A model generated the notes under the pieces. That model made no database searches. It was not told the DNA's origin and was given only the letters and a program-made list of their open reading frames with translations. A program made the position numbers and the translations under genes. Of a DNA stretch of 64,000 nucleotides, positions 1 through 64,000 are shown in pieces. The DNA is from Terriglobus albidus. Lineage in GTDB: Bacteria > Acidobacteriota > Terriglobia > Terriglobales > Acidobacteriaceae. Location of the stretch: assembly GCF_008000815.1 (NCBI RefSeq), contig NZ_CP042806.1, positions 2,852,001 through 2,916,000 of the forward strand. The letters run 5' to 3'. Each line of letters opens with the position of its first letter. Position 1 is the first letter of the stretch.

Positions 1-1
1 G

Positions 2-919
2 GCGGTGGTAACGCGGAACCCGAACTTTGCTCCGGGATGGACTGGTCTCGGTATCGCGCAACTGCAGTATGCCCGTCATGGTCTGGGTGGCCAGATGCAT
101 CTGCTGGAGGCACGCCGTGCCTTCGACAAGGCGTTGTCGCTCGATCCCGGATCGATTGAGGCGAATCTCTATCGCGTCTACATGCTGCTCTCACGTGGCG
201 AGAAAGAGAGTGTTCGTCACGGGATCGAGAATCTGCTGCAGACCGCGGAAAACGAATGGAACGTGCACACCATCGCCGGCATCACCTTGCGGCTCGATGG
301 CATGTACGAAGAAGCGCTCGATCAGTTCTCGACCGCCCTCCGCCTCAATCCCTCGGGAGCCCCGAATATCTACAACCATCGCGCCCGCGTCTATCAGTAC
401 CAGAACCAGTTGGAGCTGGCCGGTGATGAGATTCAGAAGGGCCTGACACTGCAGCCCGATCACGCTCTGCTGCGCATCACCCAGGGATATCAGCTGATGC
501 GCCGGGGAGAGTTGCAGAAGGCCGTAGAGACACTGGAGTCGGTGGTTGCGGACGATCCCTCGCTGCGCATCATGTCGCCGACGATTGCGATGTGCTACGT
601 GCAGCTTGGAGACCGGCAGAAGGCCTCGACCTTCATCCTGGATGAGACGTTGGCGGCTGCCGAGGCCGACTCCGAGATGGCCTATCGCCTGGCTACGTAC
701 TTCGCGGTAGAAGGCGATGAGAGCGAAGCATTGCACTGGTTGCGCCGCGCCATCTACCTGGGGAACGAGAATTATCCCTGGTTCTCAATCAACCCGGCAT
801 GGAGCAAGCTGCGCGGCCACGCAGACTTCGAGCGCATTCTTGAAGACCTGAAGAAGAGCTTCCGGAGAAACCAGAAGAACTGGAAGCGCCTGCTCAGCAA
901 CGTCCGCAAGCTAGGTTGA
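2..919 (+). CDS. TPR-repeat protein, C-terminal part (cut by window edge)
   Basis: The reading frame is open at the left edge, so this is the C-terminal ~305 residues of a longer protein. A GTG at 5 exists but has no visible ribosome site and is probably internal. Several degenerate tetratricopeptide units can be seen, with the usual alternating small and aromatic residues (for example the stretches around residues 25-60, 85-125 and 150-185). The C-terminus is a helical tail rich in Lys/Arg with a 'P.. L..H..F..IL' ending often seen in acidobacterial TPR proteins fused to a winged-helix or kinase domain. TPRs mediate protein-protein contacts; the partner cannot be told from what is here. It is followed by a strong bidirectional terminator. 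Confidence 0.75.
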   Translation, partial: AVVTRNPNFAPGWTGLGIAQLQYARHGLGGQMHLLEARRAFDKALSLDPGSIEANLYRVYMLLSRGEKESVRHGIENLLQTAENEWNVHTIAGITLRLDGMYEEALDQFSTALRLNPSGAPNIYNHRARVYQYQNQLELAGDEIQKGLTLQPDHALLRITQGYQLMRRGELQKAVETLESVVADDPSLRIMSPTIAMCYVQLGDRQKASTFILDETLAAAEADSEMAYRLATYFAVEGDESEALHWLRRAIYLGNENYPWFSINPAWSKLRGHADFERILEDLKKSFRRNQKNWKRLLSNVRKLG

Positions 920-942
920 ACTATTCAACCATTCAACTATTC

Positions 943-989
943 AGCGCAAAAGAAAGAGGCCGGGTTCTCCGGCCTCTTTCTTTTGCGCT
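943..989. terminator. Bidirectional intrinsic terminator
   Basis: A long, nearly perfect hairpin (left arm AGCGCAAAAGAAAGAGGCCGG, five-base loop GTTCT, then the complementary arm) has A-rich and T-rich flanks on both sides. It lies between the convergent TPR gene and the secreted protein gene, so it can end transcription from both. Confidence 0.85.
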
Positions 990-999
990 TTAGCAGTCT

Positions 1000-1887
1000 T
1001 TAGTTGTGCAGGGGCGTGGTCATCATCGGCACGCTCAGCGCGAAGTCGATGGTGGAATCCTTCATGATGGTGAGCTGGCGGTCCTGCTTCAGCCAGACCA
1101 CGGTCGAGGCGCCGGCGCCGATACCTGCGCCTACCAGAGCCCCCACACCGCCGCCAATCATGGCTCCTGCAGCGGTGGCGCCACCGGTAGTAAGTCCCAT
1201 GGTAGCCAGGGTGCCCTTGGCGTGATCCCGGCGAACGATATCGCCTTCGCTGCCGATACGAGCGGTTCCTTGCTGGTCGGTATCGATGACCTGCGCATGG
1301 ACGACAAAGTGCGTTCCGTCAGGCAGGTTGATCTGCTGTGGCTCCAGGTGAATCAGGGCTGCACCGCGGATCCGCTTGCCACCACGTACTTCCGTCACGC
1401 GCCCGACCATCTCCGAACCGGCGGGGATGATGACATGGCCATCGCGCGAAACATCCTGAGCAATCCGGGCATGGAAGGGAGCGCCGAGCGGGGTATCGGT
1501 TGTGGAGATCTCATCGTTGAGGTGCACACGGATCAGCGTGCCCTGCGGAAGTTCACCCTTGGGGGAGGGGACGTAGGTCACTACACCGCTATCAGGGTCC
1601 GCGTCGGTATGCGTTTTCAGCTCAGCGACAGCGGTGGGAGCAGGGGCTGCCGGTACCGGCTTGGGAGCGGCAACGGGAGCAGGCATTGTCTGAACCGGAG
1701 CCGGAGCCGGTGCCTCGCCGAGGGCGGGCGGAACCGTGGCGACGGGCTTAGCTGCGCTGGGCTTCTGCGGGGCGGCGTCCTGCGTATAGTCCTCATTGGG
1801 GGGCACGGATACGCCGCTTTGCTGCGCAAACAGCGGCGCAATTGACAGAAGCAGGGCAGCGGTGGATACAGAGTGCTTGACGGACAT
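1000..1887 (-). CDS. Secreted Pro/Ala-rich protein with glycine-zipper-like C-terminus
   Basis: From the ATG at 1887 the protein is 295 residues, with a signal peptide (hydrophobic core after MSVKHS, cleavage probably after FA-Q). A low-complexity Pro/Ala/Val linker follows (about residues 30-90). Next is a conserved-looking domain beginning 'GTLIRVHLNDEI', then a Gly/Ala-rich stretch (about 235-262, GGGVGALVGAGIGAG) that could insert in membrane or form a glycine zipper. An upstream in-frame ATG at 1914 would add nine residues before the signal peptide and is less likely. The domain resembles the beta-barrel-like 'TrbI/VirB10-type' or pilus-assembly accessory domains found in acidobacterial secreted proteins, but I cannot name the family. 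No operon partner. Confidence 0.7.
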   Translation of the reverse strand: MSVKHSVSTAALLLSIAPLFAQQSGVSVPPNEDYTQDAAPQKPSAAKPVATVPPALGEAPAPAPVQTMPAPVAAPKPVPAAPAPTAVAELKTHTDADPDSGVVTYVPSPKGELPQGTLIRVHLNDEISTTDTPLGAPFHARIAQDVSRDGHVIIPAGSEMVGRVTEVRGGKRIRGAALIHLEPQQINLPDGTHFVVHAQVIDTDQQGTARIGSEGDIVRRDHAKGTLATMGLTTGGATAAGAMIGGGVGALVGAGIGAGASTVVWLKQDRQLTIMKDSTIDFALSVPMMTTPLHN

Positions 1888-3498
<1,611 letters not shown>

Positions 3499-3536
3499 CA
3501 GTTGTGAGAAGCCCTCTTCAAACTTCCTTTGTGACG

Positions 3537-3568
3537 ATGGGTGCGCTGCTGCCGGCAGCTGCACCCAT
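3537..3568 (+). promoter_or_regulatory. Hairpin between eno and gpmI
   Basis: ATGGGTGC pairs with GCACCCAT around a GC-rich interior that itself can fold. There is no T-run, so it is more likely an RNA-stability or attenuation element in an eno-gpmI transcript than a full terminator. Confidence 0.4.
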
Positions 3569-3633
3569 TGTTGCAATAGGGGCTGAGCCGCCGGCAGCCG
3601 AAGCAGTACACCAACGCGGAAAGTGAACCAGTA

Positions 3634-5241
3634 ATGTCAAAGAACAAGCCGCTCGTCCTGACCATCCTGGATGGATGGGGTATCCGCACCGAGACCAAGG
3701 GTAATGCCATCGCTCTTGCCCGCAAGCCGAACTACGACCGTCTGTTGGCGGAGTATCCCAATACGACGATCCGCGCCAGCGATCACTTTGTCGGTCTTCC
3801 TGATGGACAGATGGGTAACTCGGAGGTCGGTCACCTGAACATCGGCGCCGGCCGTATCGTGCGCATGGATATCGTCCGCATCGATGAGACAGTCTCGAAA
3901 GGCGACTTCTTTACCGATCCCACGCTGGTGAAGGCGATGCAGGCTGCTGCTCATGGGCGGGCGCTGCATCTGATCGGCCTGGTGTCGGACGGCGGTGTGC
4001 ACTCGCATCAGCGGCATCTCTATGCGCTGCTGAAGATGGCTGCAGAGCAGGGTCTGAAGAAGGTCTATGTGCATGCCTTCATGGACGGTCGCGACACACT
4101 GCCGAGCTCCGGGGCAGGCTATCTGGAAGCCCTCTCCCAGAAGTTCCGTGAGTATGGTGTGGGCAAGCTGGCTTCCGTGAGCGGACGTTATTATGCGATG
4201 GACCGCGATCTGCGCTGGGAGCGCGAGGCCAAGGCCTTCGATGCCATGGTGAAGGGGCACGCCGAGGGCGGAGCTTATGAGGACGCCATCGCCCGCGTGC
4301 GTGAGGGTTACAACAACGGCGTTACTGACGAGTTCATCGTCCCCTTTGTCGTTACTGAGCACGGCAAGCCGGTAGCAACCATTCAAGACGAGGACGCGGT
4401 CATCTGCTTCAACTACCGTGCCGACCGCGTTCGCCAGATCATTCGCGTCCTGGCTCGCAACTCGCACCTCTCCAAAGACGACGGACGCGAGTTGCCTAAG
4501 TCTGCGGAGCTCGAACTGGAGATTCCACGTCCCGGTGTGCCGAAGAACCTGCACGTGGTGACGATGACGCAGTACGACAAGAACTTCACCCTGCCCATGT
4601 ATCTGCAGCCGGAGAGCATGGAAAACCTGCTCGCCAATGTGATGGGCAACGCCGAGCTTCGCAACCTGCGTGTGGCCGAGACCGAGAAGTACGCGCATGT
4701 CACCTACTTCTTCAACGGCGGTATCGAGAAGCCCTTCGCCGGCGAAGAGCGCGAGCTGGTGCCTTCGAAGAAGGTTGCGACGTATGATCTGGCTCCCGAG
4801 ATGAGCGCCGAAGGAATCGCCGAAGTTGTCGAGAAGGCAGTCAACGATACGGCCTTCGATGTGATTGTCGTTAACTTCGCGAACGCGGATATGGTGGGCC
4901 ACTCCGGCAAGATCGAACCTACGGTCAAGGGCGTGGAGACGGTCGATTACTGTCTGGGCCGTCTGTACAAGGCGATCAGAGCCCGTGAAGGCGCCATGAT
5001 CGTGACGGCCGACCACGGTAACGCCGAGATGCTGATTGACCCGACCACCGGAGGGCCGCACACCGCGCACACCACCAACCCCGTGCCCTTCATCCTGGTG
5101 ACCGATCAGGGCAAGAAGATCGGCGTGCGCGACGGTGGCTCGCTGCGCGACATCTCTCCGACGATTCTCGGGCTCCTCGGAATCCCGCAGCCCAAGGAGA
5201 TGACGGGAGGCGACCTGCGGGTGCTTCCTCCAACGAAGTAG
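3634..5241 (+). CDS. gpmI: 2,3-bisphosphoglycerate-independent phosphoglycerate mutase
   Basis: Interconverts 3- and 2-phosphoglycerate through a phosphoserine intermediate using two Mn2+. The 535 residues fit the iPGM family (about 510-550). The N-terminal metal ligand is in LTILDGWG (Asp13), the nucleophile is Ser63 in [16 protein letters not shown], and the C-terminal metal site is TADHGNAEM with GGPHTAHT after it. A GGAAAG sequence ten bases before the ATG supports the start. Placed directly after eno. Confidence 0.97.
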
Positions 5242-5274
5242 AGCGTCGCTGTAAATTCAACCAACCCGTGCGCT

Positions 5275-5310
5275 GGGTGGCCCATGTCCCCTTAGGGATA
5301 TGGGCCCGCC
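5275..5310 (+). terminator. Terminator-like hairpin after gpmI
   Basis: GGCCCATGTCCC pairs with GGGATATGGGCC (one G-U) around CTTA, followed by a short T-containing stretch (CGCCTTTACC). It ends the eno-gpmI unit before the unrelated secreted protein genes. Confidence 0.6.
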
Positions 5311-5418
5311 TTTACCTTCCCATGCAAAGTTCTCACGGAGTGGGCTTACATCCTGCTTTTAAGAAAAGTACGACCGGTTTTCCCCTGATTGCGTCATAAT
5401 TTCGTTCGCGAGAGCACC

Positions 5419-6342
5419 GTGAAACTCCTGTCTCTTCTTCTACTGACGTCTGTTGCAATGGCGCAAACGAGCCCGGAAACCGTCGGTGATGCATTGGCGG
5501 CGAACGGTGTGCCTATGGGCTTGATTACACCTGCTGAGCAGACCGCCGGCATGCGCAACGGCCATGTCATAAGCAATGACCATGAGGTCGTGGTCGCCTG
5601 GTATGCCGAAGACGGTGAGTTTCTCAAACCACCGCTGTTTCTCACCCGGTATGACCGCCACACAAGGCAGATGGAAAGGGCGGAGCTGACGGGCAGCAGC
5701 GCTCTCGGCGCGAAAGGCTTTCGAGAACCGATCGCTCTCAAAGAGCTTCCGGACTTATGCCTGGGAAGCTTGAACTCCATTGAACGGGTTGGCAGTGTGT
5801 TGTTGATTGGTACGCATATCAATCCCTCTGCGGCCTGCACCATCGTGCTTGGCCCGCGTCTTAATTTGCGCCACTCCATCTATGGCTGGGTTCTTGGAAG
5901 AGATGAGGACGATCTGATTCTTGAGGAATCGATGAGGCACTTTGCCCCGATTCATCCTGGAACTCTTGATGTCTTTCATATTTCCACTGGCGCCATGCAG
6001 CGGATTTATCCGCGCAAGGTAGATGCCGCCAGAAAGACTTATCAGGAAGCTCTGAGGAAGGTTATGCCCCCCGAAGCTGGATGCGGGGAGGATAACCAGA
6101 TCTGTAGCGTTGATGAACTTGATAGCGACATTAGTGCCGTAAAAGTTTTGGGGCGAAACAGGTTTCGCTTCAGCGTAACGCTTTCGCCGGCGGGAATGGG
6201 CGAGCGCGCCGAACAGGAGATGCCGCAGCAAACGAACGGTTACGTTGCGACCCGTGTCGCTGGTGTATGGCATTTGCGGGCGGAAGGTGATCGCGAGCAA
6301 CCTATGACAGTGAAAACAGCTCCTTCGTCTTTGCGGCGATGA
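5419..6342 (+). CDS. Hypothetical secreted protein, paralogue A
   Basis: Translated from the GTG at 5419 this gives 307 residues beginning with a clean signal peptide (MKLLSLLLLTSVAMAQ). A TTG at 5389 in the same frame would put ten polar residues in front of it and is less likely. I do not recognise the family. It is clearly homologous to the next gene at 6376: both share 'LxANGVPxxLIxPxE', 'RHFAPxHPxxLDVF', 'IYPR' and a C-terminal 'FRFxxTLSxxGMGxxAExE' block. Three Cys sit in a central loop. The pair is a tandem duplication of an extracytoplasmic protein of unknown role. Confidence 0.7.
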   Translation: MKLLSLLLLTSVAMAQTSPETVGDALAANGVPMGLITPAEQTAGMRNGHVISNDHEVVVAWYAEDGEFLKPPLFLTRYDRHTRQMERAELTGSSALGAKGFREPIALKELPDLCLGSLNSIERVGSVLLIGTHINPSAACTIVLGPRLNLRHSIYGWVLGRDEDDLILEESMRHFAPIHPGTLDVFHISTGAMQRIYPRKVDAARKTYQEALRKVMPPEAGCGEDNQICSVDELDSDISAVKVLGRNRFRFSVTLSPAGMGERAEQEMPQQTNGYVATRVAGVWHLRAEGDREQPMTVKTAPSSLRR

Positions 6343-6375
6343 TTTCCATTGCAAAGCCTTGTGGTGTAAGGCAGC

Positions 6376-7305
6376 ATGAAGCCATCTGGGAGAGCTTCGT
6401 TGCGCGTCTTTGCTCTTGGCTGTGTTGTGTTGGTTGCGACCCTTTGTTGTTCAGGACAGCAGAAGATCACTGCGGCCGGGGTGCTTACAGCCAACGGTGT
6501 GCCCGACTCTCTGATCCTTCCAGGAGAACGATCGCTGCTTCTAACTAGCGTTTCGACGGAAACGTTCGGGCCGAACCGCTACATCGCATGGTTACCGATA
6601 GATAGCGGAGACGCGATAGGCGGGCCTTTGACGGTAGTGCGCTACAACACCACCGATCACCATATCGAGCGCCGGGTATACAAAGACGGGGATGGCGTTC
6701 GCGATGCTCGTTATAAGGGGATGCCTGCTGGTCGCGAAGTCTCGGGTATGTGTTTCGAAAACGATCTCGGAGACTGGCGGGAGCAAGGAGGCTGGCTGAC
6801 CCTTGGTTTTCACGTCAATCCATCGGAAGGCTGCGCCTTTATCTTTGATGACAAGTTTAACTTCCGGTTTGAGATCGATGGATGGATATGGACCGCCGTA
6901 GGGCGGTCACTGATTGTTGTAGAGAACCTTCGTCACTTTGCGCCCACACATCCAAACGCGTTGGATGTCTTCTCCCCAGTGACCGGAAAGCTCGAACCGA
7001 TCTATCCCCGTCCGGACGACCCCGTGCGAAGCGCGTATCAGAAACGACTCAAACCCGTGATGGCTACGCCGCAAGAGTGCGCGGCGAAAAATCTCTCCTG
7101 TGATCTGCATTCCATCGATGCAGACATCGACGACATTACCGTCATATCCCCGACGTCGTTTCGCTTCGATATCACTCTGAGTGCCACAGGGATGGGTGGG
7201 ACGGCGGAAAAAGAGGTTCCCAGTCTGACCACGCGGTATCTGGCAACATCGATCGGCGGATCGTGGAAGGTGAAGCCCATTCGTTTGCCCAGAGGGCACG
7301 ATTAG
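6376..7305 (+). CDS. Hypothetical secreted protein, paralogue B
   Basis: 309 residues with an N-terminal hydrophobic signal (about residues 9-24) ending in CCSGQQ, which could be a lipoprotein site although the lipobox (ATLC-C) is not canonical. It shares its layout with the protein 34 bases upstream: 'VLTANGVPDSLILPGE', 'NLRHFAPTHPNALDVF', 'IYPRPDD', and the C-terminal 'FRFDITLSATGMG' block. The 3' end overlaps the convergent recR by four bases. Function unknown. Confidence 0.7.
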   Translation: MKPSGRASLRVFALGCVVLVATLCCSGQQKITAAGVLTANGVPDSLILPGERSLLLTSVSTETFGPNRYIAWLPIDSGDAIGGPLTVVRYNTTDHHIERRVYKDGDGVRDARYKGMPAGREVSGMCFENDLGDWREQGGWLTLGFHVNPSEGCAFIFDDKFNFRFEIDGWIWTAVGRSLIVVENLRHFAPTHPNALDVFSPVTGKLEPIYPRPDDPVRSAYQKRLKPVMATPQECAAKNLSCDLHSIDADIDDITVISPTSFRFDITLSATGMGGTAEKEVPSLTTRYLATSIGGSWKVKPIRLPRGHD

Positions 7306-7901
7306 AGCTGGCGGCGATTGTCGAGAGCACGGCTCAACGTGATCTCATCGGCGTACTCGATATCACTTCCCGCAGGAACGCCTGTGGCGATGCGAGTGAC
7401 GGGAAGGTCGGGAGCCAGCCTGTGGATTTCCTGGGCTAAATAGTGGCTTGTCGCCTCACCCTCAACGGTCGGAGAAAGCGCAAGAATAACTTCCTCTATT
7501 TCCGATAAGCGATTGAAAAGATTGGCCGTGCGGAGTTGCTCGGGGCCGATGCCATTCACTGGGGAAAGAGTCCCGTGAAGGACGTGGAAAACTCCGTTCC
7601 ATGTCCGGGTCTTTTCGATCGCGCCAATGTTGGTCGGCTCTTCTACGACGCAGACCAGGCGTTGGTTGCGGGTAGGGCTGGAGCAGATCGCGCAGGGATC
7701 GATGTCGGTGATGTTGTTGCAGCGCGAGCACAAGCGAAGGCTCGCCTTGAGCTGAAGAATCGCCTTGGAGAGAGCTTCGGCGTCCGTCGTGCTGGAGCGC
7801 AGGATGTGAAAGGCGAGCCGCTGCGCCGACTTCGTACCGATGCCGGGAAGTTTGCGCAGCTCTTCGATCAGCCGCGCCATAGGTTCTGCGAAGCGGGCCA
7901 T
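7302..7901 (-). CDS. recR: Recombination mediator RecR
   Basis: RecR loads RecA at gaps in the RecF pathway. The product is 199 residues (E. coli 201). Layout is as expected: N-terminal helix-hairpin-helix (LIEELRKLPGIGTKSAQRLAFH), a C4 zinc finger (CSRCNNITDIDPCAIC), a Toprim domain starting VVEEP, and the C-terminal Walker-B-like segment. The ATG lies four bases after the ybaB stop with no good Shine-Dalgarno of its own, suggesting translational coupling in the dnaX-ybaB-recR operon that is conserved across bacteria. Confidence 0.97.
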   Translation of the reverse strand: MARFAEPMARLIEELRKLPGIGTKSAQRLAFHILRSSTTDAEALSKAILQLKASLRLCSRCNNITDIDPCAICSSPTRNQRLVCVVEEPTNIGAIEKTRTWNGVFHVLHGTLSPVNGIGPEQLRTANLFNRLSEIEEVILALSPTVEGEATSHYLAQEIHRLAPDLPVTRIATGVPAGSDIEYADEITLSRALDNRRQL

Positions 7902-7905
7902 GAGG

Positions 7906-8238
7906 TTAGGTCAGTCCCGGAATGTTGAGACCGCCAAGGGCCGACTGAACCCCCTGCTTCATGATCTCGTCGGCTTTGCGGCCGGCTTCGTTGATGGCGG
8001 CCTTGATCAGATCTTCGAGCAGCTCGATATCGGCAGGCGAGCCCATGCCAGAGGAAAAGGCCGTGGGGTCGATCTTGAGAGAGAGCAGTTCCTTCTTGCC
8101 GTTCATGCGGGCCGTAACCATGCCTCCGCCTGAGGTGGCTTCGACCTCGGCCTGGCGGAGCTTCTGTTCCATCTGCTCCTGCATCTGACGGGCCTGGCCC
8201 ATCATCTCTCTCATCTTCGCGATGTCGGAAAAGTTCAT
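7906..8238 (-). CDS. ybaB: YbaB/EbfC nucleoid-associated protein
   Basis: 110 residues with the typical N-terminal long helix rich in Met/Gln (MREMMGQARQMQEQMEQKLRQ), then the beta-sheet core (GGGMVTARMNGKKELLSLKIDP) and a C-terminal helix. The family forms dimeric 'tweezers' that bind DNA, and in many genomes lies between dnaX and recR exactly as here. Confidence 0.95.
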   Translation of the reverse strand: MNFSDIAKMREMMGQARQMQEQMEQKLRQAEVEATSGGGMVTARMNGKKELLSLKIDPTAFSSGMGSPADIELLEDLIKAAINEAGRKADEIMKQGVQSALGGLNIPGLT

Positions 8239-8273
8239 ACGTTTGTTGGACGGTCTGTTGATCGGTTGAGGGT

Positions 8274-10388
8274 CTATTTTTCGCGCAGGTCGATGACGGT
8301 TCGAATCTCTGCGTTGAACAGCTTCTGCGCCTGCTGCACGATGGGATGCTCCATGGCAGTTGCTTTGACGGAGCCTGCTGCAGCGGGGCGATCCTTCTTC
8401 GCTGCCGCGTTGGCTGCCGAGCCGGCCAGAAGCACCAGCTTCAGGTCTCCAGCGCCCTGCAGTCGCAGGGACGCCTTGATGATCTTCTCCGCCTCCGCGT
8501 TGATCAACAACTTCAACATGCCGGCCGAGAGTGTCGTCTGGACGCGCAGCTCGTTGCCTTCGATGATGAAGGTGGACTCATCCATCTGGTCGGCAGCGGA
8601 GCTGTGGCCCTTGCTGGCGGAGAGCTCATTGACGATGGCGTTCTGCAGTGCGGCGATGTCGTAGCCTCCTGCCGCCTGGGCTGCGGTTGGGGTTGGCGTT
8701 GCGACCGCTGTAGCGACGGGGGCAGGAGCCGGAACCACTACCTCAACTGGAGTTGCAGGCGGAGCCATGACAGGAGCGGGTGGGGGAGCCATCACGGGCT
8801 CCGCGATCGGTGTAGCAACCGGCTCGGCGAATACAGCAATGGAGGGCGCTACCGGCTTCGGCACGGCGATAGGGCTCGGTGTCGACGGCGCCTCCACCAC
8901 TGGCTCAACGAGCGCGACCGGGGCCGCGACTTCTGGCAGGGGCGCCGCGGCTGGAAGCACAGGCTCAGGAGCCAGTGCCAGGTTGCCGGCTGTCTGGTCG
9001 ATAGGAATAACGTTGTTCAGCGTTGGCCGCGAAGACATTTCTGTCTTGCGTGAGCGGTCTGCCTCGAAGGGAGAGAAGGCGGGTTTCGCCGGAGCGGCTG
9101 ATGTGGCCGAGGTAGAGCTTCCAGGTTGCCCGCCGGAGGGGCGTGCCGGCGGAGGCGTTGCAGGCCGTACCGGCGGCGCTGCCGCAGCAGGGCGTGAGCT
9201 GGCTCCCGTCGGTGCAGGGAGCTGGCTGAGCAGGTCTTCCACCGGCAGCAACCGCTGCAGGTGAACCAGCTTCAACAGGCCGAGCTCCAGATGGAAACGT
9301 GGCTCCTGGCGAAAACCGAGATCGTCGAAGGTACGCAGCATCACCTGCAGAAAACGCGTCAACTCTTCTTCGGTGAAGAGCTGGGAGCTGCGGGTGGCGC
9401 GCCGGCGCTCATCCTGCGAGATCTGCAGCAGGTCGCTCTGATTGTTCTCTTCGGTCAGGTTTGCGATCTTGGCGACGACGCAGTTGCGCAGGTAGCGCAC
9501 AAACTGACGGGAGATCTGTGTCGGGGAGTTGCCGGCGTCCAGCAACCGCGCTGCTGTCTGAATCACGACGGCGGACCGATTTGCGCTGACGGCCTCGAGG
9601 ATCTCTTCAAAGACCGTGTTCGGCACACTGCCCATCAGATCGCGAATCTGAGTAGCGACGAGCTGTGCCTTGCCGTCCACCACCGGGGCGGAGGCGATGG
9701 CCTGGTCCATGATGGAGAGCGCGTCGCGCATGGAGCCGTCGCCCGCTTCCGCCAGAAGAGCGAGCGCAGCGTCATCCGCGGCGACATCTTCCTGCTGGGC
9801 GATGCCGCGCAGCTCGGCCAGGATGTCGTCATGTCGAACCGCGTGAAAGCTGAAGTGCTGGCAGCGCGAGCGGATAGTCTGCGGAATGTTCTCCGGCTCG
9901 GTGGTCGCCATCATGAAGACGATGTGGTCGGGTGGCTCCTCCAGCGTCTTGAGCAGGGCGTTGAAGGCGGCATCGGTGATCTGATGTGCCTCGTCGAGGA
10001 TGTAGATCTTGTAGCGGTCGCGCGCCGGACGGTAGCGGGCGGCATCGCGCAGCTCGCGAATCTCATCGATGCCGCGGTTAGTAGCGGCGTCGATCTCGAT
10101 GACGTCTACTGCATTGCCCTGGCGGATTTCGATGCAGGAGTCGCACTTCAGGCAGGGCTCGGCGGTGGGCCGCTCAGCCGAGCCGATGGCATTGCGGCAG
10201 TTCAGGGCCGACGCAAGAATGCGGGCGATGGTCGTTTTGCCGATGCCGCGATGGCCCGAAAAGATGTAGCCATGCGCGATGCGCTGCTGCTCCAGAGCAT
10301 TGATGAGCGTCCGGGTGACGTGATCCTGTCCGGCCACGTCGGCAAAACGGAGAGGGCGATACTTGCGGGCAAGAACCTGATAGGCCAT
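8274..10388 (-). CDS. dnaX: DNA polymerase III subunit gamma/tau
   Basis: Clamp-loader ATPase of the replisome, 704 residues. The N-terminal AAA+ module has Walker A GHRGIGKTT (residues 45-53), a zinc-binding set of Cys in CLKCDSC, and the Walker B region YILDEAHQIT. Domain III follows to about residue 370. Residues ~395-590 form a Pro/Ala/Val-rich linker of low complexity, and the last ~100 residues are a compact C-terminal domain. I found no obvious A-rich slippery site, so separate gamma production by frameshifting is not supported. First gene of the dnaX-ybaB-recR group. Confidence 0.96.
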   Translation of the reverse strand: MAYQVLARKYRPLRFADVAGQDHVTRTLINALEQQRIAHGYIFSGHRGIGKTTIARILASALNCRNAIGSAERPTAEPCLKCDSCIEIRQGNAVDVIEIDAATNRGIDEIRELRDAARYRPARDRYKIYILDEAHQITDAAFNALLKTLEEPPDHIVFMMATTEPENIPQTIRSRCQHFSFHAVRHDDILAELRGIAQQEDVAADDAALALLAEAGDGSMRDALSIMDQAIASAPVVDGKAQLVATQIRDLMGSVPNTVFEEILEAVSANRSAVVIQTAARLLDAGNSPTQISRQFVRYLRNCVVAKIANLTEENNQSDLLQISQDERRRATRSSQLFTEEELTRFLQVMLRTFDDLGFRQEPRFHLELGLLKLVHLQRLLPVEDLLSQLPAPTGASSRPAAAAPPVRPATPPPARPSGGQPGSSTSATSAAPAKPAFSPFEADRSRKTEMSSRPTLNNVIPIDQTAGNLALAPEPVLPAAAPLPEVAAPVALVEPVVEAPSTPSPIAVPKPVAPSIAVFAEPVATPIAEPVMAPPPAPVMAPPATPVEVVVPAPAPVATAVATPTPTAAQAAGGYDIAALQNAIVNELSASKGHSSAADQMDESTFIIEGNELRVQTTLSAGMLKLLINAEAEKIIKASLRLQGAGDLKLVLLAGSAANAAAKKDRPAAAGSVKATAMEHPIVQQAQKLFNAEIRTVIDLREK

Positions 10389-10428
10389 TGTTACTGGCGT
10401 TGATTGTATCGCCGGGAGGGGTGTGGAG

Positions 10429-10472
10429 ATGCGGGTACCGGATTAAGGCACATCCTGGAACCGTACCCGCGG
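10429..10472 (-). terminator. Possible terminator after the SET gene
   Basis: GCGGGTAC pairs with GTACCCGC across a loop of about 24 bases, between the SET gene stop and dnaX. There is no strong T-run, so this is a weak call. Confidence 0.3.
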
Positions 10473-10482
10473 CGATGAAAAT

Positions 10483-10944
10483 TCAAGCCCGGCCGGCTTT
10501 TGCAGTACGCGCTGCGATGCGTTTGCGCCGGCGAATCTCCTCTTCGCTGAACATCGTGCCGCGGCAGACGTTGGCGCCGCAATAGCAGGGCTGGTCTTCT
10601 TCGTCCGAGTCGTAGAGGTTGTACTCGTAGGTTAGTTCTTCGCCTGGGGCGATGTTGCGGATAGCGACAACAAAGACACGTTCATCGATCTCCTGCGTCT
10701 CACAGTTAGGGTTGCAGGAGTGATTGATGAACATCGCCGCACCAAAGCCATCGATCACCGTATTGCGATCACCTACGCCGAACAGATAGGTGACGAAACG
10801 GTCGGCATAACGTTCGTCGGCGACGTCCTTTGTAATGCGAGGACCATCATATTCAACAATGCGTGCGCCCTTACGGATGGGCGTAGTGGTGTAGCAGCCG
10901 GCTGCATGGATGGCACTGGAGCGGATGACGAGTGTCGCTGGCAT
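10483..10944 (-). CDS. SET-domain lysine methyltransferase-like protein
   Basis: The ATG at 10944 gives 153 residues. Essentially the whole protein is a SET domain: the N-terminal GCYTTTPIRKGARIVEYDG block, the AdoMet/substrate pseudoknot motif FINHSCNPNC followed by the catalytic-Tyr segment GEELTYEYN, and a post-SET zinc cluster (CYCGANVCRG). A basic C-terminal tail (RRRKRIAARTAK) could bind DNA. SET proteins methylate lysines with S-adenosylmethionine; in bacteria the substrates are mostly unknown (ribosomal or nucleoid proteins in a few cases). An upstream ATG at 11028 would add 28 residues without homology. It is divergent from the next gene. Confidence 0.85.
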   Translation of the reverse strand: MPATLVIRSSAIHAAGCYTTTPIRKGARIVEYDGPRITKDVADERYADRFVTYLFGVGDRNTVIDGFGAAMFINHSCNPNCETQEIDERVFVVAIRNIAPGEELTYEYNLYDSDEEDQPCYCGANVCRGTMFSEEEIRRRKRIAARTAKAGRA

Positions 10945-11052
10945 AGATTGTGTGGGTGTATCCCTGTGGGGAGAGAGTAGCACGGAACGCCTGTGAACAA
11001 ATGGTATGACGTGGGTTGGCGGCGCCACAGGTCACGGCGTCTAATACGACAT

Positions 11053-11820
11053 ATGCGTTGGCTGGTTTTGAGCTCGGTTGTGATGTTGAGTGGCCTCTGC
11101 TGGTCGCAACAGCAGCAGCCCGCGAAGTCGTGCCAGGATGCGGCAGGTAAAACCGTGGCCTGCGACGATCCAAAGGCGAAGACAAACGATCCGCAGACGC
11201 CGCAGCAGGTAAAGCAGGCATTTCCGTTTCCTGAAGAAGAATCACGGAAGGCAGCTGAAGGAAAAGATACGCCGCAGGAGCCAAAGCCTGAGGCGGATGC
11301 GCCTTCTGCTCAGAAGCCGGTAACGCCGGCCGATGTCAAAAAGAGCTTCCCGTTTCCGGGGGAAGATGCAGCCCCCGCAAATGACCCTGCAGGAAATTCC
11401 TCCTCTTCGTCCCCCAACTCCTCCTCTTCGTCGTCAAGCGGTAGCAATCCCAGCGATGAGTCGAAGACCGCTGAGGATGAGGACGCCGGTCCGGCGACTC
11501 CGACAGGTGTGAAGTTGAAGGATCTGGGCAGCCGGGGCGAGATTACGAAGAAGCAGACCCCCGAACAGCGTTTCGATGAAGACCTGAAGGTGGCCGATTT
11601 CTATCGCAAGGACGGAAACATCCAGGGCGCTTACAACCGTTATATCGATGCGCTGGATCAGTTTGCCGACGATCCGGATGCTCACTTCGGCGCTGCCGAG
11701 ATGGCGCTGAAGCTCGGCAAGAAGGACGAAGCGCGGCAGCACTTCGAGGCCGTGTTGAAGGCCGATGCCGAGCCAAAGACAAAAAAGGCGGCAGAGAAGG
11801 CGTTAGCTTCGCTGAAATAG
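11053..11820 (+). CDS. Secreted low-complexity protein with C-terminal TPR
   Basis: 255 residues from the ATG at 11053, starting with a signal peptide (MRWLVLSSVVMLSGLCWSQ). Two copies of a short motif 'V(K)(Q/K)(A/S)FPFP(E/G)E' occur at about residues 52-62 and 94-104, each after a Pro/Gln-rich spacer. A Ser/Asn-rich low-complexity stretch follows (~115-140). The last ~85 residues are a tetratricopeptide pair (FYRKDGNIQGAYNRYIDALD, then DAHFGAAEMALKLGK). It is probably an envelope protein-interaction factor. Further function is unknown. Confidence 0.7.
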   Translation: MRWLVLSSVVMLSGLCWSQQQQPAKSCQDAAGKTVACDDPKAKTNDPQTPQQVKQAFPFPEEESRKAAEGKDTPQEPKPEADAPSAQKPVTPADVKKSFPFPGEDAAPANDPAGNSSSSSPNSSSSSSSGSNPSDESKTAEDEDAGPATPTGVKLKDLGSRGEITKKQTPEQRFDEDLKVADFYRKDGNIQGAYNRYIDALDQFADDPDAHFGAAEMALKLGKKDEARQHFEAVLKADAEPKTKKAAEKALASLK

Positions 11821-11822
11821 CT

Positions 11823-12230
11823 TTAGGCCTCGTCGAACTCTTCTTCAATATGCAGGTAGCGGCGCATGTAGCGCAGGGGTTCCTCTGCTGAAGCCATCTC
11901 GCGGAGATGGTATTTCCACGCATCCGTGCGTGCGGAACGGCGTGTATAGGGCTTGCGGATGACGGTGCCGATGGTACCGTCCGCCATGCGCCGTTGAAAG
12001 CTCTGGGAGGGCACCTGGAAGGTGATGGGTTCGCCGGGCTTCCAGAAGGCGTGCGCGAACTCATGAGAAAAGAGCAGGGCGTAGTAACGGCGCTGCTCAC
12101 AGAGCGTGGCTATAGCGTCTTCGCCACTGGTCCAGGGCAGGCCAAGGCGGCTAATGTACCACTTCCGGAAGGGAAAGCCATTGGCATGGGCCTTTCCCAC
12201 AAGCAAAGTCAACAGTTCGTACCGCGTCAT
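11823..12230 (-). CDS. Hypothetical protein
   Basis: From the ATG at 12230 the product is 135 residues (an ATG at 12251 would add seven). It has no signal peptide, is rich in aromatic residues and begins MTRYELLTLLVGKAHANGFPFRKW. A stretch 'YYALLFSHEFAHAFW' is notable; similar YALLFSH(D/E)FA.AFW segments occur in uncharacterised bacterial and phage proteins, so the apparent HExxH is probably not a zinc site. It is convergent with the preceding gene (two-base gap). Function unknown. Confidence 0.6.
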   Translation of the reverse strand: MTRYELLTLLVGKAHANGFPFRKWYISRLGLPWTSGEDAIATLCEQRRYYALLFSHEFAHAFWKPGEPITFQVPSQSFQRRMADGTIGTVIRKPYTRRSARTDAWKYHLREMASAEEPLRYMRRYLHIEEEFDEA

Positions 12231-12338
12231 AAAGACAGGAGAAGCGTCCAATTACAAATACTGCAGTGACCTTACGCTAGGTTGCCCGAAGCAAGTGGTC
12301 AAGACAAAAAGACGTATTTGATGGTGAGATGGAGTCTG

Positions 12339-13550
12339 ATGAAGGTACGAAGCGTTGTAGTGAGTCTAGTGGCGGCGGGGATTCTGACAGCCTCGCAGCC
12401 CGTGTGGGCACAGGCACACCATACCAATCCCCTGAACCTGGATCCGATCGTTCGGGAAGGGTTTGAGCGTTTTTACGACTTGGATTACGACGGCGCACTC
12501 CAGCGTTTTGACAGGGTGGAGGCGGCGCATCCCGAGGATCCGATGGCCGTGGGGTATCAGCTCCTGGTCACGCTCTATCGCGAACTCTACCGGCAGGACC
12601 TGCTGGATACCACCTACTACGCCCACGACAGCTTTATCTTCAATAAACGCGAGACGAATGTCAGTCCTGCGGCGCGCCAGCGGATCGAAGAGTTGACCAA
12701 CAAAGCCGTTGATCTTGCGGAGCGTCGCCTGAAGATCGATCCAAAGGACAAAGATGCCTTGTTCGCCCGTGGATACGCCAAGGGTATGCATGCGTCATTC
12801 GCCACACTCGTGGACCATTCTTTTTCGAAGGCCGCGAAGGAAGGCCTCTCCTCCCGTACAGATTCGGAAGAGGTGCTGAAGATCGACCCTGATTATGTGG
12901 ACGCGAAGATGGCGATGGGAATTCAACAGTTCGCCGTCGCCAGCCTTCCCAGGCTGGTCCGTATTATGGTCGGAATCTTCGGCGTGGGCGGCAATAAGGA
13001 AAAGGGGCTGGTCCTGCTGCGGGACTGCGCTGCGCGCGGAACTGTGACCAGTGTGGAGTCTCGTACGGCGCTCAGCCTGTTTCTACGGCACGATGGACGA
13101 TACGGGGAAGCCCTGGGGGTAACGCAGACTCTGGTGGCGCAATATCCGCACGATTACCTCTTCCGCCTGGAAGAGGCGAATCTTTTGAAGGACGGCGGTA
13201 CCGGCATGCGCGCGGTTGATTCCTATCGGGCGGTCATTGCGGATGCGCACAAGAACGGATACTTCATCGAGCCCCGGCTGCATATGGCCTACTATGGCCT
13301 GGCGGAAGCGGAACGTGGACAGAACCTGATCCATGACGCTGCCGATCACTACCTCGCCGCGGCTTCGGCTCCAGCCGCAAGCGACTGGGTAAAGAAGCGT
13401 GCGCAACTGAATGCGGGCCAGATGCTCGATCTACTGGGTCGACGCGACGATGCAGTGCGTCAGTACCAGTTGGCCTCGGCGCCGATCGGGGACCAGAGTC
13501 AGGCTGATGAAGCGCGCAAATACCTGAAAAAGCCTTACAAAGGGAAGTAG
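12339..13550 (+). CDS. Secreted TPR protein
   Basis: 403 residues from the ATG at 12339, chosen because GGAG lies five bases upstream and the next residues form a signal peptide (MKVRSVVVSLVAAGILTASQPVWAQ). The body is all-helical with TPR-like repeats (FERFYDLDYDGALQRFDRVEAAHPEDP; RLEEANLLKDGGTGMRAVDSYRAVI; HDAADHYLAAASAP). A central glycine-rich hinge (MVGIFGVGGNKEKGL) separates two halves. Likely a periplasmic scaffold; the binding partner is unknown. Confidence 0.75.
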   Translation: MKVRSVVVSLVAAGILTASQPVWAQAHHTNPLNLDPIVREGFERFYDLDYDGALQRFDRVEAAHPEDPMAVGYQLLVTLYRELYRQDLLDTTYYAHDSFIFNKRETNVSPAARQRIEELTNKAVDLAERRLKIDPKDKDALFARGYAKGMHASFATLVDHSFSKAAKEGLSSRTDSEEVLKIDPDYVDAKMAMGIQQFAVASLPRLVRIMVGIFGVGGNKEKGLVLLRDCAARGTVTSVESRTALSLFLRHDGRYGEALGVTQTLVAQYPHDYLFRLEEANLLKDGGTGMRAVDSYRAVIADAHKNGYFIEPRLHMAYYGLAEAERGQNLIHDAADHYLAAASAPAASDWVKKRAQLNAGQMLDLLGRRDDAVRQYQLASAPIGDQSQADEARKYLKKPYKGK

Positions 13551-13566
13551 ATCTGCAGGTCCTTAA

Positions 13567-14211
13567 TTACGCGGAGAGGTGCTGATGCGCCTCTCCGCGT
13601 TCTCGTTTTACCAGACGATAGACCCCCCAGGCGCAGGCGACGATCAGCGCTCCCCACAGCACAATCAGCAACGGTGTGGACCACTCGCTGGAGAAGTGCG
13701 TCCATCCTCGCAGAATGGATCGGCCATAGCGGTAGCCCAGCCAAGCCGCTGCGCCATGACGTATCAGACGGCTGGTGCCAAAGGCGGCGTAGAACTTTTT
13801 GCGAGGAACCTGCAGAACGCCTGCAGCCAGAAGGAATGGCGTCAATGGCGCGGGCGGAGGAAGAATCGCGGGCAGGGCAACTGCAAGAAGTCCATGTTTG
13901 GCTGTCCAGCTGGTGATGCGTTTCAGGTAACGCTGTGGGACACGCTTTTCAAGCGTATGCATGCCGCCCACCTTACCCAGGTGGTAGGTCATACTTCCGC
14001 CAACCAGAGAGCCTGCTGTCGCCACGATGGTTATCCAGAGCCATGCATGGTGTCTTGCCGCCAGAATGACCAGCAGGATGTCCGTGGCGCCGGGAATGGG
14101 CAGTGGAATGAACGATGAGTCCACAACCGCCAGAAGAAAAAGCCCAGCCATGCCCATGCCAGTTACAAGTTGCACTAATCCGCGGCGGGAATGGACGGCC
14201 TGGAGCCTCAT
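13567..14211 (-). CDS. DedA / VTT-domain membrane protein
   Basis: 214 residues with about five hydrophobic segments. The VTT (formerly SNARE-associated) signatures are visible: an early 'DSSFIPLPIPGATDILLVI' reentrant segment, a 'GSLVGGSMTYHLGK' helix with small residues, and 'PAILPPPAPLTPFLLAAGVLQVPRKKF', the conserved Pro-rich / Arg block. DedA proteins act in the inner membrane; some members flip undecaprenyl phosphate or phospholipids, but the substrate is not predictable here. Confidence 0.85.
   Translation of the reverse strand: MRLQAVHSRRGLVQLVTGMGMAGLFLLAVVDSSFIPLPIPGATDILLVILAARHHAWLWITIVATAGSLVGGSMTYHLGKVGGMHTLEKRVPQRYLKRITSWTAKHGLLAVALPAILPPPAPLTPFLLAAGVLQVPRKKFYAAFGTSRLIRHGAAAWLGYRYGRSILRGWTHFSSEWSTPLLIVLWGALIVACAWGVYRLVKRERGEAHQHLSA
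13569..13600. terminator. Hairpin between convergent genes
   Basis: ACGCGGAGAGG pairs with CCTCTCCGCGT around a ten-base loop, followed by TCTCGTTTT on the + strand. It overlaps the last codons of the DedA gene and probably terminates the TPR gene. Confidence 0.6.
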
Positions 14212-14268
14212 ATCCTGCTAGGACGTAGAGTTGTGTTGCAAAGTTCTTGTTCGGCGGGCGAAAAGTTT

Positions 14269-15180
14269 TTATTCGACAAATCGTAGTTCCGGAGCCTGCG
14301 GAATGGCTCCGGTCGCCGCTGCAAGGTCGAAAAAGTGCTTCATCGCTGCGACACACCGCTCATCGAGGACGTAGTGGATGTTTTCGGTAAGGTAGGTGCG
14401 GATGATCTGAGGAGAGACGGCGATGCGTTTCTTCCAATGGGCTACGAGATCTTCGATATGCGCCAGACCAGCGTCGCGGGAAGCGTTCAGGTCATCGATC
14501 AGCAGTGCTGCATTGGTCTGCGCCAGGGCCTCCGCGCTCAGAGCCCAGATGGCGGCCACCCAGGGCAGGCCGGTGCGCGTCGTCCATTCTTCGGCGACGT
14601 CGTACCAGTAGAGACGCTGGCTGGCGTGCATCTCGATGACCGGATGCGATTCGCTGGCGATGAGCGCAGGGTCGCCAATCAGCAGGGCAGCATCAGCATG
14701 CTCAAGCATGGTGTCCACCAGAGGAGCATGCGGCCGGAACTCCGGGTCGGTTCCAAGAAAATGCCGGAAGAGCACCTTTGCATACGCCACGGAGGAACGT
14801 GACGAAGTGTCCGCCGCGAGCGTTCGGATCTGATCCAGAGGAACGCGGCTTACGATCTGAATGGAGCGGACGCGGCGCAGCGAGGCGATTGTGCACCCGG
14901 GAACGATCAGCAGATCGGGGATGGTTGCAAGCGCTGCAATGGGGATCAGGCCCAGATCTGCTTCGCCCTCGGCCAGCTCATGCGCGCAGTTCGACGGCAG
15001 CGTGTAGTGAATGTCGTACCGTTCCGCGAGAGCTTCGCGTTTGGCAGAGTGCTCAAAGTCATAGAGCAGAGGTGCAGGGTTCAGAAAACCGATCGCCGAA
15101 ATACGTAAACGTCCCACTCTTTCGAGTTTACTCAATCGCTGTCCAGTGGAAGCTCTGTTCTGATTTCGTGTCTTCGGCAT
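14269..15180 (-). CDS. mqnA: Chorismate dehydratase MqnA (futalosine menaquinone pathway)
   Basis: Removes water from chorismate to make 3-enolpyruvylbenzoate, the first step of the futalosine route to menaquinone. The 303-residue product has the periplasmic-binding-protein-like MqnA/MqnD fold: 'GRLRISAIGFLNPAPLLYDF' at the start, 'PSNCAHELAEGEADLGLIPIAAL', 'LAADTSSRSSVAYAKVLFRHFLG' and 'ALLIGDPAL'. The first ~22 residues are poorly conserved basic sequence; a GTG just before GRLRIS could be the true start. Other mqn genes are not in this window. Divergent from dprA with only 30 bases between. Confidence 0.88.
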   Translation of the reverse strand: MPKTRNQNRASTGQRLSKLERVGRLRISAIGFLNPAPLLYDFEHSAKREALAERYDIHYTLPSNCAHELAEGEADLGLIPIAALATIPDLLIVPGCTIASLRRVRSIQIVSRVPLDQIRTLAADTSSRSSVAYAKVLFRHFLGTDPEFRPHAPLVDTMLEHADAALLIGDPALIASESHPVIEMHASQRLYWYDVAEEWTTRTGLPWVAAIWALSAEALAQTNAALLIDDLNASRDAGLAHIEDLVAHWKKRIAVSPQIIRTYLTENIHYVLDERCVAAMKHFFDLAAATGAIPQAPELRFVE

Positions 15181-15210
15181 GGTGTAAGGTGGCTACAATC
15201 ATCAACTGCA

Positions 15211-16404
15211 GTGCAGGAGCCGAGCAGCAAAATGAATGCGTGCACCAACGACGCGCGTCTGGCATGGATGGCGCTTATCCTTTCCCCCGGCATGGGGGCG
15301 ATTCGCAGCTGGCGTACGATGCAGCGTCTGGGAGACGCCGCCAGCCTGCTGACTCTGCCGCTGACTGAGTTGGAAGGCCTGGGACTGCCCGCCGCGGCGG
15401 CACAGTTTGTCGCCGATGGCCGGGCACTCGCGGCTGCGGAGGACGAGGCCCGGAAGGCTGAGGAGGCGGGAGTGGCCTTTCTGACTCCGGAGGATGAGGC
15501 CTATCCCGAACGTCTGCGGCAGATTTACGACCCGCCCGCGGTGCTGTGGCTGCGGGGCGACCCGGCAATCCTGAACCTGCCTGGAATCGCGGTGGTCGGT
15601 ACGCGGCATCCCTCGACCTACGGACAGGGAATGGCGGAGCTGCTGGCGCGTGATCTTGCCGCACGTGGGCTCGTAATCCAGAGCGGTATGGCCCGGGGCA
15701 TCGATACCGCCGCTCACAAAGGGGCTCTTACTGCGGGTGGAAAGACTGTGGCTGTCTGGGGGACGGGTGTAGATGTGATCTATCCCAAAGAAAACAAGCG
15801 GCTTGCAGAAGAGATCCTTCTCAAGGGCGGGGCGATCGTAAGCGAGTTTCCTCTCGGAACCTTTCCCGCGCCACAGAACTTCCCCGTGAGAAACCGGATT
15901 ATCAGCGGCATGTCCGTCGGGGTGCTGGTGGTGGAGGCCGGAGAGTATTCCGGCACCCGGGTGACAGCCCGTTGCGCTCTGGAACAGGGGCGAGACATCT
16001 ACGCCGTTCCGGGAAACGTGACCAATAAGAACGCCTGGGGACCGAATACGCTGATCAAGCAGGGAGCCCGGCTAACTGCAACATGGGAAGACATTTGGGA
16101 GGATCTGCCAAGCGACGTCCGAGCCCTGCTTACGGCCGGGGATGAATCCTCGCCGGGTGGAACCGCATCTCTATTCCCCGAGAACACAGCCAACGGAGAG
16201 GGAAGGCTGGCGGGATTGGGGGAGCAGGAGCGGCAGGTGCTCAGTGCTCTGGCCATGGATAGTGCCGTCCAACTCGATGAGTTGATTGAGAAACTCGAGG
16301 GTTCGATGGGGGCGGCCGAGATCTTTGCTGCGCTCTTCGAACTGGAACTTGCAGGGCTGGTGCGGCAGTTACCGGGCAAAAACTACGTCCGCGTGATGGT
16401 GTGA
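15211..16404 (+). CDS. dprA: DNA-processing protein DprA
   Basis: DprA binds incoming single-stranded DNA and loads RecA during transformation. 397 residues from a GTG at 15211; an ATG at 15232 is an alternative with GGAG 13 bases upstream. An N-terminal SAM-like region (MALILSPGMGAIRSW) is followed by the Rossmann-like core with GIAVVGTRHPSTYGQ, the SGMARGIDTAAHKGAL loop and FPLGTFPAPQNFPVRNRIISG, and a C-terminal winged-helix DML1-like domain (about residues 325-395). Divergent from mqnA, with topA downstream, a common dprA-topA neighbourhood. Confidence 0.95.
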   Translation: MQEPSSKMNACTNDARLAWMALILSPGMGAIRSWRTMQRLGDAASLLTLPLTELEGLGLPAAAAQFVADGRALAAAEDEARKAEEAGVAFLTPEDEAYPERLRQIYDPPAVLWLRGDPAILNLPGIAVVGTRHPSTYGQGMAELLARDLAARGLVIQSGMARGIDTAAHKGALTAGGKTVAVWGTGVDVIYPKENKRLAEEILLKGGAIVSEFPLGTFPAPQNFPVRNRIISGMSVGVLVVEAGEYSGTRVTARCALEQGRDIYAVPGNVTNKNAWGPNTLIKQGARLTATWEDIWEDLPSDVRALLTAGDESSPGGTASLFPENTANGEGRLAGLGEQERQVLSALAMDSAVQLDELIEKLEGSMGAAEIFAALFELELAGLVRQLPGKNYVRVMV

Positions 16405-16519
16405 ACCTTTTCCGGTTTCGTTACGTTTTGTGTTGCAGTCCGTCGAAGCAGCCATGTTCCGCAGTTGACCGCGGGGCCGGGAGGCGTGTTAGGTTCTCCA
16501 ACAGTATTAAGAGCGAGTA

Positions 16520-16539
16520 GGCCGCCACCTGCGGCGGCC
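16520..16539 (+). promoter_or_regulatory. GC-rich hairpin in the topA leader
   Basis: GGCCGCC pairs with GGCGGCC around ACCTGC about 27 bases before the topA ATG. It could influence topA expression or be the tail of an attenuator; no T-run follows. Confidence 0.35.
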
Positions 16540-16565
16540 GGTTTAGAAGCGCAGAAGGAAGACCC

Positions 16566-19412
16566 ATGGCGAAGTCACTGGTGATTGTCGAAAGCCCGGC
16601 AAAGGCAAAGACAATCGGAAAATATCTTGGCAACGACTACACGGTGGAGGCCTCAATCGGCCACATCATGGACCTGCCGAAGAACGATATCGGGGTAGAG
16701 CTCAAGAAACGTACCTTTGAGCCGACGCTGATCGTCTCTCCGGGCAAGGAGAAGGTCGTTGACCGCCTGAAGAAGCTCGCCTCGAAGGCTGATGCTGTGT
16801 ACCTCGCGCCTGACCCTGACCGCGAAGGCGAGGCGATTGCCGCCCACCTGAAGATGCAGATCTCGCCCGCCGCGCGGGGTAAGCGGGTGCAGCGCGTTAC
16901 CTTCAACGAGATCACTCCCAAGGCCGTGAAGGCCGCTTTCCAGCACGCCCGCGATATCGATGAGCATCTGGTCGATGCGCAGACGACGCGCCGCGTCCTG
17001 GATCGCCTGGTGGGATACCAGATCTCTCCGCTGCTGTGGGACAAGGTAAAACGCGGGCTCTCCGCCGGTCGAGTGCAGACCGTAGCACTGAGGCTGATCG
17101 TGGAGCGTGAGCGCGAGATCAATGCATTCCAGCCGGTGGAGTACTGGACCATTGATGCCGAGTTGATGCCGAAGGCCGGCAAACAGAGTTTCATCGCTCG
17201 TCTTGTCGGTATCGATGGAGAGCCGGCACGTGTAGCCAATGGCAAAGATAAGGAAGGCAAGGCGCAGTTCCTGTCGAATGCGCTGCCCGATCAGAAGATT
17301 ACGGACGCTACCATCGCGGCTTTGAATAAGGCCACGTGGTCGGTTCGTGCGGTCGAGAAGAAGGAGCGGCGGCGTAACGCGCCCGCACCGTTTACGACCT
17401 CCAAGCTGCAGCAGGATGCTGCCGGGCGCCTTGGCTTCAATGTCCGCCGCACCATGGGTGTGGCGCAGCGTCTGTATGAGGGCATCGATGTTGGCAGCGA
17501 CGGCACTGTGGGTCTCATCACCTACATGCGTACCGACTCGGTGCGCGTCTCGCCGGATGCCATCACCGAAGCACGTGACTATATCGGTAAGAAGTTGGGG
17601 ACGCAGTATCTTCCTTCTTCGCCGAACCAGTTCAAGGGCAAGAAAGATGCCCAGGATGCGCACGAAGCCATCCGTCCGACTCACGTTGAGTACACGCCGG
17701 ACTCGATTCGGAAGTATTTGACCGACGAGCAGTACCGCCTCTACAAGCTCATCTGGAATCGTTTTGTCGCTAGCCAGATGATGCCTGCGGTCTTTGATCA
17801 GACCACGGTCGACATCGCGGCGAAGAGCGATAAGACATACGACTTCCGCGTCTCCGGATCGGTGTTGAAGTTCGATGGCTTCCTGAAAGTCTATGAGGCT
17901 CCGCAGGCTGTTACGAAGAAGGCCCAGGACGAGGCAGGCAAGCAGGACGACGACTCCGACGATACCGATACCAGGTTGCCGGCGCTGAACCAGGGCGATG
18001 GGCTGAACCTGAACAAGCTTGATCCGCAGCAGAAGTTCACCGATCCGCCGCCGCGCTTCAACGAGGCTTCGCTGGTGAAGACTCTGGAAGAGCTCGGCAT
18101 TGGCCGTCCTTCCACGTATGCGTCGATCATCAACACGATCCAGGAGCGCGACTACGTCAAGAAGCTGAAGGCGAAGCTTGTGCCGACTGAGATCGGCATG
18201 GTCGTGACTGAGCTCCTGGTCAAGAACTTCCCGTACATCTTCAAGTACGACTACACGGCGCAACTCGAGACCGAGCTCGACGATGTCGAGGACGGCAAGG
18301 AGAAATGGACAGATCTGCTGAAGGGCTTCTACGACCACTTTGAGCAGGAGCTCACGGTCGCCGAGAAGAATATGGAGGAGATCAAACGCTGGGAGAAGCC
18401 GACTACAGAGGTCTGTGAGAAGTGCGGCTCCCCGCTGATCCTGAAGTGGGGTAAGTTCGGCAGCTTCTTCTCCTGTTCCAACTTCTCGAAGGCGAAACCG
18501 ATGTCCATTGCGGTTTCGAGCGTAAAGAAGGATCCGAAGGCAGCCATTAAGAAGATCACTGCCAAGCTCGGCTATCCGCTGACGGTGAAGGGCATGGTGG
18601 ATGACGCGGAGGCCTTTGCGGAGGAGGTCGAGGACAACGCCCAGCTTCGCGATGCTTTGGCGCAGGCGTCTGACCGTGCCAAGAAGATCGTCATCGAGCC
18701 CTTCTCCTGCGACTTCACCAAGGAGAACTTCGCCGACAAGCCCGATCTCGCCTCGCCTGACGCTCAGGACGCGGAGCAGGAAGAGGAGTACTGCGATAAC
18801 TGCGGGAAGCAGATGGTGCTGAAGAACGGTCCTTTTGGTCCGTTCATGAGCTGCCCGGACTACAGCGCCGACCCACCGTGTAAGACCATCCGCAAGCTGA
18901 ACCAGAAGGTCCAGCAGAAGCCGCCGGAGCCGACAGGAGAGATCTGCCCGGAGTGCGGCAAGAACGAGCTGGTAAAGCGCCAGGGGCCCTACGGCGAATT
19001 CGTCTCCTGCTCGGGATATCCGAAGTGCAAGTACGTCAAGCAGAACCTGCTGGACGTGCCTTGCCCGAAGTGCGGTGGCAAGATTGCCGAACGGCGTACA
19101 CGCCGTAACACCACGTTCTACGGTTGCACGAATTACCCGAAATGCGATTTCACGTCGAACCAGAAGCTGGTGCCGGGACCATGCCCCAAGTGCAAGTCCA
19201 GCTACCTGCTTGAGATCGAGCGTAAAGACGGCGTCTACCTGGTCTGCCCGAATAACGTGGAGGCCCTGCCGAAGCGAAAAGCAAAGGCCGGGGAAGAGGC
19301 TGCAAAACCGGCGACAGAGTGCCACTTCGAAAAGAGAATCGGCGACGTTCCTGCTCCAAAGGAACTGGAACGGCCTGACCCGGAAAAGACGCGTCCTCTA
19401 GTGGAAGCCTGA
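16566..19412 (+). CDS. topA: DNA topoisomerase I
   Basis: Type IA enzyme that relaxes negative supercoils, 948 residues. It has an N-terminal Toprim domain (SLVIVESPAKAKTIGKYLG; acidic triad in APDPDREGEAIA) and the active-site Tyr320 in GLITYMRTDSVRVS. The C-terminal tail is long, with five CxxC-type zinc-ribbon modules (CEKCG, CDNCG, CPECG, CPKCG, CPKCK) from about residue 620 to 900. The first ribbon retains its Cys pairs but is followed by an insertion of ~80 residues. GAAGGAAG lies six bases upstream of the ATG. Downstream is a textbook terminator. Confidence 0.97.
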   Translation: MAKSLVIVESPAKAKTIGKYLGNDYTVEASIGHIMDLPKNDIGVELKKRTFEPTLIVSPGKEKVVDRLKKLASKADAVYLAPDPDREGEAIAAHLKMQISPAARGKRVQRVTFNEITPKAVKAAFQHARDIDEHLVDAQTTRRVLDRLVGYQISPLLWDKVKRGLSAGRVQTVALRLIVEREREINAFQPVEYWTIDAELMPKAGKQSFIARLVGIDGEPARVANGKDKEGKAQFLSNALPDQKITDATIAALNKATWSVRAVEKKERRRNAPAPFTTSKLQQDAAGRLGFNVRRTMGVAQRLYEGIDVGSDGTVGLITYMRTDSVRVSPDAITEARDYIGKKLGTQYLPSSPNQFKGKKDAQDAHEAIRPTHVEYTPDSIRKYLTDEQYRLYKLIWNRFVASQMMPAVFDQTTVDIAAKSDKTYDFRVSGSVLKFDGFLKVYEAPQAVTKKAQDEAGKQDDDSDDTDTRLPALNQGDGLNLNKLDPQQKFTDPPPRFNEASLVKTLEELGIGRPSTYASIINTIQERDYVKKLKAKLVPTEIGMVVTELLVKNFPYIFKYDYTAQLETELDDVEDGKEKWTDLLKGFYDHFEQELTVAEKNMEEIKRWEKPTTEVCEKCGSPLILKWGKFGSFFSCSNFSKAKPMSIAVSSVKKDPKAAIKKITAKLGYPLTVKGMVDDAEAFAEEVEDNAQLRDALAQASDRAKKIVIEPFSCDFTKENFADKPDLASPDAQDAEQEEEYCDNCGKQMVLKNGPFGPFMSCPDYSADPPCKTIRKLNQKVQQKPPEPTGEICPECGKNELVKRQGPYGEFVSCSGYPKCKYVKQNLLDVPCPKCGGKIAERRTRRNTTFYGCTNYPKCDFTSNQKLVPGPCPKCKSSYLLEIERKDGVYLVCPNNVEALPKRKAKAGEEAAKPATECHFEKRIGDVPAPKELERPDPEKTRPLVEA

Positions 19413-19432
19413 TCTGATCTCGTTTACCAAGG

Positions 19433-19464
19433 CGAAAGGCCGGGTTACCCGGCCTTTCGTTTTT
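19433..19464 (+). terminator. Intrinsic terminator after topA
   Basis: CGAAAGGCCGGGT / ACCCGGCCTTTCG hairpin followed by TTTTT. Confidence 0.9.
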
Positions 19465-19542
19465 GCGCCGAACCTGATACAACATAGGCGAGGACCAAGG
19501 TTCTCTTACTTTGTAAGTTGTTGAAAAGATTGGGACGCTTTC

Positions 19543-19827
19543 ATGGCGAAGGCAGTATGGAACGGCCAGCTTCTGGCCGAAAGTGATAATTTCGAAACGG
19601 TCGAGGGTAACATCTATTTCCCTGAAGAGACCGTCAAGCGTGAGTTTCTGCGTTCCAGCTCGACCATCTCGAGTTGCCCCTGGAAGGGGCAGGCCCGCTA
19701 CTACACCATTGTGGTCGATGGTCAGGAAAACCCTGATGCCGCCTGGTACTATCCGGACCCGAAGCCCGCTGCGCGCCAGGTGAAACATCACATCGCTTTC
19801 TGGCGTGGCGTAGAAGTTTCGAAATAG
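19543..19827 (+). CDS. DUF427 domain protein
   Basis: 94 residues spanning the whole DUF427 fold: starts AKAVWNGQLLAESDNFETVEGNIYFP, then the conserved 'SSTISSCPWKGQARYYTIVVDG' with the Cys-Pro-Trp-Lys-Gly motif, and 'AAWYYPDPKPAARQVKHHIAFW' with paired His. The family is widespread, single-domain and of unknown function; the conserved Cys/His could bind a ligand or metal. It stands alone between terminators. Confidence 0.9.
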   Translation: MAKAVWNGQLLAESDNFETVEGNIYFPEETVKREFLRSSSTISSCPWKGQARYYTIVVDGQENPDAAWYYPDPKPAARQVKHHIAFWRGVEVSK

Positions 19828-19938
19828 ACAAAAGTCCCAAAATGGTAATACGGCACAATACAGTCCGGTAAAAATTTCTTGCGGAAAGCATTACCACGGT
19901 ACTAGTGTTGTTCCCCTATGGAAGGGGGCTCAGTTTCC

Positions 19939-20163
19939 ATGTCGTCTGGGACCATCATTGCGTACTGCCTGGTAAATATTCTCCTTGGCATCATCCTTCA
20001 TACGTCTTTCCGCCACTCCAGCCTGGCGCAACCGAAACGGGGAGAGCTTCTCGTTTACTCTCTGTTATTTTTGATAGCTGGTTTACCGATGGTCTTCGGC
20101 GCGTTTCTGTATGCGCTTGCCCGGTCGGTCGTGCAACATCATCACCAACTCCACCACGGCTGA
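19939..20163 (+). CDS. Small two-TM membrane protein
   Basis: From the ATG at 19939 (AAGGGGG ten bases upstream) the protein is 74 residues, with two hydrophobic segments (IIAYCLVNILLGIILH and LLVYSLLFLIAGLPMVFGAFLYAL) and a His-rich tail (HHHQLHH) that may bind metal. An ATG at 19918 in frame overlaps the ribosome site and is unlikely. No family recognised. Confidence 0.65.
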   Translation: MSSGTIIAYCLVNILLGIILHTSFRHSSLAQPKRGELLVYSLLFLIAGLPMVFGAFLYALARSVVQHHHQLHHG

Positions 20164-20177
20164 GCCGACAGCCCCAA

Positions 20178-20210
20178 GATAAGAAAGGCCGCCTGTTGGC
20201 GGCCTTATCT
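20178..20210. terminator. Terminator between convergent genes
   Basis: AAGGCCGCC / GGCGGCCTT hairpin with a TGTT loop, extended by GATAAG/TTATC, T-containing on the + side. Confidence 0.8.
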
Positions 20211-20222
20211 CTTTGTATTTCT

Positions 20223-21668
20223 TTAGTATGCCTGCATTTGTTCGATCGGAAGACGAACCTGGAAGCAGGTTGCCCCTGGCCGCGATTCCACCGAAATGTG
20301 CCCGGAGTGCTTGGAGACGATTCGCTGCACGGTGTCCAGTCCCAATCCCAGTCCCTCTCCCGGAGCCTTGGTGGTGAAGAACGGCTCAAAGATTCGCGAC
20401 TGCATCTCAGGCGGGATGCCGATGCCGGAGTCCCAGATCTCGACCAGGGCAAGCTGGCCGGAGGTGCGGGTGCGCAGCCGCAGCGTGCCATTGTCCTGCA
20501 TGGCGTCCAGAGCGTTTTCGATCAGTGCGGTAAAGACCTGATTCAACTCGCTGCCGTAGGCGGGCACGTGGGGCAGCATCGGGTCGTAATCCCGTTCCAC
20601 AATCACATGGCCCAGCCGCGATGCCATCATGGCCAGAGTGTTGTCCAGCGCAGCTGCCAGGTCGATCTCCTGGATCGGCGCCTGGTCCATATAGGAGTAA
20701 TCCTTGATGGCCGAGATCAGGTCGAAGATCCGAACTGTCGCGTCGATAACAGTCTCAGTCATGCGCTCCGTCTTGAGAGCGGAGCTGATGGTGCCGATAG
20801 CGATAGGCAGCACCTCTTCGCCAATATGCGACAGATTGTCCAAGTCGCAGACTTCGAGTGTCGTCTCCGCCAGGACGGGGGCGTACTTCCACGGTTCACT
20901 GACGTTGTGATCCGTAAGCCACTCCGCAAAGTCATCCTCGCGGGCCGAGATGGCGATGGAGTCGCGAGCGATCACCGGCCGGCTTCCCGTGGGCGATTTT
21001 GTCCGCATACGCGTGACCCACTCGCGATACTGGGCCTTCTGATCTTCGGTCAGGCAAAGTGAGCCGAGCTGGTATTTCAAGTCGCCGTAGGTGCGCAACT
21101 CTCCCAGGAGCGACGAAGCCGCTCGCTGCGCCGCAGAAGCTGGGTTATTTAGCTCATGCGAAAGATTCGCGGCAAGCTTTCCCAGCGCGGCAATCTTCTC
21201 CGATTGTTGCTCCATACGCGTGACATCGCGAACGCGATTCAGCAGCGTGGAGACGCAGCGCTGGCCCATGCCGGGGATAGCGCGAAGCATGTCGTCAAAC
21301 TGGTGACGATAGATGTGCAGGCCCCAGACATCGCCGACAGCCCAGCCGGTGCCGCCGTAGGTCTTCATGCGGGAGTAGGGAAGAAGGCCTGAAAGCTGTC
21401 CTACGCGTGAGATAAAGAACGCAACCGATCCGCGCTCGCGACGGCGAACGTGTACCTCACCCTTCAGCAGGATGGTCATACGGTCAGCGGGATCGCCTTC
21501 CTGAAAGACCTCTTGACCTGCGGAGAGTTTTTGTTCCGTGCCGTTCTCGGCGAGCCAGAGATAGTCTTCTTCTGCAAGGCCGTCCAGAGCCTCCACGCGG
21601 CGAAGCGCGGCGATGATCTGGTCGACCGGGGTACAGGCGGCGGTTGCTTCCGGAGTAGCGGTAGCCAT
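20223..21668 (-). CDS. Sensor histidine kinase with N-terminal cNMP-binding domain
   Basis: 481 residues from the ATG at 21668 (GAGGAG upstream; the frame extends to 21782 but without homology). Residues ~10-130 are a CRP-like cyclic-nucleotide-binding domain (EVFQEGDPADRMTILLKGEV). A HisKA helix follows (KLAANLSHELNNPASAAQRAASSLL) with the phosphoacceptor His. The HATPase_c boxes are N-box ALIENALDAMQDNG, G1 DSGIGIPPEMQ and G2 GLGLGLD. There is no membrane segment, so it is a soluble kinase sensing an intracellular ligand. No response regulator is adjacent; the orphan receiver at 25322 is the nearest candidate partner. Confidence 0.9.
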   Translation of the reverse strand: MATATPEATAACTPVDQIIAALRRVEALDGLAEEDYLWLAENGTEQKLSAGQEVFQEGDPADRMTILLKGEVHVRRRERGSVAFFISRVGQLSGLLPYSRMKTYGGTGWAVGDVWGLHIYRHQFDDMLRAIPGMGQRCVSTLLNRVRDVTRMEQQSEKIAALGKLAANLSHELNNPASAAQRAASSLLGELRTYGDLKYQLGSLCLTEDQKAQYREWVTRMRTKSPTGSRPVIARDSIAISAREDDFAEWLTDHNVSEPWKYAPVLAETTLEVCDLDNLSHIGEEVLPIAIGTISSALKTERMTETVIDATVRIFDLISAIKDYSYMDQAPIQEIDLAAALDNTLAMMASRLGHVIVERDYDPMLPHVPAYGSELNQVFTALIENALDAMQDNGTLRLRTRTSGQLALVEIWDSGIGIPPEMQSRIFEPFFTTKAPGEGLGLGLDTVQRIVSKHSGHISVESRPGATCFQVRLPIEQMQAY

Positions 21669-21918
21669 ACTTACAAACTCTCCTCGAGCTTCAACCTTAA
21701 TGGTAGCTGAAGCAACTGCGGAGTCCAGGCTCTTCCACAGCGAACGGTCGAAAGTTCGCGTTGAGGTGCCGAAACTTTGCATTCACAAGGGCATACGTGT
21801 GTGAGACGGATATGGTTCCCGTATCGATAGGAAGAATTGGATGTGGAAGATGTGTTGTTGGCAGGAGGAGCGCCGGGCCTGATCTTTGTAGCGAAGTTGA
21901 AACGATTCATGCTTAAAA

Positions 21919-21956
21919 GACAATCCTCAGCGAATTCTGTTTCGCCGAGGATTGTC
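21919..21956 (-). terminator. Terminator after pgm
   Basis: GACAATCCTC...GAGGATTGTC hairpin just past the pgm stop; reading on the minus strand it is followed by TTTTAAG. Confidence 0.75.
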
Positions 21957-21965
21957 GAGAAGTTG

Positions 21966-23603
21966 CTAGCTGATGGCGGCGGTCACCAGCTCTTGCGCTT
22001 CACGTTGAATCTGCTTCAGATGTGCTTCGCCTTTGAAGCTCTCGGCGTAGATCTTGTAGACATCTTCCGTGCCGGACGGACGTGCGGCGAACCAGCCATT
22101 CTCCGTCGTGACCTTAAGACCGCCGATTGCCGCCTTGTTCCCGGGCGCTTCGGTGAGAACCGCAGTGATGGGCTCACCCGCAAGCTCCTTGCTGGTGACC
22201 TGCGAGGGATTCAGCTTACCCAGTTTGGCCTTCTGTTCGCGGTTTGCGGGAGCGTCAATGCGCTGATACACCGGAGAGCCGTACCTGGCGGTGAGCTCGG
22301 CATAGAGCTGCCCCGGGTCCTTTCCTGTGCGAACGGTCATCTCCGCGGCGAGCAGGCCGAGGATGAGTCCGTCCTTATCGGTGGACCACACCGAGCCGTT
22401 CTGCCGCAGGAAGCTGGCGCCGGCGGACTCTTCGCCGACGAAGCCAAGCGTGCCGTTTACCAGGCCGTCGACGAACCACTTGAAGCCTACGGGGACTTCC
22501 AGCATGGGACGCTTGAGACCCGCGGCGACGCGGTCGATCATCGACGAAGAGACCAGTGTCTTACCGATGCCGACCTTCTCACTCCACTGCGGGCGGTGCG
22601 TGAAAAGGTACTGGATGGAGACAGCGAGATAGTGGTTGGGGTTCATCAGACCCGAGCTCTTGGTCACGATGCCGTGGCGATCGTGATCGGTGTCGCAGGC
22701 AAAGGTGACATCGAAGCGGTCTTTGCCGGCGATGAGCGACGCCATGGCGTAGGGAGAAGAGCAGTCCATGCGGATCTTGCCGTCCCAGTCGCAGGTCATG
22801 AAGCGGAAGGTAGGGTCGACCGTCCGCGAAAGTACCGTGAGCGGCAGCTTGAACTTCTCTGCGATGCGTGGCCAGTAGGCGACGCCTGCACCGCCCAGAG
22901 GATCGACCGCAAAGCTCAGATCGGAAGATGCGACGGAACGAAGATCGAGCACTGAACCAAGATCGTCGACATATTCGCTGACGAAGTCATGTTTGTGCGT
23001 CGTGGAAGAGGCGAGCGCCTTTGTCAGTGAGATACGCTGAACACCCTTGAGGCCGGAGGCCAGAAGCTCGTTGGCGCGATTCTCAATCCACTTGGTGGCT
23101 GTGGTGTCGGCCGGGCCCCCGCTGGGAGGGTTGTATTTGAAGCCGCCATCCTCAGGCGGATTATGCGACGGCGTGATGACGATGCCATCTGCGAGGCCGG
23201 AGGTCTTACCGGCGTTGTAGACCAAGATGGCATGTGAAAGAGCAGGGGTAGGTGTGTAGCCTTGCTCGGAGTCGATCATTGTCTCCACACCATTGGCTGC
23301 CAGCACTTCAAGCGCGGAGGCCCATGCGGGATCGGACAACGGATGTGTGTCGGCCGCGAGGAACAGTGGACCCGTCGTGCCTTCGTTCTTGCGGAACTCG
23401 CAGATGGCCTGCGTAATGGCGAGGATATGGTCTTCGTTGAAGCTGGAGTGCAGACTGGAACCGCGATGTCCGCTGGTTCCGAAGGCGACCTTCTGAGCAG
23501 GATTGGAGACGTCCGGCTTTTGTGTGTAGTAGGCGGTAATGAGGCGCGGGACGTTAACGAGAATCGATTCCGGAGCAGGCTTGCCAGCTAACACGTTGGT
23601 CAT
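21966..23603 (-). CDS. pgm: Phosphoglucomutase (alpha-D-glucose phosphate-specific)
   Basis: Interconverts glucose-1-P and glucose-6-P, linking glycolysis to glycogen and cell-wall sugars. From the ATG at 23603 it has 545 residues, matching E. coli Pgm (546). The catalytic phosphoserine is in [11 protein letters not shown], the metal loop is DTDHDRHG, the sugar-binding loop is VGEESAGAS and the phosphate-binding loop is [12 protein letters not shown]. The frame runs upstream to 23747 but the extra 48 residues have no homology. Divergent from the GH105 gene. Confidence 0.96.
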
Positions 23604-23738
23604 AGAAGCAAGGATGACAGAGTTGCCGTCCGGGATGGAAGCCGCTTCTGCATCCGCATCATTTTCCTGTGAACAGGGTGGCCTGGGGTAGGCGCACTTG
23701 CAAATCGGTCTGACCAATCCTGTATGCTGGCAAGGCGT

Positions 23739-24881
23739 ATGAAACACGGTTCGAAGCTCGTTTTACCGCTGATTTTGCTCGCCGGGGTGGCGTTTGGACA
23801 GGCGTCTCCTTCGCGCCAGATGGCAGATGCGGTGATCCGCCGGAACCCGACACCGCGCTGGGTCTATGAAGAGGGCACCATGCTGGACGGCCTGACGGCC
23901 GAGTGGAAGTCTAGCAGTGATGAGAAGTACTTCGATTATGTGAAGCAGACGGTGGACGCGCTGATCACCGAGGATGGAACGATTAAGGGCTTCAAGTCCG
24001 ATGCGCACTCGCTGGACAACCTGGAGATGGGCCGCGCTGCCCTGATGCTCTACCGCGAGACCAAGGACAAGAAGTACGAGACGGTGGCTCGCTTCGTCCG
24101 TGCGCAACTGGATGAACAACCGAGAACGCCGAGCGGCGGTTTCTGGCACAAGGCGATTTATCCAAACCAGATGTGGCTGGACGGTGCCTTCATGGCCGAG
24201 CCCTTCTATGCCATGTATGCCGCGACCTTCGACGACAAGGCGGCGTGGGATGACATCGCCAAGCAGTTCCTGCTGATGGATGAGCATCTGCGCGATCCGA
24301 AGACAGGCTTGATGTATCACGGCTGGGATGAGAGCCGGAAGGAACGCTGGTCCGATTCGAAGACAGGCCGCTCGAAGGAGTTCTGGGCGCGCGCGATGGG
24401 CTGGTACGTCATGGCTCTTGTCGATGTCCTCGAGTACTTCCCGAAGGATCATCCGAAGCAGGCAACTCTGGTGAAGGATCTGAACGACTGCGTGGTCGCG
24501 CTGGAGAAAGTGCAGGACCGGAAGACCGGCGTCTGGTGGGATGTCCTGGACAAGGGATCGTGGGATGGAAACTATGTGGAGGCTTCCGCCTCGTCTATGT
24601 TCGTTTACGGCATGGCGAAGGGTGCACGTATGGGATGGGTGCCGAAGAGGTACCAGGCGTCCGCAGTACGTGGCTGGGCGGGTATCCAGCGAGAGTTTGT
24701 GAAGACTCTGCCGGACGGCGCCATCAGTCTGACCGGCATCGTGGCCGTTTCTGGACTGGGAGGTAAGCCGTATCGCGACGGGACGTATGACTACTACATC
24801 AATGAGAGGACAGTAGCCGACGACCTGAAGGGAATCGGCGCGTTCCTGATGGCAGGCAGCGAGATGGAGCGCATCCGGTAG
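23739..24881 (+). CDS. GH105 unsaturated rhamnogalacturonyl hydrolase-like enzyme
   Basis: 380 residues starting with a signal peptide ([21 protein letters not shown]). The body matches the YteR/YesR-type (alpha/alpha)6 barrel: '[21 protein letters not shown]', the catalytic-Asp motif '[21 protein letters not shown]', '[38 protein letters not shown]' and '[18 protein letters not shown]'. These enzymes remove unsaturated galacturonic acid from pectin (rhamnogalacturonan) fragments. A signal peptide implies periplasmic action. No other pectin genes are next to it. Confidence 0.92.
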
Positions 24882-25006
24882 TTCTGTCGATTGAATGGCC
24901 CATACACAGCTACGCTCGAATCGCTTTTAAGCTTTCTTACAAGGGGTGAACTGTATTTTGAGAATCCCACCATTGCGTTGCAATGGATGGGGTACCCGGA
25001 GTTGTG

Positions 25007-25020
25007 GCTATTCGAATAGC
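25007..25020. repeat. Perfect 14-bp palindrome downstream of the Hpt gene
   Basis: GCTATTCGAATAGC lies about 17 bases past the stop of the Hpt gene. A second hairpin (CCATTGC-GTT-GCAATGG) is at 24970-24986. Either could end the two-gene transcript or bind a regulator. Confidence 0.35.
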
Positions 25021-25036
25021 TCCCGCTCGAGCTTGG

Positions 25037-25315
25037 TCAGTTTGCCGGGATAGCTGACCGCAGTACTGTTACAAGCTCCGGGATCCTAGCCACGTCGCCA
25101 CTGTGCAAAGCAGACTCGATCTGCGATGCGATCGCCGAGGCTTCAGGAAATCCATACATACCAAGCGCCCCAGAGAGCTTGTGCGCGGCCTCGAGCATTG
25201 CTGTGTGATCCGCATTGCCTGCCGCGAGCACGGCGATACGCTCTTCCACAATATGCCGATTCTTCTGCCACAGCGCGGCGATCAGAGCAGAGGTCTTTTC
25301 CTGGGCAGTCGACAT
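25037..25315 (-). CDS. Hpt-domain histidine phosphotransfer protein
   Basis: 92 residues, a stand-alone four-helix Hpt domain. The phosphoaccepting motif is in AAHKLSGALGMYGF (His followed by Lys-Leu-Ser-Gly, the HxxxG core). It relays phosphate between a hybrid kinase receiver and an output regulator. It starts six bases after the stop of the receiver gene, so the two form a small phosphorelay operon without an adjacent kinase. Confidence 0.88.
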   Translation of the reverse strand: MSTAQEKTSALIAALWQKNRHIVEERIAVLAAGNADHTAMLEAAHKLSGALGMYGFPEASAIASQIESALHSGDVARIPELVTVLRSAIPAN

Positions 25316-25321
25316 CGATAT

Positions 25322-25690
25322 CTACCAGCCAAGTGCCTCAGCCATCTGGTCGGCGAGGGTCATGGGATCGAAGGGTTTGAAGAGCACCGCGGCGACACCG
25401 AGGCCCGCGAAGCGGCGCTGATCGATCCCCTGTACTTTAGCGGTAAGCAGAATGACTGGAATACCCGCTGTTTCAGGATTCTCCTGCATGGCCTTGAAGG
25501 TTGTGGGCCCATCCATACCGGGCATCATCACGTCCATCAGGATGGCGTCGGGCTTTTCCTGTGCGGCGCGCTGGATACCTTCCTGCCCATTGGAGGCCGT
25601 AAGGATCTCCCAACCGGCGGTAGCTTCGAGGGCAAGCGAGGCGACCTCCCGGATGTCGTCTTCATCGTCAATGATGAGGATGCGTGGCAC
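25322..25690 (-). CDS. Single-domain response regulator (CheY-like receiver)
   Basis: 122 residues, receiver only. The acidic pocket is in ILIIDDEDDIRE, the phosphoacceptor Asp in DAILMDVMMPGMDG, and Thr/Lys in VILLTAKVQG. With no output domain it probably acts by protein contact or passes phosphate to the Hpt protein encoded immediately downstream. Confidence 0.93.
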   Translation of the reverse strand: MPRILIIDDEDDIREVASLALEATAGWEILTASNGQEGIQRAAQEKPDAILMDVMMPGMDGPTTFKAMQENPETAGIPVILLTAKVQGIDQRRFAGLGVAAVLFKPFDPMTLADQMAEALGW

Positions 25691-25739
25691 TGGGGGACAG
25701 AGTACAGGCGCAGGGCCACAGGCGCAAGATACTTCCGGC

Positions 25740-25847
25740 CTATTTCATCCAGGTGTCGTGAGGGTCTTCGTCGTGACGGCCGACGGTGATAAGGCAGGGA
25801 ACAAGCAGCATGGTGGCGAGAGCAAAAGCGACAATCAGATCGTGCAT
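25740..25847 (-). CDS. Small single-TM protein (35 aa)
   Basis: A short frame begins with ATG at 25847, preceded by an excellent GGAGGGG six bases upstream. The product starts MHDLIVAFALATMLLVPCLITVG (one membrane segment) and ends in an acidic/His tail (RHDEDPHDTW). It lies upstream of the receiver-Hpt pair on the same strand. No family recognised; the ribosome site and clear TM segment are the evidence. Confidence 0.6.
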   Translation of the reverse strand: MHDLIVAFALATMLLVPCLITVGRHDEDPHDTWMK

Positions 25848-25993
25848 GGGTAACCCCTCCGCGAGGTGGAAACGGACACGTGCCGGGAACTCTTTCTGTC
25901 CCTCTTGCGGATGACGTTAGCAAGCGATTGCTGCCCGGTTATCACCAGGATGTAATCTTTCGTCTGCCGCACGAACGAAAGTAACGATGGATC

Positions 25994-26104
25994 ACTTTCC
26001 CTGTAGGTGTAACGTAGGGCTTCGGTATCTATGGGCGTTTCCGCAATGAAAACGCCGCTGCACTCCTCTTCCGGGATACCCAGGAACAGGGAAAATGCTC
26101 TAGA
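25994..26104 (-). repeat. MITE/REP-like repeat, copy A
   Basis: One of five ~110-bp copies in the window. It has terminal inverted repeats related to AGCATTTTCCCTGT and an internal hairpin GGCGTTT(T)C / GGAAAACGCC. Read on the minus strand it matches the orientation of copies B and E. It lies between the 35-aa protein gene and the next + strand gene, just before that gene's start. Confidence 0.8.
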
Positions 26105-26114
26105 ATCTGCAGCC

Positions 26115-26552
26115 ATGAAGAAGATTGCTTTGTTCTGTGCAGGTCTACTGGTGACTTCGGCTGCGGTGGCAGGTACGCCGGAAGAGGATGCGGTGTTGGC
26201 TCCCGTACAGGCGTTCTTCGCCGGGCTCTCGGCGCGCGACGCTGCAGCGATGAAGGCGCCGTTTCTACCCGGCGGGTCGATGGTGTTGATGCGCAACGGC
26301 AAGCCTGGCCAGATGACGATTGAACAGTTCGCCGAACGTGTGAGCAAACCGGGAACGACGAAGATCGAAGAGAAGATCCATGACCCGCTGATCCGCATCG
26401 ATAACGATCTCGCGGTCGTTTGGGCTCCATTTGATTTCTATGTCGACGGGAAGGTCGATCACTGCGGCACCGACCTCTTCAATATGGTGAAGAAGGATGG
26501 CACGTGGATGATCGCCGGGATTGCGGATACCGGGAAGAAAGAGTGCAGGTGA
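26115..26552 (+). CDS. Exported NTF2/SnoaL-like protein
   Basis: 145 residues from the ATG at 26115, with a signal peptide (MKKIALFCAGLLVTSAAVAG). The rest fits an NTF2-like cone fold of the 'nuclear transport factor 2 / SnoaL-like' superfamily: VLAPVQAFFAGLSARDAAAMKAPFLPGG at the start, then DPLIRIDNDLAVVWAPFDFYVDGKVDHCG and WMIAGIADTG. The pocket may bind a small ligand; the reaction, if any, is unknown. Upstream in-frame sequence belongs to repeat copy A and is not coding. Confidence 0.75.
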   Translation: MKKIALFCAGLLVTSAAVAGTPEEDAVLAPVQAFFAGLSARDAAAMKAPFLPGGSMVLMRNGKPGQMTIEQFAERVSKPGTTKIEEKIHDPLIRIDNDLAVVWAPFDFYVDGKVDHCGTDLFNMVKKDGTWMIAGIADTGKKECR

Positions 26553-26556
26553 AAGG

Positions 26557-26581
26557 GTTGAAAGTTGCAAGTTGAAAGTTG
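26557..26581. repeat. Short direct repeat GTTGAAAGTTG x2
   Basis: Two copies of the 11-mer are separated by CAA, just past a stop codon. Similar ATTCAAC repeats follow the TPR gene at 917-942. Significance unknown. Confidence 0.4.
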
Positions 26582-26644
26582 AAGACGTACAGCATGGGCA
26601 AGGGTGATATCGCGCCCGCCTTGTAGCATCGTTAAGCGCACGAA

Positions 26645-26672
26645 GAAAGGCCGGGCATATGCCCGGCCTTTC
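26645..26672. terminator. Bidirectional terminator
   Basis: GAAAGGCCGGGCAT / ATGCCCGGCCTTTC perfect palindrome between convergent genes, with T/A-rich ends. Confidence 0.85.
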
Positions 26673-26692
26673 TCGTTGATACGGGAGCTGGT

Positions 26693-27769
26693 TTACGCGG
26701 TAACCGGTTCGAGCATGGTGGCGAAGTTCTTGCCGGTGCGGGCGGCGTGGGCTTCTTTGTGGAAGGCATAGCCGGTGATGAGCGGCAGAGCCATGGTGGC
26801 CTCGGCGTAGACCATCTGCTCCCAGGCCAGGTCGACCTTGCCCCAGCTCGAAGCTTCCTTCAGCGTGGAGCCGGAGAGGGCGCCGTCGCGCGAGTCGGCA
26901 ACGGTGATCTGGATGGCGTACTTGTGCATGGCCACATCGGCATCGTCGCCAAGCAGAACTTCCGCGGCCACGACGATGTCCTGGGCAAAGTTCTTGGGGA
27001 CGCCGCCACCGACCATCAGCAGGCCGGTCACGGGATTTTCCAGCTTGATCTTGGTCAGTTCGTAGAAGTCCTTCGCGGAGTCGATGGCGACCATCGGCTT
27101 GCCGGCGGCGCTGCGGTGGTGCTGGTGAGCAACCAGGCCGAAACCGGCCGAGCAGTCGGAGAAGGCCGGGCAGAAGATCGGCACGTTCTTCTCATAGGCC
27201 GCGAGCACGATCGAGTCGGCTCCACCGTTTGCCGGGGTCTTGCCGTTCTTCACCAGGTAAGCGCCCATGGCGTGGATAAACTCACGCGAGGAATAGGCGC
27301 GGGGCTCGAGCGAGTCCGCGATGATCTTGGTGGTGTCGTCGCAGATGCGGAGCTCGTCTTCGTCGATGAAGGTATCGTAGATACGATCGATGGCCAGATC
27401 GCGGAGATCGGCATCGTGGGCGCCGTACTTGTACTCTTCGCTGGCGATCCAGTGCTTGAAGCCGAGAGCTTCGAAGAAGTCCTGATCGACGATGTTGGCG
27501 CCGGTGGAGACGATGGCGTCAACCATGTTGTTGCGGATCAGGTCGACGAAGATCTGCTTCAGACCGGCGGAGATGAGGGAGCCGGCGAGGCAGAGGATCA
27601 CGCCGCAGTCCTTGTCCAGCAGCATCATCTCGTAGATCTTGGCGGCGCGGTTGAGGTCACGCGACGAGTAGGCCATGTTTGCCATGGCATCGACCAGCGG
27701 AACGACGTTGTGCTGCTTGATGTCGATGTGCTGGATGGGGTTGGTCAGGAGCTCTTTTTTAGTCGGCAT
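26693..27769 (-). CDS. Deoxyhypusine synthase-family protein
   Basis: 358 residues from the ATG at 27769 (GAGGTTG upstream; the frame reaches 27862 but that part is not conserved). The DHS Rossmann-like NAD-binding fold is evident: 'GVILCLAGSLISAGLKQIFVDLIRNNMVDAIVSTGANIVDQDFFEALG', 'PIFCPAFSDCSAGFGL', 'GLLMVGGGVPKNFAQD' and, near the end, 'ASSWGKVD' with the lysine that forms the enzyme-aminobutyl imine in eukaryotic DHS. Bacteria have no hypusine on eIF5A, so family members act on small molecules; homospermidine or related polyamine synthesis is the usual suggestion. The substrate here is inferred, not shown. Confidence 0.88.
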   Translation of the reverse strand: MPTKKELLTNPIQHIDIKQHNVVPLVDAMANMAYSSRDLNRAAKIYEMMLLDKDCGVILCLAGSLISAGLKQIFVDLIRNNMVDAIVSTGANIVDQDFFEALGFKHWIASEEYKYGAHDADLRDLAIDRIYDTFIDEDELRICDDTTKIIADSLEPRAYSSREFIHAMGAYLVKNGKTPANGGADSIVLAAYEKNVPIFCPAFSDCSAGFGLVAHQHHRSAAGKPMVAIDSAKDFYELTKIKLENPVTGLLMVGGGVPKNFAQDIVVAAEVLLGDDADVAMHKYAIQITVADSRDGALSGSTLKEASSWGKVDLAWEQMVYAEATMALPLITGYAFHKEAHAARTGKNFATMLEPVTA

Positions 27770-27906
27770 AACAACCTCTAGGATATCAATTCTGCACTGG
27801 AACGGCGCGGGTTTTCGTGAATTTTCGGTTGGCGGAAAAATGCAGGGAATTTGATGGTACATCCAGGGTCTTTCGGGGGTGGATGGAGGCGGATATACTC
27901 GTCGCC

Positions 27907-28836
27907 ATGCAAAGATTGCGGACCTTGGTGCGCTTTGGCGCGGCTGTAGCGTTGCTGCCTTTAATGGCGGCTCCGCCGACGTATGGATGGGGGCTGGAAG
28001 GCCACATGATGATTAACCGGCTGGCGATACAGGCGCTGCCAGCGGATGTTCCGGCGTTTCTGAAGACGCCCGAAGCGATCAACGAGGCGGAATACCTTGG
28101 GCCGGAGCCCGATCGCTGGCGCGACTCCACTGAACCCGAGCTAAACGCCGCGCAGGCGCCTGAGCACTTCATGGACATGGAGTGGGCTGATCTGGCTGGA
28201 TCGCTGCCGCGCAAGCGCTATGACTTTATCCGCGGGCTGGCCGCGGCGCAGTCGAAGCATCCGGATGTCCCGCTGACTCCCGAAAAGGTTGGCCTGCAAC
28301 CGTACGTAACCACCGAGGTTTGGGAGCGTCTGAAGGCGGCGATGCGGGCCTACCGGACATTGTCGGCCGAGAAGAAGGATACAAAGCCGGTGGAGGCGGC
28401 GATTCTGTTCTACGCCGGCTGGCTGGGGCACTATGTCGGCGATGGATCCAACCCGCACCATACGTCGATCCAGTACAACGGCTGGACCGGGCCGAACCCG
28501 AACGGCTACACCACCGAGCACAAGATCCACGGCCTGATGGAGAGCACGTACGTCAAGGCGAATATTAAGATCGCCGAGGTCTCGCCGCTGGTCAGCAAGG
28601 AGCCGAAGCTGCTGGGAGACGTCTTCGACGATTACGTGGCATACCTGCGGCACTCGCAGACCATGGTGGAGAAGACCTACCAGTTGGAGAAGGCGGGTGG
28701 CTTTATGGGATCGGGTACGCCGGAGGCGCGAAGCTTTATTGACGAGCGTCTGGCGGCGGGAGCGACAGAACTGCGCGACATGATCTATACGGCCTGGGTG
28801 CGCAGCGCGGACCCGGTACCGCCGTATCGTCCCTAG
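27907..28836 (+). CDS. Secreted S1/P1-nuclease / phospholipase C-like zinc hydrolase
   Basis: 309 residues with a signal peptide ending near PPTYG, so the mature protein would start at or near Trp of 'WGLEGHMMINRLA', as in S1/P1 nucleases where the N-terminal Trp binds zinc. Other zinc-ligand-like segments are 'PDRWRD', 'EHFMDME' and 'GWLGHYVGDGSNPHH', the counterpart of the HFxGDxHQPLH motif. The motif is diverged (GDGSNPHH), so the substrate (nucleic acid or phospholipid) is uncertain. Divergent from the DHS-like gene. Confidence 0.8.
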   Translation: MQRLRTLVRFGAAVALLPLMAAPPTYGWGLEGHMMINRLAIQALPADVPAFLKTPEAINEAEYLGPEPDRWRDSTEPELNAAQAPEHFMDMEWADLAGSLPRKRYDFIRGLAAAQSKHPDVPLTPEKVGLQPYVTTEVWERLKAAMRAYRTLSAEKKDTKPVEAAILFYAGWLGHYVGDGSNPHHTSIQYNGWTGPNPNGYTTEHKIHGLMESTYVKANIKIAEVSPLVSKEPKLLGDVFDDYVAYLRHSQTMVEKTYQLEKAGGFMGSGTPEARSFIDERLAAGATELRDMIYTAWVRSADPVPPYRP

Positions 28837-28860
28837 ATCCAATGAATTGTGGGCACGAGC

Positions 28861-28893
28861 ACGGGAGAGTCCGACGGACTCTCCCGTTTTTCA
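28861..28893 (+). terminator. Intrinsic terminator
   Basis: ACGGGAGAGTCCG / CGGACTCTCCCGT stem followed by TTTTT, ending the nuclease-like gene. Confidence 0.9.
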
Positions 28894-28998
28894 TATTTGC
28901 GGCGTATTTACACGATCTGAACCAGATGTTGACCGTAGATTTGCAGGTTCTTCGCGGAACGGTGTCACTCTTCACGCAGCAATCAGGGCGAGGTGAGG

Positions 28999-29784
28999 AT
29001 GGCAACTGCGGTTCGGACTCCGGTTTCTTTGCAGCCGGTTGTATGGGCGCCGGGCGATGCTGTGTTGCAAGCGGGGCCCTACCGGGCGAGGCTGGCGGTA
29101 ACTGAGGCTGATCGGCTGGCGGTATATCGATTGCGGTTTGTCGTTTTCAATCTGGAGCTGAACGAAGGAAGCGAAGAGGCCTTTGCCACCGGCCACGATC
29201 GTGACCGCTTCGATGACGTGTGCGACCACATCGTCGTGGAGCGTATCGAGTGCGGATCGGTGATCGGCACTTATCGGCTGCAGACAGGCCTGCGCGCCTT
29301 GCAGGCGCATGGATATTACAGCGCACAGGAATTCGATCTCAGCCCGTATGAGTCGATGCGGGAGCGGACCATCGAGCTGGGCCGGGCCTGCATCCACCGT
29401 GACCATCGCCTGCCCGAGGTCTTGAATCTGCTTTGGAAGGCGATTGCCCGTTACGCCAAAGAGCGCGATGCTCGCTGGATGATCGGCTGCTGCTCGTTGA
29501 ACTCGCAGGATGCAGCCGAAGGCTGGAGCGTCTTTCGCGGATTGAAAGAGTACCAGGTGGAGGAGCAGCTCCGGACGCTTCCTCTGGAGGCGCTCCGCAT
29601 GGAGCCCGCCGGCGACGAGGCCGAGGTAAAGCAGCCTCCCAAGCTGTTGCGCAGCTACCTGGCGCTGGGGGCGCGCATCTGCGGAGAACCGGCGATCGAC
29701 CGCGAATTCCGCACCATCGATTTTCTTACCCTTATGGATTTGGAACGGCTTCATCCTAGAATGGCTGCAAGGCTGTTTGGGTGA
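28999..29784 (+). CDS. olsB: GNAT-type N-acyltransferase (OlsB-like)
   Basis: 261 residues; start at 28999 with GAGG five bases upstream. The protein matches the 'putative hemolysin'/PEP-CTERM GNAT group that includes OlsB: 'YRARLAVTEADRLAVYRLRFVVFNLELNEG', 'DHIVVERIECGSVIGTYRLQTG', 'ELGRACIHRDHRLPEVLNLLWKAIARYAKERDARWMIGCCSL'. OlsB transfers a 3-hydroxyacyl chain from ACP to the alpha-amino group of ornithine, making lyso-ornithine lipid. The gene directly downstream is a PlsC-type acyltransferase, the normal OlsA partner. Other amino-acid acceptors are possible. Confidence 0.75.
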   Translation: MATAVRTPVSLQPVVWAPGDAVLQAGPYRARLAVTEADRLAVYRLRFVVFNLELNEGSEEAFATGHDRDRFDDVCDHIVVERIECGSVIGTYRLQTGLRALQAHGYYSAQEFDLSPYESMRERTIELGRACIHRDHRLPEVLNLLWKAIARYAKERDARWMIGCCSLNSQDAAEGWSVFRGLKEYQVEEQLRTLPLEALRMEPAGDEAEVKQPPKLLRSYLALGARICGEPAIDREFRTIDFLTLMDLERLHPRMAARLFG

Positions 29785-29796
29785 AGGGACGAGAGA

Positions 29797-30558
29797 TTGA
29801 CTGGTGTGTTGCGGGCGCTAAGGCGTCTGTTGTTTCTGGCGGGAATGACGGTGGTAGCGCTGACCGAAGCAGCGCTGCAAAGGGATAAGTCGGCGCGGGG
29901 CAGGGCGGTCTGGATGTGTAAGTGGAGCCGCTTCGTCGTGCGTATGGCCGGTGTGCAGCTGCGCATTGTTGGCGAACCGGCGCGGCACGGGCTGCTCGTA
30001 AGCAACCACATGGGCTATATCGACGTGCTGGTGCTGGGCTCGATTGTGCCGACGGTCTTCGTCTCCAAGGCAGAGGTAAAAGATTGGCCGGTCTTTGGCT
30101 GGTTGACCCGCATTGCCGGCACCATTTTCGTAAATCGTGAGAACCGGATGGCGACGGCCAGTGTGGCGGCGCAGATGCACGAACGCATGGAAGAGGGATT
30201 GATGGTGCTGTTTTTCCCTGAGGGAACAAGCTCCGATGGTGAAAAGATTCTCCCCTTCCGTACATCTCTCTTTGAAGCTCCGGTGAGGGCCGAAGCGGAG
30301 ATCTGGACGTGTTGCGTTCGCTATACGATTCCGGGCGAGGGACGCGACGCGGTGCGGAAGAAGGTAGCCTACTGGGGCAATATGAGCTTCGGCCCGCACA
30401 TGATGAAACTATTCACCTTGAAAACAATTGAGGCTGTGGTGGAGTACTCGCCGGTAGCGATCCGCACCGAAGACCGCAAGGATGCCGCGCGCCGCAGCGA
30501 AGAGCTCATGCGCGGCATGCACGAAGAACTCAATGCGAGCGAGCCTGTTCTCTCCTGA
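29797..30558 (+). CDS. 1-acyl-glycerol-3-phosphate acyltransferase family (OlsA/PlsC-like)
   Basis: 253 residues, most likely from a TTG at 29797 (AAGGGAC upstream), 12 bases after the olsB-like stop. PlsC motifs: H(X4)D in SNHMGYIDVL, 'FVSKAEVKDWPVFGWLTRIAGTIFVNRENR', and 'FFPEGTSSDG'. One hydrophobic N-terminal segment anchors it in the inner membrane. In an OlsBA pair this enzyme adds the second acyl chain to lyso-ornithine lipid; alone it would make phosphatidic acid. The pairing favours aminolipid synthesis. Confidence 0.85.
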   Translation: MTGVLRALRRLLFLAGMTVVALTEAALQRDKSARGRAVWMCKWSRFVVRMAGVQLRIVGEPARHGLLVSNHMGYIDVLVLGSIVPTVFVSKAEVKDWPVFGWLTRIAGTIFVNRENRMATASVAAQMHERMEEGLMVLFFPEGTSSDGEKILPFRTSLFEAPVRAEAEIWTCCVRYTIPGEGRDAVRKKVAYWGNMSFGPHMMKLFTLKTIEAVVEYSPVAIRTEDRKDAARRSEELMRGMHEELNASEPVLS

Positions 30559-30563
30559 GCTTC

Positions 30564-30676
30564 AAAGCATTTTTCCCCTGTTGCTGGGTATTCCGGAAAG
30601 GATGTACAGCGGCGTTTTCATTGCGGAAAACTCCCATAGATACGGAAGCCCTACTCTATATCTACAGGGAAAAGCC
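30564..30676 (+). repeat. MITE/REP-like repeat, copy B
   Basis: It begins AAAGCATTTTT.CCCTGTTGCTGGG, carries the internal GGCGTTTTC..GGAAAAC hairpin and ends CTACAGGGAAAA. It fills the whole gap between the convergent acyltransferase and uridine kinase genes; its end abuts the udk stop codon. Confidence 0.85.
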
Positions 30677-31300
30677 TCAACGGGAGAGCAGGCTGCGCTT
30701 GCGCAGCTCCACCAGAATGCTTTCGACAGACCAGTCCAGTGCTTCCGTCCCCTTGACGGTCATGTTGGCATTGAGCTGCGAGGGGACGACGTACATCTCT
30801 GCCATCGGTCTCGCAGTAGCCTCGAACTGATCACGGACCGACTGTTCGGTACGTCCGCGCTCACGCATATCCCGGTAGATGCGGCGGTTGAGGCAGATCT
30901 GGTTCGGTGCGTCAACGTAGACGGAAAAGTCGTAGAGCGGCAGCAGCTCCGGATAGTGCAGCGCCAGGATGCCTTCGACAATGACTACGCGTGTCGGCGT
31001 AACCGGATCGAACTGGTTGGGCACACGCGAGTGTGTCTTAAAGTCGTAGATCGGACGTCGGATGGGATTACCGTTGGCGAGCAGGCGGACGTGCTCGATC
31101 AGGAGCTCAGACTCAAGCGAATCCGGGTGATCGAAGTTCGTCTTGTCGCGAGTCTCGAACGGCAGGTGCGAGAGATCCCGATAATAGAGATCGAGAGCGA
31201 AAAGCGTGGCCTCGAGCTGAGTACAGAGCTCGCGCGCGAGAGTGGTCTTGCCCGAGCCTGAGCAGCCGGCAATTGCAATGACGAGTGGCTTGAACATCAT
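30677..31300 (-). CDS. udk: Uridine kinase
   Basis: Phosphorylates uridine/cytidine in pyrimidine salvage. 207 residues; P-loop GCSGSGKTT at residues 12-20, then 'FALDLYYRDLSHL', 'NFDHPDSLE', 'IYDFKTHSR' and 'VIVEGILALHYPELL', the standard uridine kinase blocks. Its ATG shares one base with the stop of the purine nucleoside phosphorylase gene (TAATG), so the two are translationally coupled as a nucleoside salvage operon. Confidence 0.95.
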   Translation of the reverse strand: MMFKPLVIAIAGCSGSGKTTLARELCTQLEATLFALDLYYRDLSHLPFETRDKTNFDHPDSLESELLIEHVRLLANGNPIRRPIYDFKTHSRVPNQFDPVTPTRVVIVEGILALHYPELLPLYDFSVYVDAPNQICLNRRIYRDMRERGRTEQSVRDQFEATARPMAEMYVVPSQLNANMTVKGTEALDWSVESILVELRKRSLLSR

Positions 31301-32121
31301 TAAATCTGCGGCACCAGAGCAGTAAGAAGCGCGGTGAACTGGCCCTCGATGCGCTTGCCGATCTCCATGACCTCTTCGTGATTGATCGGCTGGTCGAGCA
31401 CACCGGCAGCCATGTTGGTCACTACAGACAGGCCCAGGACCTCAATGCTCATGTGGCGCGCGATGATGACCTCGTGCACGGTGGACATGCCGACAAGATC
31501 AGCTCCCAGAGTACGGAAGGCCCGGATCTCCGCCGGCGTCTCATAGCTGGGGCCAAGAACGGCGAGGTAGACGCCTTCGTTGAGCGTCCAGCCCTGTTTG
31601 GCGGCCTCATGGATGGCGAGCTTACGTAGCGCAGGCGAATAGGCCGCGGACATGTCGAAGAAGCGCGGGCCCAGCGCGTCGATATTGGGGCCAAGCGCCG
31701 CGTTGGTTCCGGAGAGATTGATGTGGTCTGAGAGGGCGACAATGGCTCCCTGGCCGTAGCGCGTGTTGATGCCGCCGGCGGCATTGGTAACGATCAGCTT
31801 TTTTACGCCGAGCAAGCCAAGCACGCGCGTGGGGAAGGTGACCTGAGCCATGGTGTAGCCCTCGTAGGCATGGACGCGGCCTTGCATGACAGCGACAGAG
31901 ACTCCGCCAATGGTGCCCAGCACCAGCTTGCCACTGTGTCCCGCAACGGTTGACTGCGGGAAGTTCGGAATCTCAGCATAGGGAATCGTGACCGCGTCGG
32001 CTACCTGCGCGGCAAAGCTGCCGAGGCCGGAGCCCAGAATGATCGCGAGCTGCGGCTGAAGTGTGGTCTTTGAGCGGATGTAAGTCGCGGCGGTCTGTGC
32101 TTGGGCGAGGATGTCGGACAT
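31300..32121 (-). CDS. punA: Purine-nucleoside phosphorylase
   Basis: Cleaves purine nucleosides with phosphate. The ATG at 32121 gives 273 residues, the usual trimeric-PNP length. Blocks: 'LAIILGSGLGSFA', 'FPQSTVAGHSGKLVLG', 'MQGRVHAYEGYTMAQVTFP', 'IVTNAAGGIN', 'GPSYETPAEIRAFRTLGADLVGMSTVHEVIIARHM' and 'VVTNMAAG'. The frame stays open to 32310, but that extension is the translation of two MITE-like repeats and should not be annotated as protein. No strong ribosome site is seen before 32121. Operon with udk. Confidence 0.94.
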   Translation of the reverse strand: MSDILAQAQTAATYIRSKTTLQPQLAIILGSGLGSFAAQVADAVTIPYAEIPNFPQSTVAGHSGKLVLGTIGGVSVAVMQGRVHAYEGYTMAQVTFPTRVLGLLGVKKLIVTNAAGGINTRYGQGAIVALSDHINLSGTNAALGPNIDALGPRFFDMSAAYSPALRKLAIHEAAKQGWTLNEGVYLAVLGPSYETPAEIRAFRTLGADLVGMSTVHEVIIARHMSIEVLGLSVVTNMAAGVLDQPINHEEVMEIGKRIEGQFTALLTALVPQI

Positions 32122-32157
32122 GTGGATTTGCGAAAAGGGTATCAAAGACGAAACCAT

Positions 32158-32271
32158 AAAGCATTTTTCCTGTAGGTGGAGAGTAGGGTTTCCGCATCTA
32201 TGGGCGTTTTCCGCAATGAAAACGCCGCTGCACGCCCCTTTCGGAATACCCAGCAACAGGGAAAATGCTTT
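32158..32271 (-). repeat. MITE/REP-like repeat, copy C
   Basis: Begins AAAGCATTTTTCCTGTAGG and ends AGGGAAAATGCTTT, with inner GGCGTTTTCC / GAAAACGCC hairpin. It is directly joined to copy D at TTTAAAG and lies in the promoter region of punA. Confidence 0.9.
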
Positions 32272-32384
32272 AAAGCATTTCCCCGTAGGTGTAGAGTAGG
32301 GCTTCCGCATCGATAAGCGTTTTCCGTAATGAAAACGCCGCTGCGCGCCCTTGCCGGGCTACTCAGCAACAGGGAAAATGCTTT
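32272..32384 (-). repeat. MITE/REP-like repeat, copy D
   Basis: A head-to-tail neighbour of copy C, with the same orientation and length. It ends eight bases before the Nudix ATG, so the Nudix gene's leader or promoter must lie in the repeat. Confidence 0.9.
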
Positions 32385-32392
32385 AGTCAGCG

Positions 32393-32869
32393 ATGAGTGA
32401 GAAACAGAGTGCCGGGTTGTTGATGTTCCGTATCCGCGACAAGGAGCTTGAAGTCTTTCTGGTGCATCCAGGCGGACCGTACTGGGCAAAGAAGGGTGGC
32501 GGCTCCTGGACTGTGCCGAAAGGCGAGTTCGACGATGAAGAAGAGGCGCTAGCCGCTGCGGTGCGGGAGTTTCGCGAAGAAACCGGATTTGAAGCCGAAG
32601 GGCCGTTTCTTCCGCTGGGCAGGGTCCGGCAGAAGAGCGGAAAGATGGTCGAAGCCTGGGGCTTTCGGGGAGACTGCGATCCGGCCAGGCTGGTAAGCAA
32701 TACGTGCCTGATCGAATGGCCGCCAAGATCCGGGAAGAACATCGAGATACCGGAAGTCGACCAGGGGCGCTGGTTCACGCTGGAAGAGGCCAGGAAGTAT
32801 CTGCGCGAGGCCCAGTGGCCCTTCCTGGAGCGGCTTGCCGAGGTTATCCATTCCGAGGACAGCCGGTAA
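32393..32869 (+). CDS. Nudix hydrolase
   Basis: 158 residues. The Nudix box GEFDDEEEALAAAVREF with REETGF is complete (GX5EX7REUXEEXGU), preceded by 'YWAKKGGGSWTVPKG'. The N-terminus 'SAGLLMFRIRDKELEVFLVHPGGPYW' is typical of the 'NUDIX hydrolase, histone-like' group. It cleaves a nucleoside diphosphate linked to another moiety; the substrate cannot be told. Its promoter is within or next to repeat copy D. Confidence 0.93.
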   Translation: MSEKQSAGLLMFRIRDKELEVFLVHPGGPYWAKKGGGSWTVPKGEFDDEEEALAAAVREFREETGFEAEGPFLPLGRVRQKSGKMVEAWGFRGDCDPARLVSNTCLIEWPPRSGKNIEIPEVDQGRWFTLEEARKYLREAQWPFLERLAEVIHSEDSR

Positions 32870-33350
32870 GGTCTTCTTTGGTTGAGACGCCTCTGCGTAT
32901 TGGTGTGTCCTCACGATTTACCGCTAAATTGGAGATGTGCTCCCGTTTCCTGATATTTCAGCGTTAAAGCGAATCTCCAATATTATCTTGCCTTAGTCAG
33001 AATACCGGAGATACACTTCTCGAACGAAATTGGTCTTACCAATTTCTACTTTCCCAGGATAGAGGAGTTACAAGAATGAAGGCATCGCAGATGCGGAGCT
33101 CAGTGGTGACGACCGCTGCGAGGTCGTAAAGTCGGCGGTCAGAGTGTGACATACCGTTGGATAGCTGGGTTGACTCACAGTACGCGAATCAGCGATGGCG
33201 CTTCAGGAAGGAGGTCGAAGTGATCGGCACAGTTGCGGTCGTCTCGATGCGCCGAATTATCTGACTGGGTCAGGCGTATATCTTGAATGCAGGCGCGAAG
33301 TATCGTGTCCGCGACTCAGGATTGTGCCGGACTGTTCCTCCTCAACTGTT
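32870..33350. other. Intergenic stretch, no convincing gene
   Basis: The only translational signal is GAGGAG before an ATG at 33076, opening a 17-codon frame (MKASQMRSSVVTTAARS, stop at 33129). This may be the start of a decayed secreted-protein gene. The rest contains scattered stops in all frames. Confidence 0.4.
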
Positions 33351-35396
33351 TCATGGATTGGGAGGTATGACTTCAAACTGATCACCGCTTCTTAGCGTCT
33401 GTCCATCGGGCCCTCTCAGAATGAACTCGAGTTTGTAATCTCCCGGAGACAGCCTGTTTTTTTCAGGATCAAAGGTTTGTGCGATCTCCCACCTCCCGTA
33501 TCTTCCGGTCGTAATCTTTGTGGCTTTCCGGACGACAACCTTTCCATCAGGTGTGCGGAGGATACAGTCAGCCATCCACCCTCCAGGAAAAAACTGGGTT
33601 TGATCCCGAGAATTTTCTTCACGGACCATGATGACGGTCAGCCGGGCATATAGTGTTTCAGTGGAATGCAAGAGTTTCGGATTCAGTGGTATCCATTTGC
33701 AGGTGCCCTCATTCAAAGGGTCTAATAGATTTTCCCGAAGAGGAGGCGAACCAGGGAGGGGTGCTGCCAATGCTGTTTCCACGGGCTCTCCCGAACAGCG
33801 AGTCGAGAGGATGGTGGAGCTCACTCGCAATTCGTCGAATCTCGTCCAGGGATAAAGCTCAAAGCGAATCCCGGCAGTTTCGCCAGTGGTAAGCGACTTG
33901 GCGATCACTTCATAGCTGCCATAAAACAATGGGTTGTATTCCGCCCAGACCACACGAGCGCCCGGATTACCTGTCTTTTGCGGGCTTGAAACACGCCTTT
34001 CAACCAGGTGCTGCTTGCCGTCTCCATCTAACAAAATAAGATCGACCCTAATCTTGTCCCGGAGATCGGTCCTGCCCTGAACCGTTATGACACCATTAAC
34101 AGCACCACCGTGGAGATTGGGGAAAAACCATCCACCAATGTGTATCGAGGAGTGCTCCTGATTTAGCGTGGCGCCAGCCTGCTCTAAGAGCGGAACGGGA
34201 AGTAGGGGGTGATATGGCGCATCTTCGGGTATGGATACAGCGTAATTTGCCGTCGGCGGATATAAGGCAGGAGCCAGAATGGGCGGATATGAGACCTCCC
34301 TATCTCCTCGAACTCCTTGTCCAGTACTGCCGATAATCAAGTCCTCGTTGGAACCTACCTGGGTCTGAACGGTGCAAGAAAATCTGATACCACATTGGGT
34401 GTGCGAACTTATCAGCAGGTTATAGGTGCCGGGTCCGTTTGCATTGATTTTATTGAACGCATCACGAAAACTGCTTCGATAAGACACCTGGGAGCCCTGC
34501 TTGTCATTCCTCGCGTCCTTCTCTTTCTTCAAAGAAGGAGTGGGGGCTGCTTCCAGATAATATGATTCGATGAAGTGATCAACCTGAGGGAGAAGCCAGG
34601 CGGACCACAACTGCCCCCCCGCTGGTCGTGTTCTGTCGGGACGGTAGACCACGGCGTGTCTGCCCGGCGTATTCAGCAGATTCTGCCAGGCTGCGAGCCA
34701 GGAACCAATCCACGCGTTGGCCTGAACAGGATCAAACTTCTCCTCCTTGATCTGGTCGAGTTCCTGCTCTAGGACCGTTTGATCCGTTGTAGCCGGCCAC
34801 AGATGCGCATTTGGATCGACGATCGAGACGCTCCAATGTGCGGTGACCCCGGCCTTTACTTCTTTGCGTATCTCGCCAATGGCGGAGCTGATCCAAAAAT
34901 TTCGTCCCTGTTCAGGCTCGAGCAGGAGCACAACGTTGACTGGCTCTATAGAAGCAATCTCTGATTTTGGGTCGATGATCGGATATGGCTGCGCAGAGAC
35001 GACGGTTGCCGGCTTTCCATTTAGCCGAACCTGGAAGTCCTTGGCAGTAAGGCCGATCACTGCCTCGCCGTTCTGGTGTCTTGCAGTCACACGCACGGAG
35101 AGGAGCGCATCTTGTGCACGGGTAGCCTGTCCGACGACAGTATCCACGGGGGGACCCGTTGGCGTGCTTTGTAGTCCAATCGCCTTGCGGGGCTCAGAGC
35201 CCGCCGCTGTTGCCTGCGCCGTCTGCGCCACCGCAGGCTGACTCATCCAACCCAACACCATCAGCGATGCGATGAGCATCGGCACAGTAGCACCGAACGA
35301 TGGCTTTCCACCGCATCTCGCTCTGCGAATCGCATAACAGTACAGTTCGGCACTCAGCGGCTTCTGTTCTATCCAGATAAAGGTAGACTCTTGCAT
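33351..35396 (-). CDS. Secreted VWA-like acidobacterial protein (diverged)
   Basis: 681 residues with GAGG seven bases before the ATG at 35396. A hydrophobic signal lies at about residues 39-57 (VPMLIASLMVLGWMSQPAVAQ), so the N-terminus is unusually long. The region after residue 95 ('LLSVRVTARHQNGEAVIGLTAKDFQVRLNGKPATVVSA', then 'VNVVLLLEP') matches the layout of the VWFA-related Acidobacterial domain proteins (compare 44273). The expected metal-site (MIDAS) residues are absent and large central parts are divergent. The C-terminal half has Ig-like beta character (GDYKLEFILRGPDGQ). Likely an envelope or extracellular protein; function unknown. Confidence 0.65.
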   Translation of the reverse strand: MQESTFIWIEQKPLSAELYCYAIRRARCGGKPSFGATVPMLIASLMVLGWMSQPAVAQTAQATAAGSEPRKAIGLQSTPTGPPVDTVVGQATRAQDALLSVRVTARHQNGEAVIGLTAKDFQVRLNGKPATVVSAQPYPIIDPKSEIASIEPVNVVLLLEPEQGRNFWISSAIGEIRKEVKAGVTAHWSVSIVDPNAHLWPATTDQTVLEQELDQIKEEKFDPVQANAWIGSWLAAWQNLLNTPGRHAVVYRPDRTRPAGGQLWSAWLLPQVDHFIESYYLEAAPTPSLKKEKDARNDKQGSQVSYRSSFRDAFNKINANGPGTYNLLISSHTQCGIRFSCTVQTQVGSNEDLIIGSTGQGVRGDREVSYPPILAPALYPPTANYAVSIPEDAPYHPLLPVPLLEQAGATLNQEHSSIHIGGWFFPNLHGGAVNGVITVQGRTDLRDKIRVDLILLDGDGKQHLVERRVSSPQKTGNPGARVVWAEYNPLFYGSYEVIAKSLTTGETAGIRFELYPWTRFDELRVSSTILSTRCSGEPVETALAAPLPGSPPLRENLLDPLNEGTCKWIPLNPKLLHSTETLYARLTVIMVREENSRDQTQFFPGGWMADCILRTPDGKVVVRKATKITTGRYGRWEIAQTFDPEKNRLSPGDYKLEFILRGPDGQTLRSGDQFEVIPPNP

Positions 35397-35500
35397 TGAT
35401 AGCCTCAGGAGTGCAGTCTCTCACGACGCTCCCGAAATACGGGGTTTGCGACAAGTTCACCCGGCCCCGAGACGCGCCAGGGCGTGGTGCGCCAATCCTC

Positions 35501-35540
35501 GGCCCGGTACGTCGTTTCCATATAAACAACGTACCGGGCC
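35501..35540. repeat. Strong 12+4-bp inverted repeat
   Basis: GGCCCGGTACGT and ACGTACCGGGCC are perfectly complementary; after one mismatch GTTT/AAAC continue the stem around CCATAT. There is no T-run. It lies between the divergent VWA-like gene and the downstream small frames, so an operator or RNA structure is possible. Confidence 0.75.
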
Positions 35541-35616
35541 GCATGAAGACAAAGAAAACTCTTGCCAACTAACTATAGATAACTCGACAAGTTCGCAGTC
35601 GAGAGCTCTGGCGAAT

Positions 35617-35829
35617 GTGAGTCTGGATACGACCACGCAGCAGTACAGTCAGTACGCCAGCGTAGGGCTGGAGAACTCAAACATCACGCCGCTTCCCGAG
35701 GAAATCCCTGCGTGGCTCCAGGTGTATCCATCGGAAGTCTTTCTCAGCCTTAGAAGATTTTATGTGAAGGCCGAGCATCATCTCGGCCTGAAGGAGCTTA
35801 TGGAAAACGAACCGGAGAGCTTCTCATAA
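35617..35829 (+). CDS. Hypothetical small protein
   Basis: A 70-residue frame from a GTG at 35617 (GAGAG nine bases upstream); upstream in-frame sequence to 35446 includes the large inverted repeat and is probably not coding. The C-terminal half (LPEEIPAWLQVYPSEVFLSLRRFYVKAEHHLGLKEL) looks like a structured helical peptide. No family recognised. Confidence 0.35.
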   Translation: MSLDTTTQQYSQYASVGLENSNITPLPEEIPAWLQVYPSEVFLSLRRFYVKAEHHLGLKELMENEPESFS

Positions 35830-35930
35830 TCCAGATTCCTGATTGCAGAAGCTCTACAGTTTTATTTTTCGAATCACAGAAATCGCGCTAAGCTCTTTCT
35901 CATCTTAAATTCTCATGGAGGGGGATCGAG

Positions 35931-36023
35931 ATGCAGATCAATCTAGTTAATAATCCCTATGCAACCTGGCTTTCCATTTTTCTCATGTTGTTGATCTGCG
36001 CAATCTGGTCGGCTTGCCAGTGA
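35931..36023 (+). CDS. Small single-TM peptide (30 aa)
   Basis: ATG at 35931 is preceded by GGAGGGGG six bases upstream. The product begins MQINLVNNPYATW and is one hydrophobic helix (LSIFLMLLICAIWSA) ending CQ. The strong ribosome site and hydrophobicity suggest a real membrane microprotein. Role unknown. Confidence 0.5.
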   Translation: MQINLVNNPYATWLSIFLMLLICAIWSACQ

Positions 36024-36100
36024 TCGAAGGCCTGCAAATATAGTCTTTCAGTGCAGATGATTCGATACAGCACAGCGTAGATCGCCACTTGGCTGTAGTT

Positions 36101-37516
36101 CTATCCGTTGGGATTATGTGCGATGGAACGCAGCTGGATGATGCAGCGTGCGCCGGACGTCATGCCGGAATCGAAAGCGATGTTACCGCTGCATCGTTCT
36201 ACCACCAGTTTTGCGATGGAGAGGCCAAGCCCCGTGCCTTTCTGCCGGCCGCCCGGAGGATTCGATCCGGTATAGAAGCGGTTGAAGACCTGCTCCTGCT
36301 CGTTCGGCGGAATTCCCGGTCCTTCATCTTGAATAGAGAGCTGCACCATATCGCCGGCCATCACGGAGCGAACCTGAATGGTGGAACGATGCGGCGCAAA
36401 CTTCCAGGCGTTGTGCATCACATTCACCAGCGCCAGCCGCAGCAGGTTGCGATCGGCCTGAATTGGTTTATCTGTTTCGAATGCGTAGGTGACCTTAACC
36501 TCCGCATCTTCCATCATCACGCCCAGCAGGCCAGCGACCTCTTCGACAAGCGGTCGTAGTGGAAAGATCTCAAACTGCCCGGGAGCTTCTGCGGCTTCGA
36601 CACGAGAGAGAAGAAGCAGGCTATCGACGGTCTCGTTCAGTCGTGAGGTTTCTTCGAGGATATCTTCGATGGCCTTTCGCGAACCGGCTTCTGTTCCCTG
36701 ACCGAGTGCGACCTCCCCGACGGTGCGGATCGACGCAAGCGGAGCGCGCAGCTCGTGTGCGGCATCGGCGGTAAAACGACGCAGCTGCTGGAAGGCACCA
36801 TCGAGCCGGCCGAGTAGATGATTAAAGGCAAGCGCCATGTGGCCAAGCTCGTCGTCGGAGTTGGGGACCTCAAGACGATCATGCAGATTGCTGGCGCTGA
36901 TGTGCGTGGCGTGTTCCGTCAGCGTGTGAATGGGGCGAAGGGCGCGGCGTGCAATCCCCTGCCCGGCCATGGCCGCCAGTATCAGGGCAAGCGGTATTGC
37001 AATCACCAGTAGCAGGAGGAATTGCAGCATCCGGTCGCGCAAAGGAACCAGGCTGTATCCTAGCCGGATCAGCAGAATGCGCCCATCCATGCCGTGAATG
37101 TGGCTGATGATGAATGCGTGATTGCCGTTCTCCAGGCGAACGACGCGCTCATTGAAGCTGCGGTCGCCTTCGCCGTTCCGAATGGGGCCATCGAGAGGCA
37201 TGCCCCGCAGGGTGGGGCTGCGGTAGAGAACCTTGCCGGAGATGTCTCGTACCTCCATATAGCGGTCCACGAGGAGGTGCGACTGTGGACGGGAGAAGTA
37301 GTCCTGGCGGAGCTGTAGCTGGCCGACGGCGTCGAAGTAAAGCAGGCCTTCGACGGTGACAACATCTTGGATTTCGTCGTGCAGCATTTGCCGTGTCATT
37401 GCGGCGTACTGAAAGGCAAAGACGATGGCGGCATAGACGAAGAGCAGTAATGCCAGGACTGCGACGTACCAGAACGTGAGGCGGCTGCGGAGGTTAGTCG
37501 GCTTCAGCAGCTTCAA
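36101..37516 (-). CDS. Two-component sensor histidine kinase
   Basis: 471 residues. TM1 at about 13-34 and TM2 at about 160-180 flank a periplasmic sensor region of ~125 residues, followed by HAMP (RRALRPIHTLTEHATHISASNLHDRL). HisKA is 'RFTADAAHELRAPLASIRT' with the acceptor His; N-box 'VMHNAWKF', G1 'DEGPGIPPNEQ' and G2 'GTGLGLSIAK' complete the ATPase. The layout is that of CusS-type heavy-metal/envelope kinases. Its ATG lies two bases from the stop of the regulator gene, and both are divergent from an RND pump operon that they probably control. Confidence 0.94.
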   Translation of the reverse strand: MKLLKPTNLRSRLTFWYVAVLALLLFVYAAIVFAFQYAAMTRQMLHDEIQDVVTVEGLLYFDAVGQLQLRQDYFSRPQSHLLVDRYMEVRDISGKVLYRSPTLRGMPLDGPIRNGEGDRSFNERVVRLENGNHAFIISHIHGMDGRILLIRLGYSLVPLRDRMLQFLLLLVIAIPLALILAAMAGQGIARRALRPIHTLTEHATHISASNLHDRLEVPNSDDELGHMALAFNHLLGRLDGAFQQLRRFTADAAHELRAPLASIRTVGEVALGQGTEAGSRKAIEDILEETSRLNETVDSLLLLSRVEAAEAPGQFEIFPLRPLVEEVAGLLGVMMEDAEVKVTYAFETDKPIQADRNLLRLALVNVMHNAWKFAPHRSTIQVRSVMAGDMVQLSIQDEGPGIPPNEQEQVFNRFYTGSNPPGGRQKGTGLGLSIAKLVVERCSGNIAFDSGMTSGARCIIQLRSIAHNPNG

Positions 37517-37518
37517 GG

Positions 37519-38211
37519 TCAGGGCTCCCTCAGACAGAAACCTAGGCCTCGCACGGTCTGCAGCAGTTTGACCGAGAACGGATCGTCAATCTTCCGTCGC
37601 AGCCGTGCGATCTGGACATCGATCACATTGTTGATGGGAGTAAAGCGTGAGGTCTCGCGCCAGATGTCACGAGCCAGCATCTCGCGGGAGACGATGCGTC
37701 CCCGGTTCTGCGTGAGGTAGAGCAGCAGATCGAACTCACGCTGTGTCAGGTCAAGCGGCTGGCCGTTGCGGGCGGCGCTCTGCGTGCGGAGATCGAGTGT
37801 AAGGTCGCCGATACGCAGTGGGCCGGGGTCAGAGGTCGGCAGCATGCGGCGTAGCAGCGCGTCGATGCGGGCAACCAGCTCCGGAAAGGAGAAGGGTTTT
37901 CCGAGATAGTCATCGGCGCCTGTCTTCAAGCCCTCAACCCTGTCTTCCACGGTGTTGTGCGAGGTAAGGATCAGCACGCGTAGGTCGATACCGTCTTGCC
38001 GGAGTTGCCTCAGGATCTCAAGGCCATTGCGATGCGGAAGGGTGAGGTCGAGCAGCAGCAGATCGGGCCGTAGCTTGTGAACAAGATAGAAGCCCTCTTC
38101 GCCGGATGAGGCCGTTTCAGCGTAATAGCCGGCGCTTTCCAGGCCGGAGACCAGGGCATCCGACATCTTTCTGTCGTCTTCGATGATCAGGATTCGCGGC
38201 TGCGACGACAC
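37519..38211 (-). CDS. OmpR/PhoB-family response regulator
   Basis: 230 residues: receiver (acidic pair in ILIIEDDRKMSD, acceptor Asp in LLLLDLTLPHRNG, Lys in GKPFSFPEL) and a C-terminal winged helix (DLRTQSAARNGQPLDLTQREFDLLLYLTQNRGRIVSREMLARDIW). The next gene is its kinase. Direct TGTAAG repeats in the divergent promoter at 38276-38302 are a plausible binding site. Confidence 0.95.
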   Translation of the reverse strand: MSSQPRILIIEDDRKMSDALVSGLESAGYYAETASSGEEGFYLVHKLRPDLLLLDLTLPHRNGLEILRQLRQDGIDLRVLILTSHNTVEDRVEGLKTGADDYLGKPFSFPELVARIDALLRRMLPTSDPGPLRIGDLTLDLRTQSAARNGQPLDLTQREFDLLLYLTQNRGRIVSREMLARDIWRETSRFTPINNVIDVQIARLRRKIDDPFSVKLLQTVRGLGFCLREP

Positions 38212-38275
38212 GTCTGGTTGCTCCCATATCTATCATTCCCGATGGCCCGTTAGGGGGCAAGCCGTCCGAAGCGAA

Positions 38276-38302
38276 TGTAAGACAGATGTAAGCCAATGTA
38301 AG
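38276..38302. promoter_or_regulatory. Three direct TGTAAG repeats, candidate response-regulator site
   Basis: TGTAAG at 38276, 38287 and 38297, spaced 11 and 10 bases, one helical turn each, between the regulator gene and the efflux operon. This spacing is what OmpR/PhoB-type dimers use. Confidence 0.55.
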
Positions 38303-38357
38303 AGATCAAAGTGATTCACTGCAGGTGATATTGCACCAGGCGAGGAAAGTCCTGCAG

Positions 38358-39653
38358 ATGAAGCGTTTCGTCACGGCAGTCGTATTCCTTGGGCTCACGA
38401 TTCCTGCCATACATGGCCAGACTGAGCCTCAACCGGCTCTGGAGCTGGTGCAGGCGGAGACGCAGGCGCTGGCCAATCAGCCGCGCATGCTGGCGGCCCA
38501 ACTGCGGGCCCGCGCTTTTGCAGAACGGGTGAAACAGGCCCGGGCCGGCTACATGCCAACCGTCAATTTCAATGCCACCGGCGCCCAGGTAGCGGATGCG
38601 AACACGGCGGTGGCTGCGGGCAACCTGGTGACCTCCGCTTTATCTGGAAGGTTTGCCTATGGTGCCAGCCTAACCCAGCTCGTTACTGACTTCGGTCGCA
38701 CCTCGGAGCTGGTAAGCGCTGCGCGTTCCACGGCAGAGGCACAGGCCGATGTTGCGACGCTGACGCGCGCCCAGGTGCGCCTGAATGTGCGAACGGCCTA
38801 CTACCGGGTGCTGGCCTCGGAGTCGGTGCTGCGCGCCGCCGAAGCGGCGTTGGGGAACCGGAAACTGATCTCACGGCAGATCGACGCCCTCACCCAGAGT
38901 GAGCTGCGCTCGACCCTGGATCTGAACTTCGCCAAGGTGCTGGAGAGTGAAGCAGAGCTTGCGGTTGTGCGAGCTCGCAGCAACGTTGCCCAGCAGCGTG
39001 CGGCGCTGGCTACGGCGATGGGGTTGGAGCTGATGGTGACAGCGCCACTGGCAGAACCCTTGCTCACCGTAGAGGCGCTGCCAGGCTCACCGGAAGAGCT
39101 GCAACAGCAGGCTGCCGGACAGCGTGCCGATCTCGGTGCTGTAACGGCGCAACAGCGCGCCGCACAAAGCTTTGCCGCGGCCGAGAAGCGGTTGAGCTAT
39201 CCCACACTGAACGCCTTAGGCGCCGCCGGACAACTGCCGTATCACGATCACACCCTGCACGATGACTATGCGGCCATCGGCTTCAACCTTTCGATTCCGG
39301 TTTTTAACGGCGGCCTCTTTACGGCACGGCGCAATGAGGCGGAGCTGGAGGCGAAGGCTCGCGCGCAGGATGTACGCCAGCTTCGTCTGCAGGTGAGTGA
39401 AGAGGTGCGTAGCAACTGGTATCGCGCCGACGAAGCTTATCGCAGTCTCGATGTTGCATCCCGTCTGGTGGCACAGAGCAAAGAAGCATTGCGTCTGGCC
39501 CAAAACCGCTACGAAGCCGGACTGGGCAGCATTGTGGAGTTGAATCAGGCGCAGTTGAGCGAGACCTCAGCCGAGATCACCTCGGCCGATGCGACCTACA
39601 CCTATCTCACGCGGCGGGCGGAGTTGGATTTTGCCGCTGGACTTCTGAACTGA
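38358..39653 (+). CDS. TolC-family outer-membrane efflux protein
   Basis: 431 residues from the ATG at 38358, with a signal peptide (MKRFVTAVVFLGLTIPAIHGQ). The rest is the TolC duplicated coiled-coil/beta-barrel pattern: 'AETQALANQPRMLAAQLRARAF...' in the first repeat and 'RRNEAELEAKARAQDVRQLRLQVSEEVRSNW', 'ALRLAQNRYEAGLGSIVELNQAQ' in the second. It forms the outer-membrane channel of the tripartite pump encoded by the next two genes. Confidence 0.93.
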   Translation: MKRFVTAVVFLGLTIPAIHGQTEPQPALELVQAETQALANQPRMLAAQLRARAFAERVKQARAGYMPTVNFNATGAQVADANTAVAAGNLVTSALSGRFAYGASLTQLVTDFGRTSELVSAARSTAEAQADVATLTRAQVRLNVRTAYYRVLASESVLRAAEAALGNRKLISRQIDALTQSELRSTLDLNFAKVLESEAELAVVRARSNVAQQRAALATAMGLELMVTAPLAEPLLTVEALPGSPEELQQQAAGQRADLGAVTAQQRAAQSFAAAEKRLSYPTLNALGAAGQLPYHDHTLHDDYAAIGFNLSIPVFNGGLFTARRNEAELEAKARAQDVRQLRLQVSEEVRSNWYRADEAYRSLDVASRLVAQSKEALRLAQNRYEAGLGSIVELNQAQLSETSAEITSADATYTYLTRRAELDFAAGLLN

Positions 39654-39667
39654 AAGGGCTTTCACAC

Positions 39668-40888
39668 ATGACGAATCGACATTGGGTGATGGCATCGGCT
39701 GCAGCGTTAGCAGCGATATGCATTGGAGCAAGCGGATGCAAAGAGAAGGCTATGGCCGAAGCTCCGGTGTTAACGGTCCCAATAGCCACGGCGGCGCCGG
39801 CCACTCTGGCGAACGATCTGATACTTTCCGCCGAGTTCCGCCCCTATCAGGAAGTGGACGTGATGGCGAAGATAGCGGGCTATGTGAAGTCGATCGGCGT
39901 CGACATCGGCGATCACGTCCCGCAGAACGCGGTGCTGGCAACGCTTGAAGTGCCCGAAGTGCAGGACGATGTCGCCAAGGCAAAGGCCGGAGTCGCCGCA
40001 GCAGAGGCGGACATAGTCACGGCCCAGGCCGCGATAGAGAAGGCACGAGCCGGCGCGGAGATCGCTTCTCTCTCGTTCAAGCGCATTCAGGATGTCGCAA
40101 CGCGCGATCGCGGTCTGGTGCCCCGGCAGGAGATTGACGTCGCACGCTCGCGGGAGCTGGAGGCAAATGCCCAACTTGCCAGCGTGAATGCAGCGCTGAA
40201 GGCAGCGGAGCAGAAGAAGCTGCAGGCGGAGTCAGAGTATCAACGTGCAGTTGCCATGATGCAGTATGCAACTATCCGTGCCCCCTTCAATGGAGTCGTG
40301 ACCAGGCGATATGCCAACACCGGATCGATGATCCAGGCTGGCATCTCCTCGCAGTCGCAGGCAATGCCGGTGGTGAGACTGGCGCAGAACGATGTGCTGC
40401 GCCTTGTGCTTCCGGTGCCAGTGACAGACGTCGCCGGTGTGAAGACCGGGCAGCTGGTAGATGTCGACGTAGCCAGCGTCAGCCGCAAGCTGCAGGGTAA
40501 GGTCACCCGTTATGCGGACTCCGTACAGATGGCGACGCGCACCATGGACACCGAAGTCGATGTACCGAATCCGGATGGTGCGCTGGTACCTGGAATGTAT
40601 GCCGAGGTGCATCTTCACCTGTCCGCTCGGCCTCATGTGCTGAGTGTGCCGCTGGACGCGGTGGATGGCCTAGGAACCAGCCAGCAGCAGGCGTATGTGG
40701 TGCGTGACGGCGTCATTCATCTCGCTTCGGTCAAGGTAGGCCTGCAGACGCCCGCGAGGGTAGAGATTCTGTCGGGCCTGCAGTCCGGCGACAAGGTCAT
40801 TGTGGGACGGCACACAGGTATGTACGACGGCCAAAAGGTCGATGCCCAGCCCGCAGCGTACGAAGCGAACACCACCAGCGAACGATAA
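39668..40888 (+). CDS. RND efflux periplasmic adaptor (membrane fusion protein)
   Basis: 406 residues, with a lipoprotein-type signal ending GASGC (Cys24), so the protein is probably anchored to the inner membrane. Lipoyl-like halves 'VMAKIAGYVKSIGVDIGDHVPQNAVLATLE' and 'ATIRAPFNGVVTRRYANTGSMIQAG' flank an alpha-hairpin (about 95-190). The beta-barrel and membrane-proximal domains follow. Lies 14 bases after the TolC gene and just before the pump. Confidence 0.95.
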   Translation: MTNRHWVMASAAALAAICIGASGCKEKAMAEAPVLTVPIATAAPATLANDLILSAEFRPYQEVDVMAKIAGYVKSIGVDIGDHVPQNAVLATLEVPEVQDDVAKAKAGVAAAEADIVTAQAAIEKARAGAEIASLSFKRIQDVATRDRGLVPRQEIDVARSRELEANAQLASVNAALKAAEQKKLQAESEYQRAVAMMQYATIRAPFNGVVTRRYANTGSMIQAGISSQSQAMPVVRLAQNDVLRLVLPVPVTDVAGVKTGQLVDVDVASVSRKLQGKVTRYADSVQMATRTMDTEVDVPNPDGALVPGMYAEVHLHLSARPHVLSVPLDAVDGLGTSQQQAYVVRDGVIHLASVKVGLQTPARVEILSGLQSGDKVIVGRHTGMYDGQKVDAQPAAYEANTTSER

Positions 40889-40904
40889 GAAGGAAGACGC
40901 GCGA

Positions 40905-43900
40905 ATGTCCGGGTTTTCGATCCGTAATCCGTACCTGATGGTAGTGCTGTGCCTCGTGGTCATGATCATGGGCACGGTCAGCGTGACCGAGATGCCGGTC
41001 GATATGTTTCCCCCGGTCAACCTGCCGGTGGTGGCCGTGGCGACCTTCTATTCCGGCATGCCGCCGCAGCAGATTGAAGCCAACCTCACCTACCACCTGG
41101 AGCGTCAGTTCACCCTGGCCAGCGGCATCGACCATATGGAGTCCCGATCGCTGCCGGGTGTCTCGCTGATCAAGGTGTACTTCCGTGCCGGAACCGACCC
41201 GGATGCCGATGCTGCCACCATCTCGTCGCTGGCCAGCAGTGACCTGCGCGATATGCCGCCGGGAACGTATCCGCCGATCGTCCTCAAGCAGGATGCTTCC
41301 AGCATCCCGGTAGCACTGGTGACGCTGAGCGGCTCAGGACTGAATGAGAGCAAGCTGAAGGACGTAGGTCAGAACTTCGTGCGTAACCAGCTTGCCAGTG
41401 TGGCTGGGGCCTCGGTAACGCAGCCCTTTGGTGGACGCTGGCGGCAGATCATGCTTTACGCCGACCCCTACAAGCTGGAGGCGAACCAGCTTAGCCCGAT
41501 GGACGTGGTGCGGTCTGTGAACGACTCCAACGTCATTCTGCCTGCGGGCGATGTGCAGATCGGGCGCTACGACTACAACATCTATACCAACTCCATGCTC
41601 AAGGGTGCGGATGATATCGCCCAGGTGCCGCTGAAGATGGTGGGCCAGTCGCCCGTGCGTGTGGGCGATGTCGCCACACCACAGGACTCTTTCGGTCTGC
41701 AGTACAACATCGTGCGTGTGAATGGGCAGCGCGGCGTCTATCTGCCGATCTTCAAACAGGGTGGCGATTCGAACACAATCGCTATCGTTGATGGCGTGCA
41801 CAATACGCTGCAGCATCTGACGGATGTTCCGGCATCACTCAAGACGACGGTGGAGTTCGATCAGTCCCGCTTCGTAAAGACTGCAATTGAGACGCTGGTG
41901 CATGAGGGAGGCGTGGGACTCTTCCTGACCTGCCTCATGATCTTGATCTTTCTCGGGAGCCTTCGAGCCACGGTCGCTGTCTTCTTCTCCATTCCGCTCT
42001 CGCTGCTCACGACCTTCTTTGTGTTGAAGATGGCGGGCAGCTCGCTGAACAGCATGGTGCTTGGCGGTCTGGCGCTGGCGCTCTCCCGCCTGATCGATAA
42101 CTCGGTCGTCGTTCTGGAGAATATCTTCCGGCATCTGGAAGAAGGCGAGTCACCGCAGGAGGCTGCGGAGAATGGCGGCAGGGAAGTCGCACTCCCGGTG
42201 TTGGCGGGTACGCTTACCACAGTCGTAGTCTTCTTCCCGGTGACGATGCTCTTCGGTGTCAGCAAGTTCCTCTTCTCGGCGCTTGCACTTGCCGTCGTAA
42301 TCTCACTCTTCGCGTCTTACTTCGTCGCGCTGACCGTTGTACCTCTCTTCTGCGCGCGATTCATCAAGAGTGGGCACGGCGATGTGGTGCACGAATCGGC
42401 CGAAGACGAAGCTGCTGTCACCGCTGATCCGAAGAGTACGCACCATGGAGTATGGTCGCGCTTCAATGCGAGGTTCACGGCGGCCTTCGATACCATGCTC
42501 CACCGCTATGACAAGGCGGTGGCCTGGGTGCTGGAGCGGCCATGGCAGACACTGGGCGCCTTCAGCGTCGTCTTCGTTCTATCACTGCTTCTATTTCCGT
42601 TGCTTGGGCTCTCGTTCTTCCCACGTACAGACGCGGGCCAGTTCGTCATCAGCTTCAAGGCTCCTTCAGGAACGAAGCTTGAGGCGACCGAGCAGGAAGC
42701 GGAGCGCATTGAGCAGATCGTTCGCCGTATCGTGTCGAAGCATGATCTGGGCATCATGGTGACCAACATCGGCGTCGATCCGGGCTTCTCCGCCTTGTTC
42801 TCTCCCAATGCCGCCATGCACACCGGTTTTACGCAGGTGGCGCTCGAGCACGATCATAAGCGCAGCAGCTTCGCCTATATCGACGAGGTGAAGGCGGCCA
42901 TCGCGAAGGAGATTCCAGAACTGCAGACCTTCTACGCCTCGGGCAGCCTGGTGGATGGCGTATTGAACATGGGAGCTCCCGCGCCGATCGATGTACGCAT
43001 TACGGGCAATGATGTCACTGCCGACTTCGGCCTGGCGCAGAAGATCGCGGGACAGATCCGAGGCATCCATGGAGTCGCCGATGTCTATATCCCTCAGGAC
43101 ATCGATTACCCTTCCTTGCGCATCTCTATCGATCGCACACGCGCCAGTCAGTTGGGGCTCAACGAAAAAGAGGTCGTATCGAACATCATTACGGCCTTGA
43201 CCTCCAACCAGATGATCGCGCCATCAATCTGGATCGACCCCAACAGCGGCAACAACTACTTCCTGACGGTGATGTTCAAAGAAGGACAGGTCCGGTCGAT
43301 TGAAGACCTGAAAGCGATTCCGCTGCACGGTAAAGACATTACCCAGCCAACACGTCTGGATATGGTGGCGAAGATCGAGCAGTTCAATGCTCCTACCGAG
43401 ATGGATCACACGCAGATCCGCCGCAACCTGGATATCTATGTCCGCCCGCAGAACGAAGATCTGGGTGCGATTACGAAGCAGATAGGGGCGATCGTCGACC
43501 ACGCCAATCCACCAAATGGCATCTCGGTCACGCTAGCGGGAAGTGTAACCTCGATGAACGCTTCGTTCCACAGCTTCGCCATCGGCCTGATTCTCTCGGT
43601 GCTGCTGCTTTACCTGATCCTGGTGGCGCAGTTCCGCTCGTTTCTTGATCCGTTCATTATCCTGCTGGCGTTGCCTCCAGGAATCACGGGTGTCATCCTG
43701 GCGCTGCTCGCGTGGAACACAACCTTGAATGTGATGTCGCTGATGGGCGTGGTCATGCTGGCAGGCATCGCACTCTCGAACAGCATCCTGATCGTCGAGT
43801 TCGCCCATCACCTGATGAAGCAGGGAAAGAATGTGCGAGAGGCGATCACGCTCTCCTGCCGCGTCCGTCTGCGGCCTATCCTGATGACCTCTCTGGCTAC

Positions 43901-44072
43901 GCTGATCGGTTTGTTGCCTATGGCGTTGAAACTGGGCGAGGGAAGTGAGTCCTATGCTCCCCTGGCGCAGGCATTGATCGGCGGGCTGACTGTATCGGTC
44001 GTGCTGACAATCTTCCTTGTGCCGGCGGGATTTTATCTGGCATACAAAGACAAGCGGGCGGCCCATGTTTAG
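40905..44072 (+). CDS. RND-family efflux pump, inner-membrane subunit
   Basis: 1055 residues from the ATG at 40905 (AAGGAAG upstream). Twelve TM segments in the RND duplication pattern: TM1 at the N-terminus, TM2-6 around residues 330-485, TM7 near 545 and TM8-12 near 890-1050. The proton-relay region in TM4 reads 'LALALSRLIDNSVVVLENIF': Asp398 is followed by Asn399, not the Asp-Asp pair of AcrB. This is a single-Asp arrangement as in some CusA-like and uncharacterised HAE groups. Other blocks (MPVDMFPPVNLPVV, FFPRTDAGQFVI, LLALPPGITGVILAL) are typical. Substrate unknown; control by the divergent two-component system is likely. Confidence 0.95.
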   Translation: MSGFSIRNPYLMVVLCLVVMIMGTVSVTEMPVDMFPPVNLPVVAVATFYSGMPPQQIEANLTYHLERQFTLASGIDHMESRSLPGVSLIKVYFRAGTDPDADAATISSLASSDLRDMPPGTYPPIVLKQDASSIPVALVTLSGSGLNESKLKDVGQNFVRNQLASVAGASVTQPFGGRWRQIMLYADPYKLEANQLSPMDVVRSVNDSNVILPAGDVQIGRYDYNIYTNSMLKGADDIAQVPLKMVGQSPVRVGDVATPQDSFGLQYNIVRVNGQRGVYLPIFKQGGDSNTIAIVDGVHNTLQHLTDVPASLKTTVEFDQSRFVKTAIETLVHEGGVGLFLTCLMILIFLGSLRATVAVFFSIPLSLLTTFFVLKMAGSSLNSMVLGGLALALSRLIDNSVVVLENIFRHLEEGESPQEAAENGGREVALPVLAGTLTTVVVFFPVTMLFGVSKFLFSALALAVVISLFASYFVALTVVPLFCARFIKSGHGDVVHESAEDEAAVTADPKSTHHGVWSRFNARFTAAFDTMLHRYDKAVAWVLERPWQTLGAFSVVFVLSLLLFPLLGLSFFPRTDAGQFVISFKAPSGTKLEATEQEAERIEQIVRRIVSKHDLGIMVTNIGVDPGFSALFSPNAAMHTGFTQVALEHDHKRSSFAYIDEVKAAIAKEIPELQTFYASGSLVDGVLNMGAPAPIDVRITGNDVTADFGLAQKIAGQIRGIHGVADVYIPQDIDYPSLRISIDRTRASQLGLNEKEVVSNIITALTSNQMIAPSIWIDPNSGNNYFLTVMFKEGQVRSIEDLKAIPLHGKDITQPTRLDMVAKIEQFNAPTEMDHTQIRRNLDIYVRPQNEDLGAITKQIGAIVDHANPPNGISVTLAGSVTSMNASFHSFAIGLILSVLLLYLILVAQFRSFLDPFIILLALPPGITGVILALLAWNTTLNVMSLMGVVMLAGIALSNSILIVEFAHHLMKQGKNVREAITLSCRVRLRPILMTSLATLIGLLPMALKLGEGSESYAPLAQALIGGLTVSVVLTIFLVPAGFYLAYKDKRAAHV

Positions 44073-44272
44073 GGCGAGATAACGTCAAGGACAAAAGTGT
44101 GATCACGATGGATCTCGTCCATGCCGTCTTTTAGCCATGTTGCATTATCAACTTGAAGATGCGACACGATTTGCCTGCACAGTTCCTACGCAGTCAAAAA
44201 CATTGCATTTAAATGAGACATATATGAAACCGCATTCACGCCGACGGGATGACAAACAAAAGCAGTACTAGA

Positions 44273-46021
44273 CTATGGCTTCTGGGGCGGAACGGCGCTG
44301 GTCGGAATCTCAATGGCGCCGACCTTATTGCCGATGAGGTCGTGAATGCCGATACGCAGGAAGGTCTCTCCTTTGGCCGGAACGCTGATCTGTTGTGAGT
44401 ACTTGATGCCCCCGCTCATCATGCCTTCGTAGTCGGTGGGTTTGAGTGAGACGGAGATTGGGTTGTTCACGGAGCTGAGCGCTTTGCCATCGCGGTCATA
44501 GGCGATAACAACGAACTGGACGGCGAGGACATGGTTTCCGTTGTCTTCCGTCGGCAGAGAGACGTTGCTCGGTAGAGCGGCATAGTTCACCGTGTACTGG
44601 CGAAAGGGGCCTTTGGTCGAGGGTGCAGTCGTGGTGGTGCCCACAGCCTTATCGCTAATTGTAGGAGAGCCTAAGACCTGGGCCTTGAAAAGGATTTCGG
44701 TCGGAACGGGGCCTCCACGCTGCATCGCAGAGCGCATCGCATCATAGCCGGACGGGACTGTCTGTGAATTGGTGGCGGCCATGGAACTCTGCGGAGCGTA
44801 GGCATAGTAGCCGTGGCGATAGGTAAGCTGGACGTTCTGTGTCGAGCTCTTGAGAGAGATCTTGCGATACTTGCTGTTCCAGTCCTTGTTGGTGGGTGTG
44901 TAGACCAGGGTGTAGAAGTTCGAGCCGGCATCAATGGCGTTCTGTACGGCCGATTTCAGGTCGTTGGTGTTACGGAAGGCTTTGCCGCCGGTGGCTTCGG
45001 CCATCTCCAGCATGGTGGCGTGCTCGGCGGCTGTTTGTGAAGAGAACTTGATCAGGTCCTGCGAGAAGGCACGTTGATTGCGGGCATAACGACTGCCGGA
45101 GTTGGAGGCATCCATCATGGGCGGAACGAAGAGGCCGCGAGCATCGATGGGATAAACCGCAACCTGGCTACGAGTAAGCAGATTGGTTGTGTCCTGGAAC
45201 TCTTTATCGGCTGTGAACTGGATCGTGGAGGGATCATCCGCATTGGGGAGGATGCTGATTGGGAAGGAGCCAGAAAACCAGATCAGGTTTTTGCGGCCGG
45301 GAAACGAGGAGAGATAGCGACCAAGCTGGTTCATGGCGTCCAGCGTGTAGACGGTCCGCATCTGATCCTGGATGGCGGCGAGGTTGGCTTCGAACTGCTG
45401 CAGGTTCACGATCACCTGTGCTGCCGCCGGATCGCCTCCCATCGCCGCGTCCATTTGATCGGACATGGTTTCGGTTCCGATGGGATCGTTTAAAAGGGAA
45501 GAGGACCTGGGGTTGGACTTCTTGTGTTCGAGTGCGTTCCGCAAAACCGCTGGATCAGAGGTAAAGCCCTGCAGCAGGATCAGACGCGTGGTCAGGCCGA
45601 AGATGGCAATGTTTGTCCCCGGCTGCAGCGTCTTGAGAAACGCAAGCATCTGGTTACGGACATAGGTCTGGTCTTTGAGCGGAGTATTTAGTGTGTCCAG
45701 AAGGACGATGTTGAGCGGGCGATCGACCGGTGCAGCGGTGTAGTTGGTAAAGATGCCGGGATCGAGTTTGAGGGATGGGCCAAGCTTCGCCGGCGTGGTG
45801 ACGGAAGGCGCGCTGTGTTCTTCGAAGCGGACGATGTTCTGTGGCTTTCCGTCTTCCAACAGGGTGAAGTCCGCAGGTTTGAGGTTGTGCACCGCATTGC
45901 CCCGTGAGTCCGTTACGGTGACGTCGACAATGACGATCTGTGTACCGGTGCGGATAGACGGGGTCTGTGCAGCGGCAGAAAGGGTGAGCACGATGAGAGC
46001 CAGAGCAGGAGACGTGCGCAT
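44273..46021 (-). CDS. VWFA-related Acidobacterial domain protein
   Basis: 582 residues from the ATG at 46021, with signal peptide MRTSPALALIVLTLSAAAQ. The 'VWFA-related Acidobacterial domain' pattern is clear: 'IVIVDVTVTDSRGNAVHNLKPADFTLLEDGKPQNIVRFEEH', 'RPLNIVLLDTLNTPLKDQTYVRNQMLAFLKTLQPGTNIAIFGL', 'LIWFSGSFPISI' and 'YPIDARGLFVPP'. The frame continues upstream to 46525 but that is antisense to ispG. These proteins are secreted and expanded in Acidobacteriota; their function is not established (adhesion or envelope roles have been proposed by analogy). Confidence 0.9.
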   Translation of the reverse strand: MRTSPALALIVLTLSAAAQTPSIRTGTQIVIVDVTVTDSRGNAVHNLKPADFTLLEDGKPQNIVRFEEHSAPSVTTPAKLGPSLKLDPGIFTNYTAAPVDRPLNIVLLDTLNTPLKDQTYVRNQMLAFLKTLQPGTNIAIFGLTTRLILLQGFTSDPAVLRNALEHKKSNPRSSSLLNDPIGTETMSDQMDAAMGGDPAAAQVIVNLQQFEANLAAIQDQMRTVYTLDAMNQLGRYLSSFPGRKNLIWFSGSFPISILPNADDPSTIQFTADKEFQDTTNLLTRSQVAVYPIDARGLFVPPMMDASNSGSRYARNQRAFSQDLIKFSSQTAAEHATMLEMAEATGGKAFRNTNDLKSAVQNAIDAGSNFYTLVYTPTNKDWNSKYRKISLKSSTQNVQLTYRHGYYAYAPQSSMAATNSQTVPSGYDAMRSAMQRGGPVPTEILFKAQVLGSPTISDKAVGTTTTAPSTKGPFRQYTVNYAALPSNVSLPTEDNGNHVLAVQFVVIAYDRDGKALSSVNNPISVSLKPTDYEGMMSGGIKYSQQISVPAKGETFLRIGIHDLIGNKVGAIEIPTSAVPPQKP

Positions 46022-46071
46022 AGTTTTTATGTGGAATGAGGGTAGCCGAAGATCAGACCCAAGGGGAAGAA

Positions 46072-46099
46072 AAAAGACCGGCACAGGGCCGGTCTTTTC
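46072..46099 (-). terminator. Terminator after ispG
   Basis: AAAAGACCGGC / GCCGGTCTTTT hairpin. The minus-strand transcript of ispG ends in a T-rich run after it. Confidence 0.85.
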
Positions 46100-46122
46100 G
46101 GGCTGAAGACTGAAGTAGGCGT

Positions 46123-47355
46123 CTAGATGACGTGGGGTTGGTTGCCGTAGCGCTGCTTGACGTAGTTGTCGAGGATGACCTGAAACTCCTGCACGATGTG
46201 GTCGCCCTTGAGTGTCGTAAAGAGCTTGCCATCGACATACACAGGAGCTTTGGGCTCTTCGAAGGTGCCAGGCAGTGAGATGCCGATGTTGGCATGCTTG
46301 GACTCGCCGGGGCCATTGACGATGCAACCCATAACAGCCAGCTTCATCTCTTCCACGCCGGGATAGATCTTCTTCCAGTCGGGCATGGAGGCGGTGAGGT
46401 AGTTCTGCACCTGCTGCGCCAGCTCCTGGAAGTAGGTGCTGGTGGTGCGTCCGCAGCCGGGGCAGCTTGTCACCTGCGGGGTGAAGCTGCGGATGTTCAG
46501 CGCCTGCAATACCTGCTGGGCGCAACGAACCTCTTCGCTGCGGTCGCCGCCGGGTGTAGGGGTGAGCGAGACGCGGATGGTGTCGCCAATACCGGCCAGA
46601 AGCAGGGGAGCCAGGCCGGCGGCGGAGGCGACGGTGCCCTTCATACCCATACCGGCCTCGGTGAGGCCAAGGTGCAGAGCGTGGTCACATCGGCGGGCTA
46701 GTTCAGAGTAGACATCGATCAGGTCGCGGACATTCGAGACCTTAGCGGAGAGCACGATCTGATCGCGGCGCAGGCCATAGCGCTCGGCGGCAGCGGCGTT
46801 GTCAACGGCGGAGACGACCATGGCCTCCATCATGACGTCGCGGGCGTCAAGCGGCGTGGCCGACTTGGAGTTCTCGTCCATCATCCGGGTCAGCAAAGCC
46901 TGGTCGAGCGACCCCCAGTTCACGCCGATACGGACGGGCTTCTGGTTCTTGACGGCGCATTCCACCATGGTGCGGAAGTTATCGTCGTCTTTCCGGCCGA
47001 TAGAGACATTGCCGGGGTTGATGCGGTACTTGGAGAGCGCCTGAGCGCAGGCGGGGTACTTCGTCAACAGAATGTGGCCGTTGTAGTGGAAATCGCCGAT
47101 GATGGGCGTATTCCAGCCTTTGTTGTGAATGCCTTCCACGATATAGGGAACAGCCTTGGCTGCGTCTTCATTATTAACAGTGATACGGACCATCTCAGAA
47201 CCGGCGCGCGCCAGGGCGGCGATCTGCTGGACGGTGGATTCGATGTCAGCGGTGTCAGTGTTAGTCATCGACTGCACGACGACGGGCGCGTCGGAACCGA
47301 CACGAACGCCTCCAACATTGACGGTTACAGCTTTACGGCGGTGGATTTCAGGCAT
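46123..47355 (-). CDS. ispG: 4-hydroxy-3-methylbut-2-en-1-yl diphosphate synthase
   Basis: [4Fe-4S] enzyme of the MEP isoprenoid pathway. From the ATG at 47355 it has 411 residues. TIM-barrel start '[34 protein letters not shown]', then '[10 protein letters not shown]', '[11 protein letters not shown]'; cluster cysteines in 'TSCPGCGRT' and '[21 protein letters not shown]'. The upstream frame to 47496 runs antisense into the tRNA gene and is not coding. Divergent from the tRNA. Confidence 0.96.
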
Positions 47356-47418
47356 TGGACTCTCTACCCGTAAGTTTACCGCAGCGGGATAGTGAGGCGG
47401 GTTAGACTGGAGGGAAGT

Positions 47419-47495
47419 GGCCCGGTAGCTCAGTTGCATAGAGCGGCGCACTCCTAAGGCGAAGGTCGCAGGTTGGACTCCTGCCCGGGTCACCA
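47419..47495 (+). tRNA. tRNA-Arg (anticodon CCT), element integration site
   Basis: A 77-nt cloverleaf with encoded CCA. The acceptor stem GGCCCGG/CCGGGTC has one G-T; D-stem GCTC/GAGC; anticodon loop CTCCTAA (CCT, position 37 A); T-stem GCAGG/CCTGC. Oddities: the D-loop AGTTGCATA has C at position 19, and the T-loop TTGGACT has G at 56, so the conserved G19-C56 elbow pair is reversed to C19-G56. The anticodon stem has three central pairs with G27-A43 and A31-G39 mismatches. The 3' 21 bases are duplicated at 57217-57237, marking integration of the satellite element. Confidence 0.88.
47475..47495 (+). repeat. attL (3' end of tRNA-Arg)
   Basis: The 21 bases from G56 of the tRNA to the CCA are identical to 57217-57237. 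Identity stops one base outside on each side. Confidence 0.9.
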
Positions 47496-47620
47496 CTTAC
47501 ACCTTCCAGCAACGTCCAGTAGAATCCAAGAAAGACCTGCAAATACATCAAAACAAAATAGATTTCCCTTTTTTGGGGTTTTAGGTCGTCCGATGACGTA
47601 TGGTGAAAACCAGTGGTTTT

Positions 47621-47683
47621 GGGGATACTTTTTGGGGTACGCGCCTTGTAAAAAGGGGGTACTTCAAAAACCCACGGGGGTAC
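47621..47683. promoter_or_regulatory. Four G4-5(A)TA(C) repeats, candidate integrase arm sites / integrase leader
   Basis: GGGGATAC (47621), GGGGTAC (47634), GGGGGTAC (47655) and GGGGGTAC (47676) lie between attL and the integrase start. Related GGGGGTAT copies lie near the right end (57141, 57153). Confidence 0.45.
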
Positions 47684-47688
47684 TGGCG

Positions 47689-48966
47689 ATGAGATCGGCA
47701 TTGTCGGACGCGAAGGTAAAGCAGGCAAAGGCAGGGACAACAGCTTGGAAGATCACCGATGGCGGAGGGTTATTTCTTCTAGTGACACCAAGCGGCGGGA
47801 AGCTTTGGCGCTGGAAGTACCGCTATCAGGGCAAAGCGAAACTCATGGCACTCGGACAATATCCTGATGTCTCTCTGACTCTCGCCCGAGAGCTGCACAG
47901 AAAGGGCCGTGAGCTATTGGCTACCGGCGTCGATCCGATGGCCCAGAGGAAGGCGGACAAGCTGAGAACACGCGAGGCGGACGAGAACTCGTTCGCGACC
48001 GTCGCGGCCAAATGGCTGGAGCACTGGCGTGTTGGCAAGTCCGTCCGGCATTGGGGTACGGTTAGCCGCCGTTTGAAGGCCGACATCTTGCCGATCTTGG
48101 GAGCATGTCCCATCGGGACGATTGGGGCTCCGGATGTGGTTGCGGTGGCGAAGGCAATCGAGGGACGTGGACCCACAGACCTCCCAAAGCGGTCACTGCA
48201 ATACATCGGGCAAATCTTCCGATATGCCATCGCTCATGGGTATGCGACACGCAATCCTGCGAGTGAGGTAAAACCCGGCGACATCCTGAAGTCAACGCAA
48301 ACGGTCAATCAGGCTTGCATCGATGCAAAAGAGCTGCCTGATCTACTCAAAGCCATCGAGGTCTATCGCGGGACGCAAATGACGCGGCTGGCGTTCAAGC
48401 TGATGGCCCTGACCTTCGTTCGGACGGCAGAATTGGTTGGCGCGAAGTGGAGCGAGTTCGACTTAGCTGCGGCACGTTGGGATATCCCGGCTGAGCGGAT
48501 GAAGCTGAAGGCTCCCCACATCGTTCCGTTGGCAAGGCAAACGATTGAAGTACTGGAGTCATTGCGCCTCATCTCGGGGGATTCCGAGTACCTGTTCCCC
48601 AAGGCATTATCCGGGGCGGCTAGGAGATCAAGGACTCCATCGAAGGCGGCGGACGCCGCTGCTGGCAGGTCTGTGACGATGAGCAAAAACACTCTCCTTG
48701 AAGGGCTGGACCGCATGGGCTACAAGGGCCGGATGACGGGGCATGGCTTCCGGAGCTTGGCATCGACGATTCTCAATGAGCATGACTTCGATGAAGCGCA
48801 TATAGAACTGCAGCTCGCCCACATGAAGCGCAACAAGGTCGCGGCGGCTTACAACCATGCGAAGTACCTGAGGCAGCGCACAGTGATGATGCAGTGGTGG
48901 GCCGACTTCTTGGAACAGACCCAGCGTGGCGTCAAGGTTCTTCCCTTCCGGTCGCTTGTTGGGTAA
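47689..48966 (+). CDS. P4-type tyrosine integrase
   Basis: 425 residues from the ATG at 47689, with GGGGG ten bases upstream. The N-terminal DUF4102 arm-binding domain is 'ALSDAKVKQAKAGTTAWKITDGGGLFLLVTPSGGKLWRWKYRYQGK...LGQYPDVSLTLARE'. It is followed by a SAM-like core-binding domain (about 115-200) and the catalytic domain: Arg in 'LTFVRTAELVGAKW', 'HGFRSLAST', and the nucleophile Tyr region 'HMKRNKVAAAYNHAKYLRQR'. It recombines the element at the tRNA 3' end 190 bases upstream. It appears intact. Confidence 0.95.
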   Translation: MRSALSDAKVKQAKAGTTAWKITDGGGLFLLVTPSGGKLWRWKYRYQGKAKLMALGQYPDVSLTLARELHRKGRELLATGVDPMAQRKADKLRTREADENSFATVAAKWLEHWRVGKSVRHWGTVSRRLKADILPILGACPIGTIGAPDVVAVAKAIEGRGPTDLPKRSLQYIGQIFRYAIAHGYATRNPASEVKPGDILKSTQTVNQACIDAKELPDLLKAIEVYRGTQMTRLAFKLMALTFVRTAELVGAKWSEFDLAAARWDIPAERMKLKAPHIVPLARQTIEVLESLRLISGDSEYLFPKALSGAARRSRTPSKAADAAAGRSVTMSKNTLLEGLDRMGYKGRMTGHGFRSLASTILNEHDFDEAHIELQLAHMKRNKVAAAYNHAKYLRQRTVMMQWWADFLEQTQRGVKVLPFRSLVG

Positions 48967-49217
48967 CGGATTGCCGCCGCTGGGCCTTCGAGCGTGAAAA
49001 TAGCGCGTTGAAGAGGCCACGGACGTCACACGGGGCAACTGGGCGCGATTGTGGGGCGACCTAGGCGATTCGGGCAACCGGGGGTCTTCTTCTCCAGCCC
49101 CAACGGGTAGCCACTGCCCAATGCTTTGAGCTGCAACTTCGCCTCCGTGAGTGTGGCAAAGTGCTTGGATTCCACTCGGGAACAGGTGATCCTTGGACGC
49201 CCCCGAGGAGGAACGAC
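48967..49217. other. Element spacer, no gene seen
   Basis: No reading frame with a ribosome site is found until GAGGAGG at 49202-49208, which belongs to the next small gene. Confidence 0.4.
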
Positions 49218-49415
49218 ATGACCAGCACACCAACACTCACAATCGACCAGACCGACGAACTAATCCTGAAAGCCTGCACACCCGAGGACGGAGCCATTGA
49301 GGACGCCGAGGTAAGCGAGACGGAGGTCTCCTACTTCTTCGAGTCCGGCGCGGTCGGCACAGTGTCCCGTGTAAGGGGAGCGGTCCAGATCACAAGTGCA
49401 CACCGTAGTCGGTAA
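49218..49415 (+). CDS. Small acidic element protein
   Basis: 65 residues from the ATG at 49218; GAGGAGG about nine bases upstream decides this start over an earlier ATG at 49161. The sequence is Thr/Glu-rich (MTSTPTLTIDQTDELILKACTPEDGAIEDAEVSETEVSYFF) with a more basic C-terminus. No family recognised. Confidence 0.55.
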   Translation: MTSTPTLTIDQTDELILKACTPEDGAIEDAEVSETEVSYFFESGAVGTVSRVRGAVQITSAHRSR

Positions 49416-49545
49416 CGCCCCTCCGACCGCACTAGACGAACCTGACGCGACTGGGCGCTTACTCTAGGCGACCTGCAAACGGGTCCGGGCACGCCACTGT
49501 GATTTACGATGGCGAAGACCAAGGTTTAGAAAACCGGGAAGCCTC

Positions 49546-50055
49546 GTGACTATAACTCAAGCTGTGACGTTGGATGAGATCGAAGAACATCTCAGGAACC
49601 TCGGTTCAGGCAATCACTCCGATAACATGGATCGGCTGAGCCGATTTTCATGCTATTTCTGTGTCGTGATGACGGAGGACGATTTCTTGGGCACCGTTTT
49701 CCTGCAAAACCCGGAGGTGGCGAGCATCGTCCCCGAGGGGGAAAGCCGTAAGCTTCGAGATGTGGCACGACGTGGGATTGATCTTCAACTGCCGGTTCTC
49801 GGCCCGAATTGGAACCTCGCGACGAACCTCGACCAGATGCGCAGTCAGCTCGCTGGTGGCAGTATCTGTTTGGGCTCCCCTGTCCTGTGTGAGGCTAGAG
49901 ACGGTGAGGAAAAACACGGGGCTTGGTACCTGCAGGACGGTTCTCACCGCTCCCTTGCGTATGCGATGTTGTTGCTCATGGGTGAGGCTCAATATGAGGA
50001 GCAGATCGCATTTTGTGCAATGAATGCTCCGATGGCGGCAGCCCTCACACGATAG
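49546..50055 (+). CDS. Element cargo protein with ParB-like 'DGSHR' motif
   Basis: 169 residues from a GTG at 49546 (GGGAAG upstream; ATG at 49628 is an alternative). The sequence 'WYLQDGSHRSLAYAMLLL' resembles the DG(N/S)HR loop of ParB/Srx-type nucleotide-hydrolysing or kinase folds, in which the His/Arg contact phosphate. The rest (for example 'VFLQNPEVASIVPEGESRKL') is not recognised. It is an orphan of the integrase arm. Possible roles are a defence or regulatory cargo; this is inference. Confidence 0.55.
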   Translation: MTITQAVTLDEIEEHLRNLGSGNHSDNMDRLSRFSCYFCVVMTEDDFLGTVFLQNPEVASIVPEGESRKLRDVARRGIDLQLPVLGPNWNLATNLDQMRSQLAGGSICLGSPVLCEARDGEEKHGAWYLQDGSHRSLAYAMLLLMGEAQYEEQIAFCAMNAPMAAALTR

Positions 50056-50224
50056 AGGCGACCAACCCAAGGTCAGCAGGAATAGCCAACTCACGATCTT
50101 CCGCCTCGTCTTTATGGCTCTCGTACCAATTGAACAGGCCTGCTGCGAGCAAAATCGCAGCGGCAAGAAGCAACACTGATCTCATGGCTTTTCCAAGCCA
50201 ACGACCAAGACGTACATAGTTCAT
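50045..50224 (-). CDS. Small single-TM element protein
   Basis: 59 residues from ATG at 50224, or 46 from ATG at 50185, which has the better ribosome site (GGAAA five bases upstream). One TM segment (RSVLLLAAAILLAAGLFNWY) is followed by an acidic linker (ESHKDEAEDRE). The 3' end overlaps the convergent gene by 11 bases. No family recognised. Confidence 0.45.
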   Translation of the reverse strand: MNYVRLGRWLGKAMRSVLLLAAAILLAAGLFNWYESHKDEAEDRELAIPADLGLVASIV

Positions 50225-50308
50225 AGGGCGGCAGTCTAGCAGCCCCCTCGTCATCCCGAAAGGAAAATCCCATCGGACTCTCGTGGAGGCCCTTGTACCA
50301 TCCTCTTT

Positions 50309-51292
50309 ATGAACGATCCACTCAGCGCAGAACCCGACCTCATCAAAGATCTGCTTACGAAACCCATACCTAAAAACCTCTGGCACTACACCAGTTACAA
50401 AGCCTTTCAAGGCATCGTCGAGTCGAAGCAGATTTTTGCTACCGACCTCCGCTACCTCAACGATAGCCAAGAGTTCGTTCATGCCAAGGAATTGGCCCAG
50501 GAGCTTGCCGACGAAGTAGTAGATTCGTCCGCTGCCGGTGTGGTGGTGAATGGGATGCTCAAGAAAGCCGTGGACTTAGCATTCAATACGGGGCCGCTTC
50601 GTGCAGATCGACTTCAAGTTATGGTTGCGTCGTTTTCCAATGCGCGAGATCAGCTAAGCCAGTGGCGAGGCTACTCGGGGGCATCAAGCGGAGTGAGTAT
50701 ATCGTTCGACCTTTCGAAGATCCGACCGCCATTGGGGGTCGAGACTGCGGTTGTGTTCGCACCCTGCGTCTACGAGCTTTCGGAGAAAAAGGCGTTACTA
50801 CAGCGTGCGCTCTCTCATATGGTTGGCGTTGTGGCTGAGTGGGTGCAGGACGTTCAGGAGGCGATCCAATCAGACCCCCAGCTTCTTAACAAAATTAAGA
50901 ACCCGACTGAACATGGTTCCCCCTACGTCAATGGGTTGGATCTCAATGCCCGTCTTCGACAGGCCATGACGAAGGTCAACTTCGACCTCGTCCGCCTTTG
51001 TCCGTTATTGAAAGATTCTTCGTTTTCAGAGGAGCGAGAGTGGCGTTTGGTACTCCCAATCTCTGCGGGCAAGCAATTGCAGAATCCAATAAAGTTCCGT
51101 CCCACCAGCAACACGCTAGTTCCGTATATTCCGTACCCGTTATGCGGACCGGACGAACCGGCACCAGTAAATGACCTTATCCTTGGGCCAGGAAGCCACG
51201 CCGAGGCGGAAGCGGCAACATTCTCATTTCTTCAAAGTAAACACATAATGGTCAAGCCTCAGACTTCAAAGGTTCCTTATCGTGCTTCTTAG
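50309..51292 (+). CDS. DUF2971 protein (candidate defence cargo)
   Basis: 327 residues. DUF2971 signatures: 'NLWHYTSYKAFQGIVESKQIFATDLRYLNDSQEFVHAKELA', 'VMVASFSNARDQLSQWRGYSGASSGVSISFDL', and near the end 'DSSFSEEREWRLVLP'. The H-Y-T, N-D-S.E, S-Q-W-R-Y and E-W-R residues recall the pocket of ADP-ribosyltransferase-like folds. The family is frequent in prophage-satellite and defence-island cargo but biochemically little known. No clear Shine-Dalgarno before the ATG. It converges on the capsid-protease operon. Confidence 0.8.
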   Translation: MNDPLSAEPDLIKDLLTKPIPKNLWHYTSYKAFQGIVESKQIFATDLRYLNDSQEFVHAKELAQELADEVVDSSAAGVVVNGMLKKAVDLAFNTGPLRADRLQVMVASFSNARDQLSQWRGYSGASSGVSISFDLSKIRPPLGVETAVVFAPCVYELSEKKALLQRALSHMVGVVAEWVQDVQEAIQSDPQLLNKIKNPTEHGSPYVNGLDLNARLRQAMTKVNFDLVRLCPLLKDSSFSEEREWRLVLPISAGKQLQNPIKFRPTSNTLVPYIPYPLCGPDEPAPVNDLILGPGSHAEAEAATFSFLQSKHIMVKPQTSKVPYRAS

Positions 51293-51297
51293 ACGTG

Positions 51298-51963
51298 TCA
51301 CAGAGCGGCGAACTCCGACGCTTGCTTGGCCAACTTCACCAGCTCCGCCACGAAGGCCTTGGTCCCGTCGTCCTCATCGTCTTCGAGGACAGGATCGTCC
51401 TCATCGTCAACGCCGTCGAGCAACGCCTTCAGGTGCATTTGAATGCCTTGCTGGTGCCGGTCGATGGCCTTGCGGTGATCGCTGATGGCCTTCAGGTGCT
51501 TCGCCCTGTCCGCATCTGACACGCCCTTCACAGACGTGACCATCGCAGCCTGGTTCATCGGGATCGTAACGATGGAGACCTCCCACAATCTTAATTCGGT
51601 CAAATGCCGAATGTCTCCGTCGTAGGTGGCCTGAAGCGTGTCGAAGCCAATCGACAACCCTTTGATGATGCCTTCGCGCATGAACTTGTAAGCTTTTTGA
51701 GCCGTCGGATCGCTCATTAGCAGGGAGCCGATGACCTGCAAACCGTCGCGCGAGTCGATGACCTTACAAGAACCGATTGGCTCGTCGGTCTTATGCTGCC
51801 ATAGCACCGGGAAGGTCTTGCCGGGAATTAGCGTTCTGGAAAATGCGCCTGCATCTACCACGTCATTTCCAAGGTCAACGTTGCCGTAGACCGAAGCCAT
51901 GCCGACGAAGGTGCCTGCATCATCGACGCTCTTGATCTTGAGATTGAAATCTCTGTGCTCCAT
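51298..51963 (-). CDS. HK97-family prohead protease
   Basis: 221 residues from the ATG at 51963, GGAGG six bases upstream. U35-type protease core: 'GTFVGMASVYGNVDLGNDVVDAGAFSRTL', catalytic His57 in 'PVLWQHKTDEPIG', Ser104 in 'GIIKGLSIGF', and 'LRLWEVSIVTIPMN'. A C-terminal acidic coiled segment (~180-215) resembles a scaffold tail. In tailed phages this protease matures the capsid. Here it follows the capsid gene instead of preceding it. Confidence 0.93.
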   Translation of the reverse strand: MEHRDFNLKIKSVDDAGTFVGMASVYGNVDLGNDVVDAGAFSRTLIPGKTFPVLWQHKTDEPIGSCKVIDSRDGLQVIGSLLMSDPTAQKAYKFMREGIIKGLSIGFDTLQATYDGDIRHLTELRLWEVSIVTIPMNQAAMVTSVKGVSDADRAKHLKAISDHRKAIDRHQQGIQMHLKALLDGVDDEDDPVLEDDEDDGTKAFVAELVKLAKQASEFAAL

Positions 51964-52042
51964 GTTCGCCTCCTCCAGTTTTTTGGCATATGAACACACA
52001 GCGCGGAGCCGCCATAAAGACAGGCCCCGCGCTGCATTGATC

Positions 52043-53197
52043 TTATGCTGGCGAACTGGAAAACGTTCCTGTGACATAGCTCGCGGGGCGTTTGACCACA
52101 AGGACCAAGCGCTTTTCCGCTCTCACAGCAACGAGGTTTTTTACGAAGTAGTCTTGATGCTCGGTAGAAATTTCCACCTGCATCTCCATCCGATCACGAA
52201 TTTGCGAGGCGATGGGACTGCCGGAGCCGACAAGGAAGGTGCCGTTGGTGATGCTGGTGGTGTAGACCACGTCGAGGCCGAACAGCGATGGGCGGGCATT
52301 GGTCTGCGGGTCACCCAGAATGTAGCGTCCGAAGCTGTCCTTGGTCAGGCGCATCTCGAACCAGTCATTCGGATGAAGGATGATGAACGTCGGATCGAGT
52401 TCCTTTGATGCCGTGATCTGCTGGATGGCGCGACCGACGATGTCAATCTTGTTCCAGCCCTTCGTCGGTGAGAGCAATCCGGTATTGAAGCTCGAAGCCT
52501 GAGTGATGAGGCCGTGCAGGTTCTCACCAGTGTTATCGCCGGAGAGAAGCTGAAGTTCCTCTTCGAGGTTGACATAGTACGGCAGCGTCGAACCAATGAA
52601 GCTGTTCAGTTCCACGAAGTCGTCCAAAATCTGCTTGGTTGCAGGAATCCAAGTGGCGATGGTCCGCACCTTCTCGGAGACCGAGGTGAAGGTGACGGCG
52701 TTCTCCGGCTTGGTGCTGGCTTCCACGACCGGCGATGCGATGTTCATCGGCGTGTTGACCTTGACAAAATCAACAACTTGCATCGAGGTCGGTGCCGCGC
52801 TGAGCAGATCGCGGACCTTCAGAACCTGCCGCGCTTCCTGCGTGATCCCCGGAATCCTATCGATCTGAAGCACACCCGATACAGCCTGTCCGACTGCTGC
52901 CGAGGTGATGGTGGTCTTACGTTCGAAGTCTGCGAAGTCCTTGCCAGACAGGTTGATTCGCGCCACCCCTTTGCGGTCACGGAGAAGGCGGGCGACGTCT
53001 TCGTTCTCCTTGAGCTTCTCGGAAAACGATGGCCCGGATATATCCGCCGAGTGCTTCTCAGCGAGCTTGATGTCCAGAAAATCCACTTGCTTCTGTAGTT
53101 CTTCTAGCTGGCTCTTTGGCGCAGCGTTTGCGATGCCCTCTTTAAGGGTAGCAAGCGCGTTTTTGAGTTCGAGGTCAAGGCTGTTGGGCGTAGGCAT
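52043..53197 (-). CDS. HK97-fold major capsid protein
   Basis: 384 residues; GGAG about nine bases before the ATG at 53197. The N-terminal ~100 residues are a coiled-coil delta/scaffold domain (LDLELKNALATLKEG..QLEELQKQVDFLDIKLAE), normally removed by the prohead protease. The HK97 coat fold follows: 'IPGITQEARQVLKVRDLLSAAPTSMQVVDFVK', 'WIPATKQILDDFVELNSFIGSTLPYYVNLEEELQLLSGDNTGENLHGL', 'FIILHPNDWFEMRLTKDSFGRYILGD', 'LFGLDVVYTTSI'. It appears complete. Confidence 0.94.
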   Translation of the reverse strand: MPTPNSLDLELKNALATLKEGIANAAPKSQLEELQKQVDFLDIKLAEKHSADISGPSFSEKLKENEDVARLLRDRKGVARINLSGKDFADFERKTTITSAAVGQAVSGVLQIDRIPGITQEARQVLKVRDLLSAAPTSMQVVDFVKVNTPMNIASPVVEASTKPENAVTFTSVSEKVRTIATWIPATKQILDDFVELNSFIGSTLPYYVNLEEELQLLSGDNTGENLHGLITQASSFNTGLLSPTKGWNKIDIVGRAIQQITASKELDPTFIILHPNDWFEMRLTKDSFGRYILGDPQTNARPSLFGLDVVYTTSITNGTFLVGSGSPIASQIRDRMEMQVEISTEHQDYFVKNLVAVRAEKRLVLVVKRPASYVTGTFSSSPA

Positions 53198-53413
53198 GGT
53201 GAGGCGCTCCTGTTATTGCACAGAATGGGGTTGGTGATTTCACCCCGAGTGCAGGGAGCGGCTCGGACGGGCGCTGGTACGCGGAGACTTCAGAACGCGA
53301 GTGCTTAACTACGCGGGTCGCGGAGCCTCGGAACGCCTGTTCCTGATTATGCACCTATACGTCGGGGTGAGGCCGAATTTTCTCGCTCGGTGTTTTCATG
53401 GCTTGGCTCTTCT
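53198..53413. other. Short gap between capsid and 83-aa genes
   Basis: No gene supported in this 216-bp stretch; it may hold a promoter for the capsid-protease pair. Confidence 0.35.
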
Positions 53414-53665
53414 TTAATGAACTATGGTCGGTGGTCCCGGTGGAAGCGGCTCTGGCTCCGGCTGGCTGGCTTCGATGATCTGTTGGTGGCCATAGACAGC
53501 CTTGCCGAGTAGCGAAATCTCCTTTTGCATCGCGAAGATCACTTCGTCCTGAGCGGCGATTCGCTTCTCCTGGTCGCGCACAAGACCGATGAACATCGTG
53601 ATAACGTCCCTTACATCTGCTTCGATGGTGGGGTCTTCGGCGGGTAAAACATTGTCGTTGTCCAT
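53414..53665 (-). CDS. Small helical element protein
   Basis: 83 residues, GGAG six bases before the ATG at 53665. Acidic start, a predicted coiled-coil helix (IEADVRDVITMFIGLVRDQEKRIAAQDEVIFAMQKEISLLGKAVYGHQQ) and a Pro-rich tail (PEPEPLPPGPP). It sits where a portal or scaffold gene would be in a phage, but has no resemblance to a portal. Could be a scaffold or assembly accessory; not recognised. Confidence 0.65.
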   Translation of the reverse strand: MDNDNVLPAEDPTIEADVRDVITMFIGLVRDQEKRIAAQDEVIFAMQKEISLLGKAVYGHQQIIEASQPEPEPLPPGPPTIVH

Positions 53666-53682
53666 TCACGTCTCCTTTGGTC

Positions 53683-54159
53683 CTACATGATCTTGAGTTC
53701 AAGGGGATCGATGCCGCCGTTGTCGCCGACGGTCTGGATGCGGGTCCTCGATGCAGGCGTCAGCCCGAATTCTCTGAGCTGCCGGCTCACGATCTCGGCC
53801 TGCGCGTTGATGATCGACAGCAAAGGGGACTGCTGCACGTAGCCGCTCCCCGTCTTCATCAGCAGGCCCGAGTGTGAGCCTTTCGCTGCGGTCTTCACCA
53901 TCAGCGTCTGGGCTTCGATCAGGGTCGCGTAGGCCTGACACAGAATCCCGAGCGCAACGCCATCGCTTTCGCTCAAGACCCTCATGCTCAACAGGAGCGG
54001 CACCAGCCTGCGCCATTCACGACGCGCAGCAGCGGTGAGGTGCTTGGGCATCTCCGGAGCACCAGCAAGTGGTATCGGCTCACGATCTGGCAGCGGTCGA
54101 TGCGACCTGTTGCCTTCAAAGATCTTCAACGCGGTTGGTTTCCTTGGCGGTCCCGGCAT
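53683..54159 (-). CDS. terS: P27-family small terminase subunit
   Basis: 158 residues from the ATG at 54159 (AAGGTG eight bases upstream; ATG at 54180 would add seven). Canonical P27 start 'MPGPPRKPTALKIFEGNRSHRPLPDREP', then 'PKHLTAAARREWRRLVPLL', 'LGILCQAYATLIEAQ', and 'SPLLSIINAQAEIVSRQLREFGLTPASRTRI'. Small terminases choose the DNA to package. With no large subunit on the element, it would have to redirect a helper's motor. Confidence 0.92.
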   Translation of the reverse strand: MPGPPRKPTALKIFEGNRSHRPLPDREPIPLAGAPEMPKHLTAAARREWRRLVPLLLSMRVLSESDGVALGILCQAYATLIEAQTLMVKTAAKGSHSGLLMKTGSGYVQQSPLLSIINAQAEIVSRQLREFGLTPASRTRIQTVGDNGGIDPLELKIM

Positions 54160-54472
54160 GTTATTCACCTTCGTCTCCATCTTGAACCAATCCCCCCGTA
54201 CGCCAACCTGCGATTTTTCGTGAAAGAGGTGCCTGCGGTACGGGGTCTGTTTTTCCTAGAGATCAAGACCGCCCTCGCCTTGCACGTTCCGGTATGTGAC
54301 AACTAACTTACTTTGCACGTGGCGGGAGGTGATAAATAACTCGCCCGCACCACTTACTAAGTCGCCTTCGACAACTTACTACGCAGGCCCGCGTTGGCAC
54401 GGAAACGGCCCGTCCTGCTGTCGCCACGCTGTGGAGCATGGGTTATAACCTTCCATCGCTTCAGCGGCTCTC
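54160..54472. other. Noncoding stretch with ACTTACT repeats upstream of terS
   Basis: No gene seen. It has three copies of ACTTACT (54306, 54352, 54374) and an imperfect hairpin GTGGCGGGAG...CTCGCCCGCAC (54319-54351). This is a plausible site for the late promoter or a packaging (pac/cos) signal of the element. Confidence 0.4.
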
Positions 54473-54688
54473 CTAGAGCACTTCGTTGAGTGCTTGGTCG
54501 AAGCGTTCGTCTTCTTCGCGGCGACCTTCCAGCAGCATCAGGATGTGCAGGTCTTCTTCCATGCGCTTCTCTTGAAGCTGGGTCCAGCATCGCTGCATGC
54601 GTTCGGCACGCTCTTTGTCTTCGTCGCTGATGGCGCACTTGGTCAGCTCATCGATCAGGCGTTGCATGCGCTGGGCGGTTGTCATCAT
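54473..54688 (-). CDS. Small helical element protein
   Basis: 71 residues (GGAG about eight bases upstream), all charged helix: 'MQRLIDELTKCAISDEDKERAERMQRCWTQLQEKRMEEDLHILMLLEGRREEDERF'. It starts just past the stop of the upstream gene (two codons apart). Not recognised. Confidence 0.6.
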   Translation of the reverse strand: MMTTAQRMQRLIDELTKCAISDEDKERAERMQRCWTQLQEKRMEEDLHILMLLEGRREEDERFDQALNEVL

Positions 54689-54692
54689 TGGA

Positions 54693-55028
54693 TCACTCCT
54701 TCGCCGGCTTTAGCCAATCTGCTTCTGCTTGGGAAGCCGCTTTAATTAGTTCGATGACAAGCGACCTCCGTGGCTCCGGTAGGAGATCGACCAACTGCGA
54801 AAGCGGAAGGTTCGGGTGTTGTTTCCGAACATCGTCGGTCAGGAAGGCTACTTCCTTCGCAATGGCAAGTTCCTCGTCGATCTTTTGCAGTTCCGCTTCT
54901 GCGTCATCTTTAGCGGCCTGAGCCCATGCCACGAATTCCTCAACCTCCATCTCGCCAGCGTCGCTGGGTAAGTTGAGGTCTGGGTTTTGCACCGCGTTGA
55001 GCAGCTCGGGGACTTCCTTCACTTTCAT
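54693..55028 (-). CDS. Element protein, paralogue of the next
   Basis: 111 residues. The N-terminal half is an acidic coiled coil (VEEFVAWAQAAKDDAEAELQKIDEELAIAKEV). The C-terminal half 'DDVRKQHPNLPLSQLVDLLPEPRRSLVIELIK' is clearly related to the C-terminal half of the next upstream protein. Two bases separate it from that gene. Function unknown. Confidence 0.65.
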   Translation of the reverse strand: MKVKEVPELLNAVQNPDLNLPSDAGEMEVEEFVAWAQAAKDDAEAELQKIDEELAIAKEVAFLTDDVRKQHPNLPLSQLVDLLPEPRRSLVIELIKAASQAEADWLKPAKE

Positions 55029-55030
55029 AG

Positions 55031-55261
55031 TTATGCCTCCTTCGGGAATGGAATGATCTCTGGAAGTTCATCGAGCAGAGCTGCGAGGCGTGACCGTTCT
55101 GGCTCCGGCAGGTATAGCCCAAGCTCAAAGATGCGAACGTCCGGGTGCTCATCTCGCACCGGTGCAATCAGGTTCTCGATCTCGTCGCAGATAGCAAGGC
55201 GGCGTTGATCTTCAGCGGCCCTTGCGCTTGCTGCGTGGTTGTTATGGTCAAACGTAGTCAT
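55031..55261 (-). CDS. Element protein, paralogue of the previous
   Basis: 76 residues; its ATG overlaps the primase stop (ATGA), indicating coupled translation. C-terminal 'IAPVRDEHPDVRIFELGLYLPEPERSRLAALLDELP' matches the VR-x-x-HP...LPEP-x-RS-x-L pattern of the downstream protein. Function unknown. Confidence 0.65.
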   Translation of the reverse strand: MTTFDHNNHAASARAAEDQRRLAICDEIENLIAPVRDEHPDVRIFELGLYLPEPERSRLAALLDELPEIIPFPKEA

Positions 55262-56526
55262 TGTTGCCTGCGTGACCTGCAAGTCTGACGTGCGCGTTCG
55301 CAGCGCGGCGTGGTTCTGTATCTGGCGCGTCCGCCAACAGCGGATCGGAGCGCTGTAACAGTTGATCGAAAGTCGTCGAGGGCGATGGCCTGCATGAATT
55401 GGTGTTTGCGGAGCGCTGCTGTACCACTAGGGCTCAGTCCCACTAGACCATTAGTGAGACTAGTGGGACCTTTTAGTGGGACACTTACCCGGTAGGTCGC
55501 AGCTCTTTTGTGGGGAATGCAAGGCTGCACTAACTCCAGTTTTCCTTCTGCCACGGCGCGTTGACGGTAGCGCCGAATGAGACTCCAGTCGCAGCCGAAC
55601 AGGATCGCGATGCGTTCCAATGGCAGAGCAATCGGTAAGCCTGGGCGCTGACCCTGAAGTTGCTTGAAGAGAGCCACGAACCGCGCGTACGTCGATTCAT
55701 AAACGCCCGCATTCATAACTTCCCACGCTGCTTCCAACGGATCAGGGCCACCCACTGGGTAACGAGATACGCTCGCGGCAATTGCCAGAACCTCGTTCTT
55801 CTCTAAGGGCGGTATGCAGCGCCGGAAGTTCGCTTCGAGGAGAAAAGCTTCCAGTTGCTCATAGGTCATGCCGCGTCTGCGCTCCGCTCCAGCCAACCGC
55901 GTTAGGCCGTCGTTTCGCTGGTTCTCGTACAGCTTGCCGATAATGTTCGGCTGTTTCGAAGTCGGCGTGGCCAAGAGGTGCAACAGCCATTCCGGTGTCG
56001 GAAGAACTGCAGCATCTGGATTCACCCAGCGATATTCGTGGCCGGACGGATGGAGTGAGGGCGGGGCGATTACATAACCTCCGTCCCCACGCACATCTAA
56101 GCCAGGCCGCAGTCTTTCGACGCTGTTGCGAATGCTGACGTCCTGCGGATACTTGAAATAGCAATGCCTACCGTGCGCCGTGATCGCGGTCAATGTTTGC
56201 AGCCAGAGGTCGCCATACCTGCTGGCCATTTCGCGTAAGGACACCGCGCCCTTCTCTCCGTCGACATCCAGCACCCAGATGCCTGAACCGGTACCTGTCT
56301 TGACGGCCCAGTTACAGCCCCGATGAGTGACGGCCCACTGTTTGATGATGGACGGCTCGCAGGTTGCCTTATCCGGCCAGTTTGTCAGGACAGGCACTTT
56401 GTCTTTCTCCTTGCAGGGATGGAGCCTCCAACCCCTCGCAGCGAGGCGAAGCACATCTTCAAGAGAACCTGTTGAGTCGGATATCGCACGGCGACGACGA
56501 CGATGTGGTAAGTTCGACTTGTCCAT
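55258..56526 (-). CDS. Bifunctional primase-polymerase (Prim-Pol)
   Basis: 422 residues. N-terminal prim-pol domain: 'AARGWRLHPCKEKDKVPVLTNWPDKATCEPSIIKQWA', the metal motif 'IWVLDVDGEKGAVSL', the conserved His region 'TAHGRHCYFKYP' and 'RPGLDVRGDGGYVIAPPSLHPSGHEYRW'. The middle part ('FLLEANFRRCIPPLEKNEVLAIAASVSRYP') is the primase C-terminal-1 type region, then a winged-helix-like segment. There is no helicase domain, unlike P4 alpha. It would start replication of the excised element at an origin, probably at the right end. Confidence 0.9.
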   Translation of the reverse strand: MDKSNLPHRRRRRAISDSTGSLEDVLRLAARGWRLHPCKEKDKVPVLTNWPDKATCEPSIIKQWAVTHRGCNWAVKTGTGSGIWVLDVDGEKGAVSLREMASRYGDLWLQTLTAITAHGRHCYFKYPQDVSIRNSVERLRPGLDVRGDGGYVIAPPSLHPSGHEYRWVNPDAAVLPTPEWLLHLLATPTSKQPNIIGKLYENQRNDGLTRLAGAERRRGMTYEQLEAFLLEANFRRCIPPLEKNEVLAIAASVSRYPVGGPDPLEAAWEVMNAGVYESTYARFVALFKQLQGQRPGLPIALPLERIAILFGCDWSLIRRYRQRAVAEGKLELVQPCIPHKRAATYRVSVPLKGPTSLTNGLVGLSPSGTAALRKHQFMQAIALDDFRSTVTALRSAVGGRARYRTTPRCERARQTCRSRRQQ

Positions 56527-56571
56527 GGGGTAGTCCTCACTCTGGCCCTGCTGGCTGCTCCGGCAGGGCTT

Positions 56572-56805
56572 TTACTTGCGCCGCCGTGGACGCGGGGCGG
56601 CGGGAACCTCAGGTGCAGCAGCGATACGGGCCTCGACCCAGCGATTGACATCAGCCTCCAGCCAGCCGACCGCCCGCGCGCCCAGTCTGCGAGGAGCAGG
56701 AAACAGACCGGCGGCGACCATGGCATAGATTGAACTTTTCGAAAAGGGCACCCGTTGCTGTACAGCGGGCAAACGTAAGAAACTCTGACGTTCCAGGACA
56801 TTCAT
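56572..56805 (-). CDS. AlpA-like excisionase/regulator
   Basis: 77 residues, GGAGG six bases upstream. Winged helix-turn-helix of the AlpA/MerR-like type: 'FLRLPAVQQRVPFSKSSIYAMVAAGLFPAPRRLGARAVGWLEADVNRWVEARIA' plus a basic tail. AlpA proteins activate or direct excision of satellites. It is the first gene of the minus-strand operon and lies next to the iterons, a likely binding region. Confidence 0.88.
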   Translation of the reverse strand: MNVLERQSFLRLPAVQQRVPFSKSSIYAMVAAGLFPAPRRLGARAVGWLEADVNRWVEARIAAAPEVPAAPRPRRRK

Positions 56806-56897
56806 GGACGGCCTCCGTCGCTACAGGAATAAGTTCCGTAGAGTACGGTAACGCGAATCATTTTTTGCCTGACGTCACTGCGGGCCAAAACGGCTTT

Positions 56898-56936
56898 CCC
56901 ATGCGTGCCATGTTTGCCATGTTTCCCATGCTTCCC
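56898..56936. repeat. 9-bp iterons
   Basis: CCCATGCGT, GCCATGTTT, GCCATGTTT and CCCATGCTT in perfect 9-bp register, followed by CCC. Confidence 0.7.
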
Positions 56937-57140
56937 AGGAATTGCCTCAAAATGCCTCGAAACCAGTGCAAAAAAAAAGCGCTTGACAAGCCCTTTAGAG
57001 ATTTCACTACGGCCTGTAAGTCGTTTGAAAATTAGAGTTGCGGGCAATCGGGAGGATGTGCAACTGGGCCTAAGCAGGGCAGGGAAAGCATTCAAAGAAG
57101 AAAAGCCGCCAGAGAAGCGGCCCGTTCATATCCGTTTATT

Positions 57141-57160
57141 GGGGGTATAGCTGGGGGTAT
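57141..57160. repeat. Paired GGGGGTAT boxes at the right end
   Basis: Copies at 57141 and 57153 resemble the GGGGGTAC boxes near the left end; candidate arm-type sites. Confidence 0.4.
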
Positions 57161-57216
57161 TTCTCTCAGTATTGAAGCACTATCTCTATATGATTCAGAT
57201 ACTTACATAGAGAGCA

Positions 57217-57237
57217 GGACTCCTGCCCGGGTCACCA
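57217..57237 (+). repeat. attR
   Basis: A 21-base perfect copy of the tRNA-Arg 3' end (47475-47495); it marks the right boundary of the element. Confidence 0.9.
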
Positions 57238-57275
57238 TTCATTTCAATCACTTAGCTTTCAGAAGCCCTCCATCC

Positions 57276-57620
57276 GGCTCCACCGCCCGTACCGTCTCCC
57301 GCATCGCCCTGCAGATGGTCCAGATGGTCAACAGCACCTTTGAGGCGGAGATGACCATCGCCTTCGGCGCCCGCAACATCGAGCTCACCCGCACCCTCCA
57401 CCGCCGCGCCGTCCAGCTCTCGCTCATCGTCTCCGTCACCATCGTCGCCGGCATGATGCTCTTCGGCCCCTGGTTCCTCACCCATTGGACCCACGGCCAC
57501 GTCCCGCCCAGCCGCGGTCTGCTCGGAATCCTGCTGCTGGTCGTCATCCTCTTCTCCCTGTGGTCCACCAGCTCCACCCTGATGACCTCCACCAACCAGC
57601 ACCAGAAGCTCGCGGAATGC
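57276..57620 (+). pseudogene. Polysaccharide flippase (Wzx-type) fragment
   Basis: An open stretch without its own start and without N- or C-terminus. The translation includes 'TARTVSRIALQMVQMVNSTFEAEMTIAFGARN' and 'WSTSSTLMTSTNQHQKLA', both typical of lipopolysaccharide/O-antigen flippases, with two hydrophobic segments between. Homology stops at about 57620, where the sequence switches to an integrase fragment on the other strand. Confidence 0.6.
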
Positions 57621-57654
57621 TTCAACCAGGTACTCGAAGAAAAAGGGAAGCGCG

Positions 57655-57990
57655 GTAATACCCCAATCTGCTCTGCCGACTGCTCTAGAACCGACCAAAT
57701 AGCCCAGTCGCCCAGATCGTCGTCGATCAACTTCCCGCTCTTGGAAAGCGGCCGTAGCAAGCGGCCGCCCTCGATCTTGGCCGCAATCATCCAGGCATCG
57801 ATTCCGTGCTTGACCCATAGCGGAATCGCCACGGTGCGGACTCTGCCTCCTTTCCCACTAAGATCGGGCAAGACCCAACAGCCCTCGCGCATCTCGATAC
57901 CGCCAACGTCCGCCAGCTCCTGACGGCGCAAGGCGCAGCCCAGCATCAACGCCAAAATCGCATAGTCCCGCTTGCCCTTGATCTTGGAGC
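57655..57990 (-). pseudogene. Tyrosine recombinase fragment
   Basis: The minus strand encodes 'KIKGKRDYAILALMLGCALRRQELADV' and 'GKGGRVRTVAIPLWVKHGIDAW', i.e. the first catalytic Arg region and following sheet of a phage/site-specific integrase. The N-terminal domain and the HxxR/Tyr part are missing. A relic of an earlier insertion at this site. Confidence 0.7.
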
Positions 57991-58416
57991 GGTCCGGGAC
58001 CGAGATCGAACGGGTCCTCGAAGTGAACGAACTGCACGTTGTTTCCGCAGAGGTTGTCGAGGCCGCACGAGACAGCCTAGTGATAGGGCAGGGTTGAGCG
58101 CCGTTCACTCATACGCCAAATAACGACAAAAGATCTACGACAAATAGCTTCGCACACTACACAAGTGTTGCATCGATCCATTGAGACCGCCCCGTATTTC
58201 GGGGGATTATTCGGTTGGCTGACTCGCGGACATTATGGCCCCAATTCGGGCACTACTCGGGATCGCTTTGAACACCGAAATAATTCCTCTCGTTGGTTTT
58301 TTCGCCCTCGTGACATAGCGATGGCACTCAACGCCGAAGAGATTACGACGGTGCCTGAGGCGAAGCGCGAGAGTCTGGAGGCGCGGCCGGAGAAGGTGCT
58401 GCGGTAGTATTGCGAC
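57991..58416. other. Unassigned stretch between relics and acyltransferase
   Basis: No intact gene. A frame 58165-58407 ends six codons before the acyltransferase; its C-terminal 'MALNAEEITTVPEAKRESLEA' could be a gene remnant, but I cannot identify it. Confidence 0.35.
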
Positions 58417-59424
58417 ATGCGCGTCGCTCAACTGGATGGTCTGCGAGCCCTGGCGGTAGTGATGGTGTTCGCGCACCACTCGCTGGGAATCCCACTGCTG
58501 TGGAGTGGTGTGGATCTGTTTTTTATTCTTTCCGGATACCTGATTACCTCCATTCTGTTGCGGAATCGGCAGAGCCTGGGCGCGATGCTAACGAGTTTTT
58601 ACAGTCGGAGGGCAGAGCGAATTCTGCCGGCTTACGTGCTGTTTCTGTTGTGTGCTTATCCGTTTGTGCGGCAAGAGTGGCATCACAACTGGATCTACTA
58701 TGTAACGTTTCTACAGAACATCCCATACGCATTTCACCTCGGCACCATGACTGCGTTAGTCCCGCTTTGGTCGCTGGCGATCGAGCAGCATTTCTATCTG
58801 GTGTGGCCGCTGCTGGTATTCTTCCTGCCGAAAAAGTGGCTGGTGCCGAGTATGCTGGCGCTGCTGATTGGAACACCGGTGTTGCGCGCGGTTTGTACGC
58901 CGCTGTTTTCAACCTCAGAAACGATCTATGCGTTTACACCGTTCCGGATGGATGCTTTGGCAGCAGGGGCATTGATGGCCCTGACCCTGCCAACGTCGAA
59001 TGCGGAGAAAGTAATCCGCTGGGGAAAGGTCTCAATGGTGTTGGGAGTGGTGGCGTACGGAGTGCTGGCCTACCACCACCCCTGGTTCAATCGCACTGTA
59101 AATCTGTGGCCGTTCAATGCGCTAGCGTATTCGCTGAATATAGCGATTTTCGGCGGGTTGCTGATGTGTATGATTGTGGCGAATGATGGTTGGCTGGCAC
59201 GGCTCCTTTCGAACCGGGCGCTGGTGTGGCTGGGCAGGATCAGCTACTGCTTTTACCTCTTTCACCTGCTGGTCATTGAGCAGATGCAGCACTACTTCGC
59301 GAAGATACCGGCTGCGATAGCAGCATTTGTTGTGACGACAATGATTGCTTCGGTGAGTTGGGTGCTTCTGGAGAGTCCGGTGTTATCACTGAGGGCGTCG
59401 AAGCGCATCAAGGTTGCCGTCTGA
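58417..59424 (+). CDS. Acyltransferase-3 family membrane protein (OafA/YrhL-like)
   Basis: 335 residues, about ten TM segments. Start 'VAQLDGLRALAVVMVFAHHS' has the family's catalytic His, followed by 'WSGVDLFFILSGYLITSILL' and 'FYSRRAERILPAYVLF' (R-R.ERI.P), and 'LVPLWSLAIEQHFYLVWPLL'. Such proteins O-acetylate or otherwise acylate surface polysaccharides, antibiotics or lipids. It lies alone in the disturbed region right of the element and looks intact; with the flippase relic it hints at a former polysaccharide locus. Confidence 0.92.
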   Translation: MRVAQLDGLRALAVVMVFAHHSLGIPLLWSGVDLFFILSGYLITSILLRNRQSLGAMLTSFYSRRAERILPAYVLFLLCAYPFVRQEWHHNWIYYVTFLQNIPYAFHLGTMTALVPLWSLAIEQHFYLVWPLLVFFLPKKWLVPSMLALLIGTPVLRAVCTPLFSTSETIYAFTPFRMDALAAGALMALTLPTSNAEKVIRWGKVSMVLGVVAYGVLAYHHPWFNRTVNLWPFNALAYSLNIAIFGGLLMCMIVANDGWLARLLSNRALVWLGRISYCFYLFHLLVIEQMQHYFAKIPAAIAAFVVTTMIASVSWVLLESPVLSLRASKRIKVAV

Positions 59425-59563
59425 GCCATCTGGTATACGAGATAGTAGCAACGTCGCGAAGCAGCAAGTGGCGAGCGCGGCAGTCCATCTCACTCACTTG
59501 AAAGTGAGAGGAGAGATATCACCTTCTCGTGCTAATCGTCATCGTCTCCTCGGCCAGCTGGGC

Positions 59564-59926
59564 GTCTTTCAGGCCGACGGCAATTTTGGTGTGACTGTCG
59601 GAGTCGGCGAGATGCTACTGCAAAGCCACGAGGAAGTCGTCGCTCCTCTCGCCGCTCTTCCGAAGGCGTGGCCGAAGGGCAGCTATCGCGGCTTGCTAGC
59701 TCGCGGCGCCTTTGAGGTCTCCGCAAACTGGTCAAATGGACACGCGGATCGTTTAGAAATTCTTTCTCGGGCTGGTGGTCCACTCAAGCTGCGCTATCCG
59801 GCAATTGCGGGTGCTACGGTTCGCACTTCGAGCGGTAAGAGTGTCATGTTTAAGCGTGTGGACAACGCTGATATCAGTTTCGACACCACGGCTGGCGAAA
59901 CATACGTCCTTACCGCCATTCCGTAA
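59564..59926 (+). pseudogene. GH95 alpha-L-fucosidase C-terminal fragment
   Basis: The last ~120 codons encode 'VFQADGNFGVTVGVGEMLLQSHEEVVAPLAALPKAWPKGSYRGLLARGAFEVSANW', the signature C-terminal part of GH95 enzymes (QIDGNFG..AGIAEMLLQSH..LLPALP..W..G...GL.ARGGFEV). The remaining ~600 residues are absent, so this is a truncated relic. Confidence 0.75.
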
Positions 59927-60123
59927 TCGGCCTCCACAAGGGGATTGTTCAAAGGCTGCTTTGATGCAGTACGACATTCTGACAGATTGGTACAGAACCC
60001 GGTTTGATCGATGTTTCGGAGCAGAAGTTTGTCGGTGTAGCGCAGCAATCCACGAGCGGCCCCTCATACCTTGGAAGAATTCATTCTCGCAGACAGGGAT
60101 GTCTTGAACTCTTCGTGATACGA

Positions 60124-60155
60124 GAACACCCTCCGGAAGGAGGGTGTTCTTTTTA
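60124..60155 (+). terminator. Intrinsic terminator
   Basis: GAACACCCTCC-GGAA-GGAGGGTGTTC followed by TTTTTATTT; probably the old terminator of the GH95 relic's transcript. Confidence 0.8.
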
Positions 60156-60260
60156 TTTGATCCCGGGGTTTGGCGGAACTGGCGTTCCAGGCTTGGTTGG
60201 CGGCTCACCGCCATCAGAGTCCCCATCATCGCGGCGCTTGACGTAAAGCAAGTCTGTCAT
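60153..60260 (-). CDS. Small Pro/Asp-rich protein (35 aa)
   Basis: ATG at 60260 with GGGAAGAG five bases upstream; product MTDLLYVKRRDDGDSDGGEP followed by a Pro/Thr/Gly-rich tail (PTKPGTPVPPNPGIK). Weakly supported; the ribosome site is the main evidence. Confidence 0.35.
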   Translation of the reverse strand: MTDLLYVKRRDDGDSDGGEPPTKPGTPVPPNPGIK

Positions 60261-60362
60261 TATTTCTCTTCCCAAAGAGTTTATGGTGAAACTTCTTAAT
60301 GCATTGTTTCGGCTTCATCACCCAATCCAATAGAGCCTTGCAAAGAAAAATTTGAAGTGCGT

Positions 60363-60473
60363 GCTAGCGCTCGTCAGTCGGCCCTCGACTTCGGTGCCCA
60401 AGAGTTCGTCGACCTCGATAACGACGCCATAGAAGATGTTGGAGCCTCTCGGCCTGAAAGTAGCGGAAGCTAA
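60363..60473 (+). pseudogene. Zinc-type/quinone oxidoreductase fragment
   Basis: One frame reads 'ALDFGAQEFVDLDNDAIEDVG' before a stop, resembling the NADP-binding region of MDR-type quinone oxidoreductases ('..FGADEFVDL..D..EDVG'). No flanking parts of the gene remain. Confidence 0.4.
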
Positions 60474-60530
60474 CAGTTTTGGCTTCCTGGAACCGGAATT
60501 GATCGCCACCGCTGAGATGATCCTCGTCTA

Positions 60531-60641
60531 GAGCATTTTCCCTGTTGCTGGGTATCCCGGGGGGCGCGTGCAGCGGCGTTTTCATTACGGAAAACGCCCA
60601 TAGATCCACAAGCCCTGCACTACACCTACAGGAGAATGCTA
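60531..60641 (+). repeat. MITE/REP-like repeat, copy E
   Basis: Starts GAGCATTTTCCCTGTTGCTGGG, has GGCGTTTTC..GGAAAACGCC inside and ends CTACAGGAGAATGCT. It separates the relic region from the ADOP permease gene. Confidence 0.85.
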
Positions 60642-60753
60642 TCGGAGGAGTGCCCCGGAAGCAGGGCGACGATTCCCGGAGCCACAATCCTGGTCGGTGA
60701 TTCTCGCACCGTCTCAAAGTGCAACGGAGCCTTGAGACCGGGCGTTGCATCAC

Positions 60754-63177
60754 TCACTCGGAACGAAGTGCCTGCATCGGCTCAACTGAGGCTGCGCGCC
60801 ACGCTGGGATGAGGCATGCAATCAAGGCCGCAAAGAGCAGAACGAGCGAGACGGATGCAAATGCTGAGATGTCCATGTGGCCAATTCCATACAGCGTCTT
60901 CTGCATGCCCCTACCAACGAAGTAGGCTCCGATGAGGCCTAATGACAGTCCGATCCCGGCGAGAATAAGGCCTTCGCGGACAATCAGGGTCACGACCCGG
61001 CTTCGATCCGCTCCAAGGGCCATTCGAAGAGCAACTTCATGCGTGCGTTGTGCCACGGAGAATGACATGACTCCATAGACTCCGATTGCGGCAAGCACAA
61101 GAGCTACCACCGCGAAGCAGACGAAAAGAATGAGGGTAAATCGATCGTTTGAGAGAACCAGATCCCGGACCTCTTCCATCGACCGAGGCTGCGCCAGGGC
61201 GATTTCCGGGTCGACAGAATGAATAGCTGCAGCGATGCTCTTGGTCATGGTTCCGGGATCATTGATCGTTCGAACACCAATACCCGCGGTCGACCAAGGG
61301 ATTTGCCAGAAGGGAATCTCCATCTCTGGCCTGTCCTGGCGAAAGCCGCCGCTGCGGACGGTGTGATAGACGCCGACGATCTGCCATTCGACAGCTGGTC
61401 CAAGCTTGGTGACGCCGGGGATCAGCTGTTCGACTGAGACGCGTTGCCTTAGCGGATCACTGCCTTTGAAGTACTTCTTTACGAACTCCTCATTGACGAC
61501 TGCCACCTTTACGCTCGCAGCCGTGTCCTGATCCGTGAAGCCCCGACCTTTCACGATTTGGATACCGAAGGTTTTGAAGAAATCGGGTGTCACCATCCCA
61601 AAGCCTGTATTCGGCCGCATGGAGGGATCGTTGAATGCCGGCTGTCCAACGATGGTGAATGGCATTCCGAATCCCGCGCCGAAGAGAGGGAGGCCAGTCA
61701 TGGCGGAGGTCGAAGTAACCCCAGGGACTGCACTGACCCGGTCAAGGATTTGCCTGTAATACGCCACGATCTTCTCGGGGTCTTTGGGGCGGGAGTCAGG
61801 AACGGGAAGGAAAAATGTCAGAACATGATCGGTGCGAAGACCGAGGTCGACGCGCAGAAGATTGAGAAAGCTATGGATGGCGAGACCTGCTCCAGCCAAC
61901 AAGGCGAGCGCCAATGCAAATTCTCCGATGACAAGACTCTGTCTCAAACGATGTCTGCCGCTGCCGACTCCCGTGCGGTTGCCTTCTTTGAGTGTTTCGC
62001 CGGGATCGACGCGTGAGGCATACCAGGCGGGAGCGCTTCCAAAGAGGAATCCGGCCAGAGTTGTAGCGATAAGCGTAAATAGAAGGACCGGGAGATTAAG
62101 CGTGAGGTCGGCCTCTTTCGGTAGGGTCCCTTCAGGCATGATCGCAATGAGACCGCGAAGCAACGCATAACCAACTCCCACACCGAGCAGGCCGCCGGTT
62201 GTCGCCAGAAGCAGGCTCTCGGTAATGAGCTGCTCAAAGATGGTTCGGCGGCTGGCGCCGAGCGCCGCTCGCACGGCTAGTTCTTTCTGTCGCGCAAGAC
62301 CACGCGCCAACAGCAGGTTGGCGACATTCACGCAGGCAATCAGGAGGATGAAGGCGACAGCTCCGAGCAGGAGCCAGAGCGTCTGCTTGCGTTCACTTGG
62401 AAGGAAGTCATTCTTGAGAGGTTCGACAAAGACTCCCCAGCCTTTATTGCTCTTCGGATTGTCCTGGGCAATGTGGAGGGCAACCGAATCCATGTCCTTT
62501 TGGGCTTGCTGTACGGTCACTCCCGGTTTCAGGCGGCCTATCGAGAGGAGCCAATGGAAGTCATGATTGAGTTGTTCCGGCTTGAAGACGAGGGGCACCG
62601 CGAGCTGGTCATTGCCGCGGTCATCGAGGCCCGGCGACAGAACGCCCACGACGGTATATGGCTGTCCATCAATCCGCATGGACTGACCAATAATCTTGCG
62701 ATTCTCACCAAGATGCATCCAAAGCTTGTGAGTAAGAATCACTACGTGGTTTTTGCCATCGACGCCTTCTTCCGGCAGGAAGTCTCGCCCAAGAAAGAAA
62801 GGTCGTCCGAACATGGTGTAATACCCAGTCGTCACCTGTCTCCCATCAATGTTTTCAGGCTGTTCTTTGCTCGCGATATTGAAGGAGCTTCCAGTAAAGG
62901 CGTGGAGGTCCCGAAGCGTGGAATTTTCCCGCCTCCAATCGGTAAAGTCTCCTGCGGAGATTCCGTTGTGGAAACCTTGAATCTTAGACCAGACGACGAC
63001 CAATTGATCGGGTTCTCGATAAGGAAGAGGAGCCAGCAGCGTCGCATAGTCAATGGTGAATATCGCCGTGTTCGCGCCAATGCCGAGAGCGAGGGTCAGC
63101 AGGATTGTGAGCGTCAGGCCTGGATTTTTCGCAAAGCCGCGGAGCGAGTAAAGCAGGTTACGGAGGAAACTCGACAT
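60754..63177 (-). CDS. ADOP-type ABC transporter permease
   Basis: 807 residues from the ATG at 63177 (GAGAGG upstream). N-terminal 'FLRNLLYSLRGFAKNPGLTLTILLTLALGIGANTAIF' followed by a MacB-like periplasmic domain, then FtsX-like permease segments at ~275-390. A second copy follows after residue 425 ('RHRLRQSLVIGEFALALALLAGAGLAIHSFLNLLRV') ending with FtsX (QRTHEVALRMALGADRSRVVTLIVREGL). This duplicated layout is the 'acidobacterial duplicated orphan permease'. No ATPase partner is next to it. Divergent from the GntR regulator. Confidence 0.92.
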   Translation of the reverse strand: MSSFLRNLLYSLRGFAKNPGLTLTILLTLALGIGANTAIFTIDYATLLAPLPYREPDQLVVVWSKIQGFHNGISAGDFTDWRRENSTLRDLHAFTGSSFNIASKEQPENIDGRQVTTGYYTMFGRPFFLGRDFLPEEGVDGKNHVVILTHKLWMHLGENRKIIGQSMRIDGQPYTVVGVLSPGLDDRGNDQLAVPLVFKPEQLNHDFHWLLSIGRLKPGVTVQQAQKDMDSVALHIAQDNPKSNKGWGVFVEPLKNDFLPSERKQTLWLLLGAVAFILLIACVNVANLLLARGLARQKELAVRAALGASRRTIFEQLITESLLLATTGGLLGVGVGYALLRGLIAIMPEGTLPKEADLTLNLPVLLFTLIATTLAGFLFGSAPAWYASRVDPGETLKEGNRTGVGSGRHRLRQSLVIGEFALALALLAGAGLAIHSFLNLLRVDLGLRTDHVLTFFLPVPDSRPKDPEKIVAYYRQILDRVSAVPGVTSTSAMTGLPLFGAGFGMPFTIVGQPAFNDPSMRPNTGFGMVTPDFFKTFGIQIVKGRGFTDQDTAASVKVAVVNEEFVKKYFKGSDPLRQRVSVEQLIPGVTKLGPAVEWQIVGVYHTVRSGGFRQDRPEMEIPFWQIPWSTAGIGVRTINDPGTMTKSIAAAIHSVDPEIALAQPRSMEEVRDLVLSNDRFTLILFVCFAVVALVLAAIGVYGVMSFSVAQRTHEVALRMALGADRSRVVTLIVREGLILAGIGLSLGLIGAYFVGRGMQKTLYGIGHMDISAFASVSLVLLFAALIACLIPAWRAASVEPMQALRSE

Positions 63178-63343
63178 CGTAAAACCTCTCGATTTCGTCT
63201 CGAGCGGTTCCTGCCCAAGATCTATTGATGCAGAGAAGAAAATAATTATCTCCGGGCCATTGACGCCGGTCAACCTACACAAAAGCGACGATTAAGCCTG
63301 TTATCGATGCCTTTCAAAATTTATTTGCTCGAGATCAAATTAT

Positions 63344-63366
63344 GTGTACTATGCGTACTAGTACAC
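63344..63366. promoter_or_regulatory. GntR/YtrA-type operator palindrome
   Basis: GTGTACTA - 7 bases - TAGTACAC, directly before the GntR start. AT-rich TTGCTC..TATGTG-like sequence overlaps it, so binding would block transcription of the operon and possibly affect the divergent permease. Confidence 0.7.
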
Positions 63367-63369
63367 GTC

Positions 63370-63768
63370 ATGATTCCGTTTCGGCTTACCCCAAAACCCG
63401 GCGTTCCCATCTATGAGCAGGCAGTGTATGCCGCTACCCGTGCGATTGTCGCGGGTCAGATGCGTGTGGGCGATCCTTTTCCTTCCGTGCGCACGCTCTC
63501 TCGTGAGCTGAAGATCAATCCAAACACGGCCCACAAAGTGATTGCACAGCTGCTAAGCGACGGTCTGCTGGAATCTCATCCTGGCATTGGCACCGTGGTG
63601 GCAAAGCTTCCGCACTCCAGCTCAAGTGAGCGGACGGAGCTGTTAAATCGGCAGATTGAAGAGTTAGTGGTAGAAGCCAAACGGCTGTCGATCGATGTAG
63701 ATGAGGTCACCGCAGCGATTGAGAAACACTGGCAGCGCTTGTCACAGCATGAAGAGGCCCATCGATGA
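63370..63768 (+). CDS. GntR-family regulator, YtrA subfamily
   Basis: 132 residues from the ATG at 63370 (an earlier in-frame ATG at 63307 would cross the operator). Winged helix 'GVPIYEQAVYAATRAIVAGQMRVGDPFPSVRTLSRELKINPNTAHKVIAQLLSDGLLESHPGIGTVVA' followed by a short helical dimerisation tail of the YtrA type. No Shine-Dalgarno is visible; the mRNA may be leaderless. It overlaps the ABC gene by four bases (ATGA), so it probably represses its own transporter operon. Confidence 0.93.
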   Translation: MIPFRLTPKPGVPIYEQAVYAATRAIVAGQMRVGDPFPSVRTLSRELKINPNTAHKVIAQLLSDGLLESHPGIGTVVAKLPHSSSSERTELLNRQIEELVVEAKRLSIDVDEVTAAIEKHWQRLSQHEEAHR

Positions 63769-64000
63769 CGATCGTTGCGCCGGCAATTGAAGCCCGCCAG
63801 TTGAGTAAGCGCATTGGAAAGAACACGCTGCTTGCGCCGCTCGACCTCACGGTTCCGCGTGGAGCAATCCTTGCGGTGATTGGCGCCAATGGTGCAGGCA
63901 AAAGCACACTGATCAAACTGCTGCTCAACATGTGGGAGCCAACTACCGGCGAAGCCACCGTGTTGGGCATACCGTCGACCTCACTCCGCGGCGCAGCGTT
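63765..64000 (+). CDS. ABC transporter ATPase, N-terminal part (cut by window edge)
   Basis: The first 78 codons of an ABC ATPase: 'IEARQLSKRIGKNTLLAPLDLTVPRGAILAVIGANGAGKSTLIKLLLNMWEPTTGEATVLG', with Walker A GANGAGKST. It is translationally coupled to the GntR gene, as in ytr-type operons. Substrate unknown. Confidence 0.93.
   Translation, partial: MTIVAPAIEARQLSKRIGKNTLLAPLDLTVPRGAILAVIGANGAGKSTLIKLLLNMWEPTTGEATVLGIPSTSLRGAA

Follow-up and report, generated by a model that had tools for sequence, protein, structure and literature searches.

Capsid genes in phage satellites

To our knowledge, the satellites known to make their own capsid also carry a packaging motor and a portal, and in the classic satellites both the shell and the motor are missing. 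A protease and a small terminase are also found in phiRv1 and phiRv2, two elements of mycobacteria. phiRv1 measures 9.3 kb and phiRv2, which is located at a tRNA-Val, 10.8 kb; att repeats have been described for them (PMC3986857). For phiBN42_1, the gene list given in the same paper comprises an integrase, an excisionase, a primase, a prohead protease and a major capsid protein, and portal and terminase are not among the genes that it names (PMC3986857). phiRv1 and phiRv2 have been termed PICI-like elements (PMC10654092). The cfPICIs are described as also carrying a portal, head-tail connectors, a large terminase (TerL) and an HNH gene, and the gene set reported there for the Streptomyces satellites MulchRoom and MiniFlayer includes a small terminase (TerS), TerL, a portal and a scaffold, with no primase (PMC10690885).

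The Terriglobus albidus element and its boundaries

The element analyzed here is located on contig NZ_CP042806.1 of Terriglobus albidus (GCF_008000815.1). All coordinates are positions in a stretch of 64,000 nt of this contig (2,852,001 to 2,916,000), which is called the window. We regard the element as an integrated phage satellite that has its own shell, replication and DNA addressing, while motor, portal and tail are not its own, and we give this reading a probability of roughly 0.7.

The element spans 9,763 bp (47475..57237) and is bounded by exact 21-bp direct repeats, attL (47475..47495, + strand) and attR (57217..57237, + strand). The repeats are copies of the 3′ end of a tRNA-Arg (CCT) gene, the integration target (47419..47495, + strand; ARAGORN and Rfam RF00005). 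Since the 21-mer is present twice in the genome of 6,405,582 bp and a reversed control not at all, the repeat is not due to chance. The tRNA-Arg site was examined in eight of the 18 other genomes of the genus. The tRNA was present in all eight and a single exact 21-mer in seven, and no integrase was found beyond the tRNA in any of the eight, in stretches of 1.7-11.7 kb of which two were short because of contig ends. A comparison with the joined flanks yielded no junction: the right flank matched partly in 7 of 19 same-genus genomes, its own genome counted, and because it is not conserved in the genus an empty-site junction is not demonstrable.

The only match to the capsid family PF05065 in the T. 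albidus genome is the capsid of the element itself. The portal family PF04860 and the terminase families PF03354, PF03237 and PF20441 have no match in this genome, so no helper prophage of such a kind is resident, which is a point against the satellite reading.

Gene content

On the + strand, the element starts with a tyrosine integrase (47473..48966; PF13356, PF22022, PF00589; phrog_1). Its open reading frame as listed begins within the tRNA gene, but the Pfam Arm domain does not start before residue 77, which places the true start probably near 47689. It is followed by a small ORF (49161..49415, +) without PHROG match, whose profile gave 7 hits in 248 loci; among the fetched loci this family is confined to those with the capsid gene ahead of the protease gene, including our loci L009, L049, L050 and L065. 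The cargo region thereafter contains a 169-aa ORF (49546..50055, +) with no match in Pfam or PADLOC and a DUF2971 protein (50309..51292, +; PF11185, 1.3e-7; phrog_1762, 1.7e-17), which is likely cargo and has a weak PADLOC match to PDC-S31 (2e-4).

The remaining genes are on the - strand. An AlpA-type regulator or candidate excisionase (56572..56805; PF05930, 1.1e-13) lies next to a Prim-Pol replication protein (55258..56526; PF09250, 9e-40; PriCT_1, PF08708, 8e-12); used as a marker, the latter had no match in viral contigs. Three small ORFs of 83 aa (55031..55282; profile matches to relatives in L049 and L050), 111 aa (54693..55028; predicted helical in a single-sequence model) and 71 aa (54473..54688; best PHROG E 0.21) precede a P27-type TerS (53683..54180; PF05119, 1.7e-19; phrog_83, 4.5e-35). 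Just upstream of the capsid gene is an 83-aa protein (53414..53665) that is helical and coiled-coil-like; its AlphaFold model consists of one helix (residues 12-67, pLDDT 84). From this model and its position it could, speculatively, be a scaffold, size or portal-docking factor. The HK97-type major capsid protein of 384 aa (52043..53197; PF05065, 1.5e-33; phrog_10, 3e-53) matches the PDB entries 1ohg (3.8e-59) and 3qpr (385 aa), and approximately 103 residues precede its mature region, the length of a Delta domain. The S78 prohead protease (51298..51963, ORF open to 52101; PF04586, 7.8e-26; phrog_80, 5e-51) is encoded downstream of it. The Pfam matches and the 21-bp repeat thereby confirm the initial annotation in its description of a compact, intact-looking and att-bounded element with integrase, AlpA, Prim-Pol, P27 TerS, HK97 capsid and protease.

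Portal, motor, connectors and tail

Profiles for TerL and portal were built from acidobacterial phages and run with filters off on 1,330 ORFs of at least 30 codons from seven att-bounded elements. Neither TerL (best E 2.9) nor portal (best E 2.5) was found in them, both values being at chance level, which upholds the absence of these genes noted from the T. albidus sequence. In addition, four ORFs of this element reach 300 codons, namely those of the integrase, the DUF2971 protein, the capsid and the Prim-Pol protein. As all four are otherwise assigned, there is no space left for a portal. The small proteins starting at 53414, 54473, 54693 and 55031, in which a fold search for portals or connectors had been proposed, are with 71-111 aa too short to be a portal. 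Two of them were modeled, and for these two the models also argue against a connector: the 53414 protein is a single helix, and the model of the 54693 protein (pTM 0.38) matches no PDB fold (best E 3.7). Head-tail connectors and an HNH nuclease had no Pfam or PHROG match in the window proteins scanned, a search that short diverged connectors could escape; the same scan gave no tail gene, with a single chance-level PHROG match to a tail fibre (E 0.56).

Relatives in Acidobacteriota

The seven att-bounded, capsid-bearing elements, all from Acidobacteriota, measure 8,667-10,178 bp and lack TerL and portal. They are located at tRNA-Arg, -Glu, -Asn, -Ser, -Thr, -Arg and -Lys, i.e., at six tRNA types, and a protease is recognized in five of the seven. 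The same architecture was thus indeed found near the tRNAs of other Acidobacteriota, where the initial annotation had proposed to look for it, and because it is shared at six tRNA types, the T. albidus element is not an isolated relic. Exact att repeats were present in 6 of 16 loci examined and, additionally, in L246. Eight loci showed no tRNA, and the tRNAs adjoining L049 and L070 had no repeat longer than 12 bp.

Other genes vary. TerS is recognized in only some elements (T. albidus, L067, L009, L071 and also L127), and replication is represented by Prim-Pol, an HTH_36 initiator-like protein, DnaB or a D5 helicase. Defence genes are known cargo of satellites, and att-bounded L069 has a type IIG restriction gene in the cargo slot downstream of the protease. 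In L127, on a contig of 5.6 kb, the protease is followed by an HK97-gp10-like gene and a tape-measure-like ORF; this finding and the limited recognition of TerS count against the satellite reading. KBS 96 is host to a satellite (L067) as well as to a prophage of the HK97 type (L066).

Different histories of capsid and protease

Trees were made for 61 of 64 chosen loci having both proteins (L229, L232 and L233 were dropped; L246, L071, L074 and L051 were not included). The phage rows were picked by hand from the fetched loci, L053 was counted as a satellite, and an earlier tree had been made without 19 loci that were partial or had long branches. The satellite capsids are scattered among phage capsids (8 label changes, of which 7 are forced), and placing them in one clade is rejected (p_AU 1.4e-5 with the 13 core satellites and 1.7e-4 with all 15). 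The satellite proteases, on the other hand, mostly form one branch (13 of 15; 3 label changes in total), and it is this discordance that is new here. Support for this branch is moderate (90/77), L049 and L053 fall outside it, and p_AU for all 15 together is 0.039. A mixture model left the label-change counts unchanged.

Several pairings seen for the capsid are rejected for the protease, among them that of the T. albidus element with L080 and phage L002 (p_AU 1e-7), L127 with L016 (1.5e-4) and L030 with five phages (2.8e-3); those of L049 and L053 are not rejected (0.51 and 0.25). The satellites seem to retain their protease while they swap the capsid protein with phages. This is what one would expect of a shell that has to match a portal taken from elsewhere, and such a fit may be the reason for the swaps. 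Both genes are under purifying selection: between the T. albidus element and that of Edaphobacter aggregans DSM 19364 (L080), whose capsid is 83% identical, dN/dS is 0.11 for the capsid and 0.20 for the protease.

The close relationship of satellite and phage capsids, with 77% to the capsid of phage L002, and the way they track each other in the tree would also suit mixed assembly. The satellite capsid and protease could then co-assemble with, shrink or poison the helper capsid, while the satellite DNA travels in helper-made shells, and the extra helical protein encoded ahead of the capsid is in line with this. We consider it unlikely, as purifying selection acts on a full-length capsid with Delta region and on a dedicated protease with a lineage of its own, and these go beyond the needs of a poison.

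Gene order

A second alternative is a full HK97-type prophage from which the genes for terminase, portal, tail and lysis have disappeared. In its favour, full prophages of these bacteria encode homologues of the capsid and the protease, and a relative of the element in the same-genus genome G008 is broken. Against this, the size range and the missing genes are the same at six tRNA types, and gene order separates the two kinds of loci. Among 110 distinct capsid loci with at least 3.5 kb upstream, the protease precedes the capsid in 95, of which 94 have TerL or portal and one, L246, itself att-bounded, does not. The capsid precedes the protease in 12, and none of these has TerL or portal; the initial annotation had named the same genes in a full prophage as a finding that would refute its reading. 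Three loci with a capsid and no recognized protease all lack TerL and portal as well. Without deduplication, the four categories count 111, 1, 15 and 3 loci. The association of gene order with TerL has a Fisher p of 5e-15 in a test that takes no account of shared ancestry, and ordinary prophages in the same-family genome set have the different order, together with TerL and portal. The related loci are not all differently decayed either, another outcome considered beforehand, as many are open in contrast to the one clearly broken copy in G008. Together with the low dN/dS, the retained replication genes and AlpA and the perfect att repeats, this makes decay improbable.

Hardly tenable is a domesticated capsid serving the host as a compartment or as a gene-transfer-agent-like particle without portal: shell and protease could close as an empty cage, but att sites, integrase and replication genes are still present, the distribution is patchy (capsid match in 11 of 299 genomes of the class) and the site is empty in all eight same-genus genomes fetched.

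Proposed life cycle

An integrated satellite with its own shell thus remains the preferred reading. Because its relatives appear to go on swapping their shell genes with those of complete phages, it probably builds its own shell and borrows the rest from a passing phage. The integrase would recombine at the tRNA-Arg, with AlpA as regulator or excisionase in excision, and Prim-Pol would initiate replication. A procapsid would arise from the capsid protein, in which the Delta region is the built-in scaffold, and from the protease of the satellite. A helper with the order TerS-TerL-portal-protease-capsid, a type seen in Acidobacteriota, would provide the portal and the large terminase as well as connectors and tail, and the TerS of the satellite would direct the helper motor to package satellite DNA into particles for transfer. 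As the shell would have to dock the borrowed portal, the capsid gene may at times be replaced by a phage version, the protease being retained. More tentatively, and with rather less confidence than in this reading, we propose a widespread satellite family in Acidobacteriota with a lineage-specific protease and an interchangeable capsid, acquired again and again from local phages, that fits the borrowed portal and neck, in which the upstream helical protein keeps the shell small or serves to dock the foreign portal.

Such an intermediate class shows to what extent a shell is separable from portal and motor. The helper portal that a given satellite shell accepts can be predicted from the natural swaps of capsids with phages, so that portal-capsid fit becomes testable. 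As at least one att-bounded element has defence genes in the slot next to the protease, phage defence may be carried from one soil bacterium to another by these elements.

Comparison with known systems

Compared to a complete HK97-type prophage, TerL, portal and tail genes were not found in the T. albidus element. With classic PICIs and P4-like satellites the acidobacterial elements share a size of approximately 10 kb, an integrase, an AlpA-type regulator, a primase, defence cargo and, in some, TerS; however, PICIs and P4-like satellites use the capsid protein of the helper, whereas in T. albidus a PF05065 capsid lies between the att sites. MulchRoom and MiniFlayer are likewise satellites with their own capsid genes. 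The cfPICIs come closer, having an integrase, AlpA, a primase, their own capsid and protease and a small terminase, but differ by their own portal and large terminase, for which the seven att-bounded elements gave chance-level profile values (E 2.5 and 2.9).

For acidobacterial satellites of this capsid-bearing, motorless kind, no description was found in open-licence literature, by which absence in print is not established. The claim of an undescribed satellite type is nevertheless not supported in this form, since the core set in print for phiBN42_1 is nearly identical (PMC3986857) and phiRv1 and phiRv2 are already called PICI-like (PMC10654092). Compared by description, the T. albidus element, too, is of some 9-11 kb and att-bounded, with integrase, regulator or excisionase, primase, protease and capsid. 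Capsid exchange with phages is not among the features given in those accounts of the mycobacterial elements. These belong to another phylum, and in the acidobacterial family the capsid comes first, except in L246, where the protease does. The reading proposed here would also account for these long-puzzling mycobacterial elements, which have a capsid and no portal.

The Window Element

The element in the window is real and well bounded. Its integration target is a tRNA-Arg(CCT) gene (47419-47495), of which the terminal 21 bases are repeated exactly at 57217-57237, the flanking duplication that the initial annotation described. The 6.4-Mb genome holds no further copy. Between these att repeats lie a plus-strand integrase and a small cargo region, with a DUF2971 protein among its products. 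A block on the minus strand follows the order AlpA, Prim-Pol, three small ORFs, P27 TerS, a small helical protein, capsid and S78 protease. The 384-aa capsid protein matches HK97 gp5 (1ohg, 3.8e-59) starting at residue 106, and the N-terminal remainder is roughly as long as the Delta scaffold of HK97. Of 10 elements inspected, 8 have a small helical ORF of 66–94 aa as the first or second gene ahead of the capsid gene; these align with the window protein at 17–30% identity, too weakly to demonstrate a shared origin.

Compared with the element of Edaphobacter aggregans DSM 19364 (L080), dN/dS is 0.11 for the capsid gene (dS 1.3) and 0.20 for the protease gene (dS 1.1). Within the genus, genome G008 carries a broken copy in which both the capsid and the protease are fragmented, the tRNA-Arg site is empty in all eight genomes examined, and the right flank is unconserved. 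Directly right of attR, a degraded tyrosine-integrase-like fragment (57248-58108, minus strand; PF00589, E 0.007, below cut-off) is perhaps the remains of an older element. The small ORF at 49161-49415 belongs to a family confined, among the fetched loci, to those with capsid before protease (7 matches in 248 loci), and is possibly a hallmark of them.

Gene Order and Packaging Genes

Searches with the capsid protein gave matches in 7 of 150 genomes of relatives (own included), 11 of 299 genomes of the class, 39 loci in viral contigs and, by peptide pattern, six loci among 84,980 species. The protease gave 34 loci in viral contigs, 80 kept out of 557 in a further search of these contigs, and 23 of 396 genomes of the phylum. 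Profile annotation covered 248 loci; the deduplicated set holds 110 capsid genes with at least 3.5 kb upstream, TerL or portal being scored as present within 9 kb on the capsid strand. Gene order and TerL/portal content divide these loci cleanly. The protease precedes the capsid gene in 94 cases with TerL or portal and in one without (L246), and follows it in 12, none of which has either gene. Three capsid genes lack a recognised protease as well as TerL/portal: those of L071 and L074, and an end-cut one in L128, which shares its contig with L009.

Six further elements are bounded by exact att repeats at a tRNA: L067 (KBS 96, tRNA-Glu, 10,178 bp), L069 (G164, tRNA-Asn, 9,564 bp), L080 (tRNA-Ser, 9,862 bp), L246 (G486, tRNA-Thr, 9,324 bp, 5160-14483), L071 (G294, tRNA-Arg, 8,668 bp) and L074 (G304, tRNA-Lys, 8,667 bp). 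A protease is recognised in five of the seven, window element included. L071 and L074 have a D5-type helicase-primase and a distant capsid. L246, from a different Acidobacteriota family, has protease before capsid and no TerL/portal, an order that presumably resembles that of mycobacterial elements.

TerL and portal were not found with profiles built from acidobacterial phages, the seed proteins being confirmed in Pfam: run with filters off over 1,330 ORFs of the seven elements, they gave chance-level matches only (best E 2.9 and 2.5). Nor did the own genome match any of the Pfam families searched, one for portal and three for TerL, so a helper would need an outside origin.

Replication genes vary among elements (Prim-Pol, HTH_36 protein, DnaB, D5 helicase), as does cargo. 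L069 carries a type IIG restriction-modification enzyme (E 9.5e-253), and a PDC-M55C/SspE-like protein lies near L048, where no att was found; PADLOC gave no match for six of nine cargo proteins scanned. The capsid-first locus L048 (5609-7333) has a large serine recombinase (PF00239/PF07508) and no tyrosine integrase. L009 (IMGVR_UViG_3300036802_000310) holds two oppositely oriented capsid-first elements on a 16-kb contig, each with an integrase. G087 contig 23 (L049, L050) and G164 (L069, L070) each hold two different satellites, with capsids on different tree branches. The capsid-first locus L127 (IMGVR_UViG_3300014501_000244, 1923-5585; contig of 5.6 kb) is an exception with tail genes: after its protease come an HK97-gp10-like gene (PF04883) and an ORF that matches tape-measure ORFs of phages.

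Histories of Capsid and Protease

Trees of both proteins were built from the same 61 loci (15 capsid-first satellites, 46 phage loci). Satellite capsids are dispersed, with eight label changes, seven of them forced by well-supported branches; uniting the 13 core satellites (p_AU 1.4e-5) or all 15 (p_AU 1.7e-4) is rejected. The protease tree has three label changes, its best topology placing the 13 core satellites on one branch with moderate support (90/77); p_AU for all 15 together is 0.039. A mixture model gave identical counts of 8 and 3. Capsid groupings of the window element with L080 and phage locus L002 (p_AU 1e-7), of L127 with phage locus L016 (p_AU 1.5e-4) and of L030 with five phages (p_AU 2.8e-3) are rejected by the protease; those of satellite L049 with phage locus L031 and of satellite L053 with phage locus L052 are not (p_AU 0.51 and 0.25). 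Scattered capsids, a mostly single protease branch and rejected groupings together point to capsid genes having crossed repeatedly between satellites and phages, the protease apparently having mostly stayed.

Such discordance would be the expected footprint if the element builds its own shell and borrows motor, portal and tail: a shell joining a borrowed portal and neck would be under pressure to match local phages, and the protease would be free of it. The main rival is that the satellite capsid co-assembles with the capsid protein of the helper.

Comparison with Known Systems

As the initial annotation held, cfPICIs have a fuller head and packaging set, being described with portal, connectors, TerL, TerS and HNH (PMC10690885); the window element, in which no TerL or portal was found, is therefore not a cfPICI. 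The suggestion of an undescribed satellite type is not supported in the form proposed. By published description, the kind is already foreshadowed in mycobacteria: the listed genes of phiBN42_1 (integrase, excisionase, primase, prohead protease, capsid) resemble those of the window element, phiRv1 and phiRv2 measure 9.3 and 10.8 kb (PMC3986857), and the latter two are termed PICI-like where candidate PICIs are defined by integrase plus capsid (PMC10654092). New in the acidobacterial family are the reversed gene order, capsid before protease, and the apparent capsid exchange.
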